From: Hyphomicrobiales bacterium
GTDB taxonomy: Bacteria > Pseudomonadota > Alphaproteobacteria > Rhizobiales > Rhizobiaceae
Length of the DNA stretch: 64,000 bases
Direction: 5' to 3'
Assembly: GCA_900470805.1 (NCBI GenBank)
Contig: UCCA01000007.1
Span: 84,770 to 148,769 of the forward strand
Under the pieces are notes generated by a model. The model was not told the DNA's origin and did not search any database. It worked only from the letters and a program-made list of their open reading frames with translations. Below, one piece after another: positions 1-64,000 of the stretch. A program made the position numbers and the translations under genes. Each line of letters begins with the position of its first letter. Within the stretch, counting starts at the first letter, position 1.

Positions 1-612
1 CTTTTCAACATTGCCTCCGCCAATGACAATGTAGTCAGGTTCCAGTGCGGCGTTGAGCCTCTGTGTCACGTCAGCGACGGATTTACGCCAACGGGCCTTA
101 CCGCGTGCTTCAAGGCCGCGAAGTCCAACGTAGTCCTCAAACGTTTGCCGCTTCTTATATGGAAGATGGGCAAGCTCCATCGGCATGCACACGTTTTCTG
201 CGATCATTGCAGAACCAAGCCCCGTCCCGAGTCCAAGAAACAGCATTCGGCCGCCCTCGTAACTGCCGATAGCTTGCATTAGCGCGTCGTTCACCATGCG
301 GACCGGCTTCCCGAACGCGCCGCTAAAGTCGTAGCCTTTCCAGCCGGAGGCGAGGTTGTGCGGCTCAATGGAAGGGGCATTGTCCGAAATGGGACCGGGA
401 TACCCCATTCCGATTACGTCAAATTCCCAGTCTTTGCTGAGGTCTTTCACTGTTTTGACCATCAAATCTGGCGTCATCTGAGGTCCGGACACAGCTGATC
501 GCTTTTCTCCCCCTTCGCTCAAATGAACTTTGACGTGGGATCCTCCCAAATCGATGGCGAGGACGCGCGGCGTTGATGCTCCACCGGTGGGAGAGATTGT
601 GAGGTCGCTCAT
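1..612 (-). CDS. ROK-family glucokinase, polyphosphate-glucokinase-like (3' end cut off by window)
   Basis: The first 204 residues of a sugar kinase are present; the C-terminus lies beyond the window edge. An N-terminal ATP/phosphate-binding stretch (VLAIDLGGSHVKV), a central GYPGPIS segment, the NDA catalytic region and GLGTGLGSAM followed by PMELAHL match polyphosphate/ATP glucokinases better than Cys-rich zinc-binding ROK repressors. The expected product phosphorylates glucose in the cytoplasm using polyphosphate or ATP. An AAGGAG box sits 5 bases before the ATG at 612. It lies 52 bp downstream of the adenylate cyclase on the same strand and may share its transcript. A GH15 glucoamylase elsewhere in the window (41254-43647) could supply glucose, but that link is only inference. 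Confidence 0.8.
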   Translation of the reverse strand, partial: MSDLTISPTGGASTPRVLAIDLGGSHVKVHLSEGGEKRSAVSGPQMTPDLMVKTVKDLSKDWEFDVIGMGYPGPISDNAPSIEPHNLASGWKGYDFSGAFGKPVRMVNDALMQAIGSYEGGRMLFLGLGTGLGSAMIAENVCMPMELAHLPYKKRQTFEDYVGLRGLEARGKARWRKSVADVTQRLNAALEPDYIVIGGGNVEK

Positions 613-664
613 TGTTACTCCTTGGCGTGGGGCAAACTGTTCGGCCCACGCTCGCTTTCCCATC

Positions 665-1873
665 TCAAGCAGAGCCTATGAGGGCATAGACCTCGACTGG
701 CTCCCCTACCCCTCGTAGTGGATAAGTCCCCAAGTGCGCCATTTCATCTTGGTACCCTCCCATCTCGACGAAGGCTTTTGAAAACAGCACCGATCGCTGG
801 GTCTCTTTAGTAAGTTCCTCAAGTCGAGATGTGACATTAACGGCCGGTCCGATGACGGTAAAATCCAGGCGGTTTCGGGAGCCGATATTTCCATACATGA
901 CGTCGCCCACATGGACACCCATGCCGTAGCGCAACCTGCTTCGCCCGTGGTCCTCATGTTCGGCGTTCAGGGCTTCCATGGCTACCTTCGCCTCTCGAAT
1001 AGCGGATAGCAGTCTTCCACAAGCGTCTGGATCCGTCAGTCGAAAGACAGCTAGCAGGCCGTCCCCCATGAATTTCAGGATCTCGCCGCCGTGACGCTCG
1101 ATCGGACCGGACATCGCATCAAAATAACCGTTTAGCATTTCGATTACATCGTCTCGGGGCCAAAGATCGGAGATGGTGGTAAAATCGCGCAGATCACAGA
1201 TCAGTATCGCCGCGCCGAGTGTCTCACCACTTCCTCTCGTGGTCGCACCCGCCAGGATCTGTTCGCTCGCGTGAGGACCCACGTAGGTTCGCAAGAGTGT
1301 TCGGGTGATGACGTTCTTTATTCGAATCTCACTATGCAATGTAATTGCAGGTAGCAGATCCTCTAACACCTGCATGTCCTCGTCGCTAAAACCGCCAGGG
1401 GCATCACAAGCGAAGCTGATGATGTGCTTTTTCCCTAGCGTGTGAATGAGGGGCCAGGCGACGTAATCGGTCATGCCCTGGTCGCGAAGATCGTCATAAA
1501 TTGGATATTTTGTGGGATCGCCTCGACGTCCATAAAGTGGCTGCCTAACAACGGACGCCCCACCGAACAACTCGTTTACCGGACTTTGGAGGAATGCTGG
1601 TGTGCTTTCAACATCATACCCGAACGTATCGATCTCGGCCCCAGGCATTCCGTGACGCCAGACAATTCGGGCGCCGAGCCACTCCGGATGATTGGTGCGA
1701 AAGTGGAGGGTCGCCCGACCAATGGCGACACCTTGCGATCGAAGTCGCAGACACATCTCCACGAGAATGTTGTCGATGAACCGATCGTTCTGGACGTCGA
1801 GCATGAGCCAGTCGAGAATTCCGCGTCGTTGGATTGGCCACTTTCCCTGCGGGCCGTGCTTAACCGATCTCAT
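665..1873 (-). CDS. class III adenylate cyclase
   Basis: This 402-residue protein has a C-terminal class III nucleotidyl cyclase domain (about 215-400) behind an N-terminal region of about 200 residues of unknown type; no membrane span is seen. The catalytic set looks complete: metal aspartates D227 (ICDLRDF) and D271 (KFMGDG), adenine-selecting K267 and D337 (RLDFTVIG), and transition-state N346 and R350 (NVTSR). K plus D at the specificity positions predicts ATP as substrate and cAMP as product. The frame is open upstream to 2065, but the ATG at 1873 is preferred because earlier starts would run into the end of the upstream gene. Two proteins with cyclic-nucleotide-type domains lie in the same window (34362 and 52322). 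Confidence 0.88.
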   Translation of the reverse strand: MRSVKHGPQGKWPIQRRGILDWLMLDVQNDRFIDNILVEMCLRLRSQGVAIGRATLHFRTNHPEWLGARIVWRHGMPGAEIDTFGYDVESTPAFLQSPVNELFGGASVVRQPLYGRRGDPTKYPIYDDLRDQGMTDYVAWPLIHTLGKKHIISFACDAPGGFSDEDMQVLEDLLPAITLHSEIRIKNVITRTLLRTYVGPHASEQILAGATTRGSGETLGAAILICDLRDFTTISDLWPRDDVIEMLNGYFDAMSGPIERHGGEILKFMGDGLLAVFRLTDPDACGRLLSAIREAKVAMEALNAEHEDHGRSRLRYGMGVHVGDVMYGNIGSRNRLDFTVIGPAVNVTSRLEELTKETQRSVLFSKAFVEMGGYQDEMAHLGTYPLRGVGEPVEVYALIGSA

Positions 1874-1955
1874 CGCTTCGCTCGCACTGTAGTGACTGTA
1901 ATCGCAACAGCAGGTAGGGCTGCTCTCTGAAGACCTCGTTTCCGGTCCACCTGTC

Positions 1956-3206
1956 TCATCGATTTGGGATTTGGCCAAGGAGGATGTCAAGCATTGCTTC
2001 GACGAGGCCGTTGATCGGTTCGAAGCTCGTGTGCAAAATCCGTAGCGTTCCACCGAGGGAGGCAAAGCCTAGTGTTTGCTCTTGTGAAATACCCGTCGAA
2101 ACCGCAGGCCCCCAGATACCATTGAGAGTGACGTCTCCGAAGGCAATTGGAATTTCCAACGGCCCAAGATTGGTCATCAAAATCTCGGCGCCGTATACGT
2201 GTGCCCATACAGAAGCTGTCTCTGCCACGGTGGGATTTCCCGCCAGCGCGGCTCTTACCCCTCGAACGCCGAAGACGAGCACATCCGGGTCGTTGAACAG
2301 GCCCACCTTTGAGGAGAAGTGGCGTGCATCCTCCCAGAAAACGTCAGAGAACCTCAGGGTGTCGACGGTGACCGCGTTGATATATGCACCAAGGTTCTCC
2401 GTGTTCTCCAGGAGCCGCCGCCGCGCGTCAATTGGAGAGAAGACACGAGGCGGTATGACGGCATGCTGCGGCGTCAATGCGGCGAAGGCACGAGCGGCGG
2501 CTGCACTTAGGGCACCGTGGAGTGTCGTACCCTGCTCTCGGGCTAGTGTGCGAAGAGCGGTTACTTCATCTCTCGCGACGGAACCGATCCGTACTTGCGG
2601 CTTTTTGATATCGGCCGGTCGGTATCCAGGTGGGGGGAAGAGAGCATCAGTTCGAACCGGCGGGAACGACTTGATTGGCATCGAGAGATCGTCAACGGCC
2701 TGTTCAAGCGATCTGGGGTCCGCCGCAACGACTACCATTTGACCATTTGTCGCCCGCAAAATATCTCGGATTAGATGCACTGCAGATGGTCCGTCCCCTA
2801 CCGAGTGATGCATCGTAAGGATCAGGGTTGACCGCGATCCGTCGGAGATCAGCTTCAGCCTGATTAAGGGGTCTACCAAAGCATCGATAGGTTGAGACAG
2901 CTCATCCTCGACGTAGGCCGTCCAAGCCAATGGATCGTCCTCTACCACAGATAAAGGAATTCCCCGTGGTTCGCCAATTTCGAAAATTGGATGTCCGACT
3001 TCGTCTGTTCTGATCTGCGCGGAGGCAAAAACAAGCTGCCGTCCAATATGCTCGGCCGCCCTCTGCCAATCTACTAGAGGGAACGCGCCTCCTAATTCCG
3101 CGATTGTACAAAAGTGCGTGCTGCGATTTTGGTTTAGCAGCCAGAAGGCCTTCTCAAGCCCGTCTAGTCGACGGAGCGTGTAAGGCGCACGGGATGATAT
3201 TGTCAC
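1956..3206 (-). CDS. condensation-domain / PapA-like acyltransferase family protein
   Basis: The 416-residue protein carries the HHxxxDG motif (HHSVGDG, residues 133-139) of the chloramphenicol-acetyltransferase-like superfamily, which includes NRPS condensation domains, PapA5-type acyltransferases and alcohol acyltransferases. It stands alone with no adenylation or carrier domains nearby, so transfer of an acyl group onto a small acceptor is more likely than peptide synthesis. The substrate cannot be told from sequence. The adenylate cyclase follows on the same strand with about 80 bp between them. No strong ribosome-binding site was seen at the start. Confidence 0.7.
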   Translation of the reverse strand: MTISSRAPYTLRRLDGLEKAFWLLNQNRSTHFCTIAELGGAFPLVDWQRAAEHIGRQLVFASAQIRTDEVGHPIFEIGEPRGIPLSVVEDDPLAWTAYVEDELSQPIDALVDPLIRLKLISDGSRSTLILTMHHSVGDGPSAVHLIRDILRATNGQMVVVAADPRSLEQAVDDLSMPIKSFPPVRTDALFPPPGYRPADIKKPQVRIGSVARDEVTALRTLAREQGTTLHGALSAAAARAFAALTPQHAVIPPRVFSPIDARRRLLENTENLGAYINAVTVDTLRFSDVFWEDARHFSSKVGLFNDPDVLVFGVRGVRAALAGNPTVAETASVWAHVYGAEILMTNLGPLEIPIAFGDVTLNGIWGPAVSTGISQEQTLGFASLGGTLRILHTSFEPINGLVEAMLDILLGQIPNR

Positions 3207-3291
3207 TGCATTGACTTTCGATGCTGAGATTTTGCCTAGTCACTGGGTCTAAAGCGAGCGCCACGCTGGCGATCGCACGACACTCAGTGAG

Positions 3292-3329
3292 GAAATGGCA
3301 GCGGATTATGCGCTCACGACTGCCATTTC
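3292..3329. terminator. stem-loop downstream of the DJ-1 gene
   Basis: GAAATGGCAG at 3292-3301 pairs perfectly with CTGCCATTTC at 3320-3329 across an 18-base loop. It lies just after the DJ-1 family gene, which ends at 3338 on the minus strand. There is no T-run, so it may be a processing or stability hairpin rather than a classical terminator. Confidence 0.45.
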
Positions 3330-3337
3330 AGCCCTGA

Positions 3338-4024
3338 TCAGAACGCCACGACCGGGCTCTGCTTAGCAAGCAAATGATTGAACGTCAGGGAATACTCCGA
3401 CGCAGACTGCTGGTTTTGACCAGTAATGAGCTTGCCGTCGGTCACGACGCGCACACCCCACTGTTCAACATGGGAAAACTTGACGCCCGCCTTTTCGAGA
3501 ATGGGCTGAGGGTAATTGGGGATGAAATCCTTCCCGTAAAGCTTCTCAGCTGCAAGGTCCTCATCGAGCGAGAATCCGGTTGCGTTCCTTCCGTTCACAC
3601 GGTCAGGATTGTTTCCAAGAGCGATGGTTCCGTGGCAGATCGCCCCGACGATTTTATCAGCAGCCCAGAAGTGCTCCAAGATCGCAGCAACGCGGTCATT
3701 TGGGTAGAGATCGACTGCTGCACCCGTGCCGCCTACAACGTGCACTGCGTCGAAATCGGTCGGGTTGATCTCATCGAGGGATTTCGTTGTGTCCAGCAAC
3801 TCGGCCAGCGTCTTGTCGGAGAGGAAGCCCTTGCTGACAATGTCATTGGCCTCCCAAGACCCCTCACTCAAAGGGTTGCTCAAACGATCATGCTTTACCT
3901 TACCGCCCTTGGGACTAGCCAACGTGATCTCATGTCCGCGTTCGGTTAGGTGCCAATAGGGGCGTGTGAGTTCTGCCAACCAATATCCAAGGTCGGCGCT
4001 CGTAACGATAAATAGAACCTTCAC
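3338..4024 (-). CDS. DJ-1/PfpI-family (class I glutamine amidotransferase-like) protein
   Basis: The 228-residue protein begins MKVLFIVTS and carries the nucleophile elbow AICHG, with the reactive cysteine at about residue 130, plus an HVVGGTGA strand. This fits the Hsp31/YajL-type DJ-1 superfamily, whose members act as glyoxalases, deglycases or redox-responsive chaperones in the cytoplasm. A GTG start at 4024 is chosen because GGAG stands 7 bases before it; an ATG at 4072 would add 16 unlike residues. It is divergent from the SRPBCC gene. A -35 box TTGACG and a 17-bp operator covering the -10 region lie upstream at 4100-4133, so it looks like a regulon member. Confidence 0.85.
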   Translation of the reverse strand: MKVLFIVTSADLGYWLAELTRPYWHLTERGHEITLASPKGGKVKHDRLSNPLSEGSWEANDIVSKGFLSDKTLAELLDTTKSLDEINPTDFDAVHVVGGTGAAVDLYPNDRVAAILEHFWAADKIVGAICHGTIALGNNPDRVNGRNATGFSLDEDLAAEKLYGKDFIPNYPQPILEKAGVKFSHVEQWGVRVVTDGKLITGQNQQSASEYSLTFNHLLAKQSPVVAF

Positions 4025-4099
4025 GGTAGATCTCCGATTTCGGCGAGCGTTCGCCGGTTTGTCCGCCAGCACAAAGCCATACTGGTGAATTCCGTTTAA

Positions 4100-4116
4100 A
4101 CTTCAAAATATGAAGC
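4100..4116 (-). promoter_or_regulatory. 17-bp inverted-repeat operator over the DJ-1 promoter
   Basis: The plus strand reads ACTTCAAAATATGAAGC. On the minus strand a -35 box TTGACG (4133-4128) is followed after 17 bases by a -10 box TATTTT that lies inside the repeat. The operator therefore covers the -10 element, which suggests repression. It is one of 12 copies in the window. Confidence 0.75.
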
Positions 4117-4210
4117 TGTTTTGTAAACGTCAAGCTGCATCGCAAGGCATTCGGTGTGACGTCCTCCCTAAGGGGGCGCAAAGCAAATCAGTTGACATCA
4201 GGATTGTTAG

Positions 4211-4227
4211 CTTCAATTAGTGAAGCA
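4211..4227 (+). promoter_or_regulatory. 17-bp inverted-repeat operator, SRPBCC operon
   Basis: GCTTCAATTAGTGAAGC is a perfect 6+6 inverted repeat with a 5-base centre, 27 bp before the SRPBCC start. TTGACA at 4192-4197 lies 13 bp before it as a likely -35 box, so the -10 region falls within the repeat. Confidence 0.75.
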
Positions 4228-4253
4228 ATTGCGCAACCCAGAAGGCTCAACAA

Positions 4254-4724
4254 ATGTCGGACAGCCAAGCTTCCATGTCCCCAGCACCGCTTGCCCCAGA
4301 CTTCATGGTCATCACCTCCAAAATCGAAATTTCCAAGCCAGCTGATGAGGCTTGGTCGACGATCGGCGCCTACGGTGACGCAGGAAAATACCTCAATGTC
4401 GAAAGTGAACAGATAAGCGGCGACGGAGGGATCGGAAGCGTTCGAACGATCGGCAACTCAATCGTCGAGGTAATGGTTGGCAAAGGCCCCCGTTCCTACA
4501 CTTACACCCAGACTACAGGGCCGATGGCTCCTTTCAGCTATCATGGGAGTGTGGCGCTGGAGGACGCGGGTGAGCGCAGTTCGACGCTAATCTACACGAT
4601 CAACTATGATCAGACGACGATGGACGGAGCAGCGCGAGAAGCTGCCGTGGGCCGGATTCGGCCTCGGTTTCAGGGAATGATCGAAGCCATGAAGATTGCC
4701 GCAGAGGCCACTACGCCCTCCTGA
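4254..4724 (+). CDS. SRPBCC-family (polyketide cyclase / START-like) protein
   Basis: The 156-residue protein has the SRPBCC pattern: an N-terminal strand with EISKPADEAWSTIGAYG, a G-x-G-x-VR central strand (GGIGSVRTI) and a C-terminal long helix (FQGMIEAMKIAA). These helix-grip folds bind hydrophobic ligands; the ligand is unknown. It is the first gene of a plus-strand run SRPBCC, quinone reductase, isochorismatase-like hydrolase, SDR, and has its own operator 27 bp upstream. The ATG at 4254 is accepted although only a weak AGAAGG box lies 10 bases before it. Confidence 0.75.
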   Translation: MSDSQASMSPAPLAPDFMVITSKIEISKPADEAWSTIGAYGDAGKYLNVESEQISGDGGIGSVRTIGNSIVEVMVGKGPRSYTYTQTTGPMAPFSYHGSVALEDAGERSSTLIYTINYDQTTMDGAAREAAVGRIRPRFQGMIEAMKIAAEATTPS

Positions 4725-4806
4725 CAGCTACGCCGACCTGAACAATGAAGAAATCCGGCTCGTCGGCCTCTGCGCCGCGAGCCAATCAAATTTGAGTGGT
4801 CTCCCA

Positions 4807-5676
4807 ATGAAATACCTGATTATCCATGCTCATCCTGAACCTGCGTCTCTCTCGGCCTACCTTAAGGATCGAGCGGTGACTCACCTCACAGCTGCCGGTC
4901 ACGAGGTTGAGGTTTCCGATCTCTATAAGATGGAGTGGAAGGCCGTCGCCGATGCCAAAGACTTTCCCAGTCGGGCGGAAAACGAAGGGCCTTTGAATTA
5001 TTCAAGGGCCTCCAAAAAGGCGTTTGCGGCCGGAGAGCAATCGGCCGACGTAGCGGAGGAGCAGCGAAAGTTGCTTTGGGCTGATGTTGTCGTCCTGCAG
5101 TTTCCACTCTGGTGGTATGGAATGCCAAGCATCCTCAAGGGTTGGGTCGATCGCGTTTACGCATATGGTTTTACCTATGGTGTCGGGCCATCGGGTGGCG
5201 CGAACTGGGGAAACCGGTTCGGCGAAGGCGTATTCAAGGGAAAGCGAGCGATGGTCGCAATGACCGTCGGAGGACGCATGGCGCACTACGGTCCTCGCGG
5301 TGTGAACGGAGCGATCGACGACTTGCTCTGGCCCATCCAGCATGGGGTGCTTTACTACCCGGGCTTCGACGTACTTCCTCCGACTGTTTTCTACGAGGTA
5401 AATCGCGCCGAACCGGATGCCGTAGAGACTATGGCAAAGACGTTCGTTGAGCGACTTTTGAATGCCTCCACTACGGAACCTATTCCGTTCATCCCACAAA
5501 ACGGAGGCGACTACGACGACATCCAAGTTCTGAGGCCCGGTGTTGGAAGTGACGAAGCGGGGCACGCGCGGCATCAATATTCACCCGCCTATGTCTCGAA
5601 CACATGGCTGGGTAAATCAGGGGACTACACCGCCAAACACATCCCACCAACATCCCGCGATGATGACCAATCGTAA
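4807..5676 (+). CDS. NAD(P)H:quinone oxidoreductase, flavodoxin-fold (Flavodoxin_2)
   Basis: The 289-residue protein begins MKYLIIHAHPEPASLS, the FMN/FAD phosphate-binding start of the NQO1/MdaB/KefF family, and carries QFPLWWYGMPSILKGWVDRV, the family hallmark around the isoalloxazine pocket. The C-terminal 60-80 residues are an extension beyond the usual 200-270. It probably reduces quinones by two electrons in the cytoplasm, avoiding semiquinone radicals. The ATG at 4807 begins the family-like N-terminus; the frame is open upstream to 4696. A second family member lies at 49685. It is co-oriented with SRPBCC (83-bp gap). Confidence 0.85.
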   Translation: MKYLIIHAHPEPASLSAYLKDRAVTHLTAAGHEVEVSDLYKMEWKAVADAKDFPSRAENEGPLNYSRASKKAFAAGEQSADVAEEQRKLLWADVVVLQFPLWWYGMPSILKGWVDRVYAYGFTYGVGPSGGANWGNRFGEGVFKGKRAMVAMTVGGRMAHYGPRGVNGAIDDLLWPIQHGVLYYPGFDVLPPTVFYEVNRAEPDAVETMAKTFVERLLNASTTEPIPFIPQNGGDYDDIQVLRPGVGSDEAGHARHQYSPAYVSNTWLGKSGDYTAKHIPPTSRDDDQS

Positions 5677-5734
5677 CGGTCAGCCGATCCTTGGCGGGTT
5701 AACTCGCTAACCTCAAGATTATCAGGACATCATT

Positions 5735-6361
5735 ATGAGTGAAACATATTCGCTAAGCGAAACAGCCCTCCTCCTCGTTGACGTGCTCAACGACTTCCTT
5801 GACGAAAAAGGCAAGCTGGCCGGTCGCATCGGTCCAATGCTCGGAAAAACGGATCTAATCGCCCACCTTGGCCGCTTGGTGGCCGGTGCGCGTGCTGCTG
5901 GCGTAAAGATCTTCTATGTGCCTCACGGCTTGCATGAGCATAGCTTCGACGACGTAAAGCATGTCCATCCCAGGTGGCAGTGGGCAATGGAAAACAAGCT
6001 GTTCTGGAAGGGGGAATGGGGTGCCGACTTTTTCCCACCGCTCGCGCCAGTAGACGGGGATGTCATCATCAGCCGCCACAGAACATTCGACAGCTTTGTG
6101 AATACCGACATGCTGGCCAAGCTCAAGGAGCACAACATCCAGAAGGTAGTCCTTGCTGGATTGACGTCCCACACATGCGTCGAGAGCGCTGGGCGCCACG
6201 CGCTTGAAGAAGGCTTCCATGTCACGTTCCTCAAGGATGCCGTTGCAGAGTTCACAGAGGAAGCTCACCAGGCAGCGATCAACCTGAGCTATCCTACCTT
6301 CGGCCACAACGTCACCACCATTGACGAGTTTCTCGCCGCTGTCGAACGGGTTCCGGCCTAA
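5735..6361 (+). CDS. isochorismatase-family cysteine hydrolase
   Basis: The 208-residue alpha/beta protein has the family aspartate (LLLVDVLNDF, D16) and nucleophile (LTSHTCVES, C148). The usual catalytic lysine position reads S113 (VIISRHRTFDSF), so the Asp-Lys-Cys triad looks incomplete unless R114 substitutes. Substrates in this superfamily include amides, nicotinamide and isochorismate; none can be assigned here. It is third in the SRPBCC-quinone reductase-SDR run. Two paralogues sit at 48181 and 48810 behind the same type of operator. Confidence 0.82.
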   Translation: MSETYSLSETALLLVDVLNDFLDEKGKLAGRIGPMLGKTDLIAHLGRLVAGARAAGVKIFYVPHGLHEHSFDDVKHVHPRWQWAMENKLFWKGEWGADFFPPLAPVDGDVIISRHRTFDSFVNTDMLAKLKEHNIQKVVLAGLTSHTCVESAGRHALEEGFHVTFLKDAVAEFTEEAHQAAINLSYPTFGHNVTTIDEFLAAVERVPA

Positions 6362-6367
6362 CGACAG

Positions 6368-6391
6368 TTGGGGCCGTAATCGCGGCCCCAA
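6368..6391 (+). terminator. GC-rich stem-loop after the isochorismatase-like gene
   Basis: TTGGGGCCG (6368-6376) pairs with CGGCCCCAA (6383-6391) immediately after the stop codon. There is no T-run, so it may only attenuate transcription into the SDR or protect the 3' end. Confidence 0.5.
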
Positions 6392-6447
6392 GCTCCCGAT
6401 CATGGTAATGTAGCGCCCATGACTGACATCATTTGACAAGGCAACCT

Positions 6448-7242
6448 ATGACCAAACAGACACGCAGCGCACTCATCACTGGCGCTTCAGCGGGTATCGG
6501 CAAGAGCTTCGCTGAGCACTTAGCACACACAGGGCACGATCTCGTGCTTGTGGCTCGTCGGACTGACCTCCTTGAAGCTTTGGCGGATAGGCTCCGAAAC
6601 GAAAGCGGAGTCGACGTGGAAGTTCTCCCGGCAGACCTTTCTACAGATGAAGGTGTAGGAAACGTCGTCGCGCGTATCAGCAGCGGGCCTCCGATCGACC
6701 TATTGATCAACAATGCCGGATATGCCTCGCGCGGCAAGGTCGCAGAACTGGACGCCGACGCCCTTGACCATATGCTTCGCGTGAACGTTATGGCGCTCAG
6801 CCGCTTGTCGCGTTATGCGATGGGCCGCATGGTCGCTGAAGGTCGCGGAAGCATCATCAATGTCGGCTCCGGCACCGCGTTCATGCAATTTGCTGGCAAC
6901 GCCGGTTACGGCGCATCCAAAAATTTCGTGATGGCCTTCACCAGACATATGCATTTGGAAGCCGAAGGTACCGGCGTTCGAATACAGTTGTTGGTGCCGG
7001 GACTGGTATCCACGGATTTCCACGCGGTCGCGGGTGGAGACATTGCCAATTTCCCGCCTGAGCGTGTGATGAAACCGGACGATCTGGTGGTCGCGTCGCT
7101 CCGGGCGCTCGAGAAAGAGGAGCCTGTGTGTATTCCGTCGCTGCCTCAGATCAGCGACTGGAATGCATACGTGAAAGCAGAAGGCGCTGTTGCCGCCAAT
7201 ACTTCGCGTGATCACATTGCCGCCCGGTATCACGCGAACTGA
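6448..7242 (+). CDS. short-chain dehydrogenase/reductase (classical SDR)
   Basis: The 264-residue SDR has the TGASAGIG cofactor motif near the N-terminus, NNAGYA, and the catalytic YGASK with an upstream serine (INVGSGTAF). All catalytic residues are present. The R-x-D pattern after strand 2 (ARRTDLLE) suggests NADPH. The ATG at 6448 has AAGG 8 bases upstream; a TTG five codons earlier is less likely. It closes the operon begun by SRPBCC at 4254. A similar SDR lies at 53924; the substrate is unknown. Confidence 0.88.
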   Translation: MTKQTRSALITGASAGIGKSFAEHLAHTGHDLVLVARRTDLLEALADRLRNESGVDVEVLPADLSTDEGVGNVVARISSGPPIDLLINNAGYASRGKVAELDADALDHMLRVNVMALSRLSRYAMGRMVAEGRGSIINVGSGTAFMQFAGNAGYGASKNFVMAFTRHMHLEAEGTGVRIQLLVPGLVSTDFHAVAGGDIANFPPERVMKPDDLVVASLRALEKEEPVCIPSLPQISDWNAYVKAEGAVAANTSRDHIAARYHAN

Positions 7243-7249
7243 GCGCCTG

Positions 7250-7282
7250 CATCTCTAGCCTCACGGTCACAGGCTGGAGATG
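7250..7282 (+). terminator. stem-loop after the SDR gene
   Basis: CATCTCTAGCC (7250-7260) pairs with GGCTGGAGATG (7272-7282) with one mismatch, just after the SDR stop and before the OsmC promoter. There is no strong T-run. Confidence 0.4.
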
Positions 7283-7367
7283 TTCTCCTGAGCGGATCGA
7301 TTCTACCGTCCATCAAAATGTGTTGATCGCGCCGGGCGGTTGCCAATCGACCGCCATGACGGTATTA

Positions 7368-7384
7368 GCTTCAATAAATGAAGC
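7368..7384 (+). promoter_or_regulatory. 17-bp inverted-repeat operator, OsmC operon
   Basis: GCTTCAATAAATGAAGC is a perfect inverted repeat ending 16 bp before the OsmC start. A possible promoter TTGCCA (7340-7345), 17 bp, TATTAG (7363-7368) would place the repeat at the transcription start. This is a member of the 12-copy family. Confidence 0.72.
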
Positions 7385-7400
7385 AATAACGGAGAAGCAC

Positions 7401-7823
7401 ATGCCTGTAGGATCATCCACCTGGAAAGGTACTTGGAAGCAGGGCAAGGGTACAATCTCGACAGAGAGCGGCAGCCTGCCTGCTATCCCGTATAGCTATG
7501 CTAGCCGTTTCGAAGATTCTGCCGGTGCTAGCCCCGAAGAGCTACTGGCCGCAGCGCACGCAGGTTGCTTCAACCAAGCCCTGGCAAACAATTTCGGCAT
7601 GATCGGCTTCGAAGCAAAATCGATTGAGTCGTCGATCAACGTGGACCTGCAATTCGTAGAAGGCCGTCCTACCATCATGGGCGTTCACATAACAACGCAA
7701 GCGAGCGCTCCCGGAATAACGAAGGAGCAGTTTGACGGATGCGCGGAGCGTGCCCGAGCCAACTGCTCGATCTCGAAGGCTCTCAAGTCAGAAATCACAC
7801 TCGAAGCCAAGCTCATAGATTGA
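7401..7823 (+). CDS. OsmC/Ohr-family peroxiredoxin
   Basis: The 140-residue protein matches OsmC: WKGTWKQGKGT at the N-terminus, SPEELLAAAHAGCFNQALA with the first reactive cysteine, and a second cysteine in RARANCSISKAL. These two cysteines reduce organic hydroperoxides. The ATG at 7401 has GGAG 6 bases upstream. A near-identical N-terminus occurs in a second OsmC gene at 63813. It heads an operon with the enoyl-CoA hydratase-like and alpha/beta hydrolase genes and has an operator just upstream. Confidence 0.9.
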   Translation: MPVGSSTWKGTWKQGKGTISTESGSLPAIPYSYASRFEDSAGASPEELLAAAHAGCFNQALANNFGMIGFEAKSIESSINVDLQFVEGRPTIMGVHITTQASAPGITKEQFDGCAERARANCSISKALKSEITLEAKLID

Positions 7824-7855
7824 GCGTCGTTCCACCGACGGAGGCCAAGACCGAC

Positions 7856-8680
7856 ATGACTGAATACCAGACCCTTAGAACTCGTTTCGAGAACGGTGTC
7901 CTCTTCGCGGAAATCGACAGCCCGCCAATGAACTTGTTGGGCCCCGCCCTCGTCCAGGATCTCGTCACACTGATTCCCAAGCTGGACGAAGACGACGGAC
8001 CACGCGTCGTGGTGTTTTCCAGCGCTGACCCTGACTTCTTCATTCCACATGTCGACATGACGAAGATCGCGGAATATCGGCAAATCGCTGCAAAACTTGT
8101 CGGAGAGCCATCTATTGGGCTCCTGTTCCGCCGTCTCAGTCTGACTAAGGCGGTAACGATTGCCCAGATTTCGGGCCGCGCTCGCGGTGCTGGGAGCGAA
8201 TTCGCACTGGCGTGCGACATGCGCTTTGCATCGAGAGAAAAGGCAATCTTTGGTCAGATCGAAGCTGGCTTCGGGCTTTCACCTGGCGCAGGTGGGATTC
8301 AGCACCTTGCCCGGCTTATGGGCCGTGGTCGGGCGCTTGAAGCACTTCTCAGCTCGAACGACTTTGATGCAGATACAGCAGAGCGATACGGGTGGATCAA
8401 CCGATCTCTACCCGATGCGGAGTTGGCGTCGTTCGTCGCTTCCCTTGCCAAGCGGATTGCAAATTTCCCACCTGGAGGTGTTCAGGCCATCAAGGAGCGT
8501 ATGAGCGCAATCAATCTGGCGTCGGAGGACGACTTCCGGCGGGATTCCGACCTATTCGGCGTCGGCGCACAGGATCCTGAAAACAAAAGGCGGATTGGCG
8601 CAATTGCCAAGAGCGGAATGCAGACCCGTGGCGACACCGAACTCAACTTCGGACGACTGCTCGGCGAGATTTCCGAATAA
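7856..8680 (+). CDS. enoyl-CoA hydratase/isomerase-family protein (crotonase fold)
   Basis: The 274-residue crotonase-fold protein has an oxyanion-hole segment ISGRARGAGSEFALACDMRF and a second conserved segment IEAGFGLSPGAGG containing a plausible catalytic glutamate. It would act on an acyl-CoA thioester in the cytoplasm. The ATG at 7856 has GGAGG 11 bases upstream. It follows OsmC by 32 bp and precedes an alpha/beta hydrolase, so it is probably in the operator-controlled operon. No neighbouring acyl-CoA ligase points to a substrate. Confidence 0.83.
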   Translation: MTEYQTLRTRFENGVLFAEIDSPPMNLLGPALVQDLVTLIPKLDEDDGPRVVVFSSADPDFFIPHVDMTKIAEYRQIAAKLVGEPSIGLLFRRLSLTKAVTIAQISGRARGAGSEFALACDMRFASREKAIFGQIEAGFGLSPGAGGIQHLARLMGRGRALEALLSSNDFDADTAERYGWINRSLPDAELASFVASLAKRIANFPPGGVQAIKERMSAINLASEDDFRRDSDLFGVGAQDPENKRRIGAIAKSGMQTRGDTELNFGRLLGEISE

Positions 8681-8737
8681 CTTTCGCTGTCAAACGACCA
8701 TCGCAGACTGCAGAAAATCAGATCAAAGGATAGCCAC

Positions 8738-9487
8738 TTGGAAAACGCGACCCGCAAGCCAACCGTCGTACTCGTGCATGGTGCCTTCGCGGAGTCTGCC
8801 AGTTGGAATGGCGTCATCGTAGAGCTACAGAAGCGCGGCTATGTGACCATCGCAACGCCAAATCCTCTCAGATCCGTTGAAGGCGACGCCGCCACCGTTT
8901 CCCGGGTTGTTGCGGCCATCGACGGGCCGGTCGTTCTAGTTGGTCATTCATACGGCGGGCAGGTAATAAGCAATGTGAAAGACAGCGGCAACATCAAAGC
9001 GCTCGTCTACGTCGCTGCATTCGCGCCAGACGAAGGTGAGAGCGGCGCCGCGTTGGCCGGTAAGTACCCGGGCAGCACGTTAGAACAGGCTCTCGCGCAG
9101 CCGATCCCGCTTGAGGGTGGCGATGTGGATCTGTGGATTCGGCATGACAAGTTTCACGCGCAGTTCGCGGCCGATATGAGCCAATCCGAGGCGGCACTCA
9201 TGGCCGCGACCCAGAGGCATGCTGCTGGCGGCGCGTTGAACGGCCCCTCTGGCGAGCCACTATGGAAGGCGGTGCCGTCCTACTTCATCTACGGCGACGC
9301 CGATGTTTGCCTACCGCCCCAAGGATTGGGTTGGATGGCAGATCGAGCAGACTCGCGGAAAACGGTCGTGATACCTGGCGCCTCTCACGTTGTCATGGCA
9401 TCCAATCCTCTAGCGGTTGCAAACCTCATCGACGAAGCGGCTCAATCCGCCGACGTCCTCATGCACATCGAGGGCATTCAGCCCTAA
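8738..9487 (+). CDS. alpha/beta-fold hydrolase
   Basis: The 249-residue protein has VVLVHGAFAESASWNGVI, the nucleophile elbow GHSYGG (Ser71), an acidic residue in GDADVCLPP and a C-terminal histidine in PGASHVVM, which together give the catalytic triad. It resembles small esterases of the salicylate esterase/EstC type. The start is TTG at 8738 with AAAGGA upstream; no ATG fits. It is last in the OsmC operon (57-bp gap). Confidence 0.82.
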   Translation: MENATRKPTVVLVHGAFAESASWNGVIVELQKRGYVTIATPNPLRSVEGDAATVSRVVAAIDGPVVLVGHSYGGQVISNVKDSGNIKALVYVAAFAPDEGESGAALAGKYPGSTLEQALAQPIPLEGGDVDLWIRHDKFHAQFAADMSQSEAALMAATQRHAAGGALNGPSGEPLWKAVPSYFIYGDADVCLPPQGLGWMADRADSRKTVVIPGASHVVMASNPLAVANLIDEAAQSADVLMHIEGIQP

Positions 9488-9572
9488 AGGGCTACTCGGT
9501 GCCCCTGGGCCAGACGTAAGACAGCACTTGACGCCCTAATCGTCTGCGTGAGTGCAATAACACCTGAGTATT

Positions 9573-9589
9573 ACTTCATTTTTTGAAGC
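9573..9589 (+). promoter_or_regulatory. 17-bp inverted-repeat operator, aldehyde dehydrogenase operon
   Basis: ACTTCATTTTTTGAAGC lies 62 bp before the IorA-type start. TTGAAG at its right arm may double as a -35 box; no clear TTGACA precedes the repeat here. Confidence 0.68.
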
Positions 9590-9651
9590 GCCTTCGTATT
9601 CTGCGAACCTAATAGGCTTGCGCGACCTTTCCCAATTAGAAGGCAATTTCA

Positions 9652-10104
9652 ATGCGATCGATCAAGGTCAACGGCCAGGCAGTGGATGTTGATGCCCCAA
9701 ATGACATGCCGCTCCTGTGGGTCATTAGGGATCTTTTGGGAATGACCGGCACGAAATATGGTTGCGGTATTGCGCAGTGCGGCGCATGTACGGTCCATAT
9801 TGACGGACGCGCGGTCAGATCCTGCGTCATGCCGGTCTCCGCCGTGGGCGACCGCAATGTGACCACCATCGAGGCCGTTGGAATGACGGACTCCGGACGT
9901 CGCGTCCAGGCTGCGTGGCTCCAAGAAGAAGTTGCGCAATGCGGATACTGTCAGTCCGGGCAGATCATGTCCGCCGCTGCCCTCCTCTCACATGTGCCAA
10001 GTCCCTCTGATTCCGAGATTGATGCCGCCATGTCCGGCAACATCTGTCGATGCGCGACCTACGAGCGAATTCGACGCGCGATAAAAGAGGCTGTGACCCT
10101 ATGA
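9652..10104 (+). CDS. (2Fe-2S) small subunit of a molybdenum oxidoreductase (IorA-type)
   Basis: The 150-residue protein carries two [2Fe-2S] clusters: a plant-ferredoxin-type set (CGIAQCGAC, then C in VRSC) and the CGYCQSG plus CRCATY set near the molybdopterin. This is typical of isoquinoline 1-oxidoreductase alpha or membrane-associated aldehyde dehydrogenase small subunits, which pass electrons from molybdenum to cytochrome c. AGAAGG lies 9 bases before the ATG. Its stop overlaps the start of the large subunit (ATGA), indicating translational coupling. Confidence 0.92.
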
Positions 10105-12386
10105 ACACGGCAACATCCGACATATCGCGTCGCTCACTCCTCAAGGGCGCACTGATCCTGGGCTTTGCTTTGCCCGTCGCTTCGAAACTCAAAGCGGCGA
10201 ACCTCGCGCCAGGCGCCGCTTCAGTCTCCCCAGACGGCAAAGTGCTTATGCCGAGCGGCTTCATCAGCATAGGCGCAGACGGAATTGTTTTCATCATCCC
10301 GAACGTCGAGATGGGCCAAGGCATCTATACCGCCGAAGCCATGCTCATCGCCGAGGAACTTGAGATCGGCTTTGGTCAGTTTACCGTGGTTCCGGCGCCT
10401 CCAAATCCGGAACTCTACGCTACGCCCTTGCTGCATTTTCAGGGAACCGGCGGCTCGACCTCGATAAGAAGCTGGTGGGAGCCGCTGCGAAAAGCCGGAG
10501 CCACTGCTCGAATGATGCTGGTCACAGCTGCAGCCAATCGTTGGAACGTAGATCCTGGCAGCTGTCTCGCGGCGGACGGACGGGTTTCGCACCCCGATAC
10601 CGGGCGCTCTCTCGCATATGCCGTGATCGCCGCCGAGGCAGCGGCGTTGCCGCCTCCAACCGACGTTCCCCTGAAAGACCCTGCGGATTTCAAACTCATA
10701 GGCAAGTCGGCGAAACGTATCGACATGCCAGGGAAGGTAGACGGCTCCGCAATCTTCGGCCTAGACGTTCGCGTTCCCGGGATGAAGGTTGCAAGCGTTA
10801 TAGCCTCACCGGTGTTCGGGGGCCGTCTCCGATCCGTCGATGACTCAGACGCACTGAAGGTCCCCGGGTTTGTCGAGGTTATCAAGATCGACAATGCGAT
10901 AGCAGCGGTTGCAGATAATACTTGGGCAGCTCAGCGATCCGCAGCAGCGCTCAAGATCGAATGGGACGACGGAGACAACATCAACGTCTCAACTGCCTCC
11001 ATTCGAGACGAACTGGTCACTGCGTCCAAGGACGGAACGCCCATCGTAGCGCTGAACCAGGAAGGCGCGATCGAGGGGCTTTCGAAGGGCACGAAACGTC
11101 TGGACGCGACCTATGAGCTTCCCTTTCTGGCGCATGCCACGATGGAGCCCATCAACACGATTGTCCACGTCCAGCCGGACGGTTGCGACATCTGGTGCGG
11201 AACACAGGTCCCAGCGACGGCCGTGATGCTTGCTGCGCAGATCACTGGCCTGCCCCAGGACAAAGTTCGGATGCACAATCAGCTGATTGGTGGCGGGTTT
11301 GGCCGTCGCCTGGAAGCGGATTCCATCGCGCAAGCCACCCAATTCGCAAAGCAAGTTTCCTACCCGCTGCAGGTCGTGTGGACCCGTGAAGAGGACATCC
11401 GGCAGGACTATTTCCGGCCCGCCTACCACGATCATGTATCGGCAACACTTGGGGCCGGTGACCTCCCAATCGCCATGTGGCACAGAACAACCGGTGGCTC
11501 TGTCCTCGCGCGGTTCGCGCCTGCGGCGATGGGGCCTGATGGGTTGGACAGCGACGTCGTCGAAGGTTCGGTTGAGATCCCGTACGATATCCCGAAGCGG
11601 CGAGTAGACTGGGTGCGCCACGACCCTCCCAAAGGTCTGCCGTTCTCATGGTGGCGCGGTGTTGGGCCAGCTCACAACGTGTTCGTCATCGAGACTTTCA
11701 TCGACGAGCTTGCCCACAAGGCTGGGCAAGACCCTATCGAATATCGCGCGAAGATGCTCGCCCATAACCCTCGTGCCCTTGCCGTACTGAACCTCGCTGC
11801 AAAAGCGTCGGATTGGGCAACTCCCCTGCCCGCGCGTCACGGACGAGGTGTTAGCCTTCACCAGGCATTCGGAAGTTTCTGTGCGCTTGTCGTTGAAGTG
11901 GCCGTCTGGCCTGAAGGAACAATCAAGTTGATCAAGGCCACCGCCGCCATCGACTGCGGCTACACCGTCAATCCGGATACTGTCGCGGCGCAGATTGAGG
12001 GCGGCACCTTATTCGGGCTCTCCGCAGCGCTATTCAGCGGAATTGAGTTCGAAGGTGGGAAGACGGTCCAAAGCAATTTCCATGACTACCGGATACTCCG
12101 GATCGACGAAGCGCCGCGAATGTCCGTCCACCATATTCAAAGCGCGGAAAACCCGGGCGGTATCGGCGAGGTCGGAACAGCGTCAGCCTTCCCGGCCCTT
12201 GGAAACGCGTTGTTTGCAGCGACGGGCGTCCGCCTGCGATCGACACCGTTCGACCATACGAAGCTGGTGTCTGAAGCATCCGACAAGCCGGTCCTCACCA
12301 GCCTGGCCCCGACAGTAGGTATCTCGCTTGCGTTGGGGACGCTTGCAAAAATGACGGGCGTCGCCAGGTCGGGAGGTGCCGAATGA
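10101..12386 (+). CDS. molybdopterin-binding large subunit (IorB-type), Tat-exported
   Basis: The 761-residue subunit starts with a Tat signal (SRRSLLKG, twin Arg at 10-11, then a hydrophobic run), so the folded complex is exported to the periplasm. Later segments follow the xanthine-dehydrogenase-superfamily pattern, including [12 protein letters not shown] in the middle and [16 protein letters not shown] near the C-terminus with the conserved active-site glutamate. With the 2Fe-2S subunit and cytochrome it should oxidise aldehydes or N-heterocycles and feed electrons to the respiratory chain. There is no FAD subunit, as expected for IorAB/AdhABC-type enzymes. It overlaps both neighbours by 4 bp. 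Confidence 0.9.
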
Positions 12387-13753
12387 AGCCGCTAGCTTTG
12401 GCAGCCTCTGCGCTGGTCGCAAGTCTCTGTCTCATCGGCCCAGCTGCGGCGCAGACTTCAACTAACGCAGATTTAATCAAGCGCGGGGAATACCTGACCC
12501 GCGCGGCGGATTGCGAGGCCTGCCACACCGTCGAAGGCGGCAAGCCTTACATTGGTGGCCGTCCGTTCACGCTTCCCTTTGGCGTCATCTACTCTCCGAA
12601 CATCACCCCGGACGTCAAAACCGGTATTGGTGGCTGGTCTGACGATGAATTCGTTCGTGCGCTGCATCAAGGCATCGGCAAAGAAGGCGAACACCTCTAC
12701 CCAGCGTTTCCGTACGCCTCGTACACCGGTCTGAGCCGGGGAGATGCGCTTGCGATCAAAGCTTACCTCTTCAGCCTTCCACCGGTTGAGCAGGAGACCA
12801 AAGAAAACACACTAGCCTTCCCGTTCAACCAACGCTGGGGAATGGCGTTCTGGAACGTTGTAAACTTGGTCGACAAGCGATTCTCGCCAGACCCCAAGCA
12901 AAGTGACGACTGGAACCGGGGCAACTATCTCGCAAATGCGCTGGGTCACTGCGGCGAATGCCATACACCGCGCACCCTTTCCTTTGGTTTGAACACCAGT
13001 CGTGGCTTCGCGGGCGCGGAGATCGAGGGGTGGCGGGCATACAATCTAACCTCTGATAAGGACCGTGGGTTGGGCAGCTGGACGGATGCCCAGCTCGAAT
13101 CCTACTTGTCCACCGGGCACGCTGAGGGCCGAGGAGCAGCTGCGGGGCCTATGGAGGAAGTCGTCAGGCTGAGTTTGAGCCACCTGACCCAGCCCGACAT
13201 CCACGCTCTCGCAGTCTATCTCCGGTCCATCCCGCCTCAGTCGGCCGAACATGATCCGATCGTGAATACGGACCCACCAGCACTGCGAGAAGCTGCCTAC
13301 GTTCCGGGCGGTCCCAATACGCTCGGTCGGACTGTATTCGAAGGCTCCTGCGCAAGCTGCCACGGGTGGGACGGCACAGGGATGCAGACACCGCATGCGG
13401 ATCTCAAGGGAAGCGGAGCGGTAAACGATCTCCAGGCGATGAACCTGATACAGGTCGTCTTGAACGGGGCCTCGGCAAATACTGCGTCCGGACAAATGAG
13501 GATGCCTGCGTTTGGGAAGTCTCTGAGCGATGCTGAGATCGCCGCTGTTGCGAGCTACGCAGTCGATCGCTTTGGGGGGCAGAAAGCTTCGGTTACATCA
13601 GATGACGTGCGCAAGGCTAGGCTTGGCGCCGCTGCACTCGACCTCAAACCATACATCAATGCGGCAATTGTGCTGGCGATTGTATTGTTCCTCGTAGTGA
13701 TCGCGCTTGTCCCGGTCTGGTTTGGCCGCAAAAGAGTGCAAATCCACAGCTGA
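12383..13753 (+). CDS. triheme cytochrome c subunit, membrane anchored
   Basis: The 456-residue protein has an N-terminal signal peptide ([19 protein letters not shown]), three CxxCH heme sites (CEACH at 44-48, CGECH, CASCH) and a C-terminal membrane helix (about 425-448) ending in basic residues. It is the electron-transfer partner of the IorAB-type dehydrogenase, facing the periplasm and passing electrons to quinone or oxidase. Its start overlaps the large-subunit stop by 4 bp. It ends the operon whose operator is at 9573; 130 bp then separate it from the defence-like pair. Confidence 0.92.
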   Translation: MKPLALAASALVASLCLIGPAAAQTSTNADLIKRGEYLTRAADCEACHTVEGGKPYIGGRPFTLPFGVIYSPNITPDVKTGIGGWSDDEFVRALHQGIGKEGEHLYPAFPYASYTGLSRGDALAIKAYLFSLPPVEQETKENTLAFPFNQRWGMAFWNVVNLVDKRFSPDPKQSDDWNRGNYLANALGHCGECHTPRTLSFGLNTSRGFAGAEIEGWRAYNLTSDKDRGLGSWTDAQLESYLSTGHAEGRGAAAGPMEEVVRLSLSHLTQPDIHALAVYLRSIPPQSAEHDPIVNTDPPALREAAYVPGGPNTLGRTVFEGSCASCHGWDGTGMQTPHADLKGSGAVNDLQAMNLIQVVLNGASANTASGQMRMPAFGKSLSDAEIAAVASYAVDRFGGQKASVTSDDVRKARLGAAALDLKPYINAAIVLAIVLFLVVIALVPVWFGRKRVQIHS

Positions 13754-13883
13754 ACAAACGGAGCATTCTGGGCACAGACAATGGCGACGGCGCATTGAAT
13801 GTTTTCAACTTTGAGGTTTAAATGCGCCAGCTTTGGCTTCCTAGAAAGTCTGGCAAAACTTAGGTAGCTCGAAGGAAATTAGC

Positions 13884-15419
13884 TTGCAATTTACACTCGT
13901 CCCTCGAAATCAACGAGTCCCGGCCCAAGGGATCGATCATGCTTACCTGTGGATCGATCATTGGAATGACTATCGGTTCGTTACCATGTTCAACATCACG
14001 CTTTTTGACGAGTTCGGTCAAATACATGAACTTGGCGATACAAAGATTGGCTTCGTGGGGCAAACCACTGCGACCGATACGTATGCGACCTTGCGGACAA
14101 CATTTCCAGGCTTGGGCGACCAGTATTTTTCCCTTGGAACCGACGTTGAATACTACCGGGCGCTTAGCAACGTCTCGCCATCCTGCCGTGTGAATTTTCT
14201 GCGGGGCCTTCGAGACATTGTCGATGACGAACAGGCAATGGGGCAAGCATCGGGACAAGAGGTGTTCAAGACCTCTCTGCTTCGTTATGTCAGCATTTCG
14301 GTCGTCACTGAACAGTACAAGCGTGTGCTTGGGGGCGACGCCCCCCTTACGAATTTTCGCTTCGATTATGTTCGCCCGCAGAGCGACCGTTTCGCCGAGA
14401 TCGCTCTCAATTTTGCTGTAACGGCTGGTTCGAAACCTAGTACAAATATTCATGCCATCATAGGACGCAATGGGGTAGGCAAAACCACTCTCTTGAACGA
14501 CATGATCAGCCTGATCATGCAAGGAACTGTGACTCTTGGGGGCTTCTCGACCACCGGCCCCTTTCAGATGACGACACCTCTCTCGCCAGTCTATTTTTCG
14601 AGCTTGGTCTCAGTCTCGTTTAGCGCCTTCGATCCCTTTACGCCCCCGCTCGAACAAACAGATCCGGAACGCGGGACGCGATATTCATATATCGGGCTCA
14701 AGGATCCGGCAGATCCGTTAGGAAAATTAAAGTCTCTGCAGGCTTTAAGGTCGGAATGCCTGAATAGCCTAAACGAGTGCTTCGCGGATACCAGGAAACG
14801 CGCCCGCTGGCTGAAAGCCATCAGGACGTTGGAATCCGACGACAACTTTGCTCAAATGGAACTGCCTACGCTGGCGGACTACAACGACACTGACAGACAG
14901 CGCACCGGGGAATGGCTCGTTTCGAACATGAGCGCTGGCCACGCACTGGTCCTTTTAACTGTTTCGAAGCTGGTGGCTCGGGTGGAGGAAAAGACACTTG
15001 TGTTGCTGGACGAGCCTGAGAGCCATCTGCATCCACCTCTTCTTTCCGCCTTTACGCGAGCACTTAGTGAGCTTCTGCATAATCGAAACGGAGTGGCAAT
15101 CGTTGCCACGCACTCGCCCGTTGTTCTGCAGGAGGTTCCCCGATCGTGCGTAACTGTTATTACGCGTGCTCGTTTGGCGCTATCCGCCCAACGCCCCACC
15201 ATTGAAACATTCGGTGAGAATGTGGGTGTCTTGACGCGTGAGGTCTTTGGATTGGAGGTCTCGAAATCGGGATTTCATTCCCTGCTTGAGATTGATTCCC
15301 TGCAAGGTAGCGACTACGAAGCGATCTTAGCCGAATATAGCGGCCAGCTCGGACAAGAAGCGCGAGGGATACTCCGCGCAATGCTTTCGACTCCAAAGTC
15401 GGATCTATCTCGTTCATGA
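13884..15419 (+). CDS. AAA/ABC-type ATPase of a Septu-like (PtuA-type) defence pair
   Basis: The 511-residue protein has Walker A GRNGVGKTT at 194-202, an ABC-like signature MSAGHALVLL, and Walker B LVLLDEPESHLHPP near residue 370, as in SMC/RecF/OLD-like ATPases. About 185 residues precede Walker A, unlike the short lead of typical PtuA; this N-terminal domain is unrecognised and may sense phage or bind the nuclease. The start is TTG at 13884 with GAAGGAAA upstream. Its stop overlaps the HNH gene start (ATGA), the usual layout of Septu PtuA-PtuB. It sits between metabolic operons and by eye is more AT-rich than its neighbours, consistent with transfer. Confidence 0.75.
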   Translation: MQFTLVPRNQRVPAQGIDHAYLWIDHWNDYRFVTMFNITLFDEFGQIHELGDTKIGFVGQTTATDTYATLRTTFPGLGDQYFSLGTDVEYYRALSNVSPSCRVNFLRGLRDIVDDEQAMGQASGQEVFKTSLLRYVSISVVTEQYKRVLGGDAPLTNFRFDYVRPQSDRFAEIALNFAVTAGSKPSTNIHAIIGRNGVGKTTLLNDMISLIMQGTVTLGGFSTTGPFQMTTPLSPVYFSSLVSVSFSAFDPFTPPLEQTDPERGTRYSYIGLKDPADPLGKLKSLQALRSECLNSLNECFADTRKRARWLKAIRTLESDDNFAQMELPTLADYNDTDRQRTGEWLVSNMSAGHALVLLTVSKLVARVEEKTLVLLDEPESHLHPPLLSAFTRALSELLHNRNGVAIVATHSPVVLQEVPRSCVTVITRARLALSAQRPTIETFGENVGVLTREVFGLEVSKSGFHSLLEIDSLQGSDYEAILAEYSGQLGQEARGILRAMLSTPKSDLSRS

Positions 15420-16285
15420 AGCAGCTATCTTTGCCGCCACAGGGCGCGGCCGATGTCTTTTTGAGCTGCGTAAATGCGGTTCCCGATCAAGTCACTCGCG
15501 CCAACTATATCGCCAACCATGGTCATATCGTGCAGTCGATAAGTGCATACTCCGCCGCGTCGGCCTCAAAATCATGGTATGGCCTACCGAGGGCGGCTTG
15601 GGGTCAAGCGGACGCCATCGTCGTTGGTTCCCTTTCCAAAGGCAATCTCACCGATCTTTACACCAGTTACATGGTGCCAAGCACTATGCCAGCCAGAGTG
15701 ACCTACGACGAAATTATGGTCGCAGCGAACGGTAAATGCCCCTTCTGCGGGGGGATCGGCCTTGTCTCTACCTTGGATCACTACCTGCCGAAGTCTGCGT
15801 TCCCTCTGTACTCAGTTCTTCCTGCCAACCTCGTGCCCTGCTGCAAGGATTGCAACACGGGAAAGAGCGGCACGTTTGGTCTTCAACGAGCCCAGCAGCC
15901 CCTTCATCCTTACCTCGACGATCCTAAGTTTTTCAATGAGCGATGGGTCCATGCACATGTCGAAAACACCAATCCGATAGGGCTGCAATTCATCTGTGCT
16001 CCCCCGCAGACGTGGCAACCAGTAGAGCGAGAACGTCTTCTCAGCCACTTCACCGACTATAATCTTGCGTATCGCTATGGCGTGCAGGCTGGCGCTGAGC
16101 TTGCGAAAGTCATCGACAGCCGGAAAGGCAGCTTGAAGAGCCTCTCACCAGCCTCTTTCCAAGCATATCTCGCGGAAAGTGCGATGAGCCCGGGGTTCGA
16201 CGTAAACGGTTGGAACCGGACTATGTATTATGCGCTCGCGAACACACCGTGGTTTTACAATGCGGATTTCGAGGGGCCTGTTTAG
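15416..16285 (+). CDS. HNH endonuclease of a Septu-like (PtuB-type) defence pair
   Basis: The 289-residue protein has a zinc-supported HNH domain: CPFC at 108-111, the DH pair at 121-122 (TLDHYLPK), an asparagine at 138, and a second knuckle CCKDCNTGK at 142-150. This is the arrangement of PtuB nucleases. The 100 residues before and 130 after the domain are not recognised. The expected role is DNA or RNA cleavage when the partner ATPase is triggered. It overlaps the ATPase gene by 4 bp. A GC-rich hairpin follows. Confidence 0.78.
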   Translation: MKQLSLPPQGAADVFLSCVNAVPDQVTRANYIANHGHIVQSISAYSAASASKSWYGLPRAAWGQADAIVVGSLSKGNLTDLYTSYMVPSTMPARVTYDEIMVAANGKCPFCGGIGLVSTLDHYLPKSAFPLYSVLPANLVPCCKDCNTGKSGTFGLQRAQQPLHPYLDDPKFFNERWVHAHVENTNPIGLQFICAPPQTWQPVERERLLSHFTDYNLAYRYGVQAGAELAKVIDSRKGSLKSLSPASFQAYLAESAMSPGFDVNGWNRTMYYALANTPWFYNADFEGPV

Positions 16286-16333
16286 TGTTGCTGTCACAAG
16301 CGTTCAGCGATGCCGACGGGCTGCACTTAAGAT

Positions 16334-16361
16334 GTAGGGCGGATTTTCTTGTCCGCCCTAC
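16334..16361. terminator. bidirectional hairpin between convergent genes (REP-like)
   Basis: GTAGGGCGGA (16334-16343) pairs perfectly with TCCGCCCTAC (16352-16361) over an 8-base T-rich loop. It lies between the HNH gene (ends 16285) and the convergent quinone oxidoreductase (ends 16368), so a shared terminator is likely. The sequence also resembles dispersed REP-type repeats. Confidence 0.6.
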
Positions 16362-16367
16362 GCACAA

Positions 16368-17357
16368 TCAGTTAGCCCACGGCTCAAGAACCATTTTCCC
16401 CGTCGTCTTGCGACCTTCAAGCAGCTTGTGAGCCTCAACCGCCTTAGCAAGCGGAAGCACGATCCCGACGGGGAGTTTCAATTTTCCGGCAGTTGCCAGT
16501 TTCACAAGCTCGGCTATTTCAGCCCTCACTAGCTCGGGCTTCCTGCGGAAGTACCCGCCGATATAGAAGCCGGTGATGGACTGGTTTTCGATAACGAGAG
16601 CCTGAGGGTCGACCTGAACCGCTTCGCCACTTGCCATTCCATATACGACCATCCTTCCGAAGGGTGCCAAGGCATCCAGAGCTTGGAATACTGTTTGCCC
16701 ACCTGCCACTTCCAAGATGATGTCGGCTCCCAAGCCACCGGTCATGTCCTTGACGACCTGCGCCCAGTTCGGATCGGTGTAGTCAACGGCTGCATCGGCG
16801 CCCAGATCAAGCGCGAATTGCCGCTTCTCCTCGCTGCTAGCTGCAGCGATGACCTTCCCTGCGCCGTATTCTTTCGCCAATTGGACTGCGAAGGATCCAA
16901 CACCGCCAGCTGCCGCCTCGATCAGAACGGTCTCGCCCTTCACGAACCTGCCGTTTTCCTTGATAGCAAATACTGCCGTAAGGCCCTGGATAACGAGCGT
17001 AGTGGCCTCAGCCGGTGAGATCCCTGCGGGAAGCGGCACAACCGTCTCGGCGGCGACAACGATGTACTGCGCGTAGCCGCCTTCTCTGCAGGTGACGTAT
17101 ACCGGAGTACCCACGGCAGGTTCGGAGACACCCTCGCCGAGAGCCTCGACCGTCCCGCCGATTTCGCCACCCAACGTAAATGGGACGGGAGAAGGCATCG
17201 GGTATGGATCACCTCGCCGTCTGAGGACGTCCGCGAAATTGACGCCGACCGCCTCTACCTTGATCAGCACCTGCCCAGGGCCGGGTGTCGGGTCGGGAAC
17301 GTCTTCGTAAATGAGAACTTCAGGGCCGCCTGTCTCGTGGAAGCGAACTGTTTTCAT
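16368..17357 (-). CDS. quinone oxidoreductase, medium-chain (zinc-free) dehydrogenase family
   Basis: The 329-residue protein begins MKTVRFHETGGPEVL and contains the MDR cofactor segment AAAGGVGSFAVQLAKEYGA, with no catalytic zinc cysteines. This matches NADPH:quinone reductase (Qor). It would reduce quinones or enones in the cytoplasm. The ATG at 17357 is preferred: GGAG stands 7 bases before it. It is last in the GST-MFS-SDR-Qor run, 88 bp after the SDR, with a small inverted repeat in between that may be a separate promoter. Related proteins are at 33316 and 40119. Confidence 0.87.
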   Translation of the reverse strand: MKTVRFHETGGPEVLIYEDVPDPTPGPGQVLIKVEAVGVNFADVLRRRGDPYPMPSPVPFTLGGEIGGTVEALGEGVSEPAVGTPVYVTCREGGYAQYIVVAAETVVPLPAGISPAEATTLVIQGLTAVFAIKENGRFVKGETVLIEAAAGGVGSFAVQLAKEYGAGKVIAAASSEEKRQFALDLGADAAVDYTDPNWAQVVKDMTGGLGADIILEVAGGQTVFQALDALAPFGRMVVYGMASGEAVQVDPQALVIENQSITGFYIGGYFRRKPELVRAEIAELVKLATAGKLKLPVGIVLPLAKAVEAHKLLEGRKTTGKMVLEPWAN

Positions 17358-17376
17358 AAAACTCTCCAATCTGATA

Positions 17377-17392
17377 CCTGATAATTGTCAGG
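17377..17392 (-). promoter_or_regulatory. short inverted repeat before the quinone oxidoreductase
   Basis: CCTGATAATTGTCAGG has 5-bp arms (CCTGA/TCAGG) around a 6-bp centre and lies 20 bp before the gene start. It could be an operator for a separate promoter, but only one copy was seen. Confidence 0.35.
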
Positions 17393-17445
17393 CATGAGGG
17401 TAAATGTGAACTGCTGTGGGTACAGACAAACCTATCGGGCCTGGG

Positions 17446-18135
17446 TCAGAACTTCTCGGCCCATGGGCGAAGGTCGACTTCTTGGGACCAGGCGTCACGA
17501 GGCTGCTTCAGGACATCTAAATACGTTTGAGCGATCGCATCAGGCGTAAGAAGTCCGTCACTCGTATCGCTGACACCGGACTTCCTTACGCCGCCGTCAA
17601 TGATGAAGTGAGCTACATGGATGCCTTTCGGACCGAGTTCCCGTGCCGCACTTTGGGCGAGCCCTCGCAATGCGAACTTGCCCATTGCGAACGCCGCTGA
17701 CTGCGGGAACCCCTTGATGGATGCCGAAGCGCCAGTCAGTAGGATTGCGCCGTGACCCTGCGGTACCATCCTTCGCGCGGCGTGATGAACCGCCAGGAAT
17801 CCGCCGAACGCCGTAATGTCGAGGGCGCGATGGACGTCGGAGGGATTGAGTTCGGCCAGGGGACCATGAGCCCTCGCACTGGCGTTGTAGACGACAATGT
17901 CCGGCGCTCCGAATGCCTCATCCACCTCGTCGAATAGTTGTTCAACCGAGAAAGCGTCCGCCGCATCGAGGACCGGAAATGCCTTCGCACCGGTCTCCTG
18001 TGCAAGATCGCTGAGCTTTTCGACGTTTCGAGCCGCCATAGCGACCTTAACACCAGCCTTTGTGAGAGATCGCGTTAGCGATGCACTGATCCCCGGCCCT
18101 GCACCGATAATAAGTGCGGTCTTGAAGTTGAGCAT
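17446..18135 (-). CDS. SDR-family protein lacking the catalytic tyrosine
   Basis: The 229-residue Rossmann protein has a glycine motif GAGPGIS (11-17) in place of TGxxxGIG, NAS in place of NAG, and FxxxK (F149, K153) where classical SDRs have YxxxK. The serine region LLTGASASIKG is present. The Tyr to Phe change argues against standard carbonyl reduction or for a different proton route; a non-catalytic or altered role is possible. AAAGGA precedes the ATG. It is 11 bp after the MFS gene in the same operon. Confidence 0.82.
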   Translation of the reverse strand: MLNFKTALIIGAGPGISASLTRSLTKAGVKVAMAARNVEKLSDLAQETGAKAFPVLDAADAFSVEQLFDEVDEAFGAPDIVVYNASARAHGPLAELNPSDVHRALDITAFGGFLAVHHAARRMVPQGHGAILLTGASASIKGFPQSAAFAMGKFALRGLAQSAARELGPKGIHVAHFIIDGGVRKSGVSDTSDGLLTPDAIAQTYLDVLKQPRDAWSQEVDLRPWAEKF

Positions 18136-18146
18136 GCCCAGTCCTT

Positions 18147-19349
18147 TCAGTTAAATTTGTTACGCTCAGCAACGAGCGGGATAGCCGTCAGGGCCGCAAG
18201 CAAGAACGCGAGGCCAAAGTTGGCGGGCACACCAAGAGTGTCCACAACCGCACCACCCGCGATGGCTCCAAAAGCGATGCCAATCTGTACCGTGCTTACA
18301 AATAGTGCCGATGCGGCCTCTGCATGCTCAGGCGAATTTCGAACGACCCATGAATTCATGCTTAGCAACACTGCGCCATTGCATATCGCCCACACCACTA
18401 GGACCAACACGGTAATTCCCAACGAGCTTGAAGTGAAGGGTAAAACAAGGAAGCAGGCAGAGAACAACACAACTAGAGTGGCGAATACAGCCAGAGGATA
18501 GCGCCCCAAAAAGGCCGGAGCACTTAGATTGGCCGCAAAACCGATCGCGCCGAAAACGAGAAGTATCCACGGGACGGCAAGTGGCGGCAGACCAACAAAG
18601 TCGATCAGGTAGGGAGCGATGTAGGTGTAGGCAGCGAGATGAGCTGAGATGATTAGGGCAGTTGCGGCGAGGCCCATCTGTGTTCCTCGCGCTAGCAAAG
18701 CAGATGCTATAGCGGACCAACTCTGGCGGCTTTGCGGGATGATGGACGGAAGGAATATCAATTGCCCGACAAAGGCGATTGTGACCAATGCGGCCGTCGC
18801 GACAAACGACGCCCGCCATGTCGAAATAGAACCAAAATACGTGCCAAGGGGCACCCCGATGACAGTCGCTGCAGTTACGGCGGAGAAGACGATCGACATG
18901 GCGCGAGCGGACTGCTGGCTCTGGACCAGGCTCCCGCTCGTCGCCAAGGCAACCGTCCAAAACCCTCCAAGGCAGATACCGAGAAGCGCCCTAGCTGCCA
19001 GAAGAACCAAGAAATTCGGAGCGGTAGCTGACACCACGTTAGACAGGAACAACAGCCCGCTCAACGCTAGCATCACTAGGCGCCGGTCGATCGCTTTCGT
19101 TCCAATCAAGATCACTGGAGCAGCTACAGTTGCGATCATGCCTGGCGCGGTGATCATTAGGCCAGCGCTTCCAAGCGACACGTCGAGGGTTCGCGCCACC
19201 TCGGGAAGAAGGCCAACCGGAAGGAACTCAGTCGTCACAAGGGAGAAAGCCCCGAGCGCAACAGCGAACACCGAAAGCCATTCTCTTCGTGTTGAAGCCT
19301 GCCCAGCTCGGCCCAGAGCAACTGTTTGCGATTTAACGTCCAGATCCAT
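18147..19349 (-). CDS. MFS efflux transporter (DHA1 family, 12 TM)
   Basis: The 400-residue protein has about 12 hydrophobic helices and the DHA1 signature after helix 1 (TTEFLPVGLLPEVARTLDVS), as in AraJ/YdhP-type exporters. It probably exports a small organic molecule using the proton gradient. The upstream region is dominated by a perfect 38-bp palindrome (19365-19402) only 15 bp before the start. It sits between GST and the Tyr-less SDR, consistent with a detoxification operon. The substrate is unknown. Confidence 0.85.
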   Translation of the reverse strand: MDLDVKSQTVALGRAGQASTRREWLSVFAVALGAFSLVTTEFLPVGLLPEVARTLDVSLGSAGLMITAPGMIATVAAPVILIGTKAIDRRLVMLALSGLLFLSNVVSATAPNFLVLLAARALLGICLGGFWTVALATSGSLVQSQQSARAMSIVFSAVTAATVIGVPLGTYFGSISTWRASFVATAALVTIAFVGQLIFLPSIIPQSRQSWSAIASALLARGTQMGLAATALIISAHLAAYTYIAPYLIDFVGLPPLAVPWILLVFGAIGFAANLSAPAFLGRYPLAVFATLVVLFSACFLVLPFTSSSLGITVLVLVVWAICNGAVLLSMNSWVVRNSPEHAEAASALFVSTVQIGIAFGAIAGGAVVDTLGVPANFGLAFLLAALTAIPLVAERNKFN

Positions 19350-19364
19350 CGAAATCTCTTGGTT

Positions 19365-19402
19365 GGATGCTCAAGCATGATGATCATCATGCTTGAGCAT
19401 CC
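19365..19402. promoter_or_regulatory. perfect 38-bp palindrome, probable TetR-type operator
   Basis: The 38 bases are their own reverse complement; the core is CATGATGATCATCATG flanked by CAAG and CTTG. It lies between the GST stop and the MFS start. A near-identical 24-bp version (22 of 24 bases) occurs at 54801-54824 beside a TetR gene that is a paralogue of the TetR at 20416. As RNA it would form a long hairpin, so effects on GST mRNA ending or MFS translation are also possible. Confidence 0.75.
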
Positions 19403-19451
19403 ATGATCGATCTCAATTGCCCTGTCAATCGGGGGCAATGAGACGGCCGGG

Positions 19452-20129
19452 CTACGCTGCCTTGTTGTGAGGGAACAGCGCCCGAAGGGTTTCTTCGTCA
19501 ACTTCAGACTTGAACGAGAGCTTTTCTTTCATGGCCAACGCACGAGCCACGGCCGGACGCTGCGCAATGGTGTCCATAAACCGCTGAACGTTGGGATAGT
19601 CTGCCAACCCCTTCTCGCCGAAGATAAAGCCCGCGATCGATGCCCAACCCCAAAGTGCCATATCCGCAATTGAATACTCAGCCCCGGCTAGGAACTCGTT
19701 CGTCGAAAACCGGTCGTCCAGAACGCGATAGTGACGCTCTACTTCCTTGAGATAGCGGTTCTTTGCATATTCGAGGTCGCCCGGCGCGAAATGCAGGAAA
19801 TGAACCGCTTGGCCAGAGAACGGAGAAAGACCACTTGCCACAAATTCGAGCCAAGATAGAGCCGCAGCCCGCTCCTTGGCGCCCGCTGGGAGATACTTGC
19901 CATGCTTCTCCGCCAGGTAGAGCAGGATCGCGTGAGAATCGAACACGATGACGTCGCCATCGACTAGGGCCGGAACCTTGGCATTGGGGTTGATAGCTCG
20001 GAAAGCCTCAGAATGCTGCTCCCCCTTGAAGATGTCGATTGGCTCGATCTCGAAAGGCAGGTCCAGCTCTTGGATCAAAAGCGCGGCTTTCATCGAATTC
20101 GGCGTGGCGTGGAAGTACAGTTTAAGCAT
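19452..20129 (-). CDS. glutathione S-transferase
   Basis: The 225-residue protein has a thioredoxin-like N-terminal domain (MLKLYFHATPNSMKAALLIQ; KVPALVDGD; FDSHAILLYLAE) and an all-helical C-terminal domain with the family SIADMALWGW motif. It conjugates glutathione to electrophiles or acts as a glutathione peroxidase. GGGGAAAGG lies upstream of the ATG. It heads a minus-strand run to the quinone oxidoreductase. The 17-bp operator is about 200 bp upstream at 20331, leaving an unusually long leader. Confidence 0.88.
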   Translation of the reverse strand: MLKLYFHATPNSMKAALLIQELDLPFEIEPIDIFKGEQHSEAFRAINPNAKVPALVDGDVIVFDSHAILLYLAEKHGKYLPAGAKERAAALSWLEFVASGLSPFSGQAVHFLHFAPGDLEYAKNRYLKEVERHYRVLDDRFSTNEFLAGAEYSIADMALWGWASIAGFIFGEKGLADYPNVQRFMDTIAQRPAVARALAMKEKLSFKSEVDEETLRALFPHNKAA

Positions 20130-20330
20130 GAAAATGCCTTTCCCCTTTACGGAGGCTATCGTTGGAAACTGATGGCATCAGCAACATCTGGGAGAGCACC
20201 CTGCGGCGCATCGCGGCAGTACACGAGCAAGATCGGAGCATTCCAGGAGCTTGAAAATGCGCCGAGGTCGCTACGTTGCGACTGCCGCGACCGGCGCGGG
20301 CGCACACCATAATCGCGACGCCCCTTTATA

Positions 20331-20347
20331 GCTTCATTTTTTGAAGC
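20331..20347 (-). promoter_or_regulatory. 17-bp inverted-repeat operator, GST promoter
   Basis: GCTTCATTTTTTGAAGC is a perfect inverted repeat. On the minus strand TTGAAG and TATAAA flank it with a 16-bp spacing, a plausible promoter with the operator in the spacer. Transcription would start near 20318, giving a leader of about 190 nt before GST; no convincing gene was seen in that leader. Confidence 0.7.
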
Positions 20348-20415
20348 TTCAAGTCCTAGCCAACGAGCTTGAGGGATGCTACAGCGTCTTCAGATCTCGA
20401 TATGGGGAAGCTGTT

Positions 20416-20979
20416 CTAAAAATCTCCGGAGAGTTGAGCGATGACCTCGTCCAAGATTTCCTTTGACAACGCTTCATCGTCCACCGCGCGGGCGAGAACC
20501 ATAGCGCCAACGAGAGACGCGGTCATGCGGATTGCTTTTCGCCGTGGCTCGCTACTTCTTGGCCAACGGAAATGTGTGGCAACCTTATTGATAAAAGCAC
20601 CGATGTAACGAGTAATCGCAGGCCGCGCGGATGGATCGCGTGTTAGTTCTGACACAAGAGAAGACATCAGACAGTATGAGCCGGGATTGTCCCTGGCTCC
20701 GACGCTCAGATAGGAAGAGGCGAACGTCGCTCGGCCTTCCTTAGTGGTCTCGTTGCTTGCTATGCGTTGTAGTGCGGAAGCGTTCACATAGTCCACGCAA
20801 TCTGAGACCAGATGCTGCTTTGACTGAAAGTGGTTATAGAAAGATCCATGAGTGAGGTGAGCGGCCTTCATAAGGTCATTGACTGACACCTCGCTAACGC
20901 CGCGCTCTCGAAATAGCTTGGCTGCTTGCTCCAGGATCCGCTCGTGCTTCTCGGCAGTCTCCGCTGCGGGATACCGCAT
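20416..20979 (-). CDS. TetR/AcrR-family transcriptional regulator
   Basis: The 187-residue protein starts MRYPAAETAEKHERIL and has a TetR helix-turn-helix (VSVNDLMKAAHLTHGSFYNHF, about 30-50) with a helical ligand domain that includes CLMSSLVSELTRDP. It is a clear paralogue of the TetR at 54884 (same N-terminal motif, same LVGAMVLARAVDD near the C-terminus). GGGG lies before the ATG. Probable targets are the palindromic operators at 19365 and 54801; this is inference. A short palindrome GAATATATTC lies just upstream of its own start. Confidence 0.88.
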   Translation of the reverse strand: MRYPAAETAEKHERILEQAAKLFRERGVSEVSVNDLMKAAHLTHGSFYNHFQSKQHLVSDCVDYVNASALQRIASNETTKEGRATFASSYLSVGARDNPGSYCLMSSLVSELTRDPSARPAITRYIGAFINKVATHFRWPRSSEPRRKAIRMTASLVGAMVLARAVDDEALSKEILDEVIAQLSGDF

Positions 20980-21160
20980 CGCTCACCCCTATTGAATATA
21001 TTCCGCTTTTTGGCGCAGCCAGCTCTTGGCGACGCCTCCATTTCCACGACCATTGAATAGCCGAAAACCATAGGGGGGTCGAGCTATGGCCTCCTGCTAG
21101 AGGGCTCAAAAAGACCCCCAAAAGGCAGATTTACGAAATTTCTTGACTTCAAACGCATGA

Positions 21161-21178
21161 TTGAAACATATGTTTGAA
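21161..21178 (+). promoter_or_regulatory. TTnAAACA-N2-TGTTTnAA operator, FAH operon promoter
   Basis: The 12-bp palindrome AAACATATGTTT (21164-21175) is flanked by TTG and GAA. A possible -35 TTGACT begins about 18 bases upstream with ACATAT as the -10, so the repeat overlaps the promoter. The same pattern occurs at 30407-30424 before the molybdenum hydroxylase operon, which suggests common control, probably by the TetR at 23663. Confidence 0.65.
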
Positions 21179-21241
21179 CTGAAACTGAGGAGTTCGCGTG
21201 AGTTCACGCCCCTCGACTGCCGAACCAAGGAGGAGGACGCC

Positions 21242-22258
21242 TTGAAACTTGCTAGTTTGAAATCGGGCCGGGACGGCCGCTTGATTGTTGTAAGTCGCGA
21301 CAACGAATGGGCGACTGATGCCTTCGACATCTATCCCACGATGCAGTCTGCCCTCGATGATTGGGCTGACGCAGAGCCGAAGCTGAAGGAAAGATACGAT
21401 AGGCTGAACAAGTCGGAAGGTTCACGTTTTCCGTTTGATGAGGCTGCATGCGCCAGTCCCTTGCCTCGGGCTTTTCAGTGGGCCGATGGTTCTGCCTACG
21501 TCAACCATGTTGAGCTTGTACGCAAGGCTCGGAACGCGACCATGCCGGACAGTTTTTGGACAGACCCGCTTATGTACCAGGGAGGGTCCGACTCATTTCT
21601 CAGTCCAAGGGGTGACATTGCTGCTGGAGACGAAGCCTGGGGAATCGACTTCGAAGGCGAGATCGCGGTCGTCGTCGATGACGTGCAGGCGGGTGCTGGA
21701 CGGGAGACCGCTGCAAAAGCAATCAAGCTGGTAATGCTGGTCAACGACGTATCTCTGCGTAACCTCATTCCTCAAGAGATCGGCAAGGGTTTCGGGTTTT
21801 TCCAATCTAAACCCGCATCGGCTTTTTCCCCGATCGCCGTCACGCCTGACGAACTTGGAGCCCATTGGGACGGAGCGAGGCTCCATCTTCCCCTATTGAG
21901 TTACGTAAATGATTCGCAGTTCGGCAAGCCCAATGCTGGCAAGGAAATGACCTTTGACTTCCCTGACCTCATTACTCACGCCGCTCGTACGAGAGCGCTT
22001 GTAGCTGGGACAATTATTGGGTCGGGAACAGTATCGAACCGTGATGATCAAGGCGGTCCGGGTAAGTCGATCGCAAACGGCGGTTCAGGTTACTCCTGCA
22101 TCTCAGAAATCCGAATGGTTGAAACGATCCTGGAAGGCGAGCCGCAAACGCCATACCTACGTGATGGAGACGTGGTTCGCATCGAGATGCTGGACCCAAA
22201 GCAGAATTCCATCTTCGGACGTATCGAACAAAAAGTCGTTGTCAAACAACAACACTAG
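21242..22258 (+). CDS. fumarylacetoacetate hydrolase (FAH)-family protein
   Basis: The 338-residue protein begins LKLASLKSGRDGRLIVVSRD, as FAH-family proteins do, and has the metal-site pattern FEGEIAVVVDD (two glutamates) followed by an aspartate in VNDVSLRNL. It should hydrolyse a C-C bond of an acylpyruvate-type intermediate. TTG at 21242 is chosen because AAGGAGGAGG stands 5 bases before it; an ATG at 21161 would overlap the operator. It leads an operon with CoA-transferase A and B. The same promoter motif precedes the molybdenum hydroxylase operon, so the two are probably one pathway. Confidence 0.85.
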   Translation: MKLASLKSGRDGRLIVVSRDNEWATDAFDIYPTMQSALDDWADAEPKLKERYDRLNKSEGSRFPFDEAACASPLPRAFQWADGSAYVNHVELVRKARNATMPDSFWTDPLMYQGGSDSFLSPRGDIAAGDEAWGIDFEGEIAVVVDDVQAGAGRETAAKAIKLVMLVNDVSLRNLIPQEIGKGFGFFQSKPASAFSPIAVTPDELGAHWDGARLHLPLLSYVNDSQFGKPNAGKEMTFDFPDLITHAARTRALVAGTIIGSGTVSNRDDQGGPGKSIANGGSGYSCISEIRMVETILEGEPQTPYLRDGDVVRIEMLDPKQNSIFGRIEQKVVVKQQH

Positions 22259-22288
22259 TTTCTTCGCCATGCTATTTGGAATTCGAAA

Positions 22289-22996
22289 ATGACAAAAGTT
22301 TATGGCTCGGCGGTGGAAAGCCTTGCTGGCTTGCTGCACGACGGCATGACCATTATGAGCGGTGGCTTTGGCCTATGCGGCATACCTGAATCTCTGATTG
22401 AAGCAGTGAAGGTTTCCGGGGTGCGGGACCTTACGGTGATTTCGAACAACGCCGGGATAGACGGCGTTGGCCTTGGTCAATTGATTGAGACCGGCCAGAT
22501 TATCAAGATGATATCGTCGTACGTTGGCGAAAATAAACTCTTCGCTTCGCGATACCTAGCAGGCGAACTTGAGGTGGAATTCACGCCACAAGGAACCCTC
22601 GCAGAGCGCATCCGCGCCGGAGGCGCTGGCATTCCGGCTTTCTACACAAAGACAGGTGTAGGGACGGTTGTTGCCGAAGGAAAGGCTACCCACGAGTTCG
22701 ACGGTGACACGTACGTTCTGGAGCGGTCGCTCTTTGCTGACTTGGCAATCGTCCATGCGTATCGAGCCGATGACGAAGGCAATCTAGTTTTCCGCAAGAC
22801 TGCGCGGAACTTCAACCCGATCATGGCAACCGCCGCCAAGCATACAGTGGCGGAGGTCGAGCATCTGGGGAACATAGGATCTATCGACCCCGACCATGTT
22901 CATACGCCAGGCATCTTCGTTTCGAGGATCGTCCATGTGCCTTCTCCGGCCAAACGGATCGAACAGAGAACCGTGATCAGCAAAAGTGCCGCCTAG
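22289..22996 (+). CDS. 3-oxoacid CoA-transferase subunit A
   Basis: The 235-residue protein has the family I CoA-transferase alpha-subunit motif [15 protein letters not shown] and VISNNAG. It pairs with the B subunit to move CoA from succinyl-CoA (or a similar donor) to a 3-oxo acid such as acetoacetate or 3-oxoadipate. It starts 30 bp after the FAH-family gene, with GGAATT upstream. The specific acid cannot be told. Confidence 0.92.
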
Positions 22997-23006
22997 AGGA
23001 ACAGCA

Positions 23007-23666
23007 ATGGCTTGGACACGAGAAGAGATGGCGGCACGGGCCGCACGCGAGATCCACGACGGCTTTTACGTCAATCTTGGCATCGGCATCCCCACATTGG
23101 TGGCGAACTACATTCCAGAGGGACTGACCGTCCGGCTGCAAAGCGAGAATGGCATGCTCGGCATGGGTCCTTTCCCTGAGGAAGGGAAGGAAGACGCCGA
23201 TCTCATCAATGCGGGCAAGCAGACCATCACCGAGCTGCCTATGACGAGTTATTTCTCCAGCGCCGAAAGCTTCGCCATGATCCGTGGCGGTCATATTGAC
23301 CTATCGATCCTGGGCGCCATGGAGGTAGCACAGAACGGCGACCTGGCGAACTGGATGATCCCAGGCAAGATGGCCAAGGGCATGGGCGGCGCAATGGACC
23401 TCGTCGCGGGTGTAAAACGTGTTGTTGTCCTGATGGAGCACGAGGCCAAAGGCAGCCCGAAGATCAAGCGGCACTGCAGCCTGCCAATCACAGGAAGCCG
23501 CGTGATCGATCTTATCATCACGGACTTAGCAGTGTTTCGAGTTGCGCGATCCGGCGCACCGTCCCTTGAGCTGGTGGAGCTTGCTCCTGGTGTCGATATA
23601 GGAGAGGTGTCGGCAAAAACGGAAGCCGAATTTGAGGTCGCACTTTCAGTCAGCGAAGTGGGTTAG
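23007..23666 (+). CDS. 3-oxoacid CoA-transferase subunit B
   Basis: The 219-residue beta subunit has NLGIGIPTL and the catalytic glutamate in [10 protein letters not shown] (E47), which forms the glutamyl-CoA intermediate. AGAGGA precedes the ATG at 23007; it begins 10 bp after subunit A. Its end overlaps the convergent TetR gene by 4 bp, a tight junction with no room for a terminator. Confidence 0.93.
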
Positions 23667-24319
23667 GTGGCCGTATCGGCCATCATCCCACCAACAAGGA
23701 AGTCGACGACCTCCTTTTCCATTGCCTCCACGCCAGCCTGAATGTTTCCGTCAGAAAGCCTCTCCAGGCGGCTTCCCGGACCTACGTCCGTGACGGTGAG
23801 GACAATCGCCCCCACCATGAATACATAGCGCCAATAGAACGACTCTGGCTTGGGTGCCTGCGTTGCGAAGCTGAGCGCCTCAATAAATTTGGATGCCATC
23901 GGATCGAAGTGCCGCTGAATAATCGTGCTGGTCAGCGCTGATCGTTCAATGCGGTGCTGCAATATCAGCCGGGCCAATAGCTGCCCCTTTTCGGCAGGAT
24001 AAAGGTACGGCTTCACGAAGATCTTGATGATATCTCGGACGTCTGGCTTAGTGCCACCGTTCTTAGCGGCGGCAATCAATGCCTCAAGGGCAGCCAGACG
24101 CTCTGAATTCACCCTGGATGAAAGGCGATCGAAAACTGCTTCAGTGAGTTTGGTCTTGGAGCCAAAATAGTAGTTCACTGCCGCTACGTTCACATCTGCT
24201 GCTGCCGTAATCTCTCGAAGCGATACACCAAACCCCTTACGAGCGAATAACGATTCAGCTGTTTCAAGTATCCGGTCAGAGACTTCTGAGCCGATAGTGA
24301 AATCCCGTTGGTTGTCCAT
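23663..24319 (-). CDS. TetR-family transcriptional regulator of the catabolic island
   Basis: The 218-residue protein has a TetR helix-turn-helix ([21 protein letters not shown]) within the first 60 residues and a C-terminal ligand domain of the kind seen in CerR/PsrA-like regulators. GGGAG lies before the ATG. It sits between the CoA-transferase genes and the transporter/molybdenum hydroxylase operon. The two shared operators at 21161 and 30407 make it the likely local regulator, responding to a pathway intermediate or acyl-CoA; this is inference. Confidence 0.87.
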
Positions 24320-24407
24320 GTCGCTCCCGGTTAGGGCCCCTCACCCGCTGCGGACATTTCATACAGAACCCGCCCGTGCTTTGCAATGAAATCGGCTGAA
24401 ACGGCTA

Positions 24408-24435
24408 CGGGGCCAGCTATTCGTAGCTGGCCCCG
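24408..24435. terminator. 12-bp perfect stem with TTCG loop
   Basis: CGGGGCCAGCTA (24408-24419) and TAGCTGGCCCCG (24424-24435) flank a TTCG tetraloop. It lies just beyond the MHS transporter stop at 24453 and probably ends the molybdenum hydroxylase operon; it may also shield the TetR promoter. No T-run follows on the minus strand. Confidence 0.65.
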
Positions 24436-24452
24436 CTATTGTGTCACCTGCC

Positions 24453-25772
24453 TTAGTTCACACTTCTCAACGTGGTCGGCTGGGACGATGCTTGAGACAT
24501 GAGCCCTCTCTGCTTCGCGCCGAGCACGGCGAAGAAGCTGATCAGACTGATGATGCCCAAGTACACCGCGACTGGCACTGAGGACTGCGACCACGCGTAC
24601 AACGCAGTCGCAATCGCTGGCGTAAAGCCGCCGAGGACACCCGACGCGATGGTGAAGGACGCAGAAATACCACTGTACCGAACGTGGGGTTCGAAGAGAT
24701 CGGCGAGATAGGCTGGCAATACCGCATAGATAGCAGCGATACCTACCATGGCCAGGCAAACCGCAGCAGAGACGCTCGCGAGCGTTCCACCGTCGACGAG
24801 CAGGAAGAAAGGATAGGCCGTTAGAGCGGTAAAGCCAGCGCCGAAGAGTGCTACCGGCTTGCGACCGATGATATCGGACAACCATGCGAAGACGCCCAGT
24901 AGGACCAGCTCGACAGCGGATCCGATGAGAACTGCCTTAAGTACAATATCCCGTCCTATTCCAACCGACTGAGTAGCGTACGAGACTACGAAAAGGGTTT
25001 GGACGTAGAAGGCAACGATCGGTCCAACCGCAACGCACACCCCGATGAGGATCTGCCACCAGTGCTTGCTGAACACTTCAACCACGGGCCGTTCGACAAC
25101 CTTGTCGCTGTCCAAGACCTTTTGGAAGTCCGGTGATTCAAAGAGCTGAAGGCGGAGCACCAACCCAACGATGACAAGCACGGCGCTCAACAGGAACGGT
25201 ATACGCCACCCCCAAGACATGAAGTCATCTTTAGGCAGCAGCGCCAGAAGCGAGAAAGTGCCGGTCGAAAGAAAAAGCGCAATCGGCGAGCCCATGTGAG
25301 GGAAGCTTCCGAAGAACCCCTTCCTCTCCTTGGGAGCGTGTTCGACCGCCATCAGCACCGCTCCACCCCATTCCCCACCGAACGCTACACCTTGCAGCAT
25401 ACGGAGAATGATGAGGAGGATCGGAGCAATAATGCCGACCTGATTGTAGGTGGGCAAAAGACCGATCAGAAAGGTGACGAGGCCCATTCCAAGCAGTGTC
25501 ACCACCAGCATCGATTTGCGGCCCACCTTGTCGCCGTAGTGGCCGCAGATTAGGCCGCCCAACGGTCGCATCAACGCACCGATCGCGAATGTCGCGAACG
25601 AAAGCATCGTGCCGACGGTCGCGTCATACGATGGGAAGAAGAGTGTGCTGAAGACGAGCGCGGCGGCGGTGCCGTAGATATAGAAGTCGTACCACTCGAT
25701 ACATGTTCCGATCAGGCTGGCGATCGCCGTCTTACGAGCGGTCGCCATCTGAGGTGTAGTTTGCGTTCCCAT
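24453..25772 (-). CDS. MFS transporter, metabolite:H+ symporter (MHS) family
   Basis: The 439-residue 12-helix protein has the MHS pattern: TCIEWYDFYIYGTAAAL in helix 1 and RPLGGLICGHYGDKVGRKSM between helices 2 and 3. Such proteins import carboxylates, shikimate or betaine-type compounds with protons. AGGAGGAGG precedes the ATG. As last gene of the molybdenum hydroxylase operon it is the likely uptake system for the growth substrate or a related acid. Confidence 0.88.
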   Translation of the reverse strand: MGTQTTPQMATARKTAIASLIGTCIEWYDFYIYGTAAALVFSTLFFPSYDATVGTMLSFATFAIGALMRPLGGLICGHYGDKVGRKSMLVVTLLGMGLVTFLIGLLPTYNQVGIIAPILLIILRMLQGVAFGGEWGGAVLMAVEHAPKERKGFFGSFPHMGSPIALFLSTGTFSLLALLPKDDFMSWGWRIPFLLSAVLVIVGLVLRLQLFESPDFQKVLDSDKVVERPVVEVFSKHWWQILIGVCVAVGPIVAFYVQTLFVVSYATQSVGIGRDIVLKAVLIGSAVELVLLGVFAWLSDIIGRKPVALFGAGFTALTAYPFFLLVDGGTLASVSAAVCLAMVGIAAIYAVLPAYLADLFEPHVRYSGISASFTIASGVLGGFTPAIATALYAWSQSSVPVAVYLGIISLISFFAVLGAKQRGLMSQASSQPTTLRSVN

Positions 25773-25799
25773 TTCATCCTCCTCCTGAAGATGGTTTGA

Positions 25800-26591
25800 T
25801 TAATCGTCGATGAGTGCCACCACTCGCGACCAGCCTGCGCTAGCGTCGGCGAGCTTGATTGGCAGAGCCAAGACCGTGAAACCGCTTGGGCGCGGGATGT
25901 CAGCTAAGTTGCAGAGCTTCTCGATCTGGCAGTATTCTTTCTCGCGGCCCAGCAGGTGGGCCTCCCAGAAGTGCGACGCCGCGTCTTTAGGGTCGGCCAA
26001 CATCGCTTCGAAGGGGCGATCGAGCCCCCAAGCGTCAATTCCGATGAGTTTTACGCCACGGTCCACGAGATACTCTGTGGCGCCGCGCGTCAGGCCAGGA
26101 TGCAGGTTCTCGTAGCCTGGTTCCTTGAAACGCTTGGAGACATCCGTCCTGATCAGAACGATATCGAACGGCTTCAGGGAGTATTCGATCTCGAGCAGCT
26201 TATTCTCGATATCGGAAGCGGTGATGCCATATCCGGGGGCAGAGCTGGAGAAATCCAGTACGACACCGTCGCTCATACACCAGCGCAGTGGCACGTCATC
26301 AATTGTGCGTGCCGGTTTTCCATCCACGCGAGGGCCGTAATGCGAGGGAGCGTCCACATGCGTGCCCGAGTGCGTGGGCATTGTGGTGATCTCAGATGAC
26401 CACCCAAGGCCATTCGGCCAAACCTCGGTTGGGATCCCGCGCTTTTCCTTGACGACCTTGGGCGAATTCTCAGGCGTCAGATAGCCAATATGATGCGGTG
26501 TAGGCTCAAAATCGGCCGTAGCGTTCTCGAGCCTGTCACTCAGGTCCAGTACCCGAAATTCGCGGCCCGCAATGAAAACTGTTTCGGTCAT
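25800..26591 (-). CDS. cyclase-family metal-dependent hydrolase (kynurenine formamidase / isatin hydrolase-like)
   Basis: The 263-residue protein carries the metal-binding HxGTHxDxP motif as HSGTHVDAPSHY and the LDLSDRLEN start of the family that includes bacterial arylformamidase and isatin hydrolase. It probably opens a cyclic amide or ester, or hydrolyses a formamide. GGAG lies 6 bases before the ATG at 26591; the ATG 24 codons earlier would overlap the upstream gene. Position directly after the hydroxylase subunits suggests it opens the ring that they hydroxylate. Confidence 0.83.
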   Translation of the reverse strand: MTETVFIAGREFRVLDLSDRLENATADFEPTPHHIGYLTPENSPKVVKEKRGIPTEVWPNGLGWSSEITTMPTHSGTHVDAPSHYGPRVDGKPARTIDDVPLRWCMSDGVVLDFSSSAPGYGITASDIENKLLEIEYSLKPFDIVLIRTDVSKRFKEPGYENLHPGLTRGATEYLVDRGVKLIGIDAWGLDRPFEAMLADPKDAASHFWEAHLLGREKEYCQIEKLCNLADIPRPSGFTVLALPIKLADASAGWSRVVALIDD

Positions 26592-26602
26592 GTTATCTCC
26601 GT

Positions 26603-27064
26603 TCATTCCTCTATTGCTTTTTGGATGGCCTGAATGATCGGCTCGTAACCTGTGCATCGGCACAGATTGCCACTGATCGCCTTCCTAATTTCCGAGATAT
26701 CTGGGCGTGGATTTCGCCGAAGCAGGTCATATGCTGCCATCAACATTCCTGAAGTGCAGAAGCCGCATTGAAAGGCGTTCGTCGAAATGAAAGCCGATTG
26801 AAGTCGCGCCAGAATGTCGTCGACCCATCCATCAAGCGTTCGGATGTCCGCGCCCTCCATTGAGACCGCAAGGCTGAGGCAGGATTTGCGAACTTCGCCA
26901 TCAACAATTACCGAGCAGGCCCCACAATCACCGCTAAGGCAGCCAATATGGGTAGCTTTGAGGTCAAGGTGTTCACGCACCACATCGACCAGGAGCTGCC
27001 GAGGATCGTTATCGATTTGACGCTCCGCACCATTGATTGAAAGTGTGATGACGCGGTCAGCCAT
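26603..27064 (-). CDS. (2Fe-2S) small subunit of a molybdenum hydroxylase (CoxS-type)
   Basis: The 153-residue protein has both [2Fe-2S] motifs: GCLSGDCGAC with a later C in VRKSC, and CGFCTSG with CRCTGYEP. It passes electrons from the molybdenum centre to the FAD subunit. The ATG at 27064 overlaps the FAD-subunit end (27057) and has GGGAG 8 bases upstream. The order L-M-S differs from the classical coxMSL order. Confidence 0.93.
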   Translation of the reverse strand: MADRVITLSINGAERQIDNDPRQLLVDVVREHLDLKATHIGCLSGDCGACSVIVDGEVRKSCLSLAVSMEGADIRTLDGWVDDILARLQSAFISTNAFQCGFCTSGMLMAAYDLLRRNPRPDISEIRKAISGNLCRCTGYEPIIQAIQKAIEE

Positions 27065-27908
27065 TCTGGGCTCCCAAGGCTTCACGCATGACCCTCAGTG
27101 CAATCGCAGGCGCAACTCGTAAGCGATATTCGAAGTCAGCGAGTGCGTCTTCCCACGGGTTCTTGACCTTGGACACGAGTGTAGAGATCAGGTCCTCTTG
27201 GTCCTGCGAGGACAACTTGCCCATCGTGGAAACCTGCAGCGGTGTGGAATCCAGACCACCGATCGCCAGGCTGATTGAGGGGCTATCCTCAGGCGTTTGT
27301 TCAACAACACACGCCACGGTGACAATGGGCCACGAGCTGCCACTCGGCTTCACCTTACGGTAGGAGGTGACCACTGGTCCGCGCGGGCGCGGGAATATCA
27401 AAGCGACGCCAAGCTCGTCCCTTTCCCGGGACGTTCGAAATCCACCAAGGAAGAACTCAGCCATCGGCACCTGGCGGGTACCGTCAGCGCCGACCAAGCG
27501 CAAGTGAGCCCCCAGCGCTGCCAAACAAACGGGCACATCGGACGCCGGATTTGCGAAGCATGCCGATCCGACTAAAGTCCCTTGTCCCGTAATGCTGCGA
27601 CCGCCGGTGACGCCGGACGCCATTTGAACTAGTAGCGGTACTTGCTCGGCGATCAACGGCGAAGCGAGCACGTCGTCATATGTAACACTGGCTTCTAGAA
27701 CGATGCTGGCGTTTTCTTCGTAGATTCTCTTCAGTGCCATTTGGCGCAGATCGACCACCAAATCCGGTATAGTTTCGCCCCTGGTCATAGCGGGGACCAG
27801 CATTGTTCCACCACCAAGAACCAATGCTTCACCGGGACAACTAGCGAGCAGAGACGCAGCTTCTTTTGGGGTTTCCGGCGCAGAGTAGCTAAATGGCTTG
27901 GCAATCAT
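27057..27908 (-). CDS. FAD-binding medium subunit of a molybdenum hydroxylase (CoxM-type)
   Basis: The 283-residue subunit has the FAD-binding LGGGTMLVPAM segment and the TGQGTLVGSACFANPASDVP loop. It accepts electrons from the 2Fe-2S subunit and passes them to an acceptor in the cytoplasm. Its start overlaps the large-subunit stop (ATGA) and its end overlaps the small-subunit start. Confidence 0.93.
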   Translation of the reverse strand: MIAKPFSYSAPETPKEAASLLASCPGEALVLGGGTMLVPAMTRGETIPDLVVDLRQMALKRIYEENASIVLEASVTYDDVLASPLIAEQVPLLVQMASGVTGGRSITGQGTLVGSACFANPASDVPVCLAALGAHLRLVGADGTRQVPMAEFFLGGFRTSRERDELGVALIFPRPRGPVVTSYRKVKPSGSSWPIVTVACVVEQTPEDSPSISLAIGGLDSTPLQVSTMGKLSSQDQEDLISTLVSKVKNPWEDALADFEYRLRVAPAIALRVMREALGAQNG

Positions 27909-30295
27909 GATCGCCCCGCGACTATTGCTGCCAGAATTCTCTCTGGTGTTGCCGGGATCGCGTTAAGCCTTCGAGCCGCAGCTGGACCGATGGCGTTGCC
28001 AACCGCATTCATCACCGCAGCCATGGCGCCACCAACGCCAGACTCCCCGGCACCCTTCATACCAAGCGGGTGGAATGCACTGGGCGTGACCCGGTGTCCG
28101 ATCTCTATTGCTGGAAGGTCTGACGCCCTGGGAAGAAGATAGTTCTTGAGCCGGTCAGTAAGCTTATGACCACCCTCATCCATCTGCATGCGCTCCCAAA
28201 GGGCCGCGCCAATGCCCATGACAACTGCGCCACGCATCTGGCCATCGACCAGGGATGGATTGATCACGGTGCCACAATCATGCACGACGGAATACTTTCG
28301 AACACGCACAACGCCAGTGTCTCGCGAGACTTCGACCTCCGCTGCGTGAACGGAATAGGGATAAGACGGATAGGCGCTGATGCGACCGTGCTCATCGGGT
28401 GAGTGTCTTACGTTCTGGGCCTTGTAGCTTTTAGTCGATTGAAGCGGCAGCTCTACACCAGCGCCAGAAGTGAATGGATGGGTATAGACCGCGAGCGCGA
28501 CGGCCGAAAACTTCAATCGCCGGTCGGAAGCCGCCGTCGAAAAGACTTCGCCATCATGAAAAGCAATATCTGCTGGCTCGCATCTCAGCAGGTTCGCTGC
28601 ACACCTTGCCAACTTCGACCGGACATCTTCTGCGGCCGAAACCGCAGCGGCACCGCAGAGCATGAGACTTCTACTGCTGCTGTTTCCTCCACCAAACGGC
28701 GTGACATCCGTATCGCCCTGCCGGATGGTTATCGAGTAAGGTTGCGCACCGAAAACGTCGGCGACGAGCTGCGCTAAGCCAGTTTCATTGCCGCCGCCGG
28801 GCGAGGTGATGCTTGCGAGTACCGTGATTTCTCCGCTTGGGTCGACCTTTACAGTCGCGGTCTCGAAGCCGCTTGGGACCGCGCCGGGGAACGCCGCCCC
28901 CTCAGGCGTCAATTCGAACGCATATCCACGACCGACGATATGTTCGTCGTCACCCGCCGGAGCATTCAGTGCCCACCGACTGGTCATCTCCTCAAGCTCA
29001 TTCAATGCGGGCTCATAGTCACCACTATCAACCATCATCCCTGACGGCAGCCTGTAGGGAAACGCGTCCGACGGAATTAGATTCTTGCGTCGGAGGTCGT
29101 TCGAAGTCACCCCGAGTTCCTGGGCAAGTAACTCGATGGCCCTCTCGACAACGAGATTGCCAATTTCCTTGCCATACCCTCTTATCCCTTGCCACGGAGA
29201 CTTGTTGGTGGTGGCCAGATAGCAATCGATAAGACAGTTCTCGATCTTGTAGACGGTCGGCATCACAGCCGCAGCTACAAGGGCCATCTGCCAGCCTCCT
29301 CCGGCGCCTACCGCACCAATGTCCGCTACCATGCGATCCCGAAACGCAACGATTTGGCCATCTGGTTTTGCGGCAATCTGGAAGGAGTGCCTCTGCTCGC
29401 GGCCCCGAGCGAGGAAGCACTCGTCTCTATCCTCGACGAAAGCGACAGGACGACGAGTCTTTATCGCCAGGAAACCAACCAAAACCTCTTCCGGATGACC
29501 AACCATTTTAAGGCCGAAGGTCCCGCCGATGTTGGGGGCTATGATTTGGACCTGGCTCTCTTTGAGACGAAGCGCATGCGCGATCGTCCAACGCGACGGA
29601 TGAGGCATTTGAAATGCCCCTTCTACCTTCAGCCGTGCCGACCTTGGATCCCAGTGGGCTACGTACGAGCGCATCTCCATTGGAGCGCTCGTAGAGCAAT
29701 CTACGGAAAGCTCACCCGAGACCGTGACGACGTCACTTTCGAAGAAAACTGCCTCAGGGTCACCGACACGAATGACGTCATGCGCTGCAACATTCGTTTT
29801 CCAAAGCGGGTGTACGAAATTGTCGGAATTGACTGCCACCGACGGGTCAAGGAGCGGTGCCAAGGGCTCGTATGTGACGACAACTTTGTCCGCCGCCAAG
29901 CGAGCGCTGGCTACGCTGTCGGCTACGACCGCAACGATCGGTTCCCCGACGTACCGAACCTCATCGAGGGCGAGCGGCCGGACATCAAGCGGTCCAGGAA
30001 AGCGATCTTTAGAGAACCGAGAAGGTGTCGGCTCGGTTTGGGGCCACATCTCTTGTGCGGTCACCAATGTAACGAAGCCAGCGGTCTTCTCGGCTGCAGC
30101 GGTGTCGATGCTTACGATTTTGGCCTTGGGATGAGCGCTGCGCACAATCCGCATATGGAGAGCGTTCGATGGCACGATGTCAGCCGAGTATATTGCCTCC
30201 CCACGAACAAAGCTTTCTGCGTTCAAACGCGGAACGCTTGTTCCAACAGCAAATGGTCCGTTTGGAATATGGCTGACCGGAGATTTATCGCTCAT
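27905..30295 (-). CDS. molybdopterin-binding large subunit of a molybdenum hydroxylase (CoxL/XDH-type)
   Basis: The 796-residue protein follows the xanthine-dehydrogenase-superfamily layout, with a hammerhead-like N-terminal domain, cofactor segments such as GGTFGLKM, and GAGESGVGGAMAAVMNA near the C-terminus carrying the catalytic glutamate. It has no Tat signal, so it is cytoplasmic, unlike the IorB-type protein at 10101. It should hydroxylate an aromatic or N-heterocyclic carbon. It is first in the operon L-M-S-cyclase-transporter and has the AAACA-N2-TGTTT operator about 110 bp upstream. Its Shine-Dalgarno is weak. Confidence 0.92.
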   Translation of the reverse strand: MSDKSPVSHIPNGPFAVGTSVPRLNAESFVRGEAIYSADIVPSNALHMRIVRSAHPKAKIVSIDTAAAEKTAGFVTLVTAQEMWPQTEPTPSRFSKDRFPGPLDVRPLALDEVRYVGEPIVAVVADSVASARLAADKVVVTYEPLAPLLDPSVAVNSDNFVHPLWKTNVAAHDVIRVGDPEAVFFESDVVTVSGELSVDCSTSAPMEMRSYVAHWDPRSARLKVEGAFQMPHPSRWTIAHALRLKESQVQIIAPNIGGTFGLKMVGHPEEVLVGFLAIKTRRPVAFVEDRDECFLARGREQRHSFQIAAKPDGQIVAFRDRMVADIGAVGAGGGWQMALVAAAVMPTVYKIENCLIDCYLATTNKSPWQGIRGYGKEIGNLVVERAIELLAQELGVTSNDLRRKNLIPSDAFPYRLPSGMMVDSGDYEPALNELEEMTSRWALNAPAGDDEHIVGRGYAFELTPEGAAFPGAVPSGFETATVKVDPSGEITVLASITSPGGGNETGLAQLVADVFGAQPYSITIRQGDTDVTPFGGGNSSSRSLMLCGAAAVSAAEDVRSKLARCAANLLRCEPADIAFHDGEVFSTAASDRRLKFSAVALAVYTHPFTSGAGVELPLQSTKSYKAQNVRHSPDEHGRISAYPSYPYSVHAAEVEVSRDTGVVRVRKYSVVHDCGTVINPSLVDGQMRGAVVMGIGAALWERMQMDEGGHKLTDRLKNYLLPRASDLPAIEIGHRVTPSAFHPLGMKGAGESGVGGAMAAVMNAVGNAIGPAAARRLNAIPATPERILAAIVAGRS

Positions 30296-30406
30296 TGGGT
30301 TTGCCCATTGAGCTTACAATGCCGCTTAGCAAAAACTTCCAAATCGCGGCCTGCACCGTTCGGCGAACGATATATGACATAAGCTCCTCCTCAGTCATAC
30401 ACACGT

Positions 30407-30424
30407 TTAAAACAACTGTTTTAA
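30407..30424 (-). promoter_or_regulatory. TTnAAACA-N2-TGTTTnAA operator, molybdenum hydroxylase promoter
   Basis: TTAAAACAACTGTTTTAA has perfect 8-bp arms around AC and lies between the maturation gene (ends 30463) and the large-subunit start (30295). The match to the repeat at 21161 ties the FAH/CoA-transferase operon to this one. Confidence 0.68.
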
Positions 30425-30462
30425 TTTGTCAAATGACGCGTCAGTCCGTTTGGGCGCTCAGC

Positions 30463-32094
30463 CTACTCAAACGTTGCACCGGAGAGCATCAGCGCCTCCG
30501 GCGTATCGATGTCAAAGCTAGCAGCGGAGCCGATCTCAACATCCACGACATCGACATCACAGTTCTCGATAACGTGCTTCGCGCCTACGTCGCCCCGAAG
30601 CGTCAGAACCTCAGCGAAGAGCCGTCTAGGCAGAATAACAGGATTTCCGCGTTTACCGAGCGTAGTCGCCCGGACCACTGCAGAGCCCTTCGCTTCGACA
30701 AATGCCTGAATCAACAGGTCGATATCGTCTGCCGATACGTTTGGCATGTCAGCTAGCAGCACTAATATGCCATCGGGATCATTTCCGCTAACACTCGAAA
30801 CACCGGAGGCGAGCGAGGTTGCTATCCCTTCCTTGAATTGGGGATTGTGAACGAGCGCTATTGAAATGCCGTCAAGCGCCCTTTCAATGTCATCGCGACG
30901 ATGGCCAGTTACTACTGTAACGTCTGCAGCTTTGCTTCTGATAGCTGCCAAAGCCGTGCGCCTGATCAAAGGCACACCGTCAAGCCGAGCAAGGAGCTTG
31001 TGCTTGTCGACGTCTCCCATACGACTGGAGGTCCCCGCAGCAAGGATAACGGCAGAGACTGACACAGCAGTCGGACTGCGTTCTGTCTCATCGCGCGGGC
31101 TTGGGCGCGTTGAGATCTCTTTAAGCAATCCTCCAACGCCCATACCGGCAATGTTGATCGCACTCGGTCTTTCGCCTGTCAGCAAGCGGCCAATAACCCA
31201 ATCAAATCCGTTTTCTTTGATGCTACGAGCACAGCCAGGCGCACCAACGATTGGTATCGGTCCCACTTCGCCGAGAACAAGAAGGTTGCCAGGATCGACA
31301 GGCATTCCCACTCTCAACACCCGTCCACCGGCAAGGCGGATGGCTTCGGGAATAACATCGCGTTCGTCTGTCACAGCGGATGCGCCAAAAACTACGATGA
31401 TTTGCGGACTCGACCAACCGGTGAGCAAGGCTACCCGGATCTGATCCGCCAAGGCATCAGGTCGATGCTCGCACCGCAGTTCGCACGCGATATTGCTCCG
31501 CGAATCCTCCAGCCTGCGCCGAAGATTCCGTGTTGTCTTCTCAATGACGGAAGGCTTGAGCGCTGGAAGCATCGTTGAGATCAAAACGACATCATGCGCC
31601 AGATAGGGCTTTACTGCGAAGACCTCGCGGTCGGCTCGCGTCGATAAGACTGCGCTTATCGCCGTGCCCGATACCGCAAATGGGATGATTTTGATCGTCG
31701 CGACCATCTCACCGCTTTTTACAGAGCGGCCTTCGGCTAAGGTGGCAAGTGTGATGCTTGGATCCACGCTGTTGAATCGATCAATAGCTTCCGTGTTTGG
31801 CCAGAAGATGCCATTCTCCGCCGCGTAGAAGTTGACTCTCCCCGTCGTCGCACGCGAAATCCGGACCCCTGGCGTCACCACAGCAACCGCCAGAGCGTTG
31901 GCGGCATCGTTCTCGGGTACGTCCCCATCGTCAAGCGTGGCGACCGTCAACGTATCAATCCCAGCGTTTAGCAACTTGTCTATTTCGTCCTTCCCAAGGA
32001 TCAGGCCCTTGGGAAACGAGCTATCGATCACCTTCGTGGTGTGAGCGAGAATGCCTCCGACTGCATCTTTGGTGGCTTTAGTGCCAAACCTCAT
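30463..32094 (-). CDS. molybdopterin-binding / MobA-like nucleotidyltransferase fusion
   Basis: The 543-residue protein joins a MoeA/MogA-like molybdopterin-binding half (about 1-330; VVFGASAVTDERDVIP and PGNLLVLGEVGPIPIVG) to a C-terminal nucleotidyltransferase half with the signature VILAAGTSSRMG (349-360) and a lysine soon after (DKHKLLARLDG). By family it should make molybdopterin cytosine dinucleotide, the cofactor form of CoxL-type enzymes. It overlaps the XdhC gene by 4 bp and lies next to the hydroxylase operon. The fusion is known in related bacteria. Confidence 0.85.
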   Translation of the reverse strand: MRFGTKATKDAVGGILAHTTKVIDSSFPKGLILGKDEIDKLLNAGIDTLTVATLDDGDVPENDAANALAVAVVTPGVRISRATTGRVNFYAAENGIFWPNTEAIDRFNSVDPSITLATLAEGRSVKSGEMVATIKIIPFAVSGTAISAVLSTRADREVFAVKPYLAHDVVLISTMLPALKPSVIEKTTRNLRRRLEDSRSNIACELRCEHRPDALADQIRVALLTGWSSPQIIVVFGASAVTDERDVIPEAIRLAGGRVLRVGMPVDPGNLLVLGEVGPIPIVGAPGCARSIKENGFDWVIGRLLTGERPSAINIAGMGVGGLLKEISTRPSPRDETERSPTAVSVSAVILAAGTSSRMGDVDKHKLLARLDGVPLIRRTALAAIRSKAADVTVVTGHRRDDIERALDGISIALVHNPQFKEGIATSLASGVSSVSGNDPDGILVLLADMPNVSADDIDLLIQAFVEAKGSAVVRATTLGKRGNPVILPRRLFAEVLTLRGDVGAKHVIENCDVDVVDVEIGSAASFDIDTPEALMLSGATFE

Positions 32095-32783
32095 GATGTC
32101 GTACCATCAGGTCGCCGCCACCCCGAGATCACTTCAGCAAGAATAGCGATCGCTATCTCGGCGGGTGATTTGGCTCCGATGTCTAAACCTATCGGGCCTC
32201 GAATTTTCTGAAGTTGCGCTTCTGTGGCGCCTTGATTGGCCAACCTGTCTAAGCGCTTTGCGTGTGTCTTGCGGCTCCCAAGAGCGCCTACGTAGAAGCA
32301 TCCTTGTTGAAGCGCCAAACTGATTGCGTAGTCATCGATCTTGGGGTCGTGGCTCAAGGCGACAAGTGCAGAAAATTGATCAAGACCTCGCATACGCAAC
32401 GCATCTTCAGGCCACTCTGGAAGGATGTCGACATCTGGAAATCTTTCAGGTGCGGCGAAAGCAGTTCGTGGATCTATGACCAGAACATCGAACGCCGTAA
32501 TTCTTGCCAACGCTGCCAGCGCCTGGGCAATATGTACCGCGCCGATAACCACAATCCTTGGGTTCGGCAGGTAGACATTGGTAAAGTTGGAGTCTTGTTG
32601 CCCACCGAGATCATCCGAATCTTCTGGTCTAGGAGCTGCTAGATCGAGCGCACTGGCTTCATAGTTGACAGCGTCTTGGCCGAAAAGGACGGTCTGGTCC
32701 CCAGACGCCAAATTCGTGATAGTCACAACCTTCGTTCGTTGTTTCCTCGCTTCGTTGATCAGCACAAGATCCGCCAGCTTCAT
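32091..32783 (-). CDS. XdhC C-terminal (Rossmann) protein
   Basis: This 230-residue protein is the XdhC C-terminal half: an XdhC/CoxI start (MKLADLVLINEARKQRTKVV) and a Rossmann segment IVVIGAVHIAQALAALA, followed by YVGALGSRKTHAKR. XdhC proteins bind the molybdenum cofactor, help sulfurate it and insert it into the hydroxylase. The ATG at 32783 shares one base with the preceding stop (TAATG). XdhC is often one protein of about 300 residues; here it is two genes. Confidence 0.88.
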   Translation of the reverse strand: MKLADLVLINEARKQRTKVVTITNLASGDQTVLFGQDAVNYEASALDLAAPRPEDSDDLGGQQDSNFTNVYLPNPRIVVIGAVHIAQALAALARITAFDVLVIDPRTAFAAPERFPDVDILPEWPEDALRMRGLDQFSALVALSHDPKIDDYAISLALQQGCFYVGALGSRKTHAKRLDRLANQGATEAQLQKIRGPIGLDIGAKSPAEIAIAILAEVISGWRRPDGTTS

Positions 32784-33112
32784 TACTCGATCCTCTCGAC
32801 GTAAACGCTGATCCGGCCGCCACATGACAAGCCCACGCGCCAAGCGATCTCATCGGCGACTCCAAAATCCACAACTCGCGGGCGGCCATCAGCGATCGCA
32901 TCCTGCGCTTCGACGACAACCGCAGCTTCGACGCAGCCACCAGATACCGAGCCTTCAAAGTTACCCATGTCATCCACGACGAGATGGCTACCCACCGGTC
33001 TTGGTGCGGACCCCCAAGCCTTGACCACAGTCGCCAGGGCGACCTTTCGTCCCTCTTTCCTCCAGCGTTCCGCGACGACCAGCGGATCACACCCGAGTCC
33101 ATTTTCGTTCAT
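32783..33112 (-). CDS. XdhC N-terminal (CoxI-type) protein
   Basis: The 109-residue protein has the XdhC_CoxI domain: VALATVVKAWGSAPRPVGSHLVV and SVSGGCVEAAVV with its conserved cysteine, then GLSCGGRI. It is the first gene of the XdhC-XdhC-MobA run. The ATG at 33112 is preferred over one at 33187 because a good -10 box (TATAAT on the minus strand, 33160-33155) lies between them. The operator at 33199 is upstream and shared with the divergent reductase gene. Confidence 0.83.
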   Translation of the reverse strand: MNENGLGCDPLVVAERWRKEGRKVALATVVKAWGSAPRPVGSHLVVDDMGNFEGSVSGGCVEAAVVVEAQDAIADGRPRVVDFGVADEIAWRVGLSCGGRISVYVERIE

Positions 33113-33198
33113 TGCGGTTACATTTCTCTCAGATCGATCACGGAGATCCAAGGCATTATACCTGACAACCGTCATCATTGGCATCATATCTAGTGATT

Positions 33199-33215
33199 AC
33201 TTCATTTTTTGAAGT
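33199..33215. promoter_or_regulatory. 17-bp inverted-repeat operator between divergent operons
   Basis: ACTTCATTTTTTGAAGT is a perfect inverted repeat lying 87 bp before the XdhC gene and 100 bp before the CurA-like gene. It could control either or both directions; no clear -35 box adjoins it. Confidence 0.65.
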
Positions 33216-33315
33216 TCTCGTTGCATGTGGTGTTTTGGGGTCGCAATCTGCGCCCTGGTAGGACGGCTGGATTCTTCCTTCAAAACGTCCGAGCGGAACG
33301 TAGGAGGACTTCGGA

Positions 33316-34344
33316 ATGAGCAGAATTGACGCATCAAAAATCGTTCTGGCTTCCCGTCCCGATGGAAGGCCGACGCAGGATAATTTCCGATATGAGTCTT
33401 TCACGCCACCCGCGCTTTCCGAAGGCCAACTGCTTCTGCGAACTGAATACCTTTCGCTCGACCCATATATGCGGGGCAGAATGAGTGCCGGAAAGTCATA
33501 CGCGGAGCCGACGCCGGTCGGCGGAGTTATGGAAGGTTCCGGCGTCGCGACGGTGCTGCAGTCAGAACACCCAGACTATCATCAGGGTGATATCGTTTTG
33601 GCACGGACTGGATGGCGTACCCACGCCGTGGTCGAGACCCCGGGGGTCCGGAAACTGGACGCAACAATTGCGCCCGTCACCACCGCGCTAGGTGTTCTTG
33701 GTATGCCAGGTTTCACGGCGTATAGCGGCATGAAGATGATTGGGAAGCCACGTCACGGCGAAACAGTCGTTGTAGGAGCAGCTTCGGGACCTGTTGGCTC
33801 TCTGGTTGGCCAAATCGCTATGCGGGCCGGGGCGCGTGCAGTCGGAATAGCAGGCGGCAAAGAGAAATGCTCGTTTGCGAAATCCACGTTCGGCTTCGAC
33901 GAGGTCATCGATCATAGGTTACCAGACTTCCCTGACCGGCTGGCTGCGGCCTGCCCGACGGGCATTGACGTCTACTTCGAGAACATAGGCGGCGCTGTAT
34001 GGCAGGCCGTTCTTCCCCTCCTGAATCTCTACGCTCGCGTGCCTGTTTGTGGGCTGATTGCCCAATACAATGCCGTCCCTACCGGAGACAACGCAGCACT
34101 ACTTGCGCAAACGATGAACACCATCCTGGCCCGAAGCCTGACGCTGCGCGGCTACATCAACTCTGAATTTGCCGCCGAACTCTACCCTTCGTTTCTCGCA
34201 GAGGTAGGGGCGGCCGTCGCTTCTGGAGAGATCAGGTATCGCGAGGACTTCATAGACGGGTTGGAGAACGCTCCGGCCGGACTGATCGGGCTACTTGAAG
34301 GCAAGAACTTCGGCAAACTGATCGTTCGCGCGAACGCTCGCTAA
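33316..34344 (+). CDS. NADP-dependent oxidoreductase (CurA / prostaglandin reductase-like MDR)
   Basis: The 342-residue MDR protein has LSLDPYMRGRM, typical of leukotriene B4 12-hydroxydehydrogenase/CurA proteins, and the cofactor segment GAASGPVGSLVGQIAMRAG. Family members reduce the C=C bond of enones such as curcumin or 4-hydroxynonenal with NADPH. AGGAGG lies 13 bases before the ATG. It heads a plus-strand run with a flavoprotein and EmrB/EmrA efflux genes. Confidence 0.87.
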   Translation: MSRIDASKIVLASRPDGRPTQDNFRYESFTPPALSEGQLLLRTEYLSLDPYMRGRMSAGKSYAEPTPVGGVMEGSGVATVLQSEHPDYHQGDIVLARTGWRTHAVVETPGVRKLDATIAPVTTALGVLGMPGFTAYSGMKMIGKPRHGETVVVGAASGPVGSLVGQIAMRAGARAVGIAGGKEKCSFAKSTFGFDEVIDHRLPDFPDRLAAACPTGIDVYFENIGGAVWQAVLPLLNLYARVPVCGLIAQYNAVPTGDNAALLAQTMNTILARSLTLRGYINSEFAAELYPSFLAEVGAAVASGEIRYREDFIDGLENAPAGLIGLLEGKNFGKLIVRANAR

Positions 34345-34361
34345 CCTTCAAGGAGCAATCA

Positions 34362-36032
34362 ATGTCAAACTCTTCCCCACTGAATGCTACGGGACCAAGG
34401 TATGAACAGACATTTCCGGTGTTCAATCAGCATGAACTCGATGTCCTGAAGGGCTTCGGAAAGCTCGTGAAATTTCAAGATGGCGAAACGATCTTGAAAG
34501 CAGGCGAGAGGAGCCCTGGGCTCTTCGTTATCCTAGACGGGCACGCCACAGTCGAGGTCAAAAACATCTTCGGTCAGGTCACACCGATTGCCGAGTATGG
34601 ACCAGGCGGCTTTATGGGCGAAACTGGCAACCTGTCTGGGCGGACAGCACTGGTGGATGGACGCGCGGAAGGAGAGACTGAGGCTCTGCTGATTGAGCCA
34701 GACCGACTTCGCTCTCTACTCATCGCCAACGCAGAGATCGGCGAACGCATCATGCGGGCGCTGATCCTTCGTCGCGTTAATCTGATCGAGGGTGCAACTG
34801 TCGGCCCGACTATCATCGGTTCCCGTGATCATCATGACGTCGTCCGCCTGCAGGGGTTCTTCAGACGCAATGGGCATCCGTTTGTCGCAATCGATCCCTC
34901 TGAGGACGAGGATGCAGCGGAGCTTTTGAACCGCGCTCACGCCGATCCGACCGCATCGCCACTTGTTGTGCTCGCCGATGGCAGCATTCTCGAAAATCCT
35001 TCGACCGAGGAAATTGCCTCGATCCTTGGGATGATGGCGGAGCCTAGCCGAAATCACTACGACGTAGCCGTCGTCGGCGCCGGACCATCAGGCTTGTCAA
35101 CAGCCGTCTATGCCGCATCCGAAGGTCTGAGCGTCGCAGTCTGCGACACGAGGTCGTTTGGCGGACAAGCGGGTGCAAGCGCTCGTATTGAAAATTACTT
35201 CGGGTTCCCTACGGGTATTTCCGGTTTTGCACTGACTGCTCGAGCCTACAATCAGGCTCAGAAATTTGGTGCTGAAATGATGATCCCAACGGAGATCAAG
35301 TCTTTGGACTGCACACGTCCACAGGGATACTTCGTGTTGAAGACAGCCGATGGACACGAGGTTCGGTCAAGGTCGATCGTAATCGCCAGTGGCGCATATT
35401 ACCGTCGCCCCGAGATCGACGGCTTGAAGGAGTTGGAAGGGCGTGGCGTTTGGTACTGGGCCTCACCCATCGAGGCAAACCTTTGCAAGGACCAGGAGGT
35501 TTATCTGATCGGCGGAGGCAACTCAGCGGGTCAAGCGGTAGTCTATTTGGCATCCCACGCTCGGACCGTGCATATGTTGGTGCGGGGTGAAAGCCTTGCC
35601 GCAAGTATGTCGAGCTATCTCGTTGATCGCATTCAATCTGCCCCGAACGTCACCATCCACTACAACACTGAAATCGACCATTTGCGGAGCGACGCCTCCG
35701 GTCTAACCGGGCTTACTCTTTTTGATAAGACATCAGGCAGCAGGCGCAGCGCCGATACCCGAAATCTATTTCTGTTTATCGGAGCCGACCCCACGACCGA
35801 ATGGCTGTCTGGCTGCGGCGTTGTCTTAGATCCTGCTGGCTTCGTAGCCACCGGGCCTTCGGAGGCGTTCCCCGCCGCCGCAGAGCTGGAGACATCCGTA
35901 CACGGCGTGTTTGCTATCGGAGATGTGAGATCAGGCTCCACTAAGAGAGTCGGTGCAGCCATCGGCGAAGGTGCGCAAGTCGTTGCAGCACTCCATCGGT
36001 TCCTCTCGCTTCGTCCTGCCTCGGTGGCCTGA
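34362..36032 (+). CDS. cyclic-nucleotide-domain/thioredoxin-reductase-like flavoprotein lacking the CxxC
   Basis: The 556-residue protein has an N-terminal cyclic-nucleotide-binding-type domain (about 15-140; FGQVTPIAEYGPGGFMGETG), a linker, then a thioredoxin-reductase-like FAD/NAD(P)H module with VAVVGAGPSGLSTAVYAASEG near 230 and VYLIGGGNSAGQAV. Where thioredoxin reductases have CATC it reads WASP (GVWYWASPIEANLC), so no redox disulfide is present and classical thioredoxin reduction is unlikely. Such fusions are a known but poorly characterised family. AAGGAG precedes the ATG; 17 bp separate it from the CurA-like gene. Confidence 0.87.
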   Translation: MSNSSPLNATGPRYEQTFPVFNQHELDVLKGFGKLVKFQDGETILKAGERSPGLFVILDGHATVEVKNIFGQVTPIAEYGPGGFMGETGNLSGRTALVDGRAEGETEALLIEPDRLRSLLIANAEIGERIMRALILRRVNLIEGATVGPTIIGSRDHHDVVRLQGFFRRNGHPFVAIDPSEDEDAAELLNRAHADPTASPLVVLADGSILENPSTEEIASILGMMAEPSRNHYDVAVVGAGPSGLSTAVYAASEGLSVAVCDTRSFGGQAGASARIENYFGFPTGISGFALTARAYNQAQKFGAEMMIPTEIKSLDCTRPQGYFVLKTADGHEVRSRSIVIASGAYYRRPEIDGLKELEGRGVWYWASPIEANLCKDQEVYLIGGGNSAGQAVVYLASHARTVHMLVRGESLAASMSSYLVDRIQSAPNVTIHYNTEIDHLRSDASGLTGLTLFDKTSGSRRSADTRNLFLFIGADPTTEWLSGCGVVLDPAGFVATGPSEAFPAAAELETSVHGVFAIGDVRSGSTKRVGAAIGEGAQVVAALHRFLSLRPASVA

Positions 36033-36034
36033 CT

Positions 36035-37768
36035 ATGAGAGTAGTCCTTGAGCCCGCCGCTGCTGAAACGGGTTCGACAGTTTTAGCAGGGACGCAGAAC
36101 AACCTCCAAAACAAGAGCAGATGGGGTGTCGTCACTCCAATCGAAAAGTCGGCCCCTGTTGAAGGACCACCCGCTCCGCCTCCATTCGTGCCAATGGCTC
36201 CTTGGAGATCGGCACTCTATTTTCTGTCTTCAGTGTTGTTCTTTCTGACACAGGGGCTGGGGATGAACCTCGCCCTGGCAAATCTCAATCAGATTCAAGG
36301 TTCGATCGCAGCAACGACGACAGAGGCAGCATGGCTGTCAGCAGCCTATATGGCCCCAAACGTCAGCTTGAGTATCATTTTGGTGAAAGTTCGAATGCAA
36401 TATGGCGTTCGTGCGATGGCCAAGGTGGCGGTTACCTGCTTCATTGGCGCTTCGGTTCTAAACCTTTTCATCTCGGATCTTCAGTCGGCTATTGTCGTGC
36501 GCTTCCTTAGCGGGATCGCCGCTGCTCCGCTCGCCACCCTTGGCTTCCTCTACATGCTGGAGATTATCCCCCCTCAAAAGCGGGGGACCATCGGGCTATG
36601 CCTCGTGACCATGAACACGTTGCTCGGCGCTCCACTGACGCGGCTAGTTTCTCCCACACTGATCGATTTCGGAGGATGGCGTGGCCTCTACACACTGGAG
36701 ATGTCGTTAGCGTTGTTCGTGCTCCCAATAATCTTTCTTTTGCCACTGACCGCTCCCCCGCGTGTTAAGGTGATTGTCGGCACGGATATCGTCAGCTACC
36801 TGTTCATCGCAGTTGGCTACGGCTGCGTAGCGGTAGCGCTTTCAGTCGGTCGCCCTTACTGGTGGTTTGAAGCCCCCTGGTTAGGTGAGATGCTCGTCGT
36901 CGCTGTGGCGTCCCTTACTATCGCAGCTATAATCGAACTACGGCGCGAGCATCCCCTAATAGATTTTCGATGGCTCCTATCTTGGCGCAACATCCATATC
37001 TTCGGGATACTTCTCATCTTCCGCCTCTTAGCAGGTGAGCAGTCCGCGATCGTGATGCTGTGGTATCAAAACGCCGGATTGCTCTTCGACCAACTGCAGA
37101 TGCTCTACCTTATCATACTGGTGTTTACAGTGGTGGGCGGCTTCATTTGCGCGGCTTTGCTCAATCAGGGATACAGTCGAAGCATCCAGATCGTCGCTTT
37201 AATCATGATCGCCGCTGGCGCTTTTATTGATAGTCAGACAACAAGTCTGACCCGCCCGGAACAGATGTACCTCAGTCAGGCACTAGTTGCGATGGGTGCG
37301 GCCATGTTTGTACCACCAACGTTGGCTGACTTCTTCAATTCCGCCTTTGCCAAAGGGCCCGCATACGTAGTGACCTTTTTTGTGGTTTTCATGTTCACAC
37401 AGGTCATCGGGGCTCTCATCGCCACGGCCTCTTACGGCACGTTCATTACGATCCGTGAGAAGTTCCACTCCAACATTCTGTCCGAGCAGATCGCTTTAAC
37501 TAACCCGATCGTCGCGAACCGGCTCAGCACGCTGGTGGCTCCATATGCGAAGGTCTTAGGTGATCCAGCTCAGTTGAACAGCGAGGGCTTGGCACTACTA
37601 TCCGCTCAAGTGACAAGGGAGGCGAACAGCCTCGCGTTTGGAGATGCATTCTTCCTGGTTGGAGCGATAGCGTTGACCGCTCTGGTCATAATGCTCGTTC
37701 ACCTCACCTTCCAATTCTGTCAATCGAAGATCGCAAGGCCCTCTGCATCTTCCGGCGAAGCCGCATGA
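36035..37768 (+). CDS. MFS drug exporter, DHA2 family (EmrB-like)
   Basis: The 577-residue protein starts 2 bp after the flavoprotein stop, has a proline-rich soluble N-terminus of about 60 residues, then about 14 hydrophobic helices as in EmrB. It lacks a strong ribosome-binding site, so translational coupling is likely. With the membrane fusion protein that follows it would form a tripartite efflux system, but no outer-membrane channel gene is in the window. The substrate is probably a hydrophobic or electrophilic compound, judged only from context. Confidence 0.84.
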   Translation: MRVVLEPAAAETGSTVLAGTQNNLQNKSRWGVVTPIEKSAPVEGPPAPPPFVPMAPWRSALYFLSSVLFFLTQGLGMNLALANLNQIQGSIAATTTEAAWLSAAYMAPNVSLSIILVKVRMQYGVRAMAKVAVTCFIGASVLNLFISDLQSAIVVRFLSGIAAAPLATLGFLYMLEIIPPQKRGTIGLCLVTMNTLLGAPLTRLVSPTLIDFGGWRGLYTLEMSLALFVLPIIFLLPLTAPPRVKVIVGTDIVSYLFIAVGYGCVAVALSVGRPYWWFEAPWLGEMLVVAVASLTIAAIIELRREHPLIDFRWLLSWRNIHIFGILLIFRLLAGEQSAIVMLWYQNAGLLFDQLQMLYLIILVFTVVGGFICAALLNQGYSRSIQIVALIMIAAGAFIDSQTTSLTRPEQMYLSQALVAMGAAMFVPPTLADFFNSAFAKGPAYVVTFFVVFMFTQVIGALIATASYGTFITIREKFHSNILSEQIALTNPIVANRLSTLVAPYAKVLGDPAQLNSEGLALLSAQVTREANSLAFGDAFFLVGAIALTALVIMLVHLTFQFCQSKIARPSASSGEAA

Positions 37769-37780
37769 AAGACCTCCCAC

Positions 37781-38845
37781 ATGTATAAGCTCATCCGTTC
37801 TCCACTCGAAGTGATCGCGGTCATTGTTGGGATCGGTGGTGTCCTTCTGCTGCTTTATGCTTGGCACCTTCCGCCTTTCGACACCTCGGTGGAGGCAACA
37901 GACAACGCATACGTGAAGGGCTATGTGACCATCGTGAGCCCGCAGGTCAGCGGATACATCACGGACGTGCCCGTTAAGGACTATCAAACTGTCAAGGAAG
38001 GTCAGCTGATCGCGAAGATCGATGATCAGATCTACGTGCAACGCCTTGAACAAGCGCGATCTGCCCTTGATGGCCAAAAAGCTGCGCTGCTGAACTCACA
38101 GCAGCAAGAACGCTCAGCACGAGCCAGCATTGCTTCTAGCGAGGCTCAGATCGACAGCGCGAAGGCTGCCGAAAAGCATGCTCAATTGTCCTGGGACCGT
38201 ATCGAGAACCTTCTCGCCAAGGGCATTTCAACGACAAGTGACTCCGATGCGGCTCAAGCTGGCCTCGATCAGGCAAAGGCTGCCGTCAACCAAGCCCAGG
38301 CCGGACTTGAAGTTTCCAAACAAAACTTGGCGGCAATTATTGTCAATCGTGCTTCTCTCCAGGCGGCGGTAAGCGGGGCAGAAGCGGCCGTGCACCTGGC
38401 CGATATCGACCTTCAGCACACCTCTATTACGGCGGCAAAGTCCGGAAAGCTCGGAGAAGTTGGCGTAAGACTCGGGCAATACGTTACCGCCGGGACCCAA
38501 CTCGTCGCGTTGGTTCCGCAGGACATTTGGGTAATCGCAAATTTCAAGGAAACCCAGCTAGACGGCATGAAAGTTGGCCAGCCGGTTACCTTCACCGTTG
38601 ACTCTCTCGGTCATGCGGAGTTGAAGGGCCAGATCGAGAGCTTCTCGCCCGCCGCTGGGTCAGAATTCGCAGTTGTCAAACCTGACAATGCGACAGGTAA
38701 CTTCACCAAGGTCGCACAGCGGGTAGGCGTGAGGGTTTCTGTCGACAGCTCGCAGCCACTTATAGCCCAGTTAGCTCCCGGGCTCTCGGTGGTGGTGTCG
38801 GTCGATAAAAACTCCGTGCCAGGACCGTCAGTGGCGTCGAAGTAA
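37781..38845 (+). CDS. HlyD/EmrA-family membrane fusion protein
   Basis: The 354-residue protein has one N-terminal membrane helix (about 8-30), a biotinyl-lipoyl-like segment (ATDNAYVKGYVTIVSPQVSG), a long coiled coil rich in Ala/Gln (about 80-200) and a beta-barrel with DTVDS-like FTVDSLGHAELKG. This is the EmrA pattern. It bridges the EmrB-like pump to an outer-membrane channel. It follows 12 bp after the pump gene. Confidence 0.9.
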   Translation: MYKLIRSPLEVIAVIVGIGGVLLLLYAWHLPPFDTSVEATDNAYVKGYVTIVSPQVSGYITDVPVKDYQTVKEGQLIAKIDDQIYVQRLEQARSALDGQKAALLNSQQQERSARASIASSEAQIDSAKAAEKHAQLSWDRIENLLAKGISTTSDSDAAQAGLDQAKAAVNQAQAGLEVSKQNLAAIIVNRASLQAAVSGAEAAVHLADIDLQHTSITAAKSGKLGEVGVRLGQYVTAGTQLVALVPQDIWVIANFKETQLDGMKVGQPVTFTVDSLGHAELKGQIESFSPAAGSEFAVVKPDNATGNFTKVAQRVGVRVSVDSSQPLIAQLAPGLSVVVSVDKNSVPGPSVASK

Positions 38846-38853
38846 CGACGCCA
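38832..38853. terminator. stem-loop spanning the EmrA stop codon
   Basis: TGGCGTCG (38832-38839) pairs with CGACGCCA (38846-38853), enclosing the stop codon. It lies between the convergent EmrA-like and HxlR genes (ends 38845 and 38862), so it may serve both. Confidence 0.45.
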
Positions 38854-38861
38854 CCCTAAGG

Positions 38862-39389
38862 CTAGGCATGAGCAGCCGCGTTCTTGATGCTCTTTGCTTC
38901 TTTGAACGAGGTCAGCTTCCGCTCACGCTCCTGCGCAAAGGCCTGGCTCATGACGACCTGGGTCTTTGCGAATTTTTCGAGATCGCTGTCTCCGAACGAT
39001 ACGAAGTTGTCGCGAACCGGCTTACCCGTCTCTTTGTAAACGAGCTTAGTCGCAGGCTCCTCGTCTGGACCGTAGTCACCCCATCTGAGGCCCCACGCCC
39101 TGACAGCCATCAGAACTCGATCAAGTTCCTGCCCCTTCTGGGTCGCGTAATATTCATAGCGTTTTGAACCGCCATCTGGCAGACGACGTTCAATGACGCC
39201 GTCGGCCTCCAACTGCTTCAGTCGGAGCGAAAGCAGGTGCGACGACATCCCAGTCTGCGCCTGAATGTCATCAAAACGTCGAGAGCCCATGCCAAGCTCT
39301 CTCATGATCAAGAGCGTCCATCGTTCACCTACGATAGACAGCCCTCGGGCGATAGGACACGTTGTGTCCGATACACCATCCCAGCTCAT
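38862..39389 (-). CDS. HxlR-family redox/electrophile-type transcriptional regulator
   Basis: The 175-residue protein has an HxlR winged-helix domain (about 10-105): CPIARGLSIVGERWTLLIMREL, then SSHLLSLRLKQLEADGVIERR and YEYYATQKGQEL. Cys11 lies where HxlR sensors such as YodB, HypR and QorR have their redox-active cysteine. About 65 residues follow the domain. GAAGGA precedes the ATG. It is convergent to the EmrAB-type operon and divergent from the unknown gene at 39597, with a 17-bp operator between them. It is the best candidate in the window for the repressor of the 12-site regulon; this is inference. Confidence 0.9.
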   Translation of the reverse strand: MSWDGVSDTTCPIARGLSIVGERWTLLIMRELGMGSRRFDDIQAQTGMSSHLLSLRLKQLEADGVIERRLPDGGSKRYEYYATQKGQELDRVLMAVRAWGLRWGDYGPDEEPATKLVYKETGKPVRDNFVSFGDSDLEKFAKTQVVMSQAFAQERERKLTSFKEAKSIKNAAAHA

Positions 39390-39519
39390 CTAAATCTTCC
39401 TTCGTCACAAGAATGCAATTGATATCCAAGGCGGTCCCACCCGTTCGGAAATCAACTTCCCTGCATTCGCACTTCACCCAAGCTTAAAATGGGCAAATCC
39501 GTTGACTTTCGCAAGAGAA

Positions 39520-39536
39520 ACTTCAAAAATTGAACC
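39520..39536 (+). promoter_or_regulatory. 17-bp inverted-repeat operator between HxlR and the 39597 gene
   Basis: ACTTCAAAAATTGAACC matches the family with a degenerate right arm. TTGACT at 39502-39507 lies 12 bp before it, the same geometry as at the DJ-1 and quinone oxidoreductase promoters, which supports a plus-strand promoter for 39597. It could also give HxlR autoregulation. Confidence 0.6.
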
Positions 39537-39596
39537 GAAGAATCGCAGTATATGGATGTTGCAGTTTCGTAGGCATCGTATTTTCGGGGAAATTTT

Positions 39597-40016
39597 ATGA
39601 AAATTGGTGACACCTCAAGCATTTTTTCGACGCCAACCACCAAGGGCAAAACGCAAAGCCGCGACGACTCTGCATTCAGTGCTCTCCTTGGTTCCGTTGG
39701 TGACTCAGGCTCGACGGAGACCGTTCCGGGTGATTTGGCCAGCTCCAAAGACCAGAGCGGGCTGTCGATTTCTGGCGATGACGCCGATGCCCATCGGCAG
39801 GAATTGGTCGATGAGCTGCACAAATGGGCAAACATGAATCCAGCGGAAATGATAAGGGCCAAGTACCTCTCCGCACATAACCTGTCGGAAGACGCGCTCG
39901 CTCAGCTCCCGCCTGATGTCCGTCAACAGATTGAAGATGAAATTCGTAAACAGGTCGAGGAGCAGGCCAAGCAGCAAGGAAGCGCAAAAGACGCTCTGTC
40001 GGCCCTGACTGTATAG
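39597..40016 (+). CDS. hypothetical protein, small, hydrophilic, not recognised
   Basis: This 139-residue protein is not recognised. It is rich in Ser, Asp, Gln and Lys with no cysteine, no membrane span and no clear signal peptide. The first 65 residues look disordered; the second half is helical with a likely coiled coil (QIEDEIRKQVEEQAKQQG). GGAAATTTT precedes the ATG, and a promoter-operator unit like those of the stress genes lies 61 bp upstream, so it is probably expressed and a regulon member. A hairpin follows at 40036. No function is proposed. Confidence 0.7.
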   Translation: MKIGDTSSIFSTPTTKGKTQSRDDSAFSALLGSVGDSGSTETVPGDLASSKDQSGLSISGDDADAHRQELVDELHKWANMNPAEMIRAKYLSAHNLSEDALAQLPPDVRQQIEDEIRKQVEEQAKQQGSAKDALSALTV

Positions 40017-40035
40017 CCGCAACCGGTCCAGTCCC

Positions 40036-40069
40036 GTGTGCTCGAGCATCTCTGTCGCGTCGAGCACAC
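40036..40069. terminator. hairpin between convergent genes
   Basis: GTGTGCTCGA (40036-40045) pairs perfectly with TCGAGCACAC (40060-40069). It lies between the unknown gene (ends 40016) and the convergent quinone oxidoreductase (ends 40119) and probably ends both. Confidence 0.6.
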
Positions 40070-40118
40070 CGACCCCAAAGGTCAGCAATCCTACATCCCT
40101 AAAATTTGGAGGCAATTG

Positions 40119-41108
40119 TCAGTCAGTTGTGACAAGGATCTTGCCAATAAGCTTGCCCGATTCCTGTGCCTCATGAGCCGCCGCGATCTCATCGAGTGAA
40201 TATTTGGCCGCTATCGCGGGCGCATATGCACCGGCCTGTAGACACTTGGTCAACGCGTCGACACCCGCCTGCTTGGCATCACTTGGTACAGAATAGACGA
40301 AGACGAAACGTATTAGGACTGCCTTCAGCATCGCTTTCAGGGCAGGTAAAGCAACAGCTTCCTTGGGATCGGCCGCAGCATAGCTCGAGATCACACCGTT
40401 TGTGGCGATACACAGCAGATCGGTCTGAATATTGGCAGCCAGGTCGACTTCCACGATCCTGTCGATCCCACCACCTCCTGTAGCCATCATAATGACCGTA
40501 GAGATGTCGTCGGTGCGACGATTGATCACGAGATCGGCCCCTGCCGCCTTGGCGACATTTGCTTGCTCGGGGCGGCTTACGGTGGTCGCGACCCAGGCGC
40601 CTGCCCACTTTGCCAGCAGGATCGCAGCAGTGCCGACGGCTCCGGCACCTCCCTGTATGAGGATCCTTTTGCCGCGAATGTCTCCATCGGCGAAAAGGCA
40701 TCGGTGAGCGGTGAGCGCAGGAATTCCCAAACAGGCCCCTGTTTCGAAGGAAACGTTGTCGGGTAGAGGAACGGCACGCTCGGCCGGAACTATCGTGTAT
40801 TGCGCGGCGGTCCCGGTAGGGCGTCCAGCCTGCGCCTCATAGAGCCACACTCTTTCTCCTATACGGGACGCCGGTACGCCTTCGCCGACTTCGTCGATTA
40901 TCCCCGCCCCATCCTGATGTGGAACAATGCGCGAAAAGGCCATCGGCGCCCCTCCATATCCTGCACGGGCCTTCAAATCAGTGGGATTGACACTTGATAC
41001 GCGGATATAAACCCTTACCTCGCCTGGCCCGGGTGTTGGATCAGGTAGGGCACCAACCTGCAAGACAGTCTTCGCGTCGCCTTGTCTTTCGTAAAACGCA
41101 GCTTTCAT
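40119..41108 (-). CDS. NADPH:quinone oxidoreductase, medium-chain family
   Basis: The 329-residue MDR protein begins MKAAFYERQGDAKTVLQVG, has GGAGAVGTAAILLAKWAGA as cofactor-binding segment and no zinc-site cysteines, as in quinone reductases. It would reduce quinones or enones in the cytoplasm. GAGAGG lies before the ATG. It has its own promoter with TTGACA and a perfect 17-bp operator 80 bp upstream. A third MDR protein after 16368 and 33316. Confidence 0.87.
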   Translation of the reverse strand: MKAAFYERQGDAKTVLQVGALPDPTPGPGEVRVYIRVSSVNPTDLKARAGYGGAPMAFSRIVPHQDGAGIIDEVGEGVPASRIGERVWLYEAQAGRPTGTAAQYTIVPAERAVPLPDNVSFETGACLGIPALTAHRCLFADGDIRGKRILIQGGAGAVGTAAILLAKWAGAWVATTVSRPEQANVAKAAGADLVINRRTDDISTVIMMATGGGGIDRIVEVDLAANIQTDLLCIATNGVISSYAAADPKEAVALPALKAMLKAVLIRFVFVYSVPSDAKQAGVDALTKCLQAGAYAPAIAAKYSLDEIAAAHEAQESGKLIGKILVTTD

Positions 41109-41187
41109 GGTGCCTCTCAGTTAGGAAAGTTCGAGCGTGGATGAGTTATCCGGTCGACGCTCAGTGTGAGCAGCCCGAACAAATACA

Positions 41188-41204
41188 GCTTCAGTTATTG
41201 AAGC
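41188..41204 (-). promoter_or_regulatory. 17-bp inverted-repeat operator, quinone oxidoreductase promoter
   Basis: GCTTCAGTTATTGAAGC is a perfect repeat. On the minus strand TTGACA (41222-41217) lies 12 bp before it; with 17-bp spacing the -10 would be AATAAC inside the repeat. Confidence 0.75.
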
Positions 41205-41253
41205 TAGACTCTGCGGTGTCAAGAACGATTCTGAGTCGAGCAGTTTTGGCCGA

Positions 41254-43647
41254 TTAGGCGACCACCTCGATCTCGAAATCTTGTCCCTGCCAGTCGCTCC
41301 CCAGAGGCCAAAAAATGGCGAATTGAACGATCATACCGGCGGCAAAGGGCTTGGTATCGAGGTCAGCGATGAACGTGCTGAGCCCCGTGTCTATGGCATC
41401 CAGATCATGGGTTGTTTTCCAGCCATCGTTTGACCAATGGACCATTGCGGCCTCATCGAACTCGAAGCGGAGCAATCGCCCTAAGGGAATTTCGTCGATG
41501 ATCGCGCCCAGCCGCCATATTCGAGGAGCGAGCGGTGGCGTATTCCGAATATAGCGCTCGACAGTCTGAGGCGGCATGTCAAATACAATACCATCCCTAA
41601 GCGACCGCAGTAGTTTTATGTGCTCCGAATGGGCCCAGACTAAAGGCATAGCACTGCCGGAAGGCCTGCCTTGATAAAGTTCGCGTTCCGGAAGATCTGC
41701 GACGTCCCAGATCTGCTCCGGAAGCAATCCACCAGGACTTGCCGAAGCTTCGAGCGCCGCCAAGAGCCTTCGCGCCTCATCCGGACGGCCTGCCGCTAGT
41801 TCGAAATGTGCTCGTTCTCCTGTCAAGAGAGGCCAAAGACGGCCGACTCCAGTTCCGTTAAATGGCGAACCGTCTTCACGCTCGCCGTACCCGTCCTCGT
41901 TATAACGGTACCAGTAAGGACCGGCAGGAAGATCGCGTCTTAGCAGTGCGTCAATGGCCTTCACCGTATTCGCGATCTTGGGGTCGTCGGCTGCTCGAAG
42001 TCCGAACCGGACAAGCGCAAGAGCATCAGGACTTACGAGAAGACCTGCGTCTAGCATCAAACCCGCGTCCGTGCGGTTTTTGACAGGCACCATCGCTGGA
42101 GAGCGTGAATGGCCCTCCCCCGTAAAACTTCCGATCCGCATGTAGTAGCCATCGATGCCCAGTTCCTTAGCGAGGTCTGTACCGGTCGCATAAGTCCAGC
42201 TTTCGATCTGTTCGTTCCAGTTATCGGCTACTTGTCGGAGATATTCTGCTATCGAAATCTTACCGGTCGCCGCCATCGCATCAGCAGCCGCCAGGAGCGC
42301 CGCGATCTCAACGGCGAGCGTGAACGGCGAAAAGCCACCATCTTCCTCCCACCGATCCTGCTGTGTCGCTGGTCCGTTCCGGACTATATAGCTTGAGGCG
42401 CGAAGGATCATCGCGTCATAACGCCTTGCGTCACCCAGCCCAATCACGTTCTCGCGCCTAAGCATGTCGTACAGCAGGATCGGGAATGCCGTTTCGTCCA
42501 TCTGGACCCCATGCCAGTAGGCACGCCCGTCCAGCCACGAATTCTGTACCCAATGGCCATCACTTTCCTGTGTCGCCACCAAGTAATCCAGTACCGCGAG
42601 CGCATCGTCCGATGCACCAGCGGCAATCAAGCCGCCCGCCGTCTCAACGAGGTCTCGTGTCCATACCAGATGATAGCCGCCCAGATCGTCATCACCCTTT
42701 GTCGATCCCCACGGGATCGAGAGACTTGCGATGATTGCACCTGAGGCGTCGTCACGATGGGTCGCCAAAACAGATGTACTCACGCGGTAGCAGTTCAAGG
42801 TCTCTGGGTCATGTGGCTCATCGAGCGGCAGAAGCCCTCTCTGCCACTCCCGCCAACCTGCGCGGTAAACTTGCATAGCGTTGTCTAAGCCCTGTTGTAG
42901 GGTAAGCAGCGCACGAAATGCGGCCTCCTCTGGCTGTGTTCCAAAGCCAAGCGTCAAGAGCACGCGTCCATCCTCGGGCAGGTCGATCGTCCCTGCCAGA
43001 GCGACATTTCCATCTTCGGCACGCTGATATTCAGCTCGCACTCCCTCACCGCGCGAGAGGGTCTGCCATGCGTCCGATATACCCACAAAACCGGCAGATC
43101 GCGAGATCCAAGCAACTGATGACGCAACCGCTAGCGATCGACCGGTGCCCGTTGCGAAAAGCATCGGATTACCTTTGAAGTCATCATACCAACCAGTGTT
43201 GTTTGCGCCGCCATTTATCAGATGTGGTGAGACGATAGCGTGCAACCGATAGTCTTTGATCGAGCCAATCAAAGCCTCAAACTGAAGGTCCTGAAGGACC
43301 ACCTCGCGATCGGGATCGGAAAGGACGGTCTTCGTGATCCGATATCGCCCATCTTTTGAAGTGTTGATCAGGCGAAAAGCTGGAACGCCGTCCTCGATCG
43401 TTTCAACGACGTGATCGGCGTCGCGCTTTTCCTCGGAGAAGTATCCGTCGGCCGTTACAATGAAACCGAAGTCGCGAATGCTCGCCTGATCGAGGCGGGG
43501 GGCATAAACTTCATTGAGGATGCCATGGCTGGCAGTGAACCAGACACGTCCAGACGATCCGGCAGCCCGCCCCACTGCCGTCTTGTCGCTCGACGTCCAA
43601 CGTGGCGAGATGCCAGGCGCTCCTGGCGGAGTTATAGTGCTAGTCAT
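41254..43647 (-). CDS. glucoamylase (GH15 glucan 1,4-alpha-glucosidase)
   Basis: The 797-residue protein has the bacterial GH15 layout: an N-terminal beta-sandwich (APGISPRWTSSDKTAVG, GRVWFTASHGILNEVY) and an (alpha/alpha)6 barrel with GYHLVWTRDLVETAGG and the catalytic acid/base region PEQIWD near the C-terminal third. It releases glucose from the ends of alpha-glucans. No signal peptide is evident, so it may be cytoplasmic. The start at 43647 gives the family-like N-terminus; an ATG at 43686 would add 13 residues. It follows the RND pump gene by 44 bp, an odd partner. Confidence 0.88.
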   Translation of the reverse strand: MTSTITPPGAPGISPRWTSSDKTAVGRAAGSSGRVWFTASHGILNEVYAPRLDQASIRDFGFIVTADGYFSEEKRDADHVVETIEDGVPAFRLINTSKDGRYRITKTVLSDPDREVVLQDLQFEALIGSIKDYRLHAIVSPHLINGGANNTGWYDDFKGNPMLFATGTGRSLAVASSVAWISRSAGFVGISDAWQTLSRGEGVRAEYQRAEDGNVALAGTIDLPEDGRVLLTLGFGTQPEEAAFRALLTLQQGLDNAMQVYRAGWREWQRGLLPLDEPHDPETLNCYRVSTSVLATHRDDASGAIIASLSIPWGSTKGDDDLGGYHLVWTRDLVETAGGLIAAGASDDALAVLDYLVATQESDGHWVQNSWLDGRAYWHGVQMDETAFPILLYDMLRRENVIGLGDARRYDAMILRASSYIVRNGPATQQDRWEEDGGFSPFTLAVEIAALLAAADAMAATGKISIAEYLRQVADNWNEQIESWTYATGTDLAKELGIDGYYMRIGSFTGEGHSRSPAMVPVKNRTDAGLMLDAGLLVSPDALALVRFGLRAADDPKIANTVKAIDALLRRDLPAGPYWYRYNEDGYGEREDGSPFNGTGVGRLWPLLTGERAHFELAAGRPDEARRLLAALEASASPGGLLPEQIWDVADLPERELYQGRPSGSAMPLVWAHSEHIKLLRSLRDGIVFDMPPQTVERYIRNTPPLAPRIWRLGAIIDEIPLGRLLRFEFDEAAMVHWSNDGWKTTHDLDAIDTGLSTFIADLDTKPFAAGMIVQFAIFWPLGSDWQGQDFEIEVVA

Positions 43648-43691
43648 TTCGAGATCCCGCTGTTCGCAGCCCACAAGACGGGCCATTCACA

Positions 43692-46600
43692 CTAAGTTGC
43701 TTCTGACATGGTCGTCTTTCGTGGTTGCCACGGCCAAGGTCCTACGTGAGCCTTGGCATCAGCGGCGGCGTCGCCCGCAGGGCTCCCTCGTCCCGAGCGA
43801 AGAACCACGTAGAAGACAGGCGTTAGAAACAGACCGAATACCGTAACGCCGAGCATGCCAGAAAATACCGCCGTTCCAAGTGATTGCCGCATTTCTGAAC
43901 CGGGGCCCTCCGCAAACATCAACGGAACGACGCCAAGTATGAAAGCGAAAGCTGTCATAAGGATCGGACGCAGACGAAGATGGCTGGCCTCCACCGCCGC
44001 ATCAACGGCACTTTTACCTTCCAACTGCGCTTGCCGAGCAAACTCCACGATGAGGATGGCGTTCTTAGCGGCGAGGCCGATCAAGACGATGAGCCCAATC
44101 TGCGTGAGGATGTTGTTGTCCATACCGCGTATATCGACACCTACCAAGGCCGCAAGCACAGCCAGAGGGACGATAAGGATGATCGCCAAGGGTAGGATCC
44201 AACTCTCGTACTGGGCCGCGAGCGCGAGGAAGACGAAGACCACTGAAAGCGCGAAAATGTATATCGCGGTGTTGCCCGTGTTTTTTTGCTGATAGGCCAG
44301 CTCAGTCCATTGAACCGTCATTCCCGGAGGAAGGATATCCGCTGCCAGCTTCTCCATACTCGCCAGCGCACTGCCCGTGGAGTAGCCGGGCGCCGCTGTT
44401 CCTTGCAAAGGCACGGAGACATACATGTTATAGCGTTGGACCAGAGTTGGTCCGCTGGAATCCCTAATATCGACCAAGGTGCCAAGCGGCACCAAGGCGC
44501 CGTTAGCGGATCGTACCTTCAACGCGAGAATGTCTTCGCGATCCATGCGATACTTCGTGTCCGCTTGAGCCCTCACTTGAAACACGCGGCCAAAGGCATT
44601 GAAATCATTTACGTACGACGTTCCCAAATTTACCGACAGCGTGTCGAAAATGTTCGGGATCGGGACGTTCAGGACGCGAGCCTTATCCCGGTCTATATCC
44701 AAGTAGTATTGTGGGCTGCTGGCAGATGAAGTCGTATAAACTCCGGAAAGACCCGGTGTTTTGTTTGCTTGCCCCATCAGCTGATAAGCGAGCGGTAAAA
44801 GGCGGGACATGTCCGAGTTCTGGCGATCCATGATCTGCAGCTTAAAGCCACCGGAGTTGCCGATACCACTGACGGCAGGCGGTGGCACGACAATGATAAA
44901 AGCCTCTTGGATCATTTGAAGCTTTCCATACATCTGCTTGATCAGTTGGTCTGCGGATTGACCTTCTCGTAGCCGGTTTTCGAAGCTGTCAAAGCTGGCA
45001 AAAACGACGCCCGCGTTTGACGCGTTCGTAAAGGTTGCCCCACTGAAGCCTGCAAATGAAACAGCGTTTACGACACCTGGGACCGTGCGAATAACGTCGG
45101 AAGCCTGTCGTACCACGGCGTCCGTCCTTGCCAACGATGCGCCATCCGGGAGCTGAATAACAACGATCGCATATCCTCTGTCGATCGTTGGAATGAAGCC
45201 TTGTGGCACAACCTTTGCCATGTAGAGCGTTGCTCCCAACAGCGCGACGAAGACGACCAGCGATCCTGCCAGAGCCAGGCGAGTGCTAACCAGGCGCCGG
45301 ACGACCCACGCATAGCCTTCGCTTATGCGGTCGAAGCCCCGATTAAATCCGTCGGCAATGAATCCCGCTGACCGCGCAAAGATATTCGTGCGACCGTGGT
45401 GACCATGTGGCCTCAAGACAATCGCCGCAATCGCGGGCGATAGTGTCAGAGAGTTTAGCGCTGAGATTGCGGTTGCGACTGAGATCGTTACAGCAAACTG
45501 TCGATAGAATTGGCCCGAAATACCCGGTACGAAGGCAGTTGGCAGAAAGACCGCAATCAGGACCAGTGAAATGGCTAGAACTGCAGTCCCCACCTCGTTC
45601 ATCGTAACGTGGGCGGCTTCCAATGGATTCATCCCTTTGGCGAGGTTTCGTTCGACGTTCTCGACAACGACAATGGCGTCATCGACAACGATGCCAATTG
45701 CCAAGACGAGGCCAAACAGCGTCAGCAGATTGAGGGAGAATCCAAAAGCGGCCAGAAACGCGAATGTCCCTATGAGGGAGACGGGAATTGCAATGATGGG
45801 TATGATCGCAGTCCGCCATGACTGGAGAAACACAAGGACCACAATGGCAACAAGTACGGCTGCCTCGAAGATCGTCCGGTACACATCAGAAATGGAATCG
45901 GCGATAAATTCGGTTGGGTTATAGACGATGCGATATTCAAGGCCGTCTGGGAATTCTTTCGAGACCTCGGACATGGTTCTTTTGATGTCATCGGAGGCCT
46001 GGAGAGCGTTTGTTCCTGGCCGAGAAAAAATCGCCAGAGCAATCGCGGTCTTTCCTGACAGATAGCTATTGGTAACGTAATCCTTTGCTCCAAGCTCGAT
46101 GCGTGCGACGTCTTGAAGCTCAACCAAACGCCCTTGTGCGGTTGTCTTCACAATGACATAGCGGAACTGACGTGCATCGGAAAAACGCCCTTGCGTCGTA
46201 ACGGTGTATTGGAAGGCGTTGGCGCCAGGATTTGGTGGACTTCCCAAACTGCCGCCGGACACCTGTACGTTCTGATCACGTAGAGCCGCGACCACGTCGC
46301 TCGAAGTCATGCCGTACGCGGACAGTTTCTCGGGGTCGAGCCAGATGCGAATGGAGTATTCCCGCTCACCGACCAGATTGATGTCGCCGACCCCCTTGAG
46401 ACGGATAAGCTCGTCCCTCACCCGCGTGCGTGCGTAGTTCGAGATATAGAGCTGATCGTACCTGTTATTGGGCGACAGCAGATGCACAACCATCATCAGA
46501 TCAGGCGAGCTTTTGGTGGTTGTCACGCCAACTCGCTGGACTTCAGGCGGGAGGCGCGGCTGTGCAATGGCTACGCGATTCTGCACGAGCACCTGTGCCT

Positions 46601-46910
46601 TATCGAGGTCGGTACCGGGTGCGAACGTGATGGTGAGAGCTAGCGAGCCATCAGCCGTTGAGTAGGAGGACATGTAGAGCATATCCTCCACGCCATTGAT
46701 CTCCTGCTCGATAGGAGTGGCGACGGTATCCGCGATAGTCTGCGCATCCGCGCCCGGGTAGGACGTACGAACGACAATGGTCGGTGGAGCAATCTCGGGA
46801 AACTGCGCAATTGGGAGCGTCGTATACGCTATCCCGCCTACGATCAGGAGCACGATCGACAGGACAGATGCAAAGATCGGGCGGTCGACGAAGAAATGAG
46901 CAAATCTCAT
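43692..46910 (-). CDS. RND efflux permease (HAE1 / AcrB-MexB family)
   Basis: The 1072-residue protein begins MRFAHFFVDRPIFASVLSIV and has the two periplasmic loops and twelve helices of AcrB-like pumps, with GIVVDDAIVVVENVER in helix 4 holding the proton-relay aspartates and LIGLAAKNAILIVEFA in helix 10-11. It exports hydrophobic and amphipathic compounds by proton antiport. It overlaps the adaptor gene by 4 bp. No TolC-like gene is next to it, so it must borrow an outer-membrane channel. Confidence 0.95.
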   Translation of the reverse strand: MRFAHFFVDRPIFASVLSIVLLIVGGIAYTTLPIAQFPEIAPPTIVVRTSYPGADAQTIADTVATPIEQEINGVEDMLYMSSYSTADGSLALTITFAPGTDLDKAQVLVQNRVAIAQPRLPPEVQRVGVTTTKSSPDLMMVVHLLSPNNRYDQLYISNYARTRVRDELIRLKGVGDINLVGEREYSIRIWLDPEKLSAYGMTSSDVVAALRDQNVQVSGGSLGSPPNPGANAFQYTVTTQGRFSDARQFRYVIVKTTAQGRLVELQDVARIELGAKDYVTNSYLSGKTAIALAIFSRPGTNALQASDDIKRTMSEVSKEFPDGLEYRIVYNPTEFIADSISDVYRTIFEAAVLVAIVVLVFLQSWRTAIIPIIAIPVSLIGTFAFLAAFGFSLNLLTLFGLVLAIGIVVDDAIVVVENVERNLAKGMNPLEAAHVTMNEVGTAVLAISLVLIAVFLPTAFVPGISGQFYRQFAVTISVATAISALNSLTLSPAIAAIVLRPHGHHGRTNIFARSAGFIADGFNRGFDRISEGYAWVVRRLVSTRLALAGSLVVFVALLGATLYMAKVVPQGFIPTIDRGYAIVVIQLPDGASLARTDAVVRQASDVIRTVPGVVNAVSFAGFSGATFTNASNAGVVFASFDSFENRLREGQSADQLIKQMYGKLQMIQEAFIIVVPPPAVSGIGNSGGFKLQIMDRQNSDMSRLLPLAYQLMGQANKTPGLSGVYTTSSASSPQYYLDIDRDKARVLNVPIPNIFDTLSVNLGTSYVNDFNAFGRVFQVRAQADTKYRMDREDILALKVRSANGALVPLGTLVDIRDSSGPTLVQRYNMYVSVPLQGTAAPGYSTGSALASMEKLAADILPPGMTVQWTELAYQQKNTGNTAIYIFALSVVFVFLALAAQYESWILPLAIILIVPLAVLAALVGVDIRGMDNNILTQIGLIVLIGLAAKNAILIVEFARQAQLEGKSAVDAAVEASHLRLRPILMTAFAFILGVVPLMFAEGPGSEMRQSLGTAVFSGMLGVTVFGLFLTPVFYVVLRSGRGSPAGDAAADAKAHVGPWPWQPRKTTMSEAT

Positions 46911-48073
46911 CGGCCAACCTCCATCGAGGCTGCCTCAGGGGGGAGATCGTCGCGAGTTTGCGGAAGCTCTGTCATTTGAGAAGTGACCTTTGTGCCTGGT
47001 CGCGCTCGCATCAATCCTGTAACGACAATCGTCTCGTCACCGGTCAGTCCCTCGCGTATGGCTCGATATCCATAAAGGCGCGGCCCCGGCCGGACCGGTT
47101 TGGTGCTCACGGTTCCGTCGGTGCCGACAACATAGACCACACGCTGATTTTGATCCGATGCAATGGCCTCATCAGGAACGAGAATAGCGGTATATCTATT
47201 TGATGCTTCAACCTGGACACGGCCGAAAAGGCCCGGCTGCAATATAAGATCTGGATTTTTGAAACGGGCTCGAACCCTGATCGTACCTGAATCGCTATCG
47301 ACACGATTCTCAGCGAAGTTCAGGTCGCCTTTAAACGGCGGCTGGTTCGCGTCAGAGATTACGACTTGGACGGGAACTCCACCTCCCCCGAGCTGAAGGT
47401 CACTCCCACGTTTACGGGCTGTGTCCGCGAAATTTAGAAGTCGGCGCTCGTCAACGTCGAAATAGAAATCAATTGGATCAAGCGACACGATTGTCGTCAA
47501 CTCAGACTGATCCGCCTGGATCAGGTTCCCAGTGGAGATTAGTCTTCGGTCAACACGACCGCTGATGGGTGCGGTGATCTTCGTGTATTCGAGATCAAGC
47601 GCAGCTCGATCAACGGCCGCCTGTGCTCCGCGAACGTTCGCCTCTGCAGAAACCCACTCACGGCGGCGGTCATCAAGGATCGAAACTGATTGGCTGCCAT
47701 TTGTTGCCAAGGATTCCGCTCGTTTAAACTGCGCTTCTGCGTACGTCAGGCTCGATTTTGCGACCTCAAGTGCAGCATTCGCCTGGTTCAAAGCTGTAAC
47801 GAAAGGCCGCTGGTCGATAACAAATAGCAGGTCACCTTTCTTTACGAGTGCACCGTCTGTAAAATGCACCTCTTGCAGGTAGCCACCAACCCGGGCCCTT
47901 ACGGAGACCTGATCTACGGCCTGAAATCGGCCGATGAAATCGTCATTGTCGACCACCTCGCGTATCACTGGCTTCGCGACGGTTACTGCCGGTGGCGCAT
48001 TCTGTGCGATCGCAAGACCGCTCATGATGACGGGCGTCAACGAAATAGCGAATAGGGTGGCTTTCAGCTGCAT
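46907..48073 (-). CDS. RND efflux periplasmic adaptor (AcrA/MexA family)
   Basis: The 388-residue protein has a signal peptide (MQLKATLFAISLTPVIMSGLAIAQ), no lipobox cysteine, a lipoyl half-motif VRARVGGYLQEVHFTDGALV, an alpha-hairpin (about 95-165) and DLEYTKITAPISGRV for the second lipoyl half. It links the RND permease to the outer-membrane channel. The start has only a weak ribosome-binding site. A 107-bp gap separates it from the upstream isochorismatase-like gene, so it may be read through from the tandem operators or have its own promoter. Confidence 0.93.
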   Translation of the reverse strand: MQLKATLFAISLTPVIMSGLAIAQNAPPAVTVAKPVIREVVDNDDFIGRFQAVDQVSVRARVGGYLQEVHFTDGALVKKGDLLFVIDQRPFVTALNQANAALEVAKSSLTYAEAQFKRAESLATNGSQSVSILDDRRREWVSAEANVRGAQAAVDRAALDLEYTKITAPISGRVDRRLISTGNLIQADQSELTTIVSLDPIDFYFDVDERRLLNFADTARKRGSDLQLGGGGVPVQVVISDANQPPFKGDLNFAENRVDSDSGTIRVRARFKNPDLILQPGLFGRVQVEASNRYTAILVPDEAIASDQNQRVVYVVGTDGTVSTKPVRPGPRLYGYRAIREGLTGDETIVVTGLMRARPGTKVTSQMTELPQTRDDLPPEAASMEVGR

Positions 48074-48180
48074 TGCTGCGGTACTTTCGGGGTTGAGCAG
48101 GGAGGATTCCTAGACGGCGAAAAGATGACGCGAGGGATCGTTTTGGCCTGCATCGCCGTATGGTGTGAAGATTAGGCTTG

Positions 48181-48792
48181 CTAAAGCTTTGCGAGAAGGT
48201 CGTTCGTGCTCAGGATCGCGTGAGCGTAGGTTGGTCCATTTACGTTGAACGCGACATTCATCCCGTCGTGGCTGAAGGCTGCGGCACCGTCTCTGACAAG
48301 GGTGACATGATATCCCAGCTCCATACCGAAACGGGCGGTTGACTCGATGCAGCTGTTTGCGATCACCCCGACGAGAATGATCTTCTCAATGCCACGTTGG
48401 CGGAGTTGGAGGTCAAGGTCGGTGTTGGCGAAACCGCTTTGTGCCCAATGCTCCTGAACGACGACGTCACCATCCCTTGGCCCGAATTCTTCATTGAATT
48501 CGCCACCCCACGTTCCAACTTCGAACGCCTTGAGCGGTAAGCCGCTCTTCTGGAAGGGTGTCATATGCTTCCAATCGGCGAACGCATGCTCATGGGCGCG
48601 ATGGTGCGGCAAGATCAGTACCGATATGCCCGCAGTTCTGACGGCACTGATGATCCTTCGAAGATTGCCGAAGAAGTTCACGCTCTCGGCAGTCTCCCGG
48701 ATAGCTTCGAATAGTTTGCCGCCTTCTGTCATGAAATCGTTGTAGGGGTCGACGATCAGAAGTGCCGTGCGGTCAGTTTCATATTTTGTCAT
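48181..48792 (-). CDS. isochorismatase-family protein, catalytic lysine replaced
   Basis: This 203-residue protein has the family aspartate D15 (LLIVDPYNDF) and cysteine C148 (VIANSCIES), but Q113 stands where its tandem paralogue has lysine (VVVQEHWAQSGF against VIVKEHWSQSGF). The triad is therefore incomplete and the activity may be altered or lost. GGAACC precedes the ATG. It follows its paralogue (48810) by 17 bp, so the two probably form one transcript and perhaps a hetero-oligomer. Confidence 0.85.
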   Translation of the reverse strand: MTKYETDRTALLIVDPYNDFMTEGGKLFEAIRETAESVNFFGNLRRIISAVRTAGISVLILPHHRAHEHAFADWKHMTPFQKSGLPLKAFEVGTWGGEFNEEFGPRDGDVVVQEHWAQSGFANTDLDLQLRQRGIEKIILVGVIANSCIESTARFGMELGYHVTLVRDGAAAFSHDGMNVAFNVNGPTYAHAILSTNDLLAKL

Positions 48793-48809
48793 CAGGTTCC
48801 ACGCGTCCT

Positions 48810-49439
48810 TCAGACTGGCGACATGATATTGGCGATGACCTCGCTGGTGGTCAGTATTTCGTGCGCGAACATCGGACCGTTCACTTCGTGCGCAGCGTGC
48901 ATTTCTTCCATCGAAAAAGAAGCCGTCGCGTCTTTGACAAGTGTGACGTGGTAACCCAGCTCCATACCAAACCGACCGGTCGACTCCAGGCAGGTGTTGG
49001 CACGCAGGCCTACGAGTATGATTTTCTCGATGCCGTGCTGGCGGAGCTGTTCATTCAGGTCGGTGTTGGCAAATCCGCTTTGAGACCAGTGTTCTTTGAC
49101 GATCACGTCACCTGGTTGGGGGCCGAATTCAGGGTGCCACTCGCCGCCCCAACTTCCCTCAGCAAACGTCTTTAGGCGATCCGAAATCACATGTGTAGGG
49201 TTCATATGCTTCCAGCGAGCGAAGTCCCCGTCACGCGATCGATGATGTGGAACGACGAACACCTGGATTTTGGCTTGTCGCGCGGCCTTTGTGATCCGCC
49301 GAAGATTGTCAAACAGACCAACGGTTTGAGCGACATCCTTTATGCGGTCGTAGAGCTTTCCACCCTCGCTGAGAAAGTCATTGTAGGGATCGACCATAAG
49401 GAGCGCGGTCTCGTCACTCGGATATAGGAGGTCGGGCAT
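48810..49439 (-). CDS. isochorismatase-family cysteine hydrolase with complete triad
   Basis: The 209-residue protein has the full triad D17 (LLMVDPYNDF), K115 (VIVKEHWSQSGF) and C150 (LRANTCLES). It is about 60% identical by eye to 48181 and looks like a tandem duplicate. The likely chemistry is hydrolysis of an amide or imide through a cysteine thioester; the substrate is unknown. GGAAGC lies upstream of the ATG. Two copies of the 17-bp operator stand 34 and 73 bp upstream. Confidence 0.87.
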   Translation of the reverse strand: MPDLLYPSDETALLMVDPYNDFLSEGGKLYDRIKDVAQTVGLFDNLRRITKAARQAKIQVFVVPHHRSRDGDFARWKHMNPTHVISDRLKTFAEGSWGGEWHPEFGPQPGDVIVKEHWSQSGFANTDLNEQLRQHGIEKIILVGLRANTCLESTGRFGMELGYHVTLVKDATASFSMEEMHAAHEVNGPMFAHEILTTSEVIANIMSPV

Positions 49440-49473
49440 TAGTTCATTGCTTCCTACGATCGCAAGCCAATAA

Positions 49474-49529
49474 GCTTCAAAATAGAAAGCTAATTCCTCC
49501 GCGAGTCAACATGCTTCAAAAAAGAAAGC
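49474..49529 (-). promoter_or_regulatory. tandem 17-bp operators, isochorismatase pair promoter
   Basis: GCTTCAAAATAGAAAGC (49474-49490) and GCTTCAAAAAAGAAAGC (49513-49529) share the same degenerate right arm and have centres 39 bp apart. On the minus strand TTGACT (49509-49504) lies between them, 13 bp before the first-gene-proximal copy, giving the usual geometry. Two sites suggest cooperative binding. Confidence 0.68.
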
Positions 49530-49684
49530 TACTTGCCGTGGGCAGAATGTGTTGATATCCGACGAAGACGGCCGAAAAGTCACCAGACCAAGAATACGAG
49601 CGGTTGGGGTGCTGACTGATTAATCCATCGCGACGGCTGGACTTCGCCACTACAGCCGCGTCCAGTTAGGTAAGTGAGGTTTCG

Positions 49685-50299
49685 ATGAGCCGTGTCTTGG
49701 TTCTGTTCGCACATCCCGGTCAGCGCCACTCGAAGGTAAATCTCGCAATGGCAAAGGCGGCAAACTCTGTTGCCGATGTGACCTTTGCAGACCTATACGG
49801 CGAATATCCCACGTTCGGAATCAATATCGATGTCGAGCAGACGCGGTTACTTGCCCACGACATAATCGTATTTCAGTTTCCTCTTTACTGGTATTCAACG
49901 CCATCCCTCCTGAAAGAGTGGCAGGATCTCGTACTTGAGTATGGGTTTGCCTATGGGCCGGGAGGTGACAAGCTCAAAGGCAAGAAGTTCCTTGCGGTGA
50001 TTACGACCGGTGGACGTCCAGCTGCCTACGACGCAGCCGTCAATCAGATGCACGGATTGAGAACCTTGCTGAGCCCCCTTCAACGGTCAATGGAAGTCTG
50101 TGGCATGACCTTTCTCTCGCCATTTGTCCTGTTTGGCGCGATCGACGCGAACACCGACGGGCGTGCACCCCTGCACGTACTGGCCTACCGCTCTCTTCTC
50201 GAGGCGTTGCGAGACGACACGATCGATCCAGGCGCTCCATCGCACGGTGACTTCCTGAAATACGACTTCATCCCGATGGGCAAGGAGACTGGAGCATGA
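49685..50299 (+). CDS. KefF/KefG-type flavodoxin-fold NAD(P)H oxidoreductase
   Basis: The 204-residue protein begins MSRVLVLFAHPGQRHSKVN and has VFQFPLYWYSTPSLLKEWQD and EYGFAYG, the pattern of KefF/KefG, which are quinone reductases and ancillary activators of Kef potassium efflux. GTGAGG precedes the ATG. The stop overlaps the KefC-like start (ATGA), so the two are translationally coupled. The first 245 bp upstream hold the tandem operators, which face the other way. Confidence 0.9.
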   Translation: MSRVLVLFAHPGQRHSKVNLAMAKAANSVADVTFADLYGEYPTFGINIDVEQTRLLAHDIIVFQFPLYWYSTPSLLKEWQDLVLEYGFAYGPGGDKLKGKKFLAVITTGGRPAAYDAAVNQMHGLRTLLSPLQRSMEVCGMTFLSPFVLFGAIDANTDGRAPLHVLAYRSLLEALRDDTIDPGAPSHGDFLKYDFIPMGKETGA

Positions 50300-52188
50300 A
50301 TGGGTTTCTGTTCCAGGCATTCATTTACCTATTGGCGGCGGTCGTTGCTGTCCTGATTGCAAAAAGGCTCGGCCTTGGCTCCGTCCTTGGCTACCTTATT
50401 GCTGGTGTCGTCATTGGGCCGCTGCTGCACTTGGTTGGCAACGAAACAGAAGACCTTCAAACCTTCGCAGAGTTCGGCGTCGTCATGATGCTTTTCCTCG
50501 TTGGACTTGAGCTTCAACCCCGAACGCTCTGGCAGATGAGGACGAGGCTGATTGGGCTCGGCGGCTTACAAGTAATAGGAACTGGTGCAGTCCTTACCTG
50601 CTTGGGTATTGCCGTTGGCGTTTCCTGGGACGTGTCGATGGTCGCGGGGTTTGTGTTGTCCATGTCGTCTACGGCAATTGTTCTGCAGACACTCGGCGAG
50701 AAAGGCCTTCTCAAATCCGATGGCGGCCAGTCCTGCTTCTCGGTTCTTCTGTTTCAGGACATATCCGTCATCCCAATCTTGGCAGTAATCCCGCTTCTTG
50801 CGCGACCGGAGCTACTGGCGTCTCAATCTACATCCCATTCCGGTGGCCACGGGTCGCAAGCGGCGGAATGGATGAGCGGGATGCCTGGTTGGGAGGTTGC
50901 CCTCATCACCGTGGCTGCCGTCGCGTTCGTGGTGCTAGCAGGGAACTACCTCTCTCGCCCCTTTTTCAGGATTATCGCCGCATCAAAGCTTCGAGAGGTC
51001 TTCACCGCTGCGGGCCTTCTGCTAGTAATCGCGATCGCTTTGTTGATGACCACCGTAGGACTTTCACCTGCTCTAGGCACTTTTCTGGCCGGAGTGGTCC
51101 TCGCAAATAGCGAGTTTCGTCATGAACTCGAGAGCGACATTGAGCCGTTCAAGGGATTACTTCTGGGACTGTTTTTCATCACGGTCGGCGCCAGCGTGAA
51201 CTTCTCGCTTTTGTGGGACCAACTTCCCTTGGTAGCGGCTTTGACCGCCGCTGTAATGGCGACAAAGGCGGCCATCCTCTACGGACTCGGGCGCCTCTTT
51301 AAGCTCCAGGGATCTGATCGATGGTTGTTCGCGCTCGGTGTCGCTCAAGCAGGAGAATTCGGTTTCGTACTCCTGTCTTTCACTGTTCAAAGTGCAGTTC
51401 TCGCAGAGGGCATCGCAGCGATTCTCCTCCTTGTTATCGCGCTCTCGATGATGCTCACGCCGATATTGTTCATCCTGCTGGATAAGGTGATCATCCCTCG
51501 CTTCAACCGCGTCGAGAGCAAAGAAGCAGACGAGATCGCTGAGCAAGCTCATATAATCATTGCCGGTCTTGGCCGGTTTGGTCAGGTAATCAATCGCATC
51601 TTGGTCGCCAATGGCCACAAGACCGTGGTGCTCGACTACCGTGCAGACATCGTTGACGGCTTGAGAAAGATGGGCATGCGCTCATTCTTCGGCGACGCCA
51701 GCAGGCCAGATCTTCTACATTCGGCAGGGCTTCACGACGCTAAGGTCCTCGTAGTCGCGATAGACGACATGCCCAGAGCGCTTGAAATCGTGAAACACGC
51801 TCGCCGAGAGAACAGCAGCCTGCATATCGTTGCTCGCGCCCGCGACCGTGCGGACGTCTACAGGCTCTACCAGGCAGGCGCGACGGATATCGTGCGAGAG
51901 GTGTTCGATAGTTCGGTGCGGGCGGCGGGATATGCACTAAGCGCTACTGGGATGCATCCCTACGACGTCGAGAAGAGCAAGAACGTCTTCGTTCAGCATG
52001 ACCGAGCGGGTTTGCGCCAATTGGCCCCCCTTTGGAGAGAGGACATCCCTGTTTTCGACAACCCTGAGTACGTCGCCAAGGTCAAGGAAATCACCGGTGC
52101 TATCGAAGAAGCTATGCTGGGCAACAGGGGAGCCCTTCTGGACGAACTGGACAGAGGTTGGACTCCCCCGGCTACGCCTGCTTCGTAG
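50296..52188 (+). CDS. glutathione-regulated potassium-efflux antiporter, KefC/KefB family
   Basis: The 630-residue CPA2 protein has about 12 membrane helices in the first 390 residues and a C-terminal RCK/KTN domain with HIIIAGLGRFGQVINRILV. Kef systems are held closed by glutathione and opened by glutathione adducts of electrophiles, acidifying the cytoplasm to protect the cell. The KefF-type partner and the surrounding electrophile genes support that role. Confidence 0.93.
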   Translation: MNGFLFQAFIYLLAAVVAVLIAKRLGLGSVLGYLIAGVVIGPLLHLVGNETEDLQTFAEFGVVMMLFLVGLELQPRTLWQMRTRLIGLGGLQVIGTGAVLTCLGIAVGVSWDVSMVAGFVLSMSSTAIVLQTLGEKGLLKSDGGQSCFSVLLFQDISVIPILAVIPLLARPELLASQSTSHSGGHGSQAAEWMSGMPGWEVALITVAAVAFVVLAGNYLSRPFFRIIAASKLREVFTAAGLLLVIAIALLMTTVGLSPALGTFLAGVVLANSEFRHELESDIEPFKGLLLGLFFITVGASVNFSLLWDQLPLVAALTAAVMATKAAILYGLGRLFKLQGSDRWLFALGVAQAGEFGFVLLSFTVQSAVLAEGIAAILLLVIALSMMLTPILFILLDKVIIPRFNRVESKEADEIAEQAHIIIAGLGRFGQVINRILVANGHKTVVLDYRADIVDGLRKMGMRSFFGDASRPDLLHSAGLHDAKVLVVAIDDMPRALEIVKHARRENSSLHIVARARDRADVYRLYQAGATDIVREVFDSSVRAAGYALSATGMHPYDVEKSKNVFVQHDRAGLRQLAPLWREDIPVFDNPEYVAKVKEITGAIEEAMLGNRGALLDELDRGWTPPATPAS

Positions 52189-52230
52189 CCGCGACTGAGC
52201 AAGAAACAGAGCGGAAAATCGCCGTATTTG

Positions 52231-52247
52231 GCTTTAATTAATGAAGC
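52231..52247 (+). promoter_or_regulatory. 17-bp inverted-repeat operator, MscS-type gene
   Basis: GCTTTAATTAATGAAGC matches the family with one changed base in the left arm, 74 bp before the MscS-type start. The gap 52189-52321 otherwise shows nothing. Confidence 0.62.
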
Positions 52248-52321
52248 TAAACATGGCTCAGTAATGAGCGCATCATCCGTCTCCTCAAGCGCGGCACTTC
52301 CGCCAAGGTAGCGTTAAACCC

Positions 52322-53833
52322 ATGTTTTACTACGTTGCTCAGAGCCCAGTCGCGCAATTTTTGCTACTCGTCGTCGCGGATATTGTCCTCAGCGGCGTAT
52401 TTTTCAGAAAACATCCTTCGTCCAGGCTGGTGGTGCACGCCACTTTCTTCGCTTCCTTGACCGCGCTGCTCATTACCAACGGGATCGAGCCCTACCGGCC
52501 GGGTAGCACCGGTGTAACGATGACCCAGGGAGTCTTCGTCGGAGTGGCCAAGACCGTATGGTGGGTCGGCGGCGCGATGGTACTGGTAAGCTTAGTTCGG
52601 ATGATCCGAACTTTCGAAAAGCACTCGAGAGAAGGCAGGCTTCTGCAGGATGTTCTAGTCGGCTCGATCTATCTCGGTGCTGGGCTATCGGTTGTTGCCT
52701 ACGTATTCAGTGTCCCGGTGGGCACCGTGTTTGCGACCTCTGGGGTCTTGGCTGTCATTCTCGGCCTCGCCTTGCAAAGCACGCTCAACGACGTCTTTTC
52801 TGGAATCGCTCTCAACCTTGGACGTCCCTACAGCGTTGGAAACTGGATCGAACTGTCGGATGGCGTCGCGGGACGCGTTGTCGAAACGAACTGGCGTTCA
52901 ACCCATCTTCTGAGCGGATCAAACGATCTTGTTGTAATTCCAAATAGTTCTCTTGCGAAAGCAACCTTGACCAACCTGTCGACGCCCGATGAGAGCCACG
53001 GCATTTCTCTCACGCTGAACGTTGCGCCCGTGAGGACACCGGCCGCAATCCAAGATGTGATGCACAACGTCCTATTGAGCAGCAACTCTATTTTAAAGTT
53101 CCCTCCGCCATCGGTGGCAATCTCCAGCATCTCCAATAGCGCAGTCGAAGTTGAACTATCGTGTCGTGTAGCCGATCGGACCCGGGTCGCTGCCGCGAAG
53201 AATGAGCTTTATGACTTGGCTTTCCGGCATTGTCGGGCGGCAGCACTCCCTCTGTCGGCTCCGAACCTGACAACATCTTCCGGATTTTTGGATCAACAGG
53301 GCGATCAGCTCCATACGCCGCAAACCGGGTCGGCGTCACGCTTACTGCTGTCGATGCAGCTATTTTCGCCGTTGACCGACGCCGAACGGGAAGTCCTTTC
53401 GGCCAGTATGTCTAGGAGGACATTTCCAAAAGGTGCAGTCATTGCGGAACAGTGCTCGACGCTAAACTCCCTGATGATCGTCCGAAGCGGTGTACTTCTC
53501 GTTACTCGCCACGAACTTGGTATCGATACGGAGTTGACGCGACTTGCGCCAGGCGACTGTTTTGGTGAGGGCGGAGTTTTAACGGACGTCGAAGAGGTCG
53601 GTAGAATAACGGCACTCACTTTTGCAGTCGTATACGAGATCTCGCAGGAAGCACTCGCCGAGTTGATGCGAGAACGCCCGATACTGGCAGAGGAACTCGG
53701 AGCCATCTTGTCTCAGCGGCTCGAAGCGGAACACAAGCTCATCGGTACCTTCCGCACGTCTTCAAACGACAATCACCCACACAGCCTTGCAGAAAAAATC
53801 CGGCGCCTTTTCCAACTTCAACGAGCGGGCTAG
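52322..53833 (+). CDS. MscS-family channel with C-terminal cyclic-nucleotide-binding-type domain
   Basis: The 503-residue protein has four N-terminal membrane helices, the MscS pore and beta-domain region (VFATSGVLAVILGLALQSTLNDVFSGI split by family positions; GNWIELSDGVAGRVVETNWRST), and a C-terminal cyclic-nucleotide-type domain (about 345-485; LAPGDCFGEGGVL). It belongs to the bCNG subgroup, which responds to cyclic nucleotides or membrane tension. The phosphate-binding cassette is divergent (GEGGVLTDVEEVGR), so ligand binding is uncertain. It follows kefC by 133 bp with its own operator. Confidence 0.87.
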   Translation: MFYYVAQSPVAQFLLLVVADIVLSGVFFRKHPSSRLVVHATFFASLTALLITNGIEPYRPGSTGVTMTQGVFVGVAKTVWWVGGAMVLVSLVRMIRTFEKHSREGRLLQDVLVGSIYLGAGLSVVAYVFSVPVGTVFATSGVLAVILGLALQSTLNDVFSGIALNLGRPYSVGNWIELSDGVAGRVVETNWRSTHLLSGSNDLVVIPNSSLAKATLTNLSTPDESHGISLTLNVAPVRTPAAIQDVMHNVLLSSNSILKFPPPSVAISSISNSAVEVELSCRVADRTRVAAAKNELYDLAFRHCRAAALPLSAPNLTTSSGFLDQQGDQLHTPQTGSASRLLLSMQLFSPLTDAEREVLSASMSRRTFPKGAVIAEQCSTLNSLMIVRSGVLLVTRHELGIDTELTRLAPGDCFGEGGVLTDVEEVGRITALTFAVVYEISQEALAELMRERPILAEELGAILSQRLEAEHKLIGTFRTSSNDNHPHSLAEKIRRLFQLQRAG

Positions 53834-53881
53834 TCGCTAATTGGAACTGGGTTCGGAGCCGGAAGATAAAGACGCTTTATC

Positions 53882-53914
53882 GACTGGCGGAGGCCATCAT
53901 GCCCTCCGCCAGTC
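53882..53914. terminator. strong hairpin between convergent genes
   Basis: GACTGGCGGAGG (53882-53893) pairs perfectly with CCTCCGCCAGTC (53903-53914) over a 9-base loop, between the MscS-type gene (ends 53833) and the SDR (ends 53924). A bidirectional terminator is likely. Confidence 0.7.
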
Positions 53915-53923
53915 GTCTGCTTA

Positions 53924-54727
53924 TTATTTGCCGGTTGCGTATCTCGAAGCCGACTTGCTGCTCTGCGATGCCATCAACAGTTTGAGGCGAGCTGCATCGT
54001 ATTCGGCGAAGAGCTGCTGATCTTCAACTGACGGAAGCGTAATTGTCTCACCTTGATCGAGACCAGCCAAAGCGGCATCAACCATGTGCTCAGCGTCCAT
54101 AACCGTGTTCGGATCCAGTGCAGAGATCGGCACGCCCGATAGCGGCCAAATGTCCGTGGCGGTGGCAGCTGGCAGTACAAGCTGAACCTTGACGTTGGTC
54201 TCTGCTACTTCGTCCTGGAGGCCGCGCGTGAAGTTGTTCACAAAGCCCTTGGTGCCGCTGTAGATGCTGCTGATCGGCAGCGTATGGAAACCAAGCACGG
54301 AACCGATGTTGATGATCGTTCCCTTGTCCCTGGCCTTGAACGCGAGAAGGGCGGCAAGGCTGAGGCGCACGAGAGCGCCGATGTTCAGTCCCGTCATCGC
54401 GTCAACTTCAGTCTGCTTGACCGCCGTCAGAGAACCCAACGTCGACGTGCCAGCATTGTTGACGAGAAGCGAAATGCTCTCCTCTTCGGAGAACAGGTTC
54501 GCCACGGCGTCAAGATCCGAGCCAACGGCCAGATCTGCCACGACGGTTTTCACGTTGACGCTGAAATCGGCTCGGATTGACGTAGCCACTTCTTCGAGAA
54601 GATTTGCCCGGCGAGCGACAAGAATCAGATCGTATCCCCGCTTAGCGAGGCGCTGTGCATAAATTTTGCCAATGCCAGCAGAAGCGCCGGTGACGACTGC
54701 AGTGCCCTTATTTTCGTTCGTAGTCAT
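53924..54727 (-). CDS. short-chain dehydrogenase/reductase (classical SDR)
   Basis: The 267-residue SDR has TGASAGIGK, NNAGTST, the serine in INIGSVLGF and a complete YSGTK. It is similar in layout to the SDR at 6448. ATG at 54727 is chosen: CGGAG lies 5 bases before it; a GTG two codons earlier is weaker. It is divergent from the TetR at 54884, with two palindromes between them, the classic arrangement for a regulator and its target. The substrate is unknown. Confidence 0.88.
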   Translation of the reverse strand: MTTNENKGTAVVTGASAGIGKIYAQRLAKRGYDLILVARRANLLEEVATSIRADFSVNVKTVVADLAVGSDLDAVANLFSEEESISLLVNNAGTSTLGSLTAVKQTEVDAMTGLNIGALVRLSLAALLAFKARDKGTIINIGSVLGFHTLPISSIYSGTKGFVNNFTRGLQDEVAETNVKVQLVLPAATATDIWPLSGVPISALDPNTVMDAEHMVDAALAGLDQGETITLPSVEDQQLFAEYDAARLKLLMASQSSKSASRYATGK

Positions 54728-54800
54728 TGTCACTCCGTATGGGTCGAAAGCTTACGGCCCTGTTTGAATTTCCAAAACGGCGATCGCCAGAAAATGTCTC

Positions 54801-54850
54801 CAAGCATGATGACCATCATGTTTGGTTGTTGATGCATGACGGTTATCATG
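54801..54850. promoter_or_regulatory. two palindromic operators between SDR and TetR genes
   Basis: CATGATGACCATCATG (54805-54820), flanked by CAAG and TTTG, matches the 19365 palindrome at 22 of 24 positions. A second, looser copy CATGACGGTTATCATG (54835-54850) keeps the outer CATGA/TCATG arms. Their place between divergent TetR and SDR genes suggests autorepression by TetR. Confidence 0.75.
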
Positions 54851-54883
54851 TATAGTGTCAATGAAAATCTTAAGGAGATCGCA

Positions 54884-55453
54884 GTGAGATATCCGGCAGC
54901 GGAAACAGCAGAAAAACATACTCGGATACTTATGGCGGCGGGCTTAGCTTACCGGGAGAAGGGCTTTTCGGGAGTTAGCGTAAGCGACATCATGAAGGCG
55001 ACCGGACTGACTCACGGCCCTTTCTATAATCACTTTAATTCGAAAGAAGCGCTTATCTCTGAGGCTCTGCAGTACATTTCCGACGCCACTGTAAACCTAA
55101 CGGACGGATTTGAAGCGAGCGAAGAGGGAAAGGCGGACTTTGTTCGATCCTACCTGTCGAACGAGCATTGCAATGATTCTGGAAACGGCTGCCTTATGGC
55201 ATCATTGGCATCCGAGATAGCCCGCGAGCCTTCGTTTAAGCCCACCTTCACTCGTCACGTCACCGGCATCATCTCAAATATGGTTGAACGGTTTCCGTGG
55301 TCATCCAAGGCGCGTGCCAAGAAGGACGCGTTACGCACACTGGCGGCAATGGTAGGCGCTGTTGTTCTGGCGAGAGCTGTAGATGACGACGATCTCGCGA
55401 ATGAGATTCTTAGCGAAGTGGCTGATGGACTGGTCAGATCTGCTCGATCCTAG
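54884..55453 (+). CDS. TetR/AcrR-family transcriptional regulator
   Basis: The 189-residue protein starts VRYPAAETAEKHTRIL from GTG at 54884, with AAGGAG 6 bases upstream; this start aligns with the paralogue at 20416. The helix-turn-helix is VSVSDIMKATGLTHGPFYNHF. Both share the CLMASL and VGAVVLARAVDDDDL regions. It probably represses itself and the divergent SDR, and through the near-identical palindrome at 19365 perhaps the MFS-SDR-Qor genes. The end overlaps the convergent DUF4126 gene by 4 bp. Confidence 0.9.
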   Translation: MRYPAAETAEKHTRILMAAGLAYREKGFSGVSVSDIMKATGLTHGPFYNHFNSKEALISEALQYISDATVNLTDGFEASEEGKADFVRSYLSNEHCNDSGNGCLMASLASEIAREPSFKPTFTRHVTGIISNMVERFPWSSKARAKKDALRTLAAMVGAVVLARAVDDDDLANEILSEVADGLVRSARS

Positions 55454-55908
55454 CAGAGTGCAATGGTGATGATCGCAAGGATAACGGCGAGAAGGTCTTC
55501 GGTTAGCGCAGCTGGGCGATCGGAGCCGAAATAAGCCGCCATTCGGAAACGAAGCGCTGAACCCGCAAATGTGCCAATCGCACTTCCCATAATGCCCACC
55601 GCCAACCCGGCCGCGAGTGATCCCCCGGCGGCGCCGATCGTGGCACCAGACAGCGCTCCCATCAAAATGCGAGCGGCAAACTGCGCCGGGACCTTCCGAC
55701 TTGGTGTTGCCGGGAGCTTGTCACTGACGAGTTCGAGCACAGCAAGCACGGTGAACACCCACGGAGTGAAGCGGTAGCCCATGAAGGCGAGCGGTGTCCC
55801 CGAAACCGCAATCAACCCGAGAAACGCGCCCCACGCGACCGCAGATGGCGCTATCAGGGCCCTCATCCCAGCGACAACACCGATGAGAAGGGCAAGGAAA
55901 AACATCAT
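55450..55908 (-). CDS. DUF4126-family membrane protein
   Basis: The 152-residue protein has four to five hydrophobic, Gly/Ala-rich helices and the DUF4126 features GMRALIAPSAVAWGA near the start and a glycine-zipper-like GALSGATIGAAGGSLAAGLAVG in the middle. The function of this family is unknown; it is an inner-membrane protein. The ATG at 55908 starts directly with the first helix; 55941 is possible. An operator at 56002 lies about 95 bp upstream but may serve the divergent thiolase instead. Confidence 0.75.
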   Translation of the reverse strand: MMFFLALLIGVVAGMRALIAPSAVAWGAFLGLIAVSGTPLAFMGYRFTPWVFTVLAVLELVSDKLPATPSRKVPAQFAARILMGALSGATIGAAGGSLAAGLAVGIMGSAIGTFAGSALRFRMAAYFGSDRPAALTEDLLAVILAIITIALC

Positions 55909-56001
55909 GTCGCTCTCGTCGCTAGTGGTGACCGTTGGCATGTGGATAGAAATCCTGACACCGCCAACCGCCGCATCAACCTCTATATCTTAGTATTATT
56001 C

Positions 56002-56018
56002 CCTTCAAAATTTGAAGC
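56002..56018. promoter_or_regulatory. 17-bp inverted-repeat operator, thiolase / DUF4126 intergenic region
   Basis: CCTTCAAAATTTGAAGC matches the family with one base changed at the outer left position. It lies 70 bp before the thiolase and about 95 bp before DUF4126, which diverge from here. Confidence 0.65.
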
Positions 56019-56088
56019 AACATAATTATGTAGGGTTTAGCGTTTGCAATGACGCTGCCCTGCCCTTTGTCGAATTTGGAGATGCCCC

Positions 56089-57270
56089 ATGACTCACCGA
56101 GTTGTCATAATCGAACCAGTCCGGACGGCCATTGGGAAGTTTGAGGGCAGTCTCCAAACGGTTCCCGCCACCGACTTAGGCGCGACTGTCATCAAAGAGT
56201 CCGTATCACGCTCAGGTATAAAAAGTGGCGATGTCGCAAGCGTTTACATGGGCAACGTCATCCAGGCTGGGAACAAGATGAACCCGGCTCGCCAAGCTGC
56301 ACTGAGGGCTGGCTTGCCCGTGAGCGCAGCCGCATCCACCGTGAACAGAGTATGCGGCTCTGGCGCCGAGGCACTCGTCTCCGCCGCCAAGGATATTTTG
56401 CTTGGTAACGCCGAACTGGCAGTTGCCGGAGGAATGGAGAACATGGACCGGGCCCCCTACCTCCTGTCAAAAGCCCGGGGCGGTTACCGCATGGGAAACG
56501 CCGAAATCATTGACAGTATGTTGACCGACGGCCTCCACGACGCCTTCTCAGGAAAGCATTCTGGATGGCACACCGAGGACGTCATCAGCGAACTCGGCAT
56601 CAGCCGAGAGGATCAGGACCGCTGGGCGGCAAGGTCGCACAAGCGCTTCGTCGCAGGGCAACTCGAGCGAAAGTTCGCAGGCGAGATTGCACCAATCTCC
56701 ATTGAGACAAGAAAGGGCTTGGTGACATTCGATGTTGACGAGGCCCCTCGTCCGGACACGACGATTGACGTTCTGTCGAAGTTGAAGCCCGTGTTTAGGA
56801 ATGACGGATCGATTACCGCAGGCAATGCACCAGGACTGAACAGCGGAGCGTCGGCGATGATTGTCGCGGATCAGGACTATGCTGAGCGCGAGGGGCTCAA
56901 GCCCATTGCGCGAATAGTCTCGTATGCTGTCGGGGCCGTCGAACCGGAACGATTTGCCTTGGGGCCGATCCCCGCGATTAACCTCGCCCTCCAGCGAGCA
57001 GGATGGAAATTGGCTGAAGTGGAGCGAATGGAGATCAATGAAGCTTATGCCGCCGTTCCTTTGGCGGTAATGAAGTCACTTGGCATTCCGGAGGATATCG
57101 TAAACGTCGAGGGTGGAGCGGTCGCTCACGGTCATCCCATCGGGGCCACCGGTGCAATTCTCGCAACCAGACTGCTGCACTCCATGCGTCGGGACGGCTT
57201 GAAGAAAGGGTTGGTCGCGCTTTGCATCGGCGGCGGCCAAGGTATTTCGCTGGCCTTCGAAGTGGTTTGA
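56089..57270 (+). CDS. acetyl-CoA acetyltransferase (thiolase)
   Basis: The 393-residue thiolase has the acyl-accepting cysteine C89 (NRVCGSGAEAL), the histidine motif GGAVAHGHPIGATGA and the second active cysteine near the C-terminus in LCIGGGQG (usually GGGMG). It condenses two acetyl-CoA or cleaves a 3-oxoacyl-CoA. GGAG lies 7 bases before the ATG. It could complete the CoA-transferase pathway of the catabolic island, though it is 33 kb away and is behind the stress-type operator. Confidence 0.93.
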   Translation: MTHRVVIIEPVRTAIGKFEGSLQTVPATDLGATVIKESVSRSGIKSGDVASVYMGNVIQAGNKMNPARQAALRAGLPVSAAASTVNRVCGSGAEALVSAAKDILLGNAELAVAGGMENMDRAPYLLSKARGGYRMGNAEIIDSMLTDGLHDAFSGKHSGWHTEDVISELGISREDQDRWAARSHKRFVAGQLERKFAGEIAPISIETRKGLVTFDVDEAPRPDTTIDVLSKLKPVFRNDGSITAGNAPGLNSGASAMIVADQDYAEREGLKPIARIVSYAVGAVEPERFALGPIPAINLALQRAGWKLAEVERMEINEAYAAVPLAVMKSLGIPEDIVNVEGGAVAHGHPIGATGAILATRLLHSMRRDGLKKGLVALCIGGGQGISLAFEVV

Positions 57271-57294
57271 ACAGACCTACATAGCGACCTGTGT

Positions 57295-57314
57295 CAGGCG
57301 AGTAGGCTCGCCTG
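57295..57314 (+). terminator. hairpin after the thiolase gene
   Basis: CAGGCGAG (57295-57302) and CTCGCCTG (57307-57314) form an 8-bp stem over a TAGG loop, 25 bp after the thiolase stop, followed by GCTTTCG. This is a likely intrinsic terminator with a poor T-run. The rest of the gap to 57498 shows no gene. Confidence 0.6.
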
Positions 57315-57498
57315 GCTTTCGTCTGTCGATTTGACCCTGGCTCGGCTCGTCGCGTGACGGTTATCGATCAAGTCATGTAACTTCAAGAAAAGTTTCGGCG
57401 GAACCGGCAGGGACCGGCGGTGGAAGCACATGCTCCACATGCGCCGGTCGTCTTGCCCTACCAACACCAGAGAGTTATCGGACCAGGCTCAGGCTCGA

Positions 57499-57789
57499 TC
57501 AAACCATCCTAGCCTGATGAAGCGTGAAACCCGATAGGAGATTGTCGACATCATTCTGCCACTGCCTCAACGAATGCCCATTGAGGTGGCGATTGAATGC
57601 CTCGTCGTCCCGGTAGACTTCGTGGACGAAAATATCGTTGTCATTCTCATCGGCCGTCAAGATTTGGAAGCTCACGGTGCCTTCTTCGGTGCGCAAACAG
57701 CGCTCGCGATGTTCTTGCAGCAGCAAGACGACCCGATCTCTTTCGCCTGCGATGGCGCTTATGGTTCCGACTATAGTTAGTTCAGACAT
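57499..57789 (-). CDS. antibiotic biosynthesis monooxygenase (ABM)-domain protein
   Basis: The 96-residue protein is one ABM/YgiN-type domain: VGTISAIAGERDRVVLLLQEHRERC, then EGTVSFQILTADENDNDIFVHEVYRDDEAFNRHLNG. Relatives are cofactor-free quinol monooxygenases that oxidise quinols to quinones. GGGGA precedes the ATG. It sits alone, 77 bp upstream of the Dps gene's end on the same strand. A role in quinone handling fits the rest of the window. Confidence 0.83.
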   Translation of the reverse strand: MSELTIVGTISAIAGERDRVVLLLQEHRERCLRTEEGTVSFQILTADENDNDIFVHEVYRDDEAFNRHLNGHSLRQWQNDVDNLLSGFTLHQARMV

Positions 57790-57866
57790 TATCGTCCCCG
57801 TTCGTTACGGATAATGAAATCTCGTCCTCAATTAGACGAGCAGTGCGTTTTGCTGGTGGGCTGCCG

Positions 57867-58364
57867 TCAGTCGGCAGCGGTTTCATATAGGAACCACGCG
57901 CGACCCTCAGTTTCTTCAATCCAGTTCTCCAATACGCTAGTGGTGGCGAAATCGTTGAAGCCCGAGGTCACCTCATGGATCCGCCGCATATCACCGGCGA
58001 GTTGCTTATTATCTTCGCACAGCTCCGAGAGCATCGACGCGGGAGTAACCGACTCGACATCGTTATCTTTGATCGTCTGAAGCCGCGCGATGTGCCCGAT
58101 CGAACGGATAGTCGTGCCGCCGATCTTGCGCGAGCGTTCCGCCAAGGCGTCCGTCATTGCAAAAATCTGCTCACCCTGTTCGTCCAGCATTCGATGATAG
58201 TCTCGGAAGTGGCGACCGCGTATGTGCCAGTGGAAGTTTTTCGTCTTAAGGTAGAGCGCGAAAGTGTCAGCCAGTAGAACAGCCAACGCGGACGATATTT
58301 CCGCCACCGCTTTATCGTCAAATGCCCCCGACAATTCGGGGCGGGAGGTAAGAGCTGCTGACAT
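57867..58364 (-). CDS. Dps-family ferritin-like protein
   Basis: The 165-residue protein has the Dps inter-subunit ferroxidase residues in KTKNFHWHIRGRHFRDYHRMLDEQ and the following helix EQIFAMTDALAERSRKIGG. Dps dodecamers store iron, quench peroxide and may coat DNA. AAAGGA lies 9 bases before the ATG at 58364. It resembles the non-DNA-binding-tail type because the N-terminus is short and not lysine-rich. Confidence 0.9.
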   Translation of the reverse strand: MSAALTSRPELSGAFDDKAVAEISSALAVLLADTFALYLKTKNFHWHIRGRHFRDYHRMLDEQGEQIFAMTDALAERSRKIGGTTIRSIGHIARLQTIKDNDVESVTPASMLSELCEDNKQLAGDMRRIHEVTSGFNDFATTSVLENWIEETEGRAWFLYETAAD

Positions 58365-58499
58365 CAATGTATCCTTTATAAAGATCCGGGGGCACCGGCG
58401 TGATCTGGCGAGCCGCCAAATTGGCAGGCTGAAATAGCCCCCCTCGCCGTCCGACATTTAGCCGTCGTTGATCGGCGACGATCTCACACTTGTGTATGA

Positions 58500-58662
58500 T
58501 ATGCTGCACCAGCGTTTGCGCTTACCGTCTCCACATCGCCCCACATCTCCCAGCTGGGGCGAAGGTGGAGCACTTCCCCCATCCACCTAGCGGCCGGGTA
58601 TCACCCCTCGCCTGGCCAGCGGAGCCATCCGCAGAGACCGCTCCCAACGGAGCGGTCTTTTG
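58500..58662 (+). ncRNA. candidate structured small RNA ending in an intrinsic terminator
   Basis: This 476-bp gap between the Dps and histidine kinase genes holds no convincing protein gene but a row of hairpins: GCCCCA/TGGGGC (58538-58560), GGTGGA/TCCACC (58564-58587), GCGGA/TCCGC (58619-58632) and GACCGCTCC-CAAC-GGAGCGGTC (58636-58657) followed by TTTTTG... a textbook Rho-independent terminator. No plus-strand gene precedes the terminator, so it must end a transcript starting in the gap. TATGAT near 58494 is a possible -10 box; no good -35 was seen. The family is not recognised; a leader of the histidine kinase gene is less likely because the terminator stands about 180 bp before it. Confidence 0.5.
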
Positions 58663-58841
58663 CTTTCCCAACCCATTATCACGCAAATGTCACGGGCAGG
58701 GTGAGATTCAGGTTTCCCTTCCAAACAAAAGTCACTATGTATTTTAAGCCTGATGATCGTAAGGCTTGAGACAATCTGGTGATTAAGTGCCGCGTCTCGA
58801 AGGCAACGACGACTTTGGTGTTTTGCTTGAAGGAAACTGTC

Positions 58842-60473
58842 TTGGTCCGGCTTTGGAAATGGCTCCCAGGGGAGCGATCTACCATTGAGCGTGAGAACGA
58901 CGTCGCTTTGGCGATCGCGGCAGGATCGAACGCGTTCGCCGTCTTCCTGATCGACACCTTCACAAGCATCGAAAGCGCCGTTGCCGTATTTTACGTCATT
59001 ATAATGCTATTGTCGGCGGACTTCCTGTCCCGGTTCGGCGTTCTCGCTGCTGGCGCGATGTGCACGGCGCTGTGTGTGATCTCATTTTTCGTTTCGCATG
59101 GCATCGATAATGACCTTGCCACCTTTCTGCGCTTGGTCGGATCACTTTCAGCGCTGCTTATTACCACGGCCCTGCTCTACAAGAATGAGACAGGCCGCCT
59201 CGCTCTCCTAGCGTCTCATCATCGCACCAAAAGCAGCGAATATCGCTACAGATCCATATTCAAGCAAAGTGGCATTGCTTTGTGGGAGCAGGATTTGACA
59301 GCGCTCAATGCCTTGCTCGATAATCTTCGTGCGCAGGGCGTTGTCGACTTGTGCGCGTATACTCGCGACAACCCGGAATTTCCCAAGGCATGTACGGAGG
59401 CGATCCGAACCGTGGCCGTCAACGACGCGGCCCTGGAGGTGCTAGGCAATATCACTCAAGAGCAAGCTATTGGTCCCATCTCGCGATTCATACCGCATGA
59501 TTGCCCATCGCTTTTTGGGTTCGTAAAGGCGTTCTTCCACGGACAGAGGCGATTTGAATCCAAGGGTCGTATCAGAGATTATCACGGTACAGAGTCTGTC
59601 ATCCTCATGGCCGTGGAGTTTCCGGAAGACCAGTCCGGACTGGATCGAATCGTCATCGGGCTTGTTGACATTACCGAGAGAGAGGCCGCGCAGGCCACGA
59701 TGATGGCAGCGCAAGCTGAGTTGGCTCGCGCCTCCCGCGCTTCTGCTGTCGGGGCGCTGTCAGCTTCCTTGGCGCACGAGCTTAACCAGCCACTTGGAGC
59801 GTTGCTCATGAACGCCCAGGCGTGCCTACGCTGGCTTAACCGCAATCCACCAGATCTTAAGGCGGCTATTCGCGCAGCAGAGCGCACAATGAAGGACGGT
59901 GAACGCGCTAGCCAGATCGTCAAGACAACTAAAGCGATGCTCTCGAGAAGCCCTATTGCATCCGAGAAGGTAGACCTCCCAAGCTTGGTTGAGGAGACAA
60001 GATCGCTTCTGGAATACGAGATCGAGCGTCAGAATATTTCGATCGATCTGACTTCGCCACCCAATCTCCCCCCTGCCAACGCTTCGAAGAGTGAAATCCA
60101 GCAGGTGCTGATCAATCTGATCACGAACGCGATGCAGGCGATGGAGGAGGCTCGAACAAAATCTCGTCGAATTTCGATCCAGCTCTCAACGGCCGACACG
60201 GGCTTCGTTGTGATGGCCATCAGCGATACCGGACCTGGCCTGTCCAGTGAAGCAATCGAGAATGTCTTCGAGCCTTACTTTACGACCAAGGCTTCCGGGA
60301 TGGGAATGGGCTTGGCCATTTGCAAGTCAACGGTTGAATCACGAGGCGGAAAACTCACAGCTAGAAATAACGAAACGGTCGGCGCGACGTTCGAGATCGC
60401 ACTTCCAGTTGAGAACCAGGGTCGTCTCACACGTATGTATGATGTCCCCCCAATGGTGGCGCAGATAGGATGA
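58842..60473 (+). CDS. membrane sensor histidine kinase (PAS-containing, FixL/DctB-like HisKA)
   Basis: The 543-residue protein has four membrane helices (about 20-113), a PAS-like region (about 135-280, ending in VIGLVDITEREAAQ), a HisKA domain with His312 (SASLAHELNQPLGALL) and an HATPase domain (NLITNAMQAM, SDTGPGL, GMGMGLAI). It autophosphorylates and passes phosphate to a response regulator. The TTG at 58842 is chosen because GAAGGAAA lies upstream; a GTG at 58779 is possible. Two regulators follow at once. Confidence 0.87.
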   Translation: MVRLWKWLPGERSTIERENDVALAIAAGSNAFAVFLIDTFTSIESAVAVFYVIIMLLSADFLSRFGVLAAGAMCTALCVISFFVSHGIDNDLATFLRLVGSLSALLITTALLYKNETGRLALLASHHRTKSSEYRYRSIFKQSGIALWEQDLTALNALLDNLRAQGVVDLCAYTRDNPEFPKACTEAIRTVAVNDAALEVLGNITQEQAIGPISRFIPHDCPSLFGFVKAFFHGQRRFESKGRIRDYHGTESVILMAVEFPEDQSGLDRIVIGLVDITEREAAQATMMAAQAELARASRASAVGALSASLAHELNQPLGALLMNAQACLRWLNRNPPDLKAAIRAAERTMKDGERASQIVKTTKAMLSRSPIASEKVDLPSLVEETRSLLEYEIERQNISIDLTSPPNLPPANASKSEIQQVLINLITNAMQAMEEARTKSRRISIQLSTADTGFVVMAISDTGPGLSSEAIENVFEPYFTTKASGMGMGLAICKSTVESRGGKLTARNNETVGATFEIALPVENQGRLTRMYDVPPMVAQIG

Positions 60474-60506
60474 AGCCTTCGAATAAAGTCAAAGGCATAG
60501 AAGACG

Positions 60507-60878
60507 ATGAAATCCAATTGCATCATCGCGATTGTGGACGACGATCAATCGATTCGCGAAGCCATGGGAGACTTTCTAAGGTCCTATGGCTACGAAAGCC
60601 GCTCATTCTCATCTGCCGAAGACTTTCTGACATACGGCGAGCGAGCACTAATCGACTGCATATTGCTGGATGTGAAAATGCACGGCCTCTCCGGTTTGGA
60701 GCTACAGGCCATCTTGAGAGGTCGCACAGACCCCACACCGATAATTTTCATGACTTCGCACCAGGAAGAAGCCATCAGAAAAGCTGCGATGGCAGCCGGG
60801 GCGCACGCGTTCCTTGGCAAACCCGTGGATTTAAAGCTCCTCATCAGTCACATCGAAAAGTTAATAGGCACTCGTTGA
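60507..60878 (+). CDS. receiver-only response regulator
   Basis: The 123-residue protein is a single receiver domain: acidic pocket DDD at 11-13, phospho-acceptor D55 (ILLDVKMHG), S/T switch in FMTS and K105 in LGKPVD. It has no output domain, so it likely acts by protein contact or as a phosphate sink between the kinase and the FixJ-type regulator. It starts 33 bp after the kinase. Confidence 0.9.
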   Translation: MKSNCIIAIVDDDQSIREAMGDFLRSYGYESRSFSSAEDFLTYGERALIDCILLDVKMHGLSGLELQAILRGRTDPTPIIFMTSHQEEAIRKAAMAAGAHAFLGKPVDLKLLISHIEKLIGTR

Positions 60879-60981
60879 GAGCAAGCAACCCAATAGGGTT
60901 TCAGTGCTTTGCGAGGTTATGCTCGACACAGGCTGCTTCAGATCCAGAACCTTCGATCGTGTCTTACGAAAGGGGAGTGTC

Positions 60982-61638
60982 ATGGACGTAAACATGCCGC
61001 ACAAGTCCAACCCTCGAACCTATGTCGAACCTACGATCTTTATCATCGATGACGACGACGAGTTTCGCATTGGCATCGTTGACTTGTTGCAATCGCTGGA
61101 CAAGAAGACGCGCTCATACGGCTCAGCAAAGGAGTTCTTGGACGACGCGCCCATTGATGGTCCTGGATGTATTCTCCTTGATTTGCGAATGCCCGGACTT
61201 AGTGGTCTCGAACTTCAGGAGCATCTTGAGCGGCAGGGTCGAAAGCTCCCGATCATATTTATAACCGGACATGGCGATGTCCCTGTTGCTGTACAGGCGC
61301 TTAAGGCTGGCGCTTCTGACTTTATTGAGAAGCCCTTTCGAGAGAAAGTTCTGCTTGACGCAATCTCTGTTGCGCTCGCGAGAAGTGCTGAAGACGTCAA
61401 AAGCTCATCCGAGGCAGATGAAGTCCGTGCCTTAGTAGCCACACTCACCCCCCGCGAGCGCGAAGTGATGGCGGTGGTTTGCAGAGGGCTAATGAACAAG
61501 CAGATCGCCTATGAGCTTGGGATAAGCGAGGTCACCGTGAAAATTCACCGTGGCAACGTGATGAGAAAAATGCAGGTCAGATCGGTGGCTGAACTCATTC
61601 GGCGAACCGATCTGATCTCCCTCAGCGAGGCAGCGTAA
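60982..61638 (+). CDS. FixJ/NarL-family response regulator
   Basis: The 218-residue protein has a receiver domain (acidic DDDD near 23-26, phospho-acceptor D67 in ILLDLRMPG, K117 in EKPFR) and a C-terminal LuxR-type helix-turn-helix (about 150-210; LTPREREVMAVVCRGLMNKQIA). GGGGAG lies 5 bases before the ATG at 60982. With the kinase and receiver it forms a three-gene signalling unit, and the DHA2 exporter downstream is a plausible target. Confidence 0.92.
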   Translation: MDVNMPHKSNPRTYVEPTIFIIDDDDEFRIGIVDLLQSLDKKTRSYGSAKEFLDDAPIDGPGCILLDLRMPGLSGLELQEHLERQGRKLPIIFITGHGDVPVAVQALKAGASDFIEKPFREKVLLDAISVALARSAEDVKSSSEADEVRALVATLTPREREVMAVVCRGLMNKQIAYELGISEVTVKIHRGNVMRKMQVRSVAELIRRTDLISLSEAA

Positions 61639-61862
61639 CAGCCTACGAAAAGTCATGCTTCTATCGCGCACTGGTTCGCAAACGACCGTTCGCCCAGAAG
61701 GTCGACAATGCCACATACCGTCGGTGACGGTTCACGCTTCGTATCCCAAAGCAAATGGAATTGGCCAGACAGGTCGATGAACTCGGCCTATCCCGAAAGC
61801 AAAGGCGGAATTCTAACTTTTCGCCTCTTTTAAATTCATTCTCCCAACCTTGGATGCCACAA

Positions 61863-63410
61863 ATGAAATCGAGTTCTCAAGACCACCGGCGCAGTCTCCG
61901 GACGCGGCTGATAGTGCTATTCGCTATTTGCTGCTCATCCGCAGCGATGCCTCTGACGTTCACCGGTCCTGCGGTGGCGATACCTGCAATTAGTCGGACA
62001 CTGGGAGGGGACCCAATCGCACTAAATTGGGTCACAAATGCTTTTATGCTAACCTTCGGAAGTACCCTGATGGCGTTCGGTGCGCTCGCTGATTTTTTTG
62101 GTCGCAAGCGAGTGTATGTGGTCGGATTGACGGCTTTCGCGGTGTTTTCGGCAGCTCTAGCTTTTTCACAGAATATCCTCGTTCTTGACTGCTTGCGTGC
62201 CCTGCAAGGACTGGGTGCCGCAGCAGCGTTTTCCGCTGGCATGGCTTCCCTTGCCCAGGAATTCGAAGGTACGGCCCAAATGCGTGCGTTCAGCGTAGTA
62301 GGCGCAAGCTTCGGCGTCGGCTTGGCATTTGGCCCCATAGCATCCGGCGCCATGATTGATGCAATGGGCTGGCCGTCAATTTTCGCCCTGGTCGTGGCGC
62401 TTGCCGTTGTTGCTCTCGTACTGGGAATTCCGTTCCTTCGAGAGACGCGTAATCCAGACGCGGCAGGATTGGACTGGCTGGGGGCAATCACGTTCACGCT
62501 TTCGCTCACTCTCTTCACCTACGGGGTACTTCGTGGTCCAGCTATCGGTTGGAGCGACTTCACGGTCGCGGGACCGTTGGTTGGTGCCGCCATACTGATG
62601 ATAGGCTTCTACTTTGTAGAGCGTTCGACAAGGCATCCAATGCTCGATCTAACACTGTTTCGCTACCCTCGCTTTGTGGGTGTGCAACTGCTTGCAGCCG
62701 CGCCAGCGTACGCTTTTGTTGTTCTACTCGTGCTACTGCCGGTCCGCTTTGTTGGCATCGAGGGTATGAACGAAATCGCAGCTGGACAGCTGATGATGGC
62801 GCTATCCGGCCCCCTGTTGGTCCTACCGATTGCCGCAGGTATCCTAACTCGATGGTTCGCTCCCGCTACCGTGTGCAGCGGTGGCTTGCTCATCTCGGCG
62901 GCTGGTCTCTTCTGGCTCAGCCAAACACCGGTGGGTTCAGCACCGGGCGTCTTGACGATACCGCTGTTGATGATCGGCGTTGGCATCAGCTTGCCTTGGG
63001 GATTGATGGACGGACTGGCGGTGAGCGTCGTCCCGAAAGAGCGTGCCGGGATGGCGACAGGCATCTTCAGCACGACGCGCGTAGCTGGTGAGGGCGTCGC
63101 CCTTGCTATCGTGACCGCCGTCCTTTCGGCCCTGACAAAATCTCATCTTCCGGACAACCTGGGCACGGGATCTGCTGACATAGCGCAAAGGCTGGTAACC
63201 GGAGACCTGGCCGGGGCGCAGACCCTGGTACCTCCTGGAACGTCAATTCGCTTGGTCCAGGATTACAGTGATGCATTTGGTTCGCTTCTGTGGATCTTGA
63301 CTGCCATCACCTTGATTACCGCCTCAGTCGTGCTGGTTTCACTTCGCAATGTCACCGCAGAATCAGGCTTCGACCTTTCCGAGGAAGAGGCTGAAGCATC
63401 AACGCTTTAG
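61863..63410 (+). CDS. MFS drug exporter, DHA2 family
   Basis: The protein of about 515 residues has about 14 hydrophobic helices and DHA2 motifs (PAIAFTG-like TFTGPAVAIPAIS, NWVTNAFMLTFGSTLMAFG, GRKRVYVVG, and LRALQGLGAAAAFSAG). It should export drugs or other hydrophobic compounds by proton antiport. The start at 61863 is uncertain; an ATG 9 bases earlier and an upstream open frame are possible. No membrane fusion partner is adjacent, unlike the EmrB-type gene at 36035. Confidence 0.85.
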   Translation: MKSSSQDHRRSLRTRLIVLFAICCSSAAMPLTFTGPAVAIPAISRTLGGDPIALNWVTNAFMLTFGSTLMAFGALADFFGRKRVYVVGLTAFAVFSAALAFSQNILVLDCLRALQGLGAAAAFSAGMASLAQEFEGTAQMRAFSVVGASFGVGLAFGPIASGAMIDAMGWPSIFALVVALAVVALVLGIPFLRETRNPDAAGLDWLGAITFTLSLTLFTYGVLRGPAIGWSDFTVAGPLVGAAILMIGFYFVERSTRHPMLDLTLFRYPRFVGVQLLAAAPAYAFVVLLVLLPVRFVGIEGMNEIAAGQLMMALSGPLLVLPIAAGILTRWFAPATVCSGGLLISAAGLFWLSQTPVGSAPGVLTIPLLMIGVGISLPWGLMDGLAVSVVPKERAGMATGIFSTTRVAGEGVALAIVTAVLSALTKSHLPDNLGTGSADIAQRLVTGDLAGAQTLVPPGTSIRLVQDYSDAFGSLLWILTAITLITASVVLVSLRNVTAESGFDLSEEEAEASTL

Positions 63411-63812
63411 AGACAGTTTTCAATGCATTGGTTACTCTGAGAGCCGCTACGACCTTTGTATGATAGCTCCGATATTCAATGTTTCGTACATGGAGATGGC
63501 AAACGCTGTCTCCATGAAACATCTAGAGGCTGATGCGGTAACTGTTAAACGCGACGCTTGTCATAACAGCGGCTTGGCCCCGACGGGGAGTTGGCGCTAT
63601 TGCGAACAAGGGTTCAGGAACGTCAACCGACCCTGAATCCAGATAGCTCGAACACACGAACTAACAATCCGCTCCATCGCTGGTGCGGCAACCCTTTGGC
63701 GCGTCGATTTCGCGCCACCCGAGCCGGAACCCGCACGTCTCCGGCCGCTTTCAGCACCTCACCCCAAGTGGCGGACAGCGTTAAGTGCATTTGTTGAAAA
63801 GGATTTGTAGCG
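63411..63812. other. 402-bp gap before the second OsmC gene
   Basis: No convincing gene was seen here. It holds the long hairpin at 63480 and a small GGCGCG/CGCGCC inverted repeat at 63698-63716. The 17-bp operator found before the first OsmC gene is absent. Confidence 0.5.
63480..63521 (+). terminator. long imperfect hairpin after the DHA2 exporter
   Basis: CATGGAGA (63489-63496) pairs with TCTCCATG (63508-63515), and TGTTTC (63480-63485) extends the stem with GAAACA (63516-63521) past a 3-base bulge. It lies 70 bp after the exporter stop. No T-run follows, so it may act as a 3' stabiliser or attenuator. Confidence 0.45.
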
Positions 63813-64000
63813 ATGAAGTCGACCGGACTTTCAAACTGGAAGGGCAACTGGAAGCAGGGCTCAGGAACACTGTCTACTGGGACGGACATGTTCAAGGATA
63901 AACCCTACAGCTTCTCCAGCCGCTTCGAAGGCACGCCCGGCGGCAGCCCTGAAGAGCTTCTCGCGACCGCACAGGCAGGTTGCTTCAACCAGGCATTGGC
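63813..64000 (+). CDS. OsmC/Ohr-family peroxiredoxin (3' end cut off by window)
   Basis: The first 62 residues are present: NWKGNWKQGSGTLSTG and SPEELLATAQAGCFNQAL with the first reactive cysteine. It is a paralogue of the OsmC protein at 7401, with the same WKGxWKQGxGT start. AAAAGGA lies 10 bases before the ATG at 63813. The rest, including the second cysteine, lies beyond the window. Unlike its paralogue it shows no 17-bp operator upstream. Confidence 0.88.
   Translation, partial: MKSTGLSNWKGNWKQGSGTLSTGTDMFKDKPYSFSSRFEGTPGGSPEELLATAQAGCFNQAL

Follow-up and report, generated by a model that had tools for sequence, protein, structure and literature searches.

The repressors QsrR, YodB and CatR, quinone sensors of the Firmicutes that belong to the MarR/DUF24 (that is, HxlR) family, have the same fold and family as the HxlR protein considered here, and a conserved N-terminal cysteine is found in both. 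The QsrR operator is GTATA-N5-TATAC, which would match a 5-N5-5 layout, although its half-site differs from the CTTCA of the present operator. In the accessible parts of the published accounts, the targets of these repressors are detoxification genes, quinone reductases included (PMC6798810, PMC12893000), and about five targets are named for QsrR (PMC6798810), against the approximately 17 operators predicted here in a single block. The same partial text reports that QsrR can form intersubunit disulfides via further cysteines, and that a one-cysteine QsrR variant undergoes S-alkylation (PMC12893000). In the present protein Cys11 is the sole cysteine; a second one, as used in the two-cysteine intersubunit disulfide, is absent, so that only a Cys11-Cys11′ disulfide could be formed, whereas S-alkylation of the single cysteine would, by analogy, be the likeliest chemistry of Cys11.

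Bacillus subtilis HxlR (7bzd, 7bzg) shares with our protein the family, Cys11 by number, and the DNA-binding helix alpha4, but it is an activator, unlike the repressor proposed here. According to the available portion of its description, the formaldehyde crosslink of the Bacillus protein requires Lys13 (PMC7835342); in our protein residue 13 is Ile (CPIAR), so the Cys11-Lys13 chemistry is not available as such, and formaldehyde sensing of the Bacillus type was rejected. The closest solved structures by sequence and fold are those of Pseudomonas aeruginosa PA1374 (4gcv) and PA1607 (2f2e), whose alignments with our protein reach into the C-terminal extension, but whose recognition helices carry other residues. 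A literature search, in which most subscription journals and all figures are uncovered and motif strings rarely match print, returned no title or abstract that names the operator or an HxlR regulon of this kind; one source, available in part, does name an HxlR regulon in its table on lactic acid bacteria (PMC3616900).

The window, that is, the whole stretch of 64,000 nucleotides that was analysed (positions prefixed C61 are those of its contig), contains hxlR on the minus strand at 38862-39389, encoding a winged-helix regulator of 175 aa with Cys11 and the recognition helix SSHLLSLRLKQL (residues 49-60; helix 50-62 in the structure model). The initial annotation had extended the gene to 38862-39536, and the HxlR protein is indeed found there, but the gene ends at 39389; the 147 bases at 39390-39536 are the DNA upstream of hxlR, with a one-mismatch copy of the operator. 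The protein matches PF01638 (E 9.3e-21, 73.9 bits against a cut-off of 20.8), a family with 15 domain matches in the source genome, and its structure model, in which residues 31-70 reach a pLDDT of about 90 and a helix (50-62) and wing strands are present, gives Foldseek matches to PA1607, YodB, HypR, QsrR-DNA and HxlR-DNA (an alignment-free model, mean pLDDT 43.9, was left out). The cysteine assigned to residue 11 is confirmed; as a distinguishing mark, however, it fails, being family-wide and present in 51 of 53 HxlR rows, and the argument from Cys11 was therefore dropped for picking out this protein. That it is the only non-TetR, one-component regulator of the window agrees with the 40 window proteins scanned, which are a part of the window's genes. 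The profile scan also gave a histidine kinase (58779-60473), after which come two response-regulator-like genes (60507-61638), named from their sequence alone.

The operator core, CTTCA-N5-TGAAG, is 15 bp long: conservation is highest in CTTCA/TGAAG, followed by A/T in the spacer, and weakens outward to TTAG, so that the 17 bp originally given for it were inexact, the 10 half-site bases being those that stand out. TTCA-N5-TGAA occurs nine times in the window, where 1.14 would be expected and none of 100 shuffles reaches nine, and eight of these copies are perfect CTTCA-N5-TGAAG. Counting perfect copies in the whole genome (6.49 Mb), there are 18 of CTTCA-N5-TGAAG, 11 on this contig and 7 off it, the latter being the same number as in the backwards control (7); of TTCA-W5-TGAA, with an A/T spacer, there are 12, this contig having 10 of them and the control 0; and the eight of CTTCA-N5-TGAAG with an A/T spacer are, every one, on this contig. 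The clustering of the palindrome on this contig is not due to chance. Where one mismatch is allowed, which was done on this contig (in the window it adds 39521 and 52232), 17 operators extend over 107 kb, from C61:71795 to 179283, once C61:73656, 159497 and 176339 are left out for their G/C-richer spacer or position inside a gene; no operator lies in the initial 60 kb of the contig, when up to one mismatch is allowed and four of the spacer bases must be A/T. By crude gene calls, 16 of the 17 are intergenic in a stretch of which only about 11% is intergenic, and the seventeenth (C61:92138) falls in the presumed over-long start of a gene call.

On the left of the window, the operator CTTCAAAATATGAAG (4101-4115) stands upstream of a DJ-1/PfpI gene (3338-4072, minus strand), and CTTCAATTAGTGAAG (4211-4225) upstream of a Polyketide_cyc2/SRPBCC-type gene starting at 4254 on the plus strand, which is followed by flavodoxin-like reductase, isochorismatase-like hydrolase and SDR genes. 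OsmC, enoyl-CoA hydratase and alpha-beta hydrolase genes lie behind CTTCAATAAATGAAG (7369-7383). The sequence CTTCATTTTTTGAAG is found at 9574-9588, upstream of [2Fe-2S], molybdopterin dehydrogenase and cytochrome c genes; at 20332-20346, 203 bp upstream of a glutathione S-transferase gene (19452-20129, minus strand); and at 33200-33214, with an XdhC-like gene (minus strand) on one side and ADH, thioredoxin-reductase-like, MFS and HlyD genes (plus strand) on the other, among which the thioredoxin-reductase-like enzyme with a cNMP domain, the MFS transporter and the HlyD-type adaptor occupy 34362-38845. Further to the right, CTTCAGTTATTGAAG (41189-41203) precedes a zinc-type dehydrogenase (40119-41108, minus strand), CTTTAATTAATGAAG, with one mismatch (52232-52246), precedes an MscS-cNMP gene at 52322 (plus strand), and CTTCAAAATTTGAAG (56003-56017) has the gene 55450-55941 (minus strand) on one side and a thiolase at 56089 (plus strand) on the other. 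The zinc-type dehydrogenases behind operators we take to be of the quinone-oxidoreductase kind. Two weak candidates with two mismatches each, CTTCAAAATAGAAAG (49475-49489) and CTTCAAAAAAGAAAG (49514-49528), share the intergenic region between two isochorismatase-like hydrolase genes (48181-49439, minus strand, from the profile scan) and KefF-like reductase and KefC-like antiporter genes (49685-52188, plus strand; best NCBIfam models, under the curated cut-offs); in G134, one of two genomes of the genus (the other is G116) that carry a matching block, a site with one mismatch lies between the matching genes. Taken together, and by analogy with QsrR and YodB, the genes that bear operators fit a defence against electrophiles and quinones.

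The remaining copy of the window is that of hxlR itself, CTTCAAAAATTGAAC (39521-39535), with counterparts in G116 and G134; it lies between hxlR and a divergent ORF of 139 aa (39597-40016, plus strand) downstream of it, for which the family-model scans gave no match above the curated cut-off. A short protein at C61:77429-77986 is likewise found downstream of an operator. The operator copy that the initial annotation placed in this intergenic region is thus present, but it has one mismatch, it is 131 bp from the hxlR start, and its TTGACT, 19 bp ahead of the core on the plus strand, faces ORF 39597-40016; being apparently placed for that divergent ORF, it leaves autoregulation uncertain here.

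TTGAC stands 18-19 bp ahead of the core at 5 of the 17 sites (4101, 4211, 39521 and 41189 in the window, and C61:84241), where about 0.3 would be expected (34 strand-sites × 2 spacings × 0.0045), in a comparison whose spacing was chosen after inspecting the sites and in which other spacings also gave single matches. It reads TTGACG at 18 bp for 4101, on the minus strand, and TTGACA at 19 bp for both 4211 and 41189. At these five sites the operator centre coincides with the position of the -10, which makes repression likely, and HxlR would thus probably act as a repressor. The opposite possibility, that HxlR binds the operators as an activator, or as a repressor at some and an activator at others, seems unlikely: it could invoke Bacillus subtilis HxlR, which is an activator whose DNA binding is enhanced by formaldehyde (PMC7835342, in its accessible part), and the 12 of 17 sites that have no -35 match at the repressor spacing, but it would have to accommodate the operator covering the expected -10 at five promoters, and the quinone sensors YodB, QsrR and CatR are termed repressors in the available text (PMC6798810, PMC12893000).

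The explanation that we favor, with a probability of about 0.9 for the recognition of the DNA by this protein, is that HxlR would bind as a dimer, each subunit setting the tip of its recognition helix (S49, S50 and H51) on a CTTCA half-site. Where a promoter has a clear -35, the palindrome lies over the -10 and the bound protein would block RNA polymerase, and in this way a single HxlR would hold down some 17 operators across an accessory block of 107 kb rich in genes of the electrophile- and quinone-defence type, until released by an inducer reacting with Cys11, most likely an electrophile, a quinone or an aldehyde. The operator would probably have spread over the block from an ancestral pair formed by hxlR and an isochorismatase-like hydrolase gene. 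The comparisons show how the operator is distributed and conserved, that it accompanies this HxlR lineage and that it goes with the type of recognition helix; the dimer binding, the repression, the inducer, the chemistry of Cys11 and the direction of spread are the parts of this explanation that we infer, and for thiol sensing by Cys11 the odds would be roughly even.

The evidence that points to HxlR comes from distant homologues. A total of 41 HxlR homologues (38-48% identity) were gathered without reference to the motif, 8 from genome contigs, 2 from the order, 17 from the phylum and class, and 14 from 21 plasmid hits (H8 and H15-H20 were left out), a set that is incomplete, since no more than 8 or 9 candidates of each genome were scored when the order, the phylum and the class were searched. 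A perfect CTTCA-N5-TGAAG occurs within 250 bp upstream of hxlR at 7 of the 41 loci (G201, G238, Pseudomonas brenneri, G1063, G1051, G1157 and Sphingomonas panacis), with a mean of 0.013 and a maximum of 1 in the dinucleotide-shuffle control, and three further loci have a site with one mismatch. In 6 of the 7 the site is 8-31 bp from the estimated hxlR start, which fits autoregulation. When all 1024 half-sites of the 5-N5-5 form were ranked over the 41 loci, CTATG came first (11), followed by CTTCA (7) and then by counts of 4, 3 and 1; in L079 and L085, in addition, a run of hydrolase and hxlR genes is preceded by a perfect CTTCA site. Against the explanation preferred here counts the fact that 23 of the 41 homologues have no perfect copy of either operator. 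Neither operator was found upstream of nine HxlR paralogues of the source genome (out of its 14 other HxlR matches), where the best sites have at least two mismatches.

These distant promoters also bear on the rival proposed at the outset, a LysR activator encoded elsewhere that would use TTCA-N5-TGAA as its T-N11-A site. The sequence does satisfy that rule, and the genome has at least 73 LysR-type matches (150 of 185 first-look candidates scored), but the only one of them on this contig, C61:206295, is beyond the operator range of 71.8-179.3 kb, no LysR gene being linked to the operator sites, and for none of the called genes that surround it (g152-g170) is there a match in the G116 and G134 stretches compared. 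The perfect A/T-spacer sites are, moreover, confined to this contig, at five promoters they sit over the -10 and not upstream of it, and the distant HxlR genes carry the identical site, all of which makes a LysR protein extremely improbable.

The second half-site ranked above, in the form CTATG-N5-CATAG, marks the HxlR clade that neighbors the CTTCA one in a tree of 53 HxlR rows, on which the CTTCA and CTATG labels need one change each, in 86% of bootstrap trees. The tree labels cover 13 CTTCA rows, L079 and L085 not among them; in the column comparison these two were put in the CTTCA group, because their site is upstream of the gene run and not within 250 bp. The CTATG clade shares with the window HxlR the operator layout, the position at the hxlR promoter and, in one case, the kind of hydrolase neighbor, but differs in the half-site and in the helix, which is mostly ATPQM or GTPQM instead of the MSSHL or MSPHL of the CTTCA group (MSSHL in the window protein). 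All 15 CTTCA rows have Ser at position 49, where all 17 CTATG rows have Thr or Gly; at position 51 the former have His, Phe, Tyr or Asn and the latter Gln. The association between operator and helix amounts to a single evolutionary change, so that outside the helix, too, at least one column (105) separates both clades, and direct contact is supported though unproven. The window HxlR has the Ser49 and the CTTCA operator of its clade, its own upstream copy with one mismatch. The proposal of HxlR as the candidate regulator is strongly supported, both by the CTTCA palindrome at distant hxlR promoters and by the sister clade with CTATG and a changed helix, and the window HxlR very likely recognises CTTCA-N5-TGAAG.

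Perfect CTATG-N5-CATAG sites are found at L077, L078, L081, L087, L092, L093, L102, L104-L106, L108, L116 and L117, the last two of which stand outside the 41 and are those, among five distant HxlR genes from the genus, for which a locus was available, and sites with one mismatch at L072-L076 and L086; the hosts of this clade include Pseudomonas, Rhizobium, Sinorhizobium, Microvirga, Variovorax and Paraburkholderia. C-terminal cysteines with zinc-ribbon-like spacing are present in the HxlR relatives L067, L068, L094, L097, L099, L101, L103 and L112, and absent from the window HxlR, L071, L079 and L085.

TetR dimers likewise bind palindromes of this size, and one of the TetR proteins of the block (20416-20979, 54836-55453, 23663-24319, or g62 to the left of the window) could be thought to bind this one, the more so as these genes are kept in all three copies of the block. 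The co-inheritance of the HxlR and TetR genes with the block means that co-occurrence in the genus cannot tell the candidates apart. However, the upstream regions of all four TetR genes have 3-4 mismatches at best, and among homologues of 20416 and 54836 (the two genes that this comparison took in) a perfect site is found upstream in 0 of 21 distinct loci, and one with a single mismatch in 1 of 21, that of L082, where it is nested in a longer palindrome of the CATGATG type, apparently the TetR's own operator. On a Lichenicola plasmid (354 kb) there are a homologue (62%) of the 20416 TetR and seven more places that resemble genes of the block, yet no operator in 40.5 kb of it and no HxlR match at the limit used. 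A TetR protein as the regulator is accordingly very unlikely. Upstream of the 20416 TetR gene (window 20980-21160) there is a candidate TetR operator, TTCAAACATATGTTTCAA, and palindromes of the CATGATG type are found upstream of its Paraburkholderia relatives (L082-L084).

Within the genus, 23 of 148 genomes have at least one A/T-spacer copy of the operator, and clusters occur in three: the source genome (8), G116 (6) and G134 (4). G116 and G134 carry the matching gene block, of about 100 kb, in which most matched genes have 65-100% identity and some genes are absent or inserted, and only in these three genomes is HxlR found at 89% identity or more, five other genomes of the genus having HxlR proteins at 40-45% (E 1e-30 or better in both cases). 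Counterparts near matching genes exist for 13 of the 17 operators in G116 and for 9 of the 17 in G134, counts that exclude the counterparts given for C61:125958 in G116 and for 78097 in G134, which belong to neighboring sites, and also 71952, for which the intergenic site of both relatives is beyond the 450-bp limit of the script; as for 179283, the G116 stretch stops short of it, and matching genes are absent from G134. Operator 41189 has no counterpart in either relative, and it adjoins a stretch with glucodextranase and RND-pump genes that is absent from both. The glucodextranase and RND efflux genes themselves (41254-48073) have no match in the G116 and G134 block copies.

Among 22 loci of the genus that were examined for their copies of CTTCAW5TGAAG, two belong to the block (L051, L054) and seven to another arrangement, the rest being mostly inside crude gene calls. 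In that arrangement (L039, L041, L044, L045, L047, L050, L055), the gene for a MarR-like protein of about 200 aa is divergent from an ABC transporter, with sites of the CTTCAAA(A/T)(A/T)TTGAAG type between them, the family names being read from the sequences. A MarR regulator could on these grounds (7 of 22 loci) be held responsible for the operators of the block, but the best match to that MarR in the source genome is of 41% and partial length, the 3.4 kb around it have no site under two mismatches, and the seven genomes have one or two sites each, with no cluster of tens of kb. Hence this reading deserves scarcely any weight, and the MarR/ABC site is apparently a convergent operator.

In the case of HxlR, the palindrome precedes some 17 gene sets, many of them for detoxification, and the protein would very probably be the shared switch of an inherited block. 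HxlR-family regulators are common, but those described, as far as the accessible sources go, control few genes; here, a regulator, its operator, about 17 predicted sites and a sister clade make both binding specificity and the growth of a regulon testable, and a large uncharacterised block of the quinone, aldehyde and electrophile type, in rhizobial relatives, is tied to one likely sensor. It is somewhat favored, with less assurance than the recognition itself, that a local HxlR switch of one gene became the master repressor of a co-inherited electrophile-defence block of about 100 kb as its operator spread to some 17 promoters, with a helix code in which SSH would correspond to CTTCA and TPQ to CTATG. 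If so, two or three helix residues would be enough to swap the half-site, with the layout kept and, in one case, also the partner gene.

As regards that partner, two CTTCA sites, one of them perfect and the other with a single mismatch, lie between the paired hydrolase and hxlR genes of Pseudomonas brenneri, and Paraburkholderia largidicola has a pair of isochorismatase-like hydrolase and hxlR with two perfect CTATG sites. Isochorismatase-like relatives of 61-70% identity stand beside hxlR in P. brenneri and Paraburkholderia sp. 22B1P, and the hydrolases of these three hosts are 52-70% identical to the window proteins encoded at 48181-49439. Finally, a cyclic-nucleotide-binding domain is fused, in the window, both to the thioredoxin-reductase-like enzyme (34362-36032) and to the mechanosensitive channel (52322-53833).
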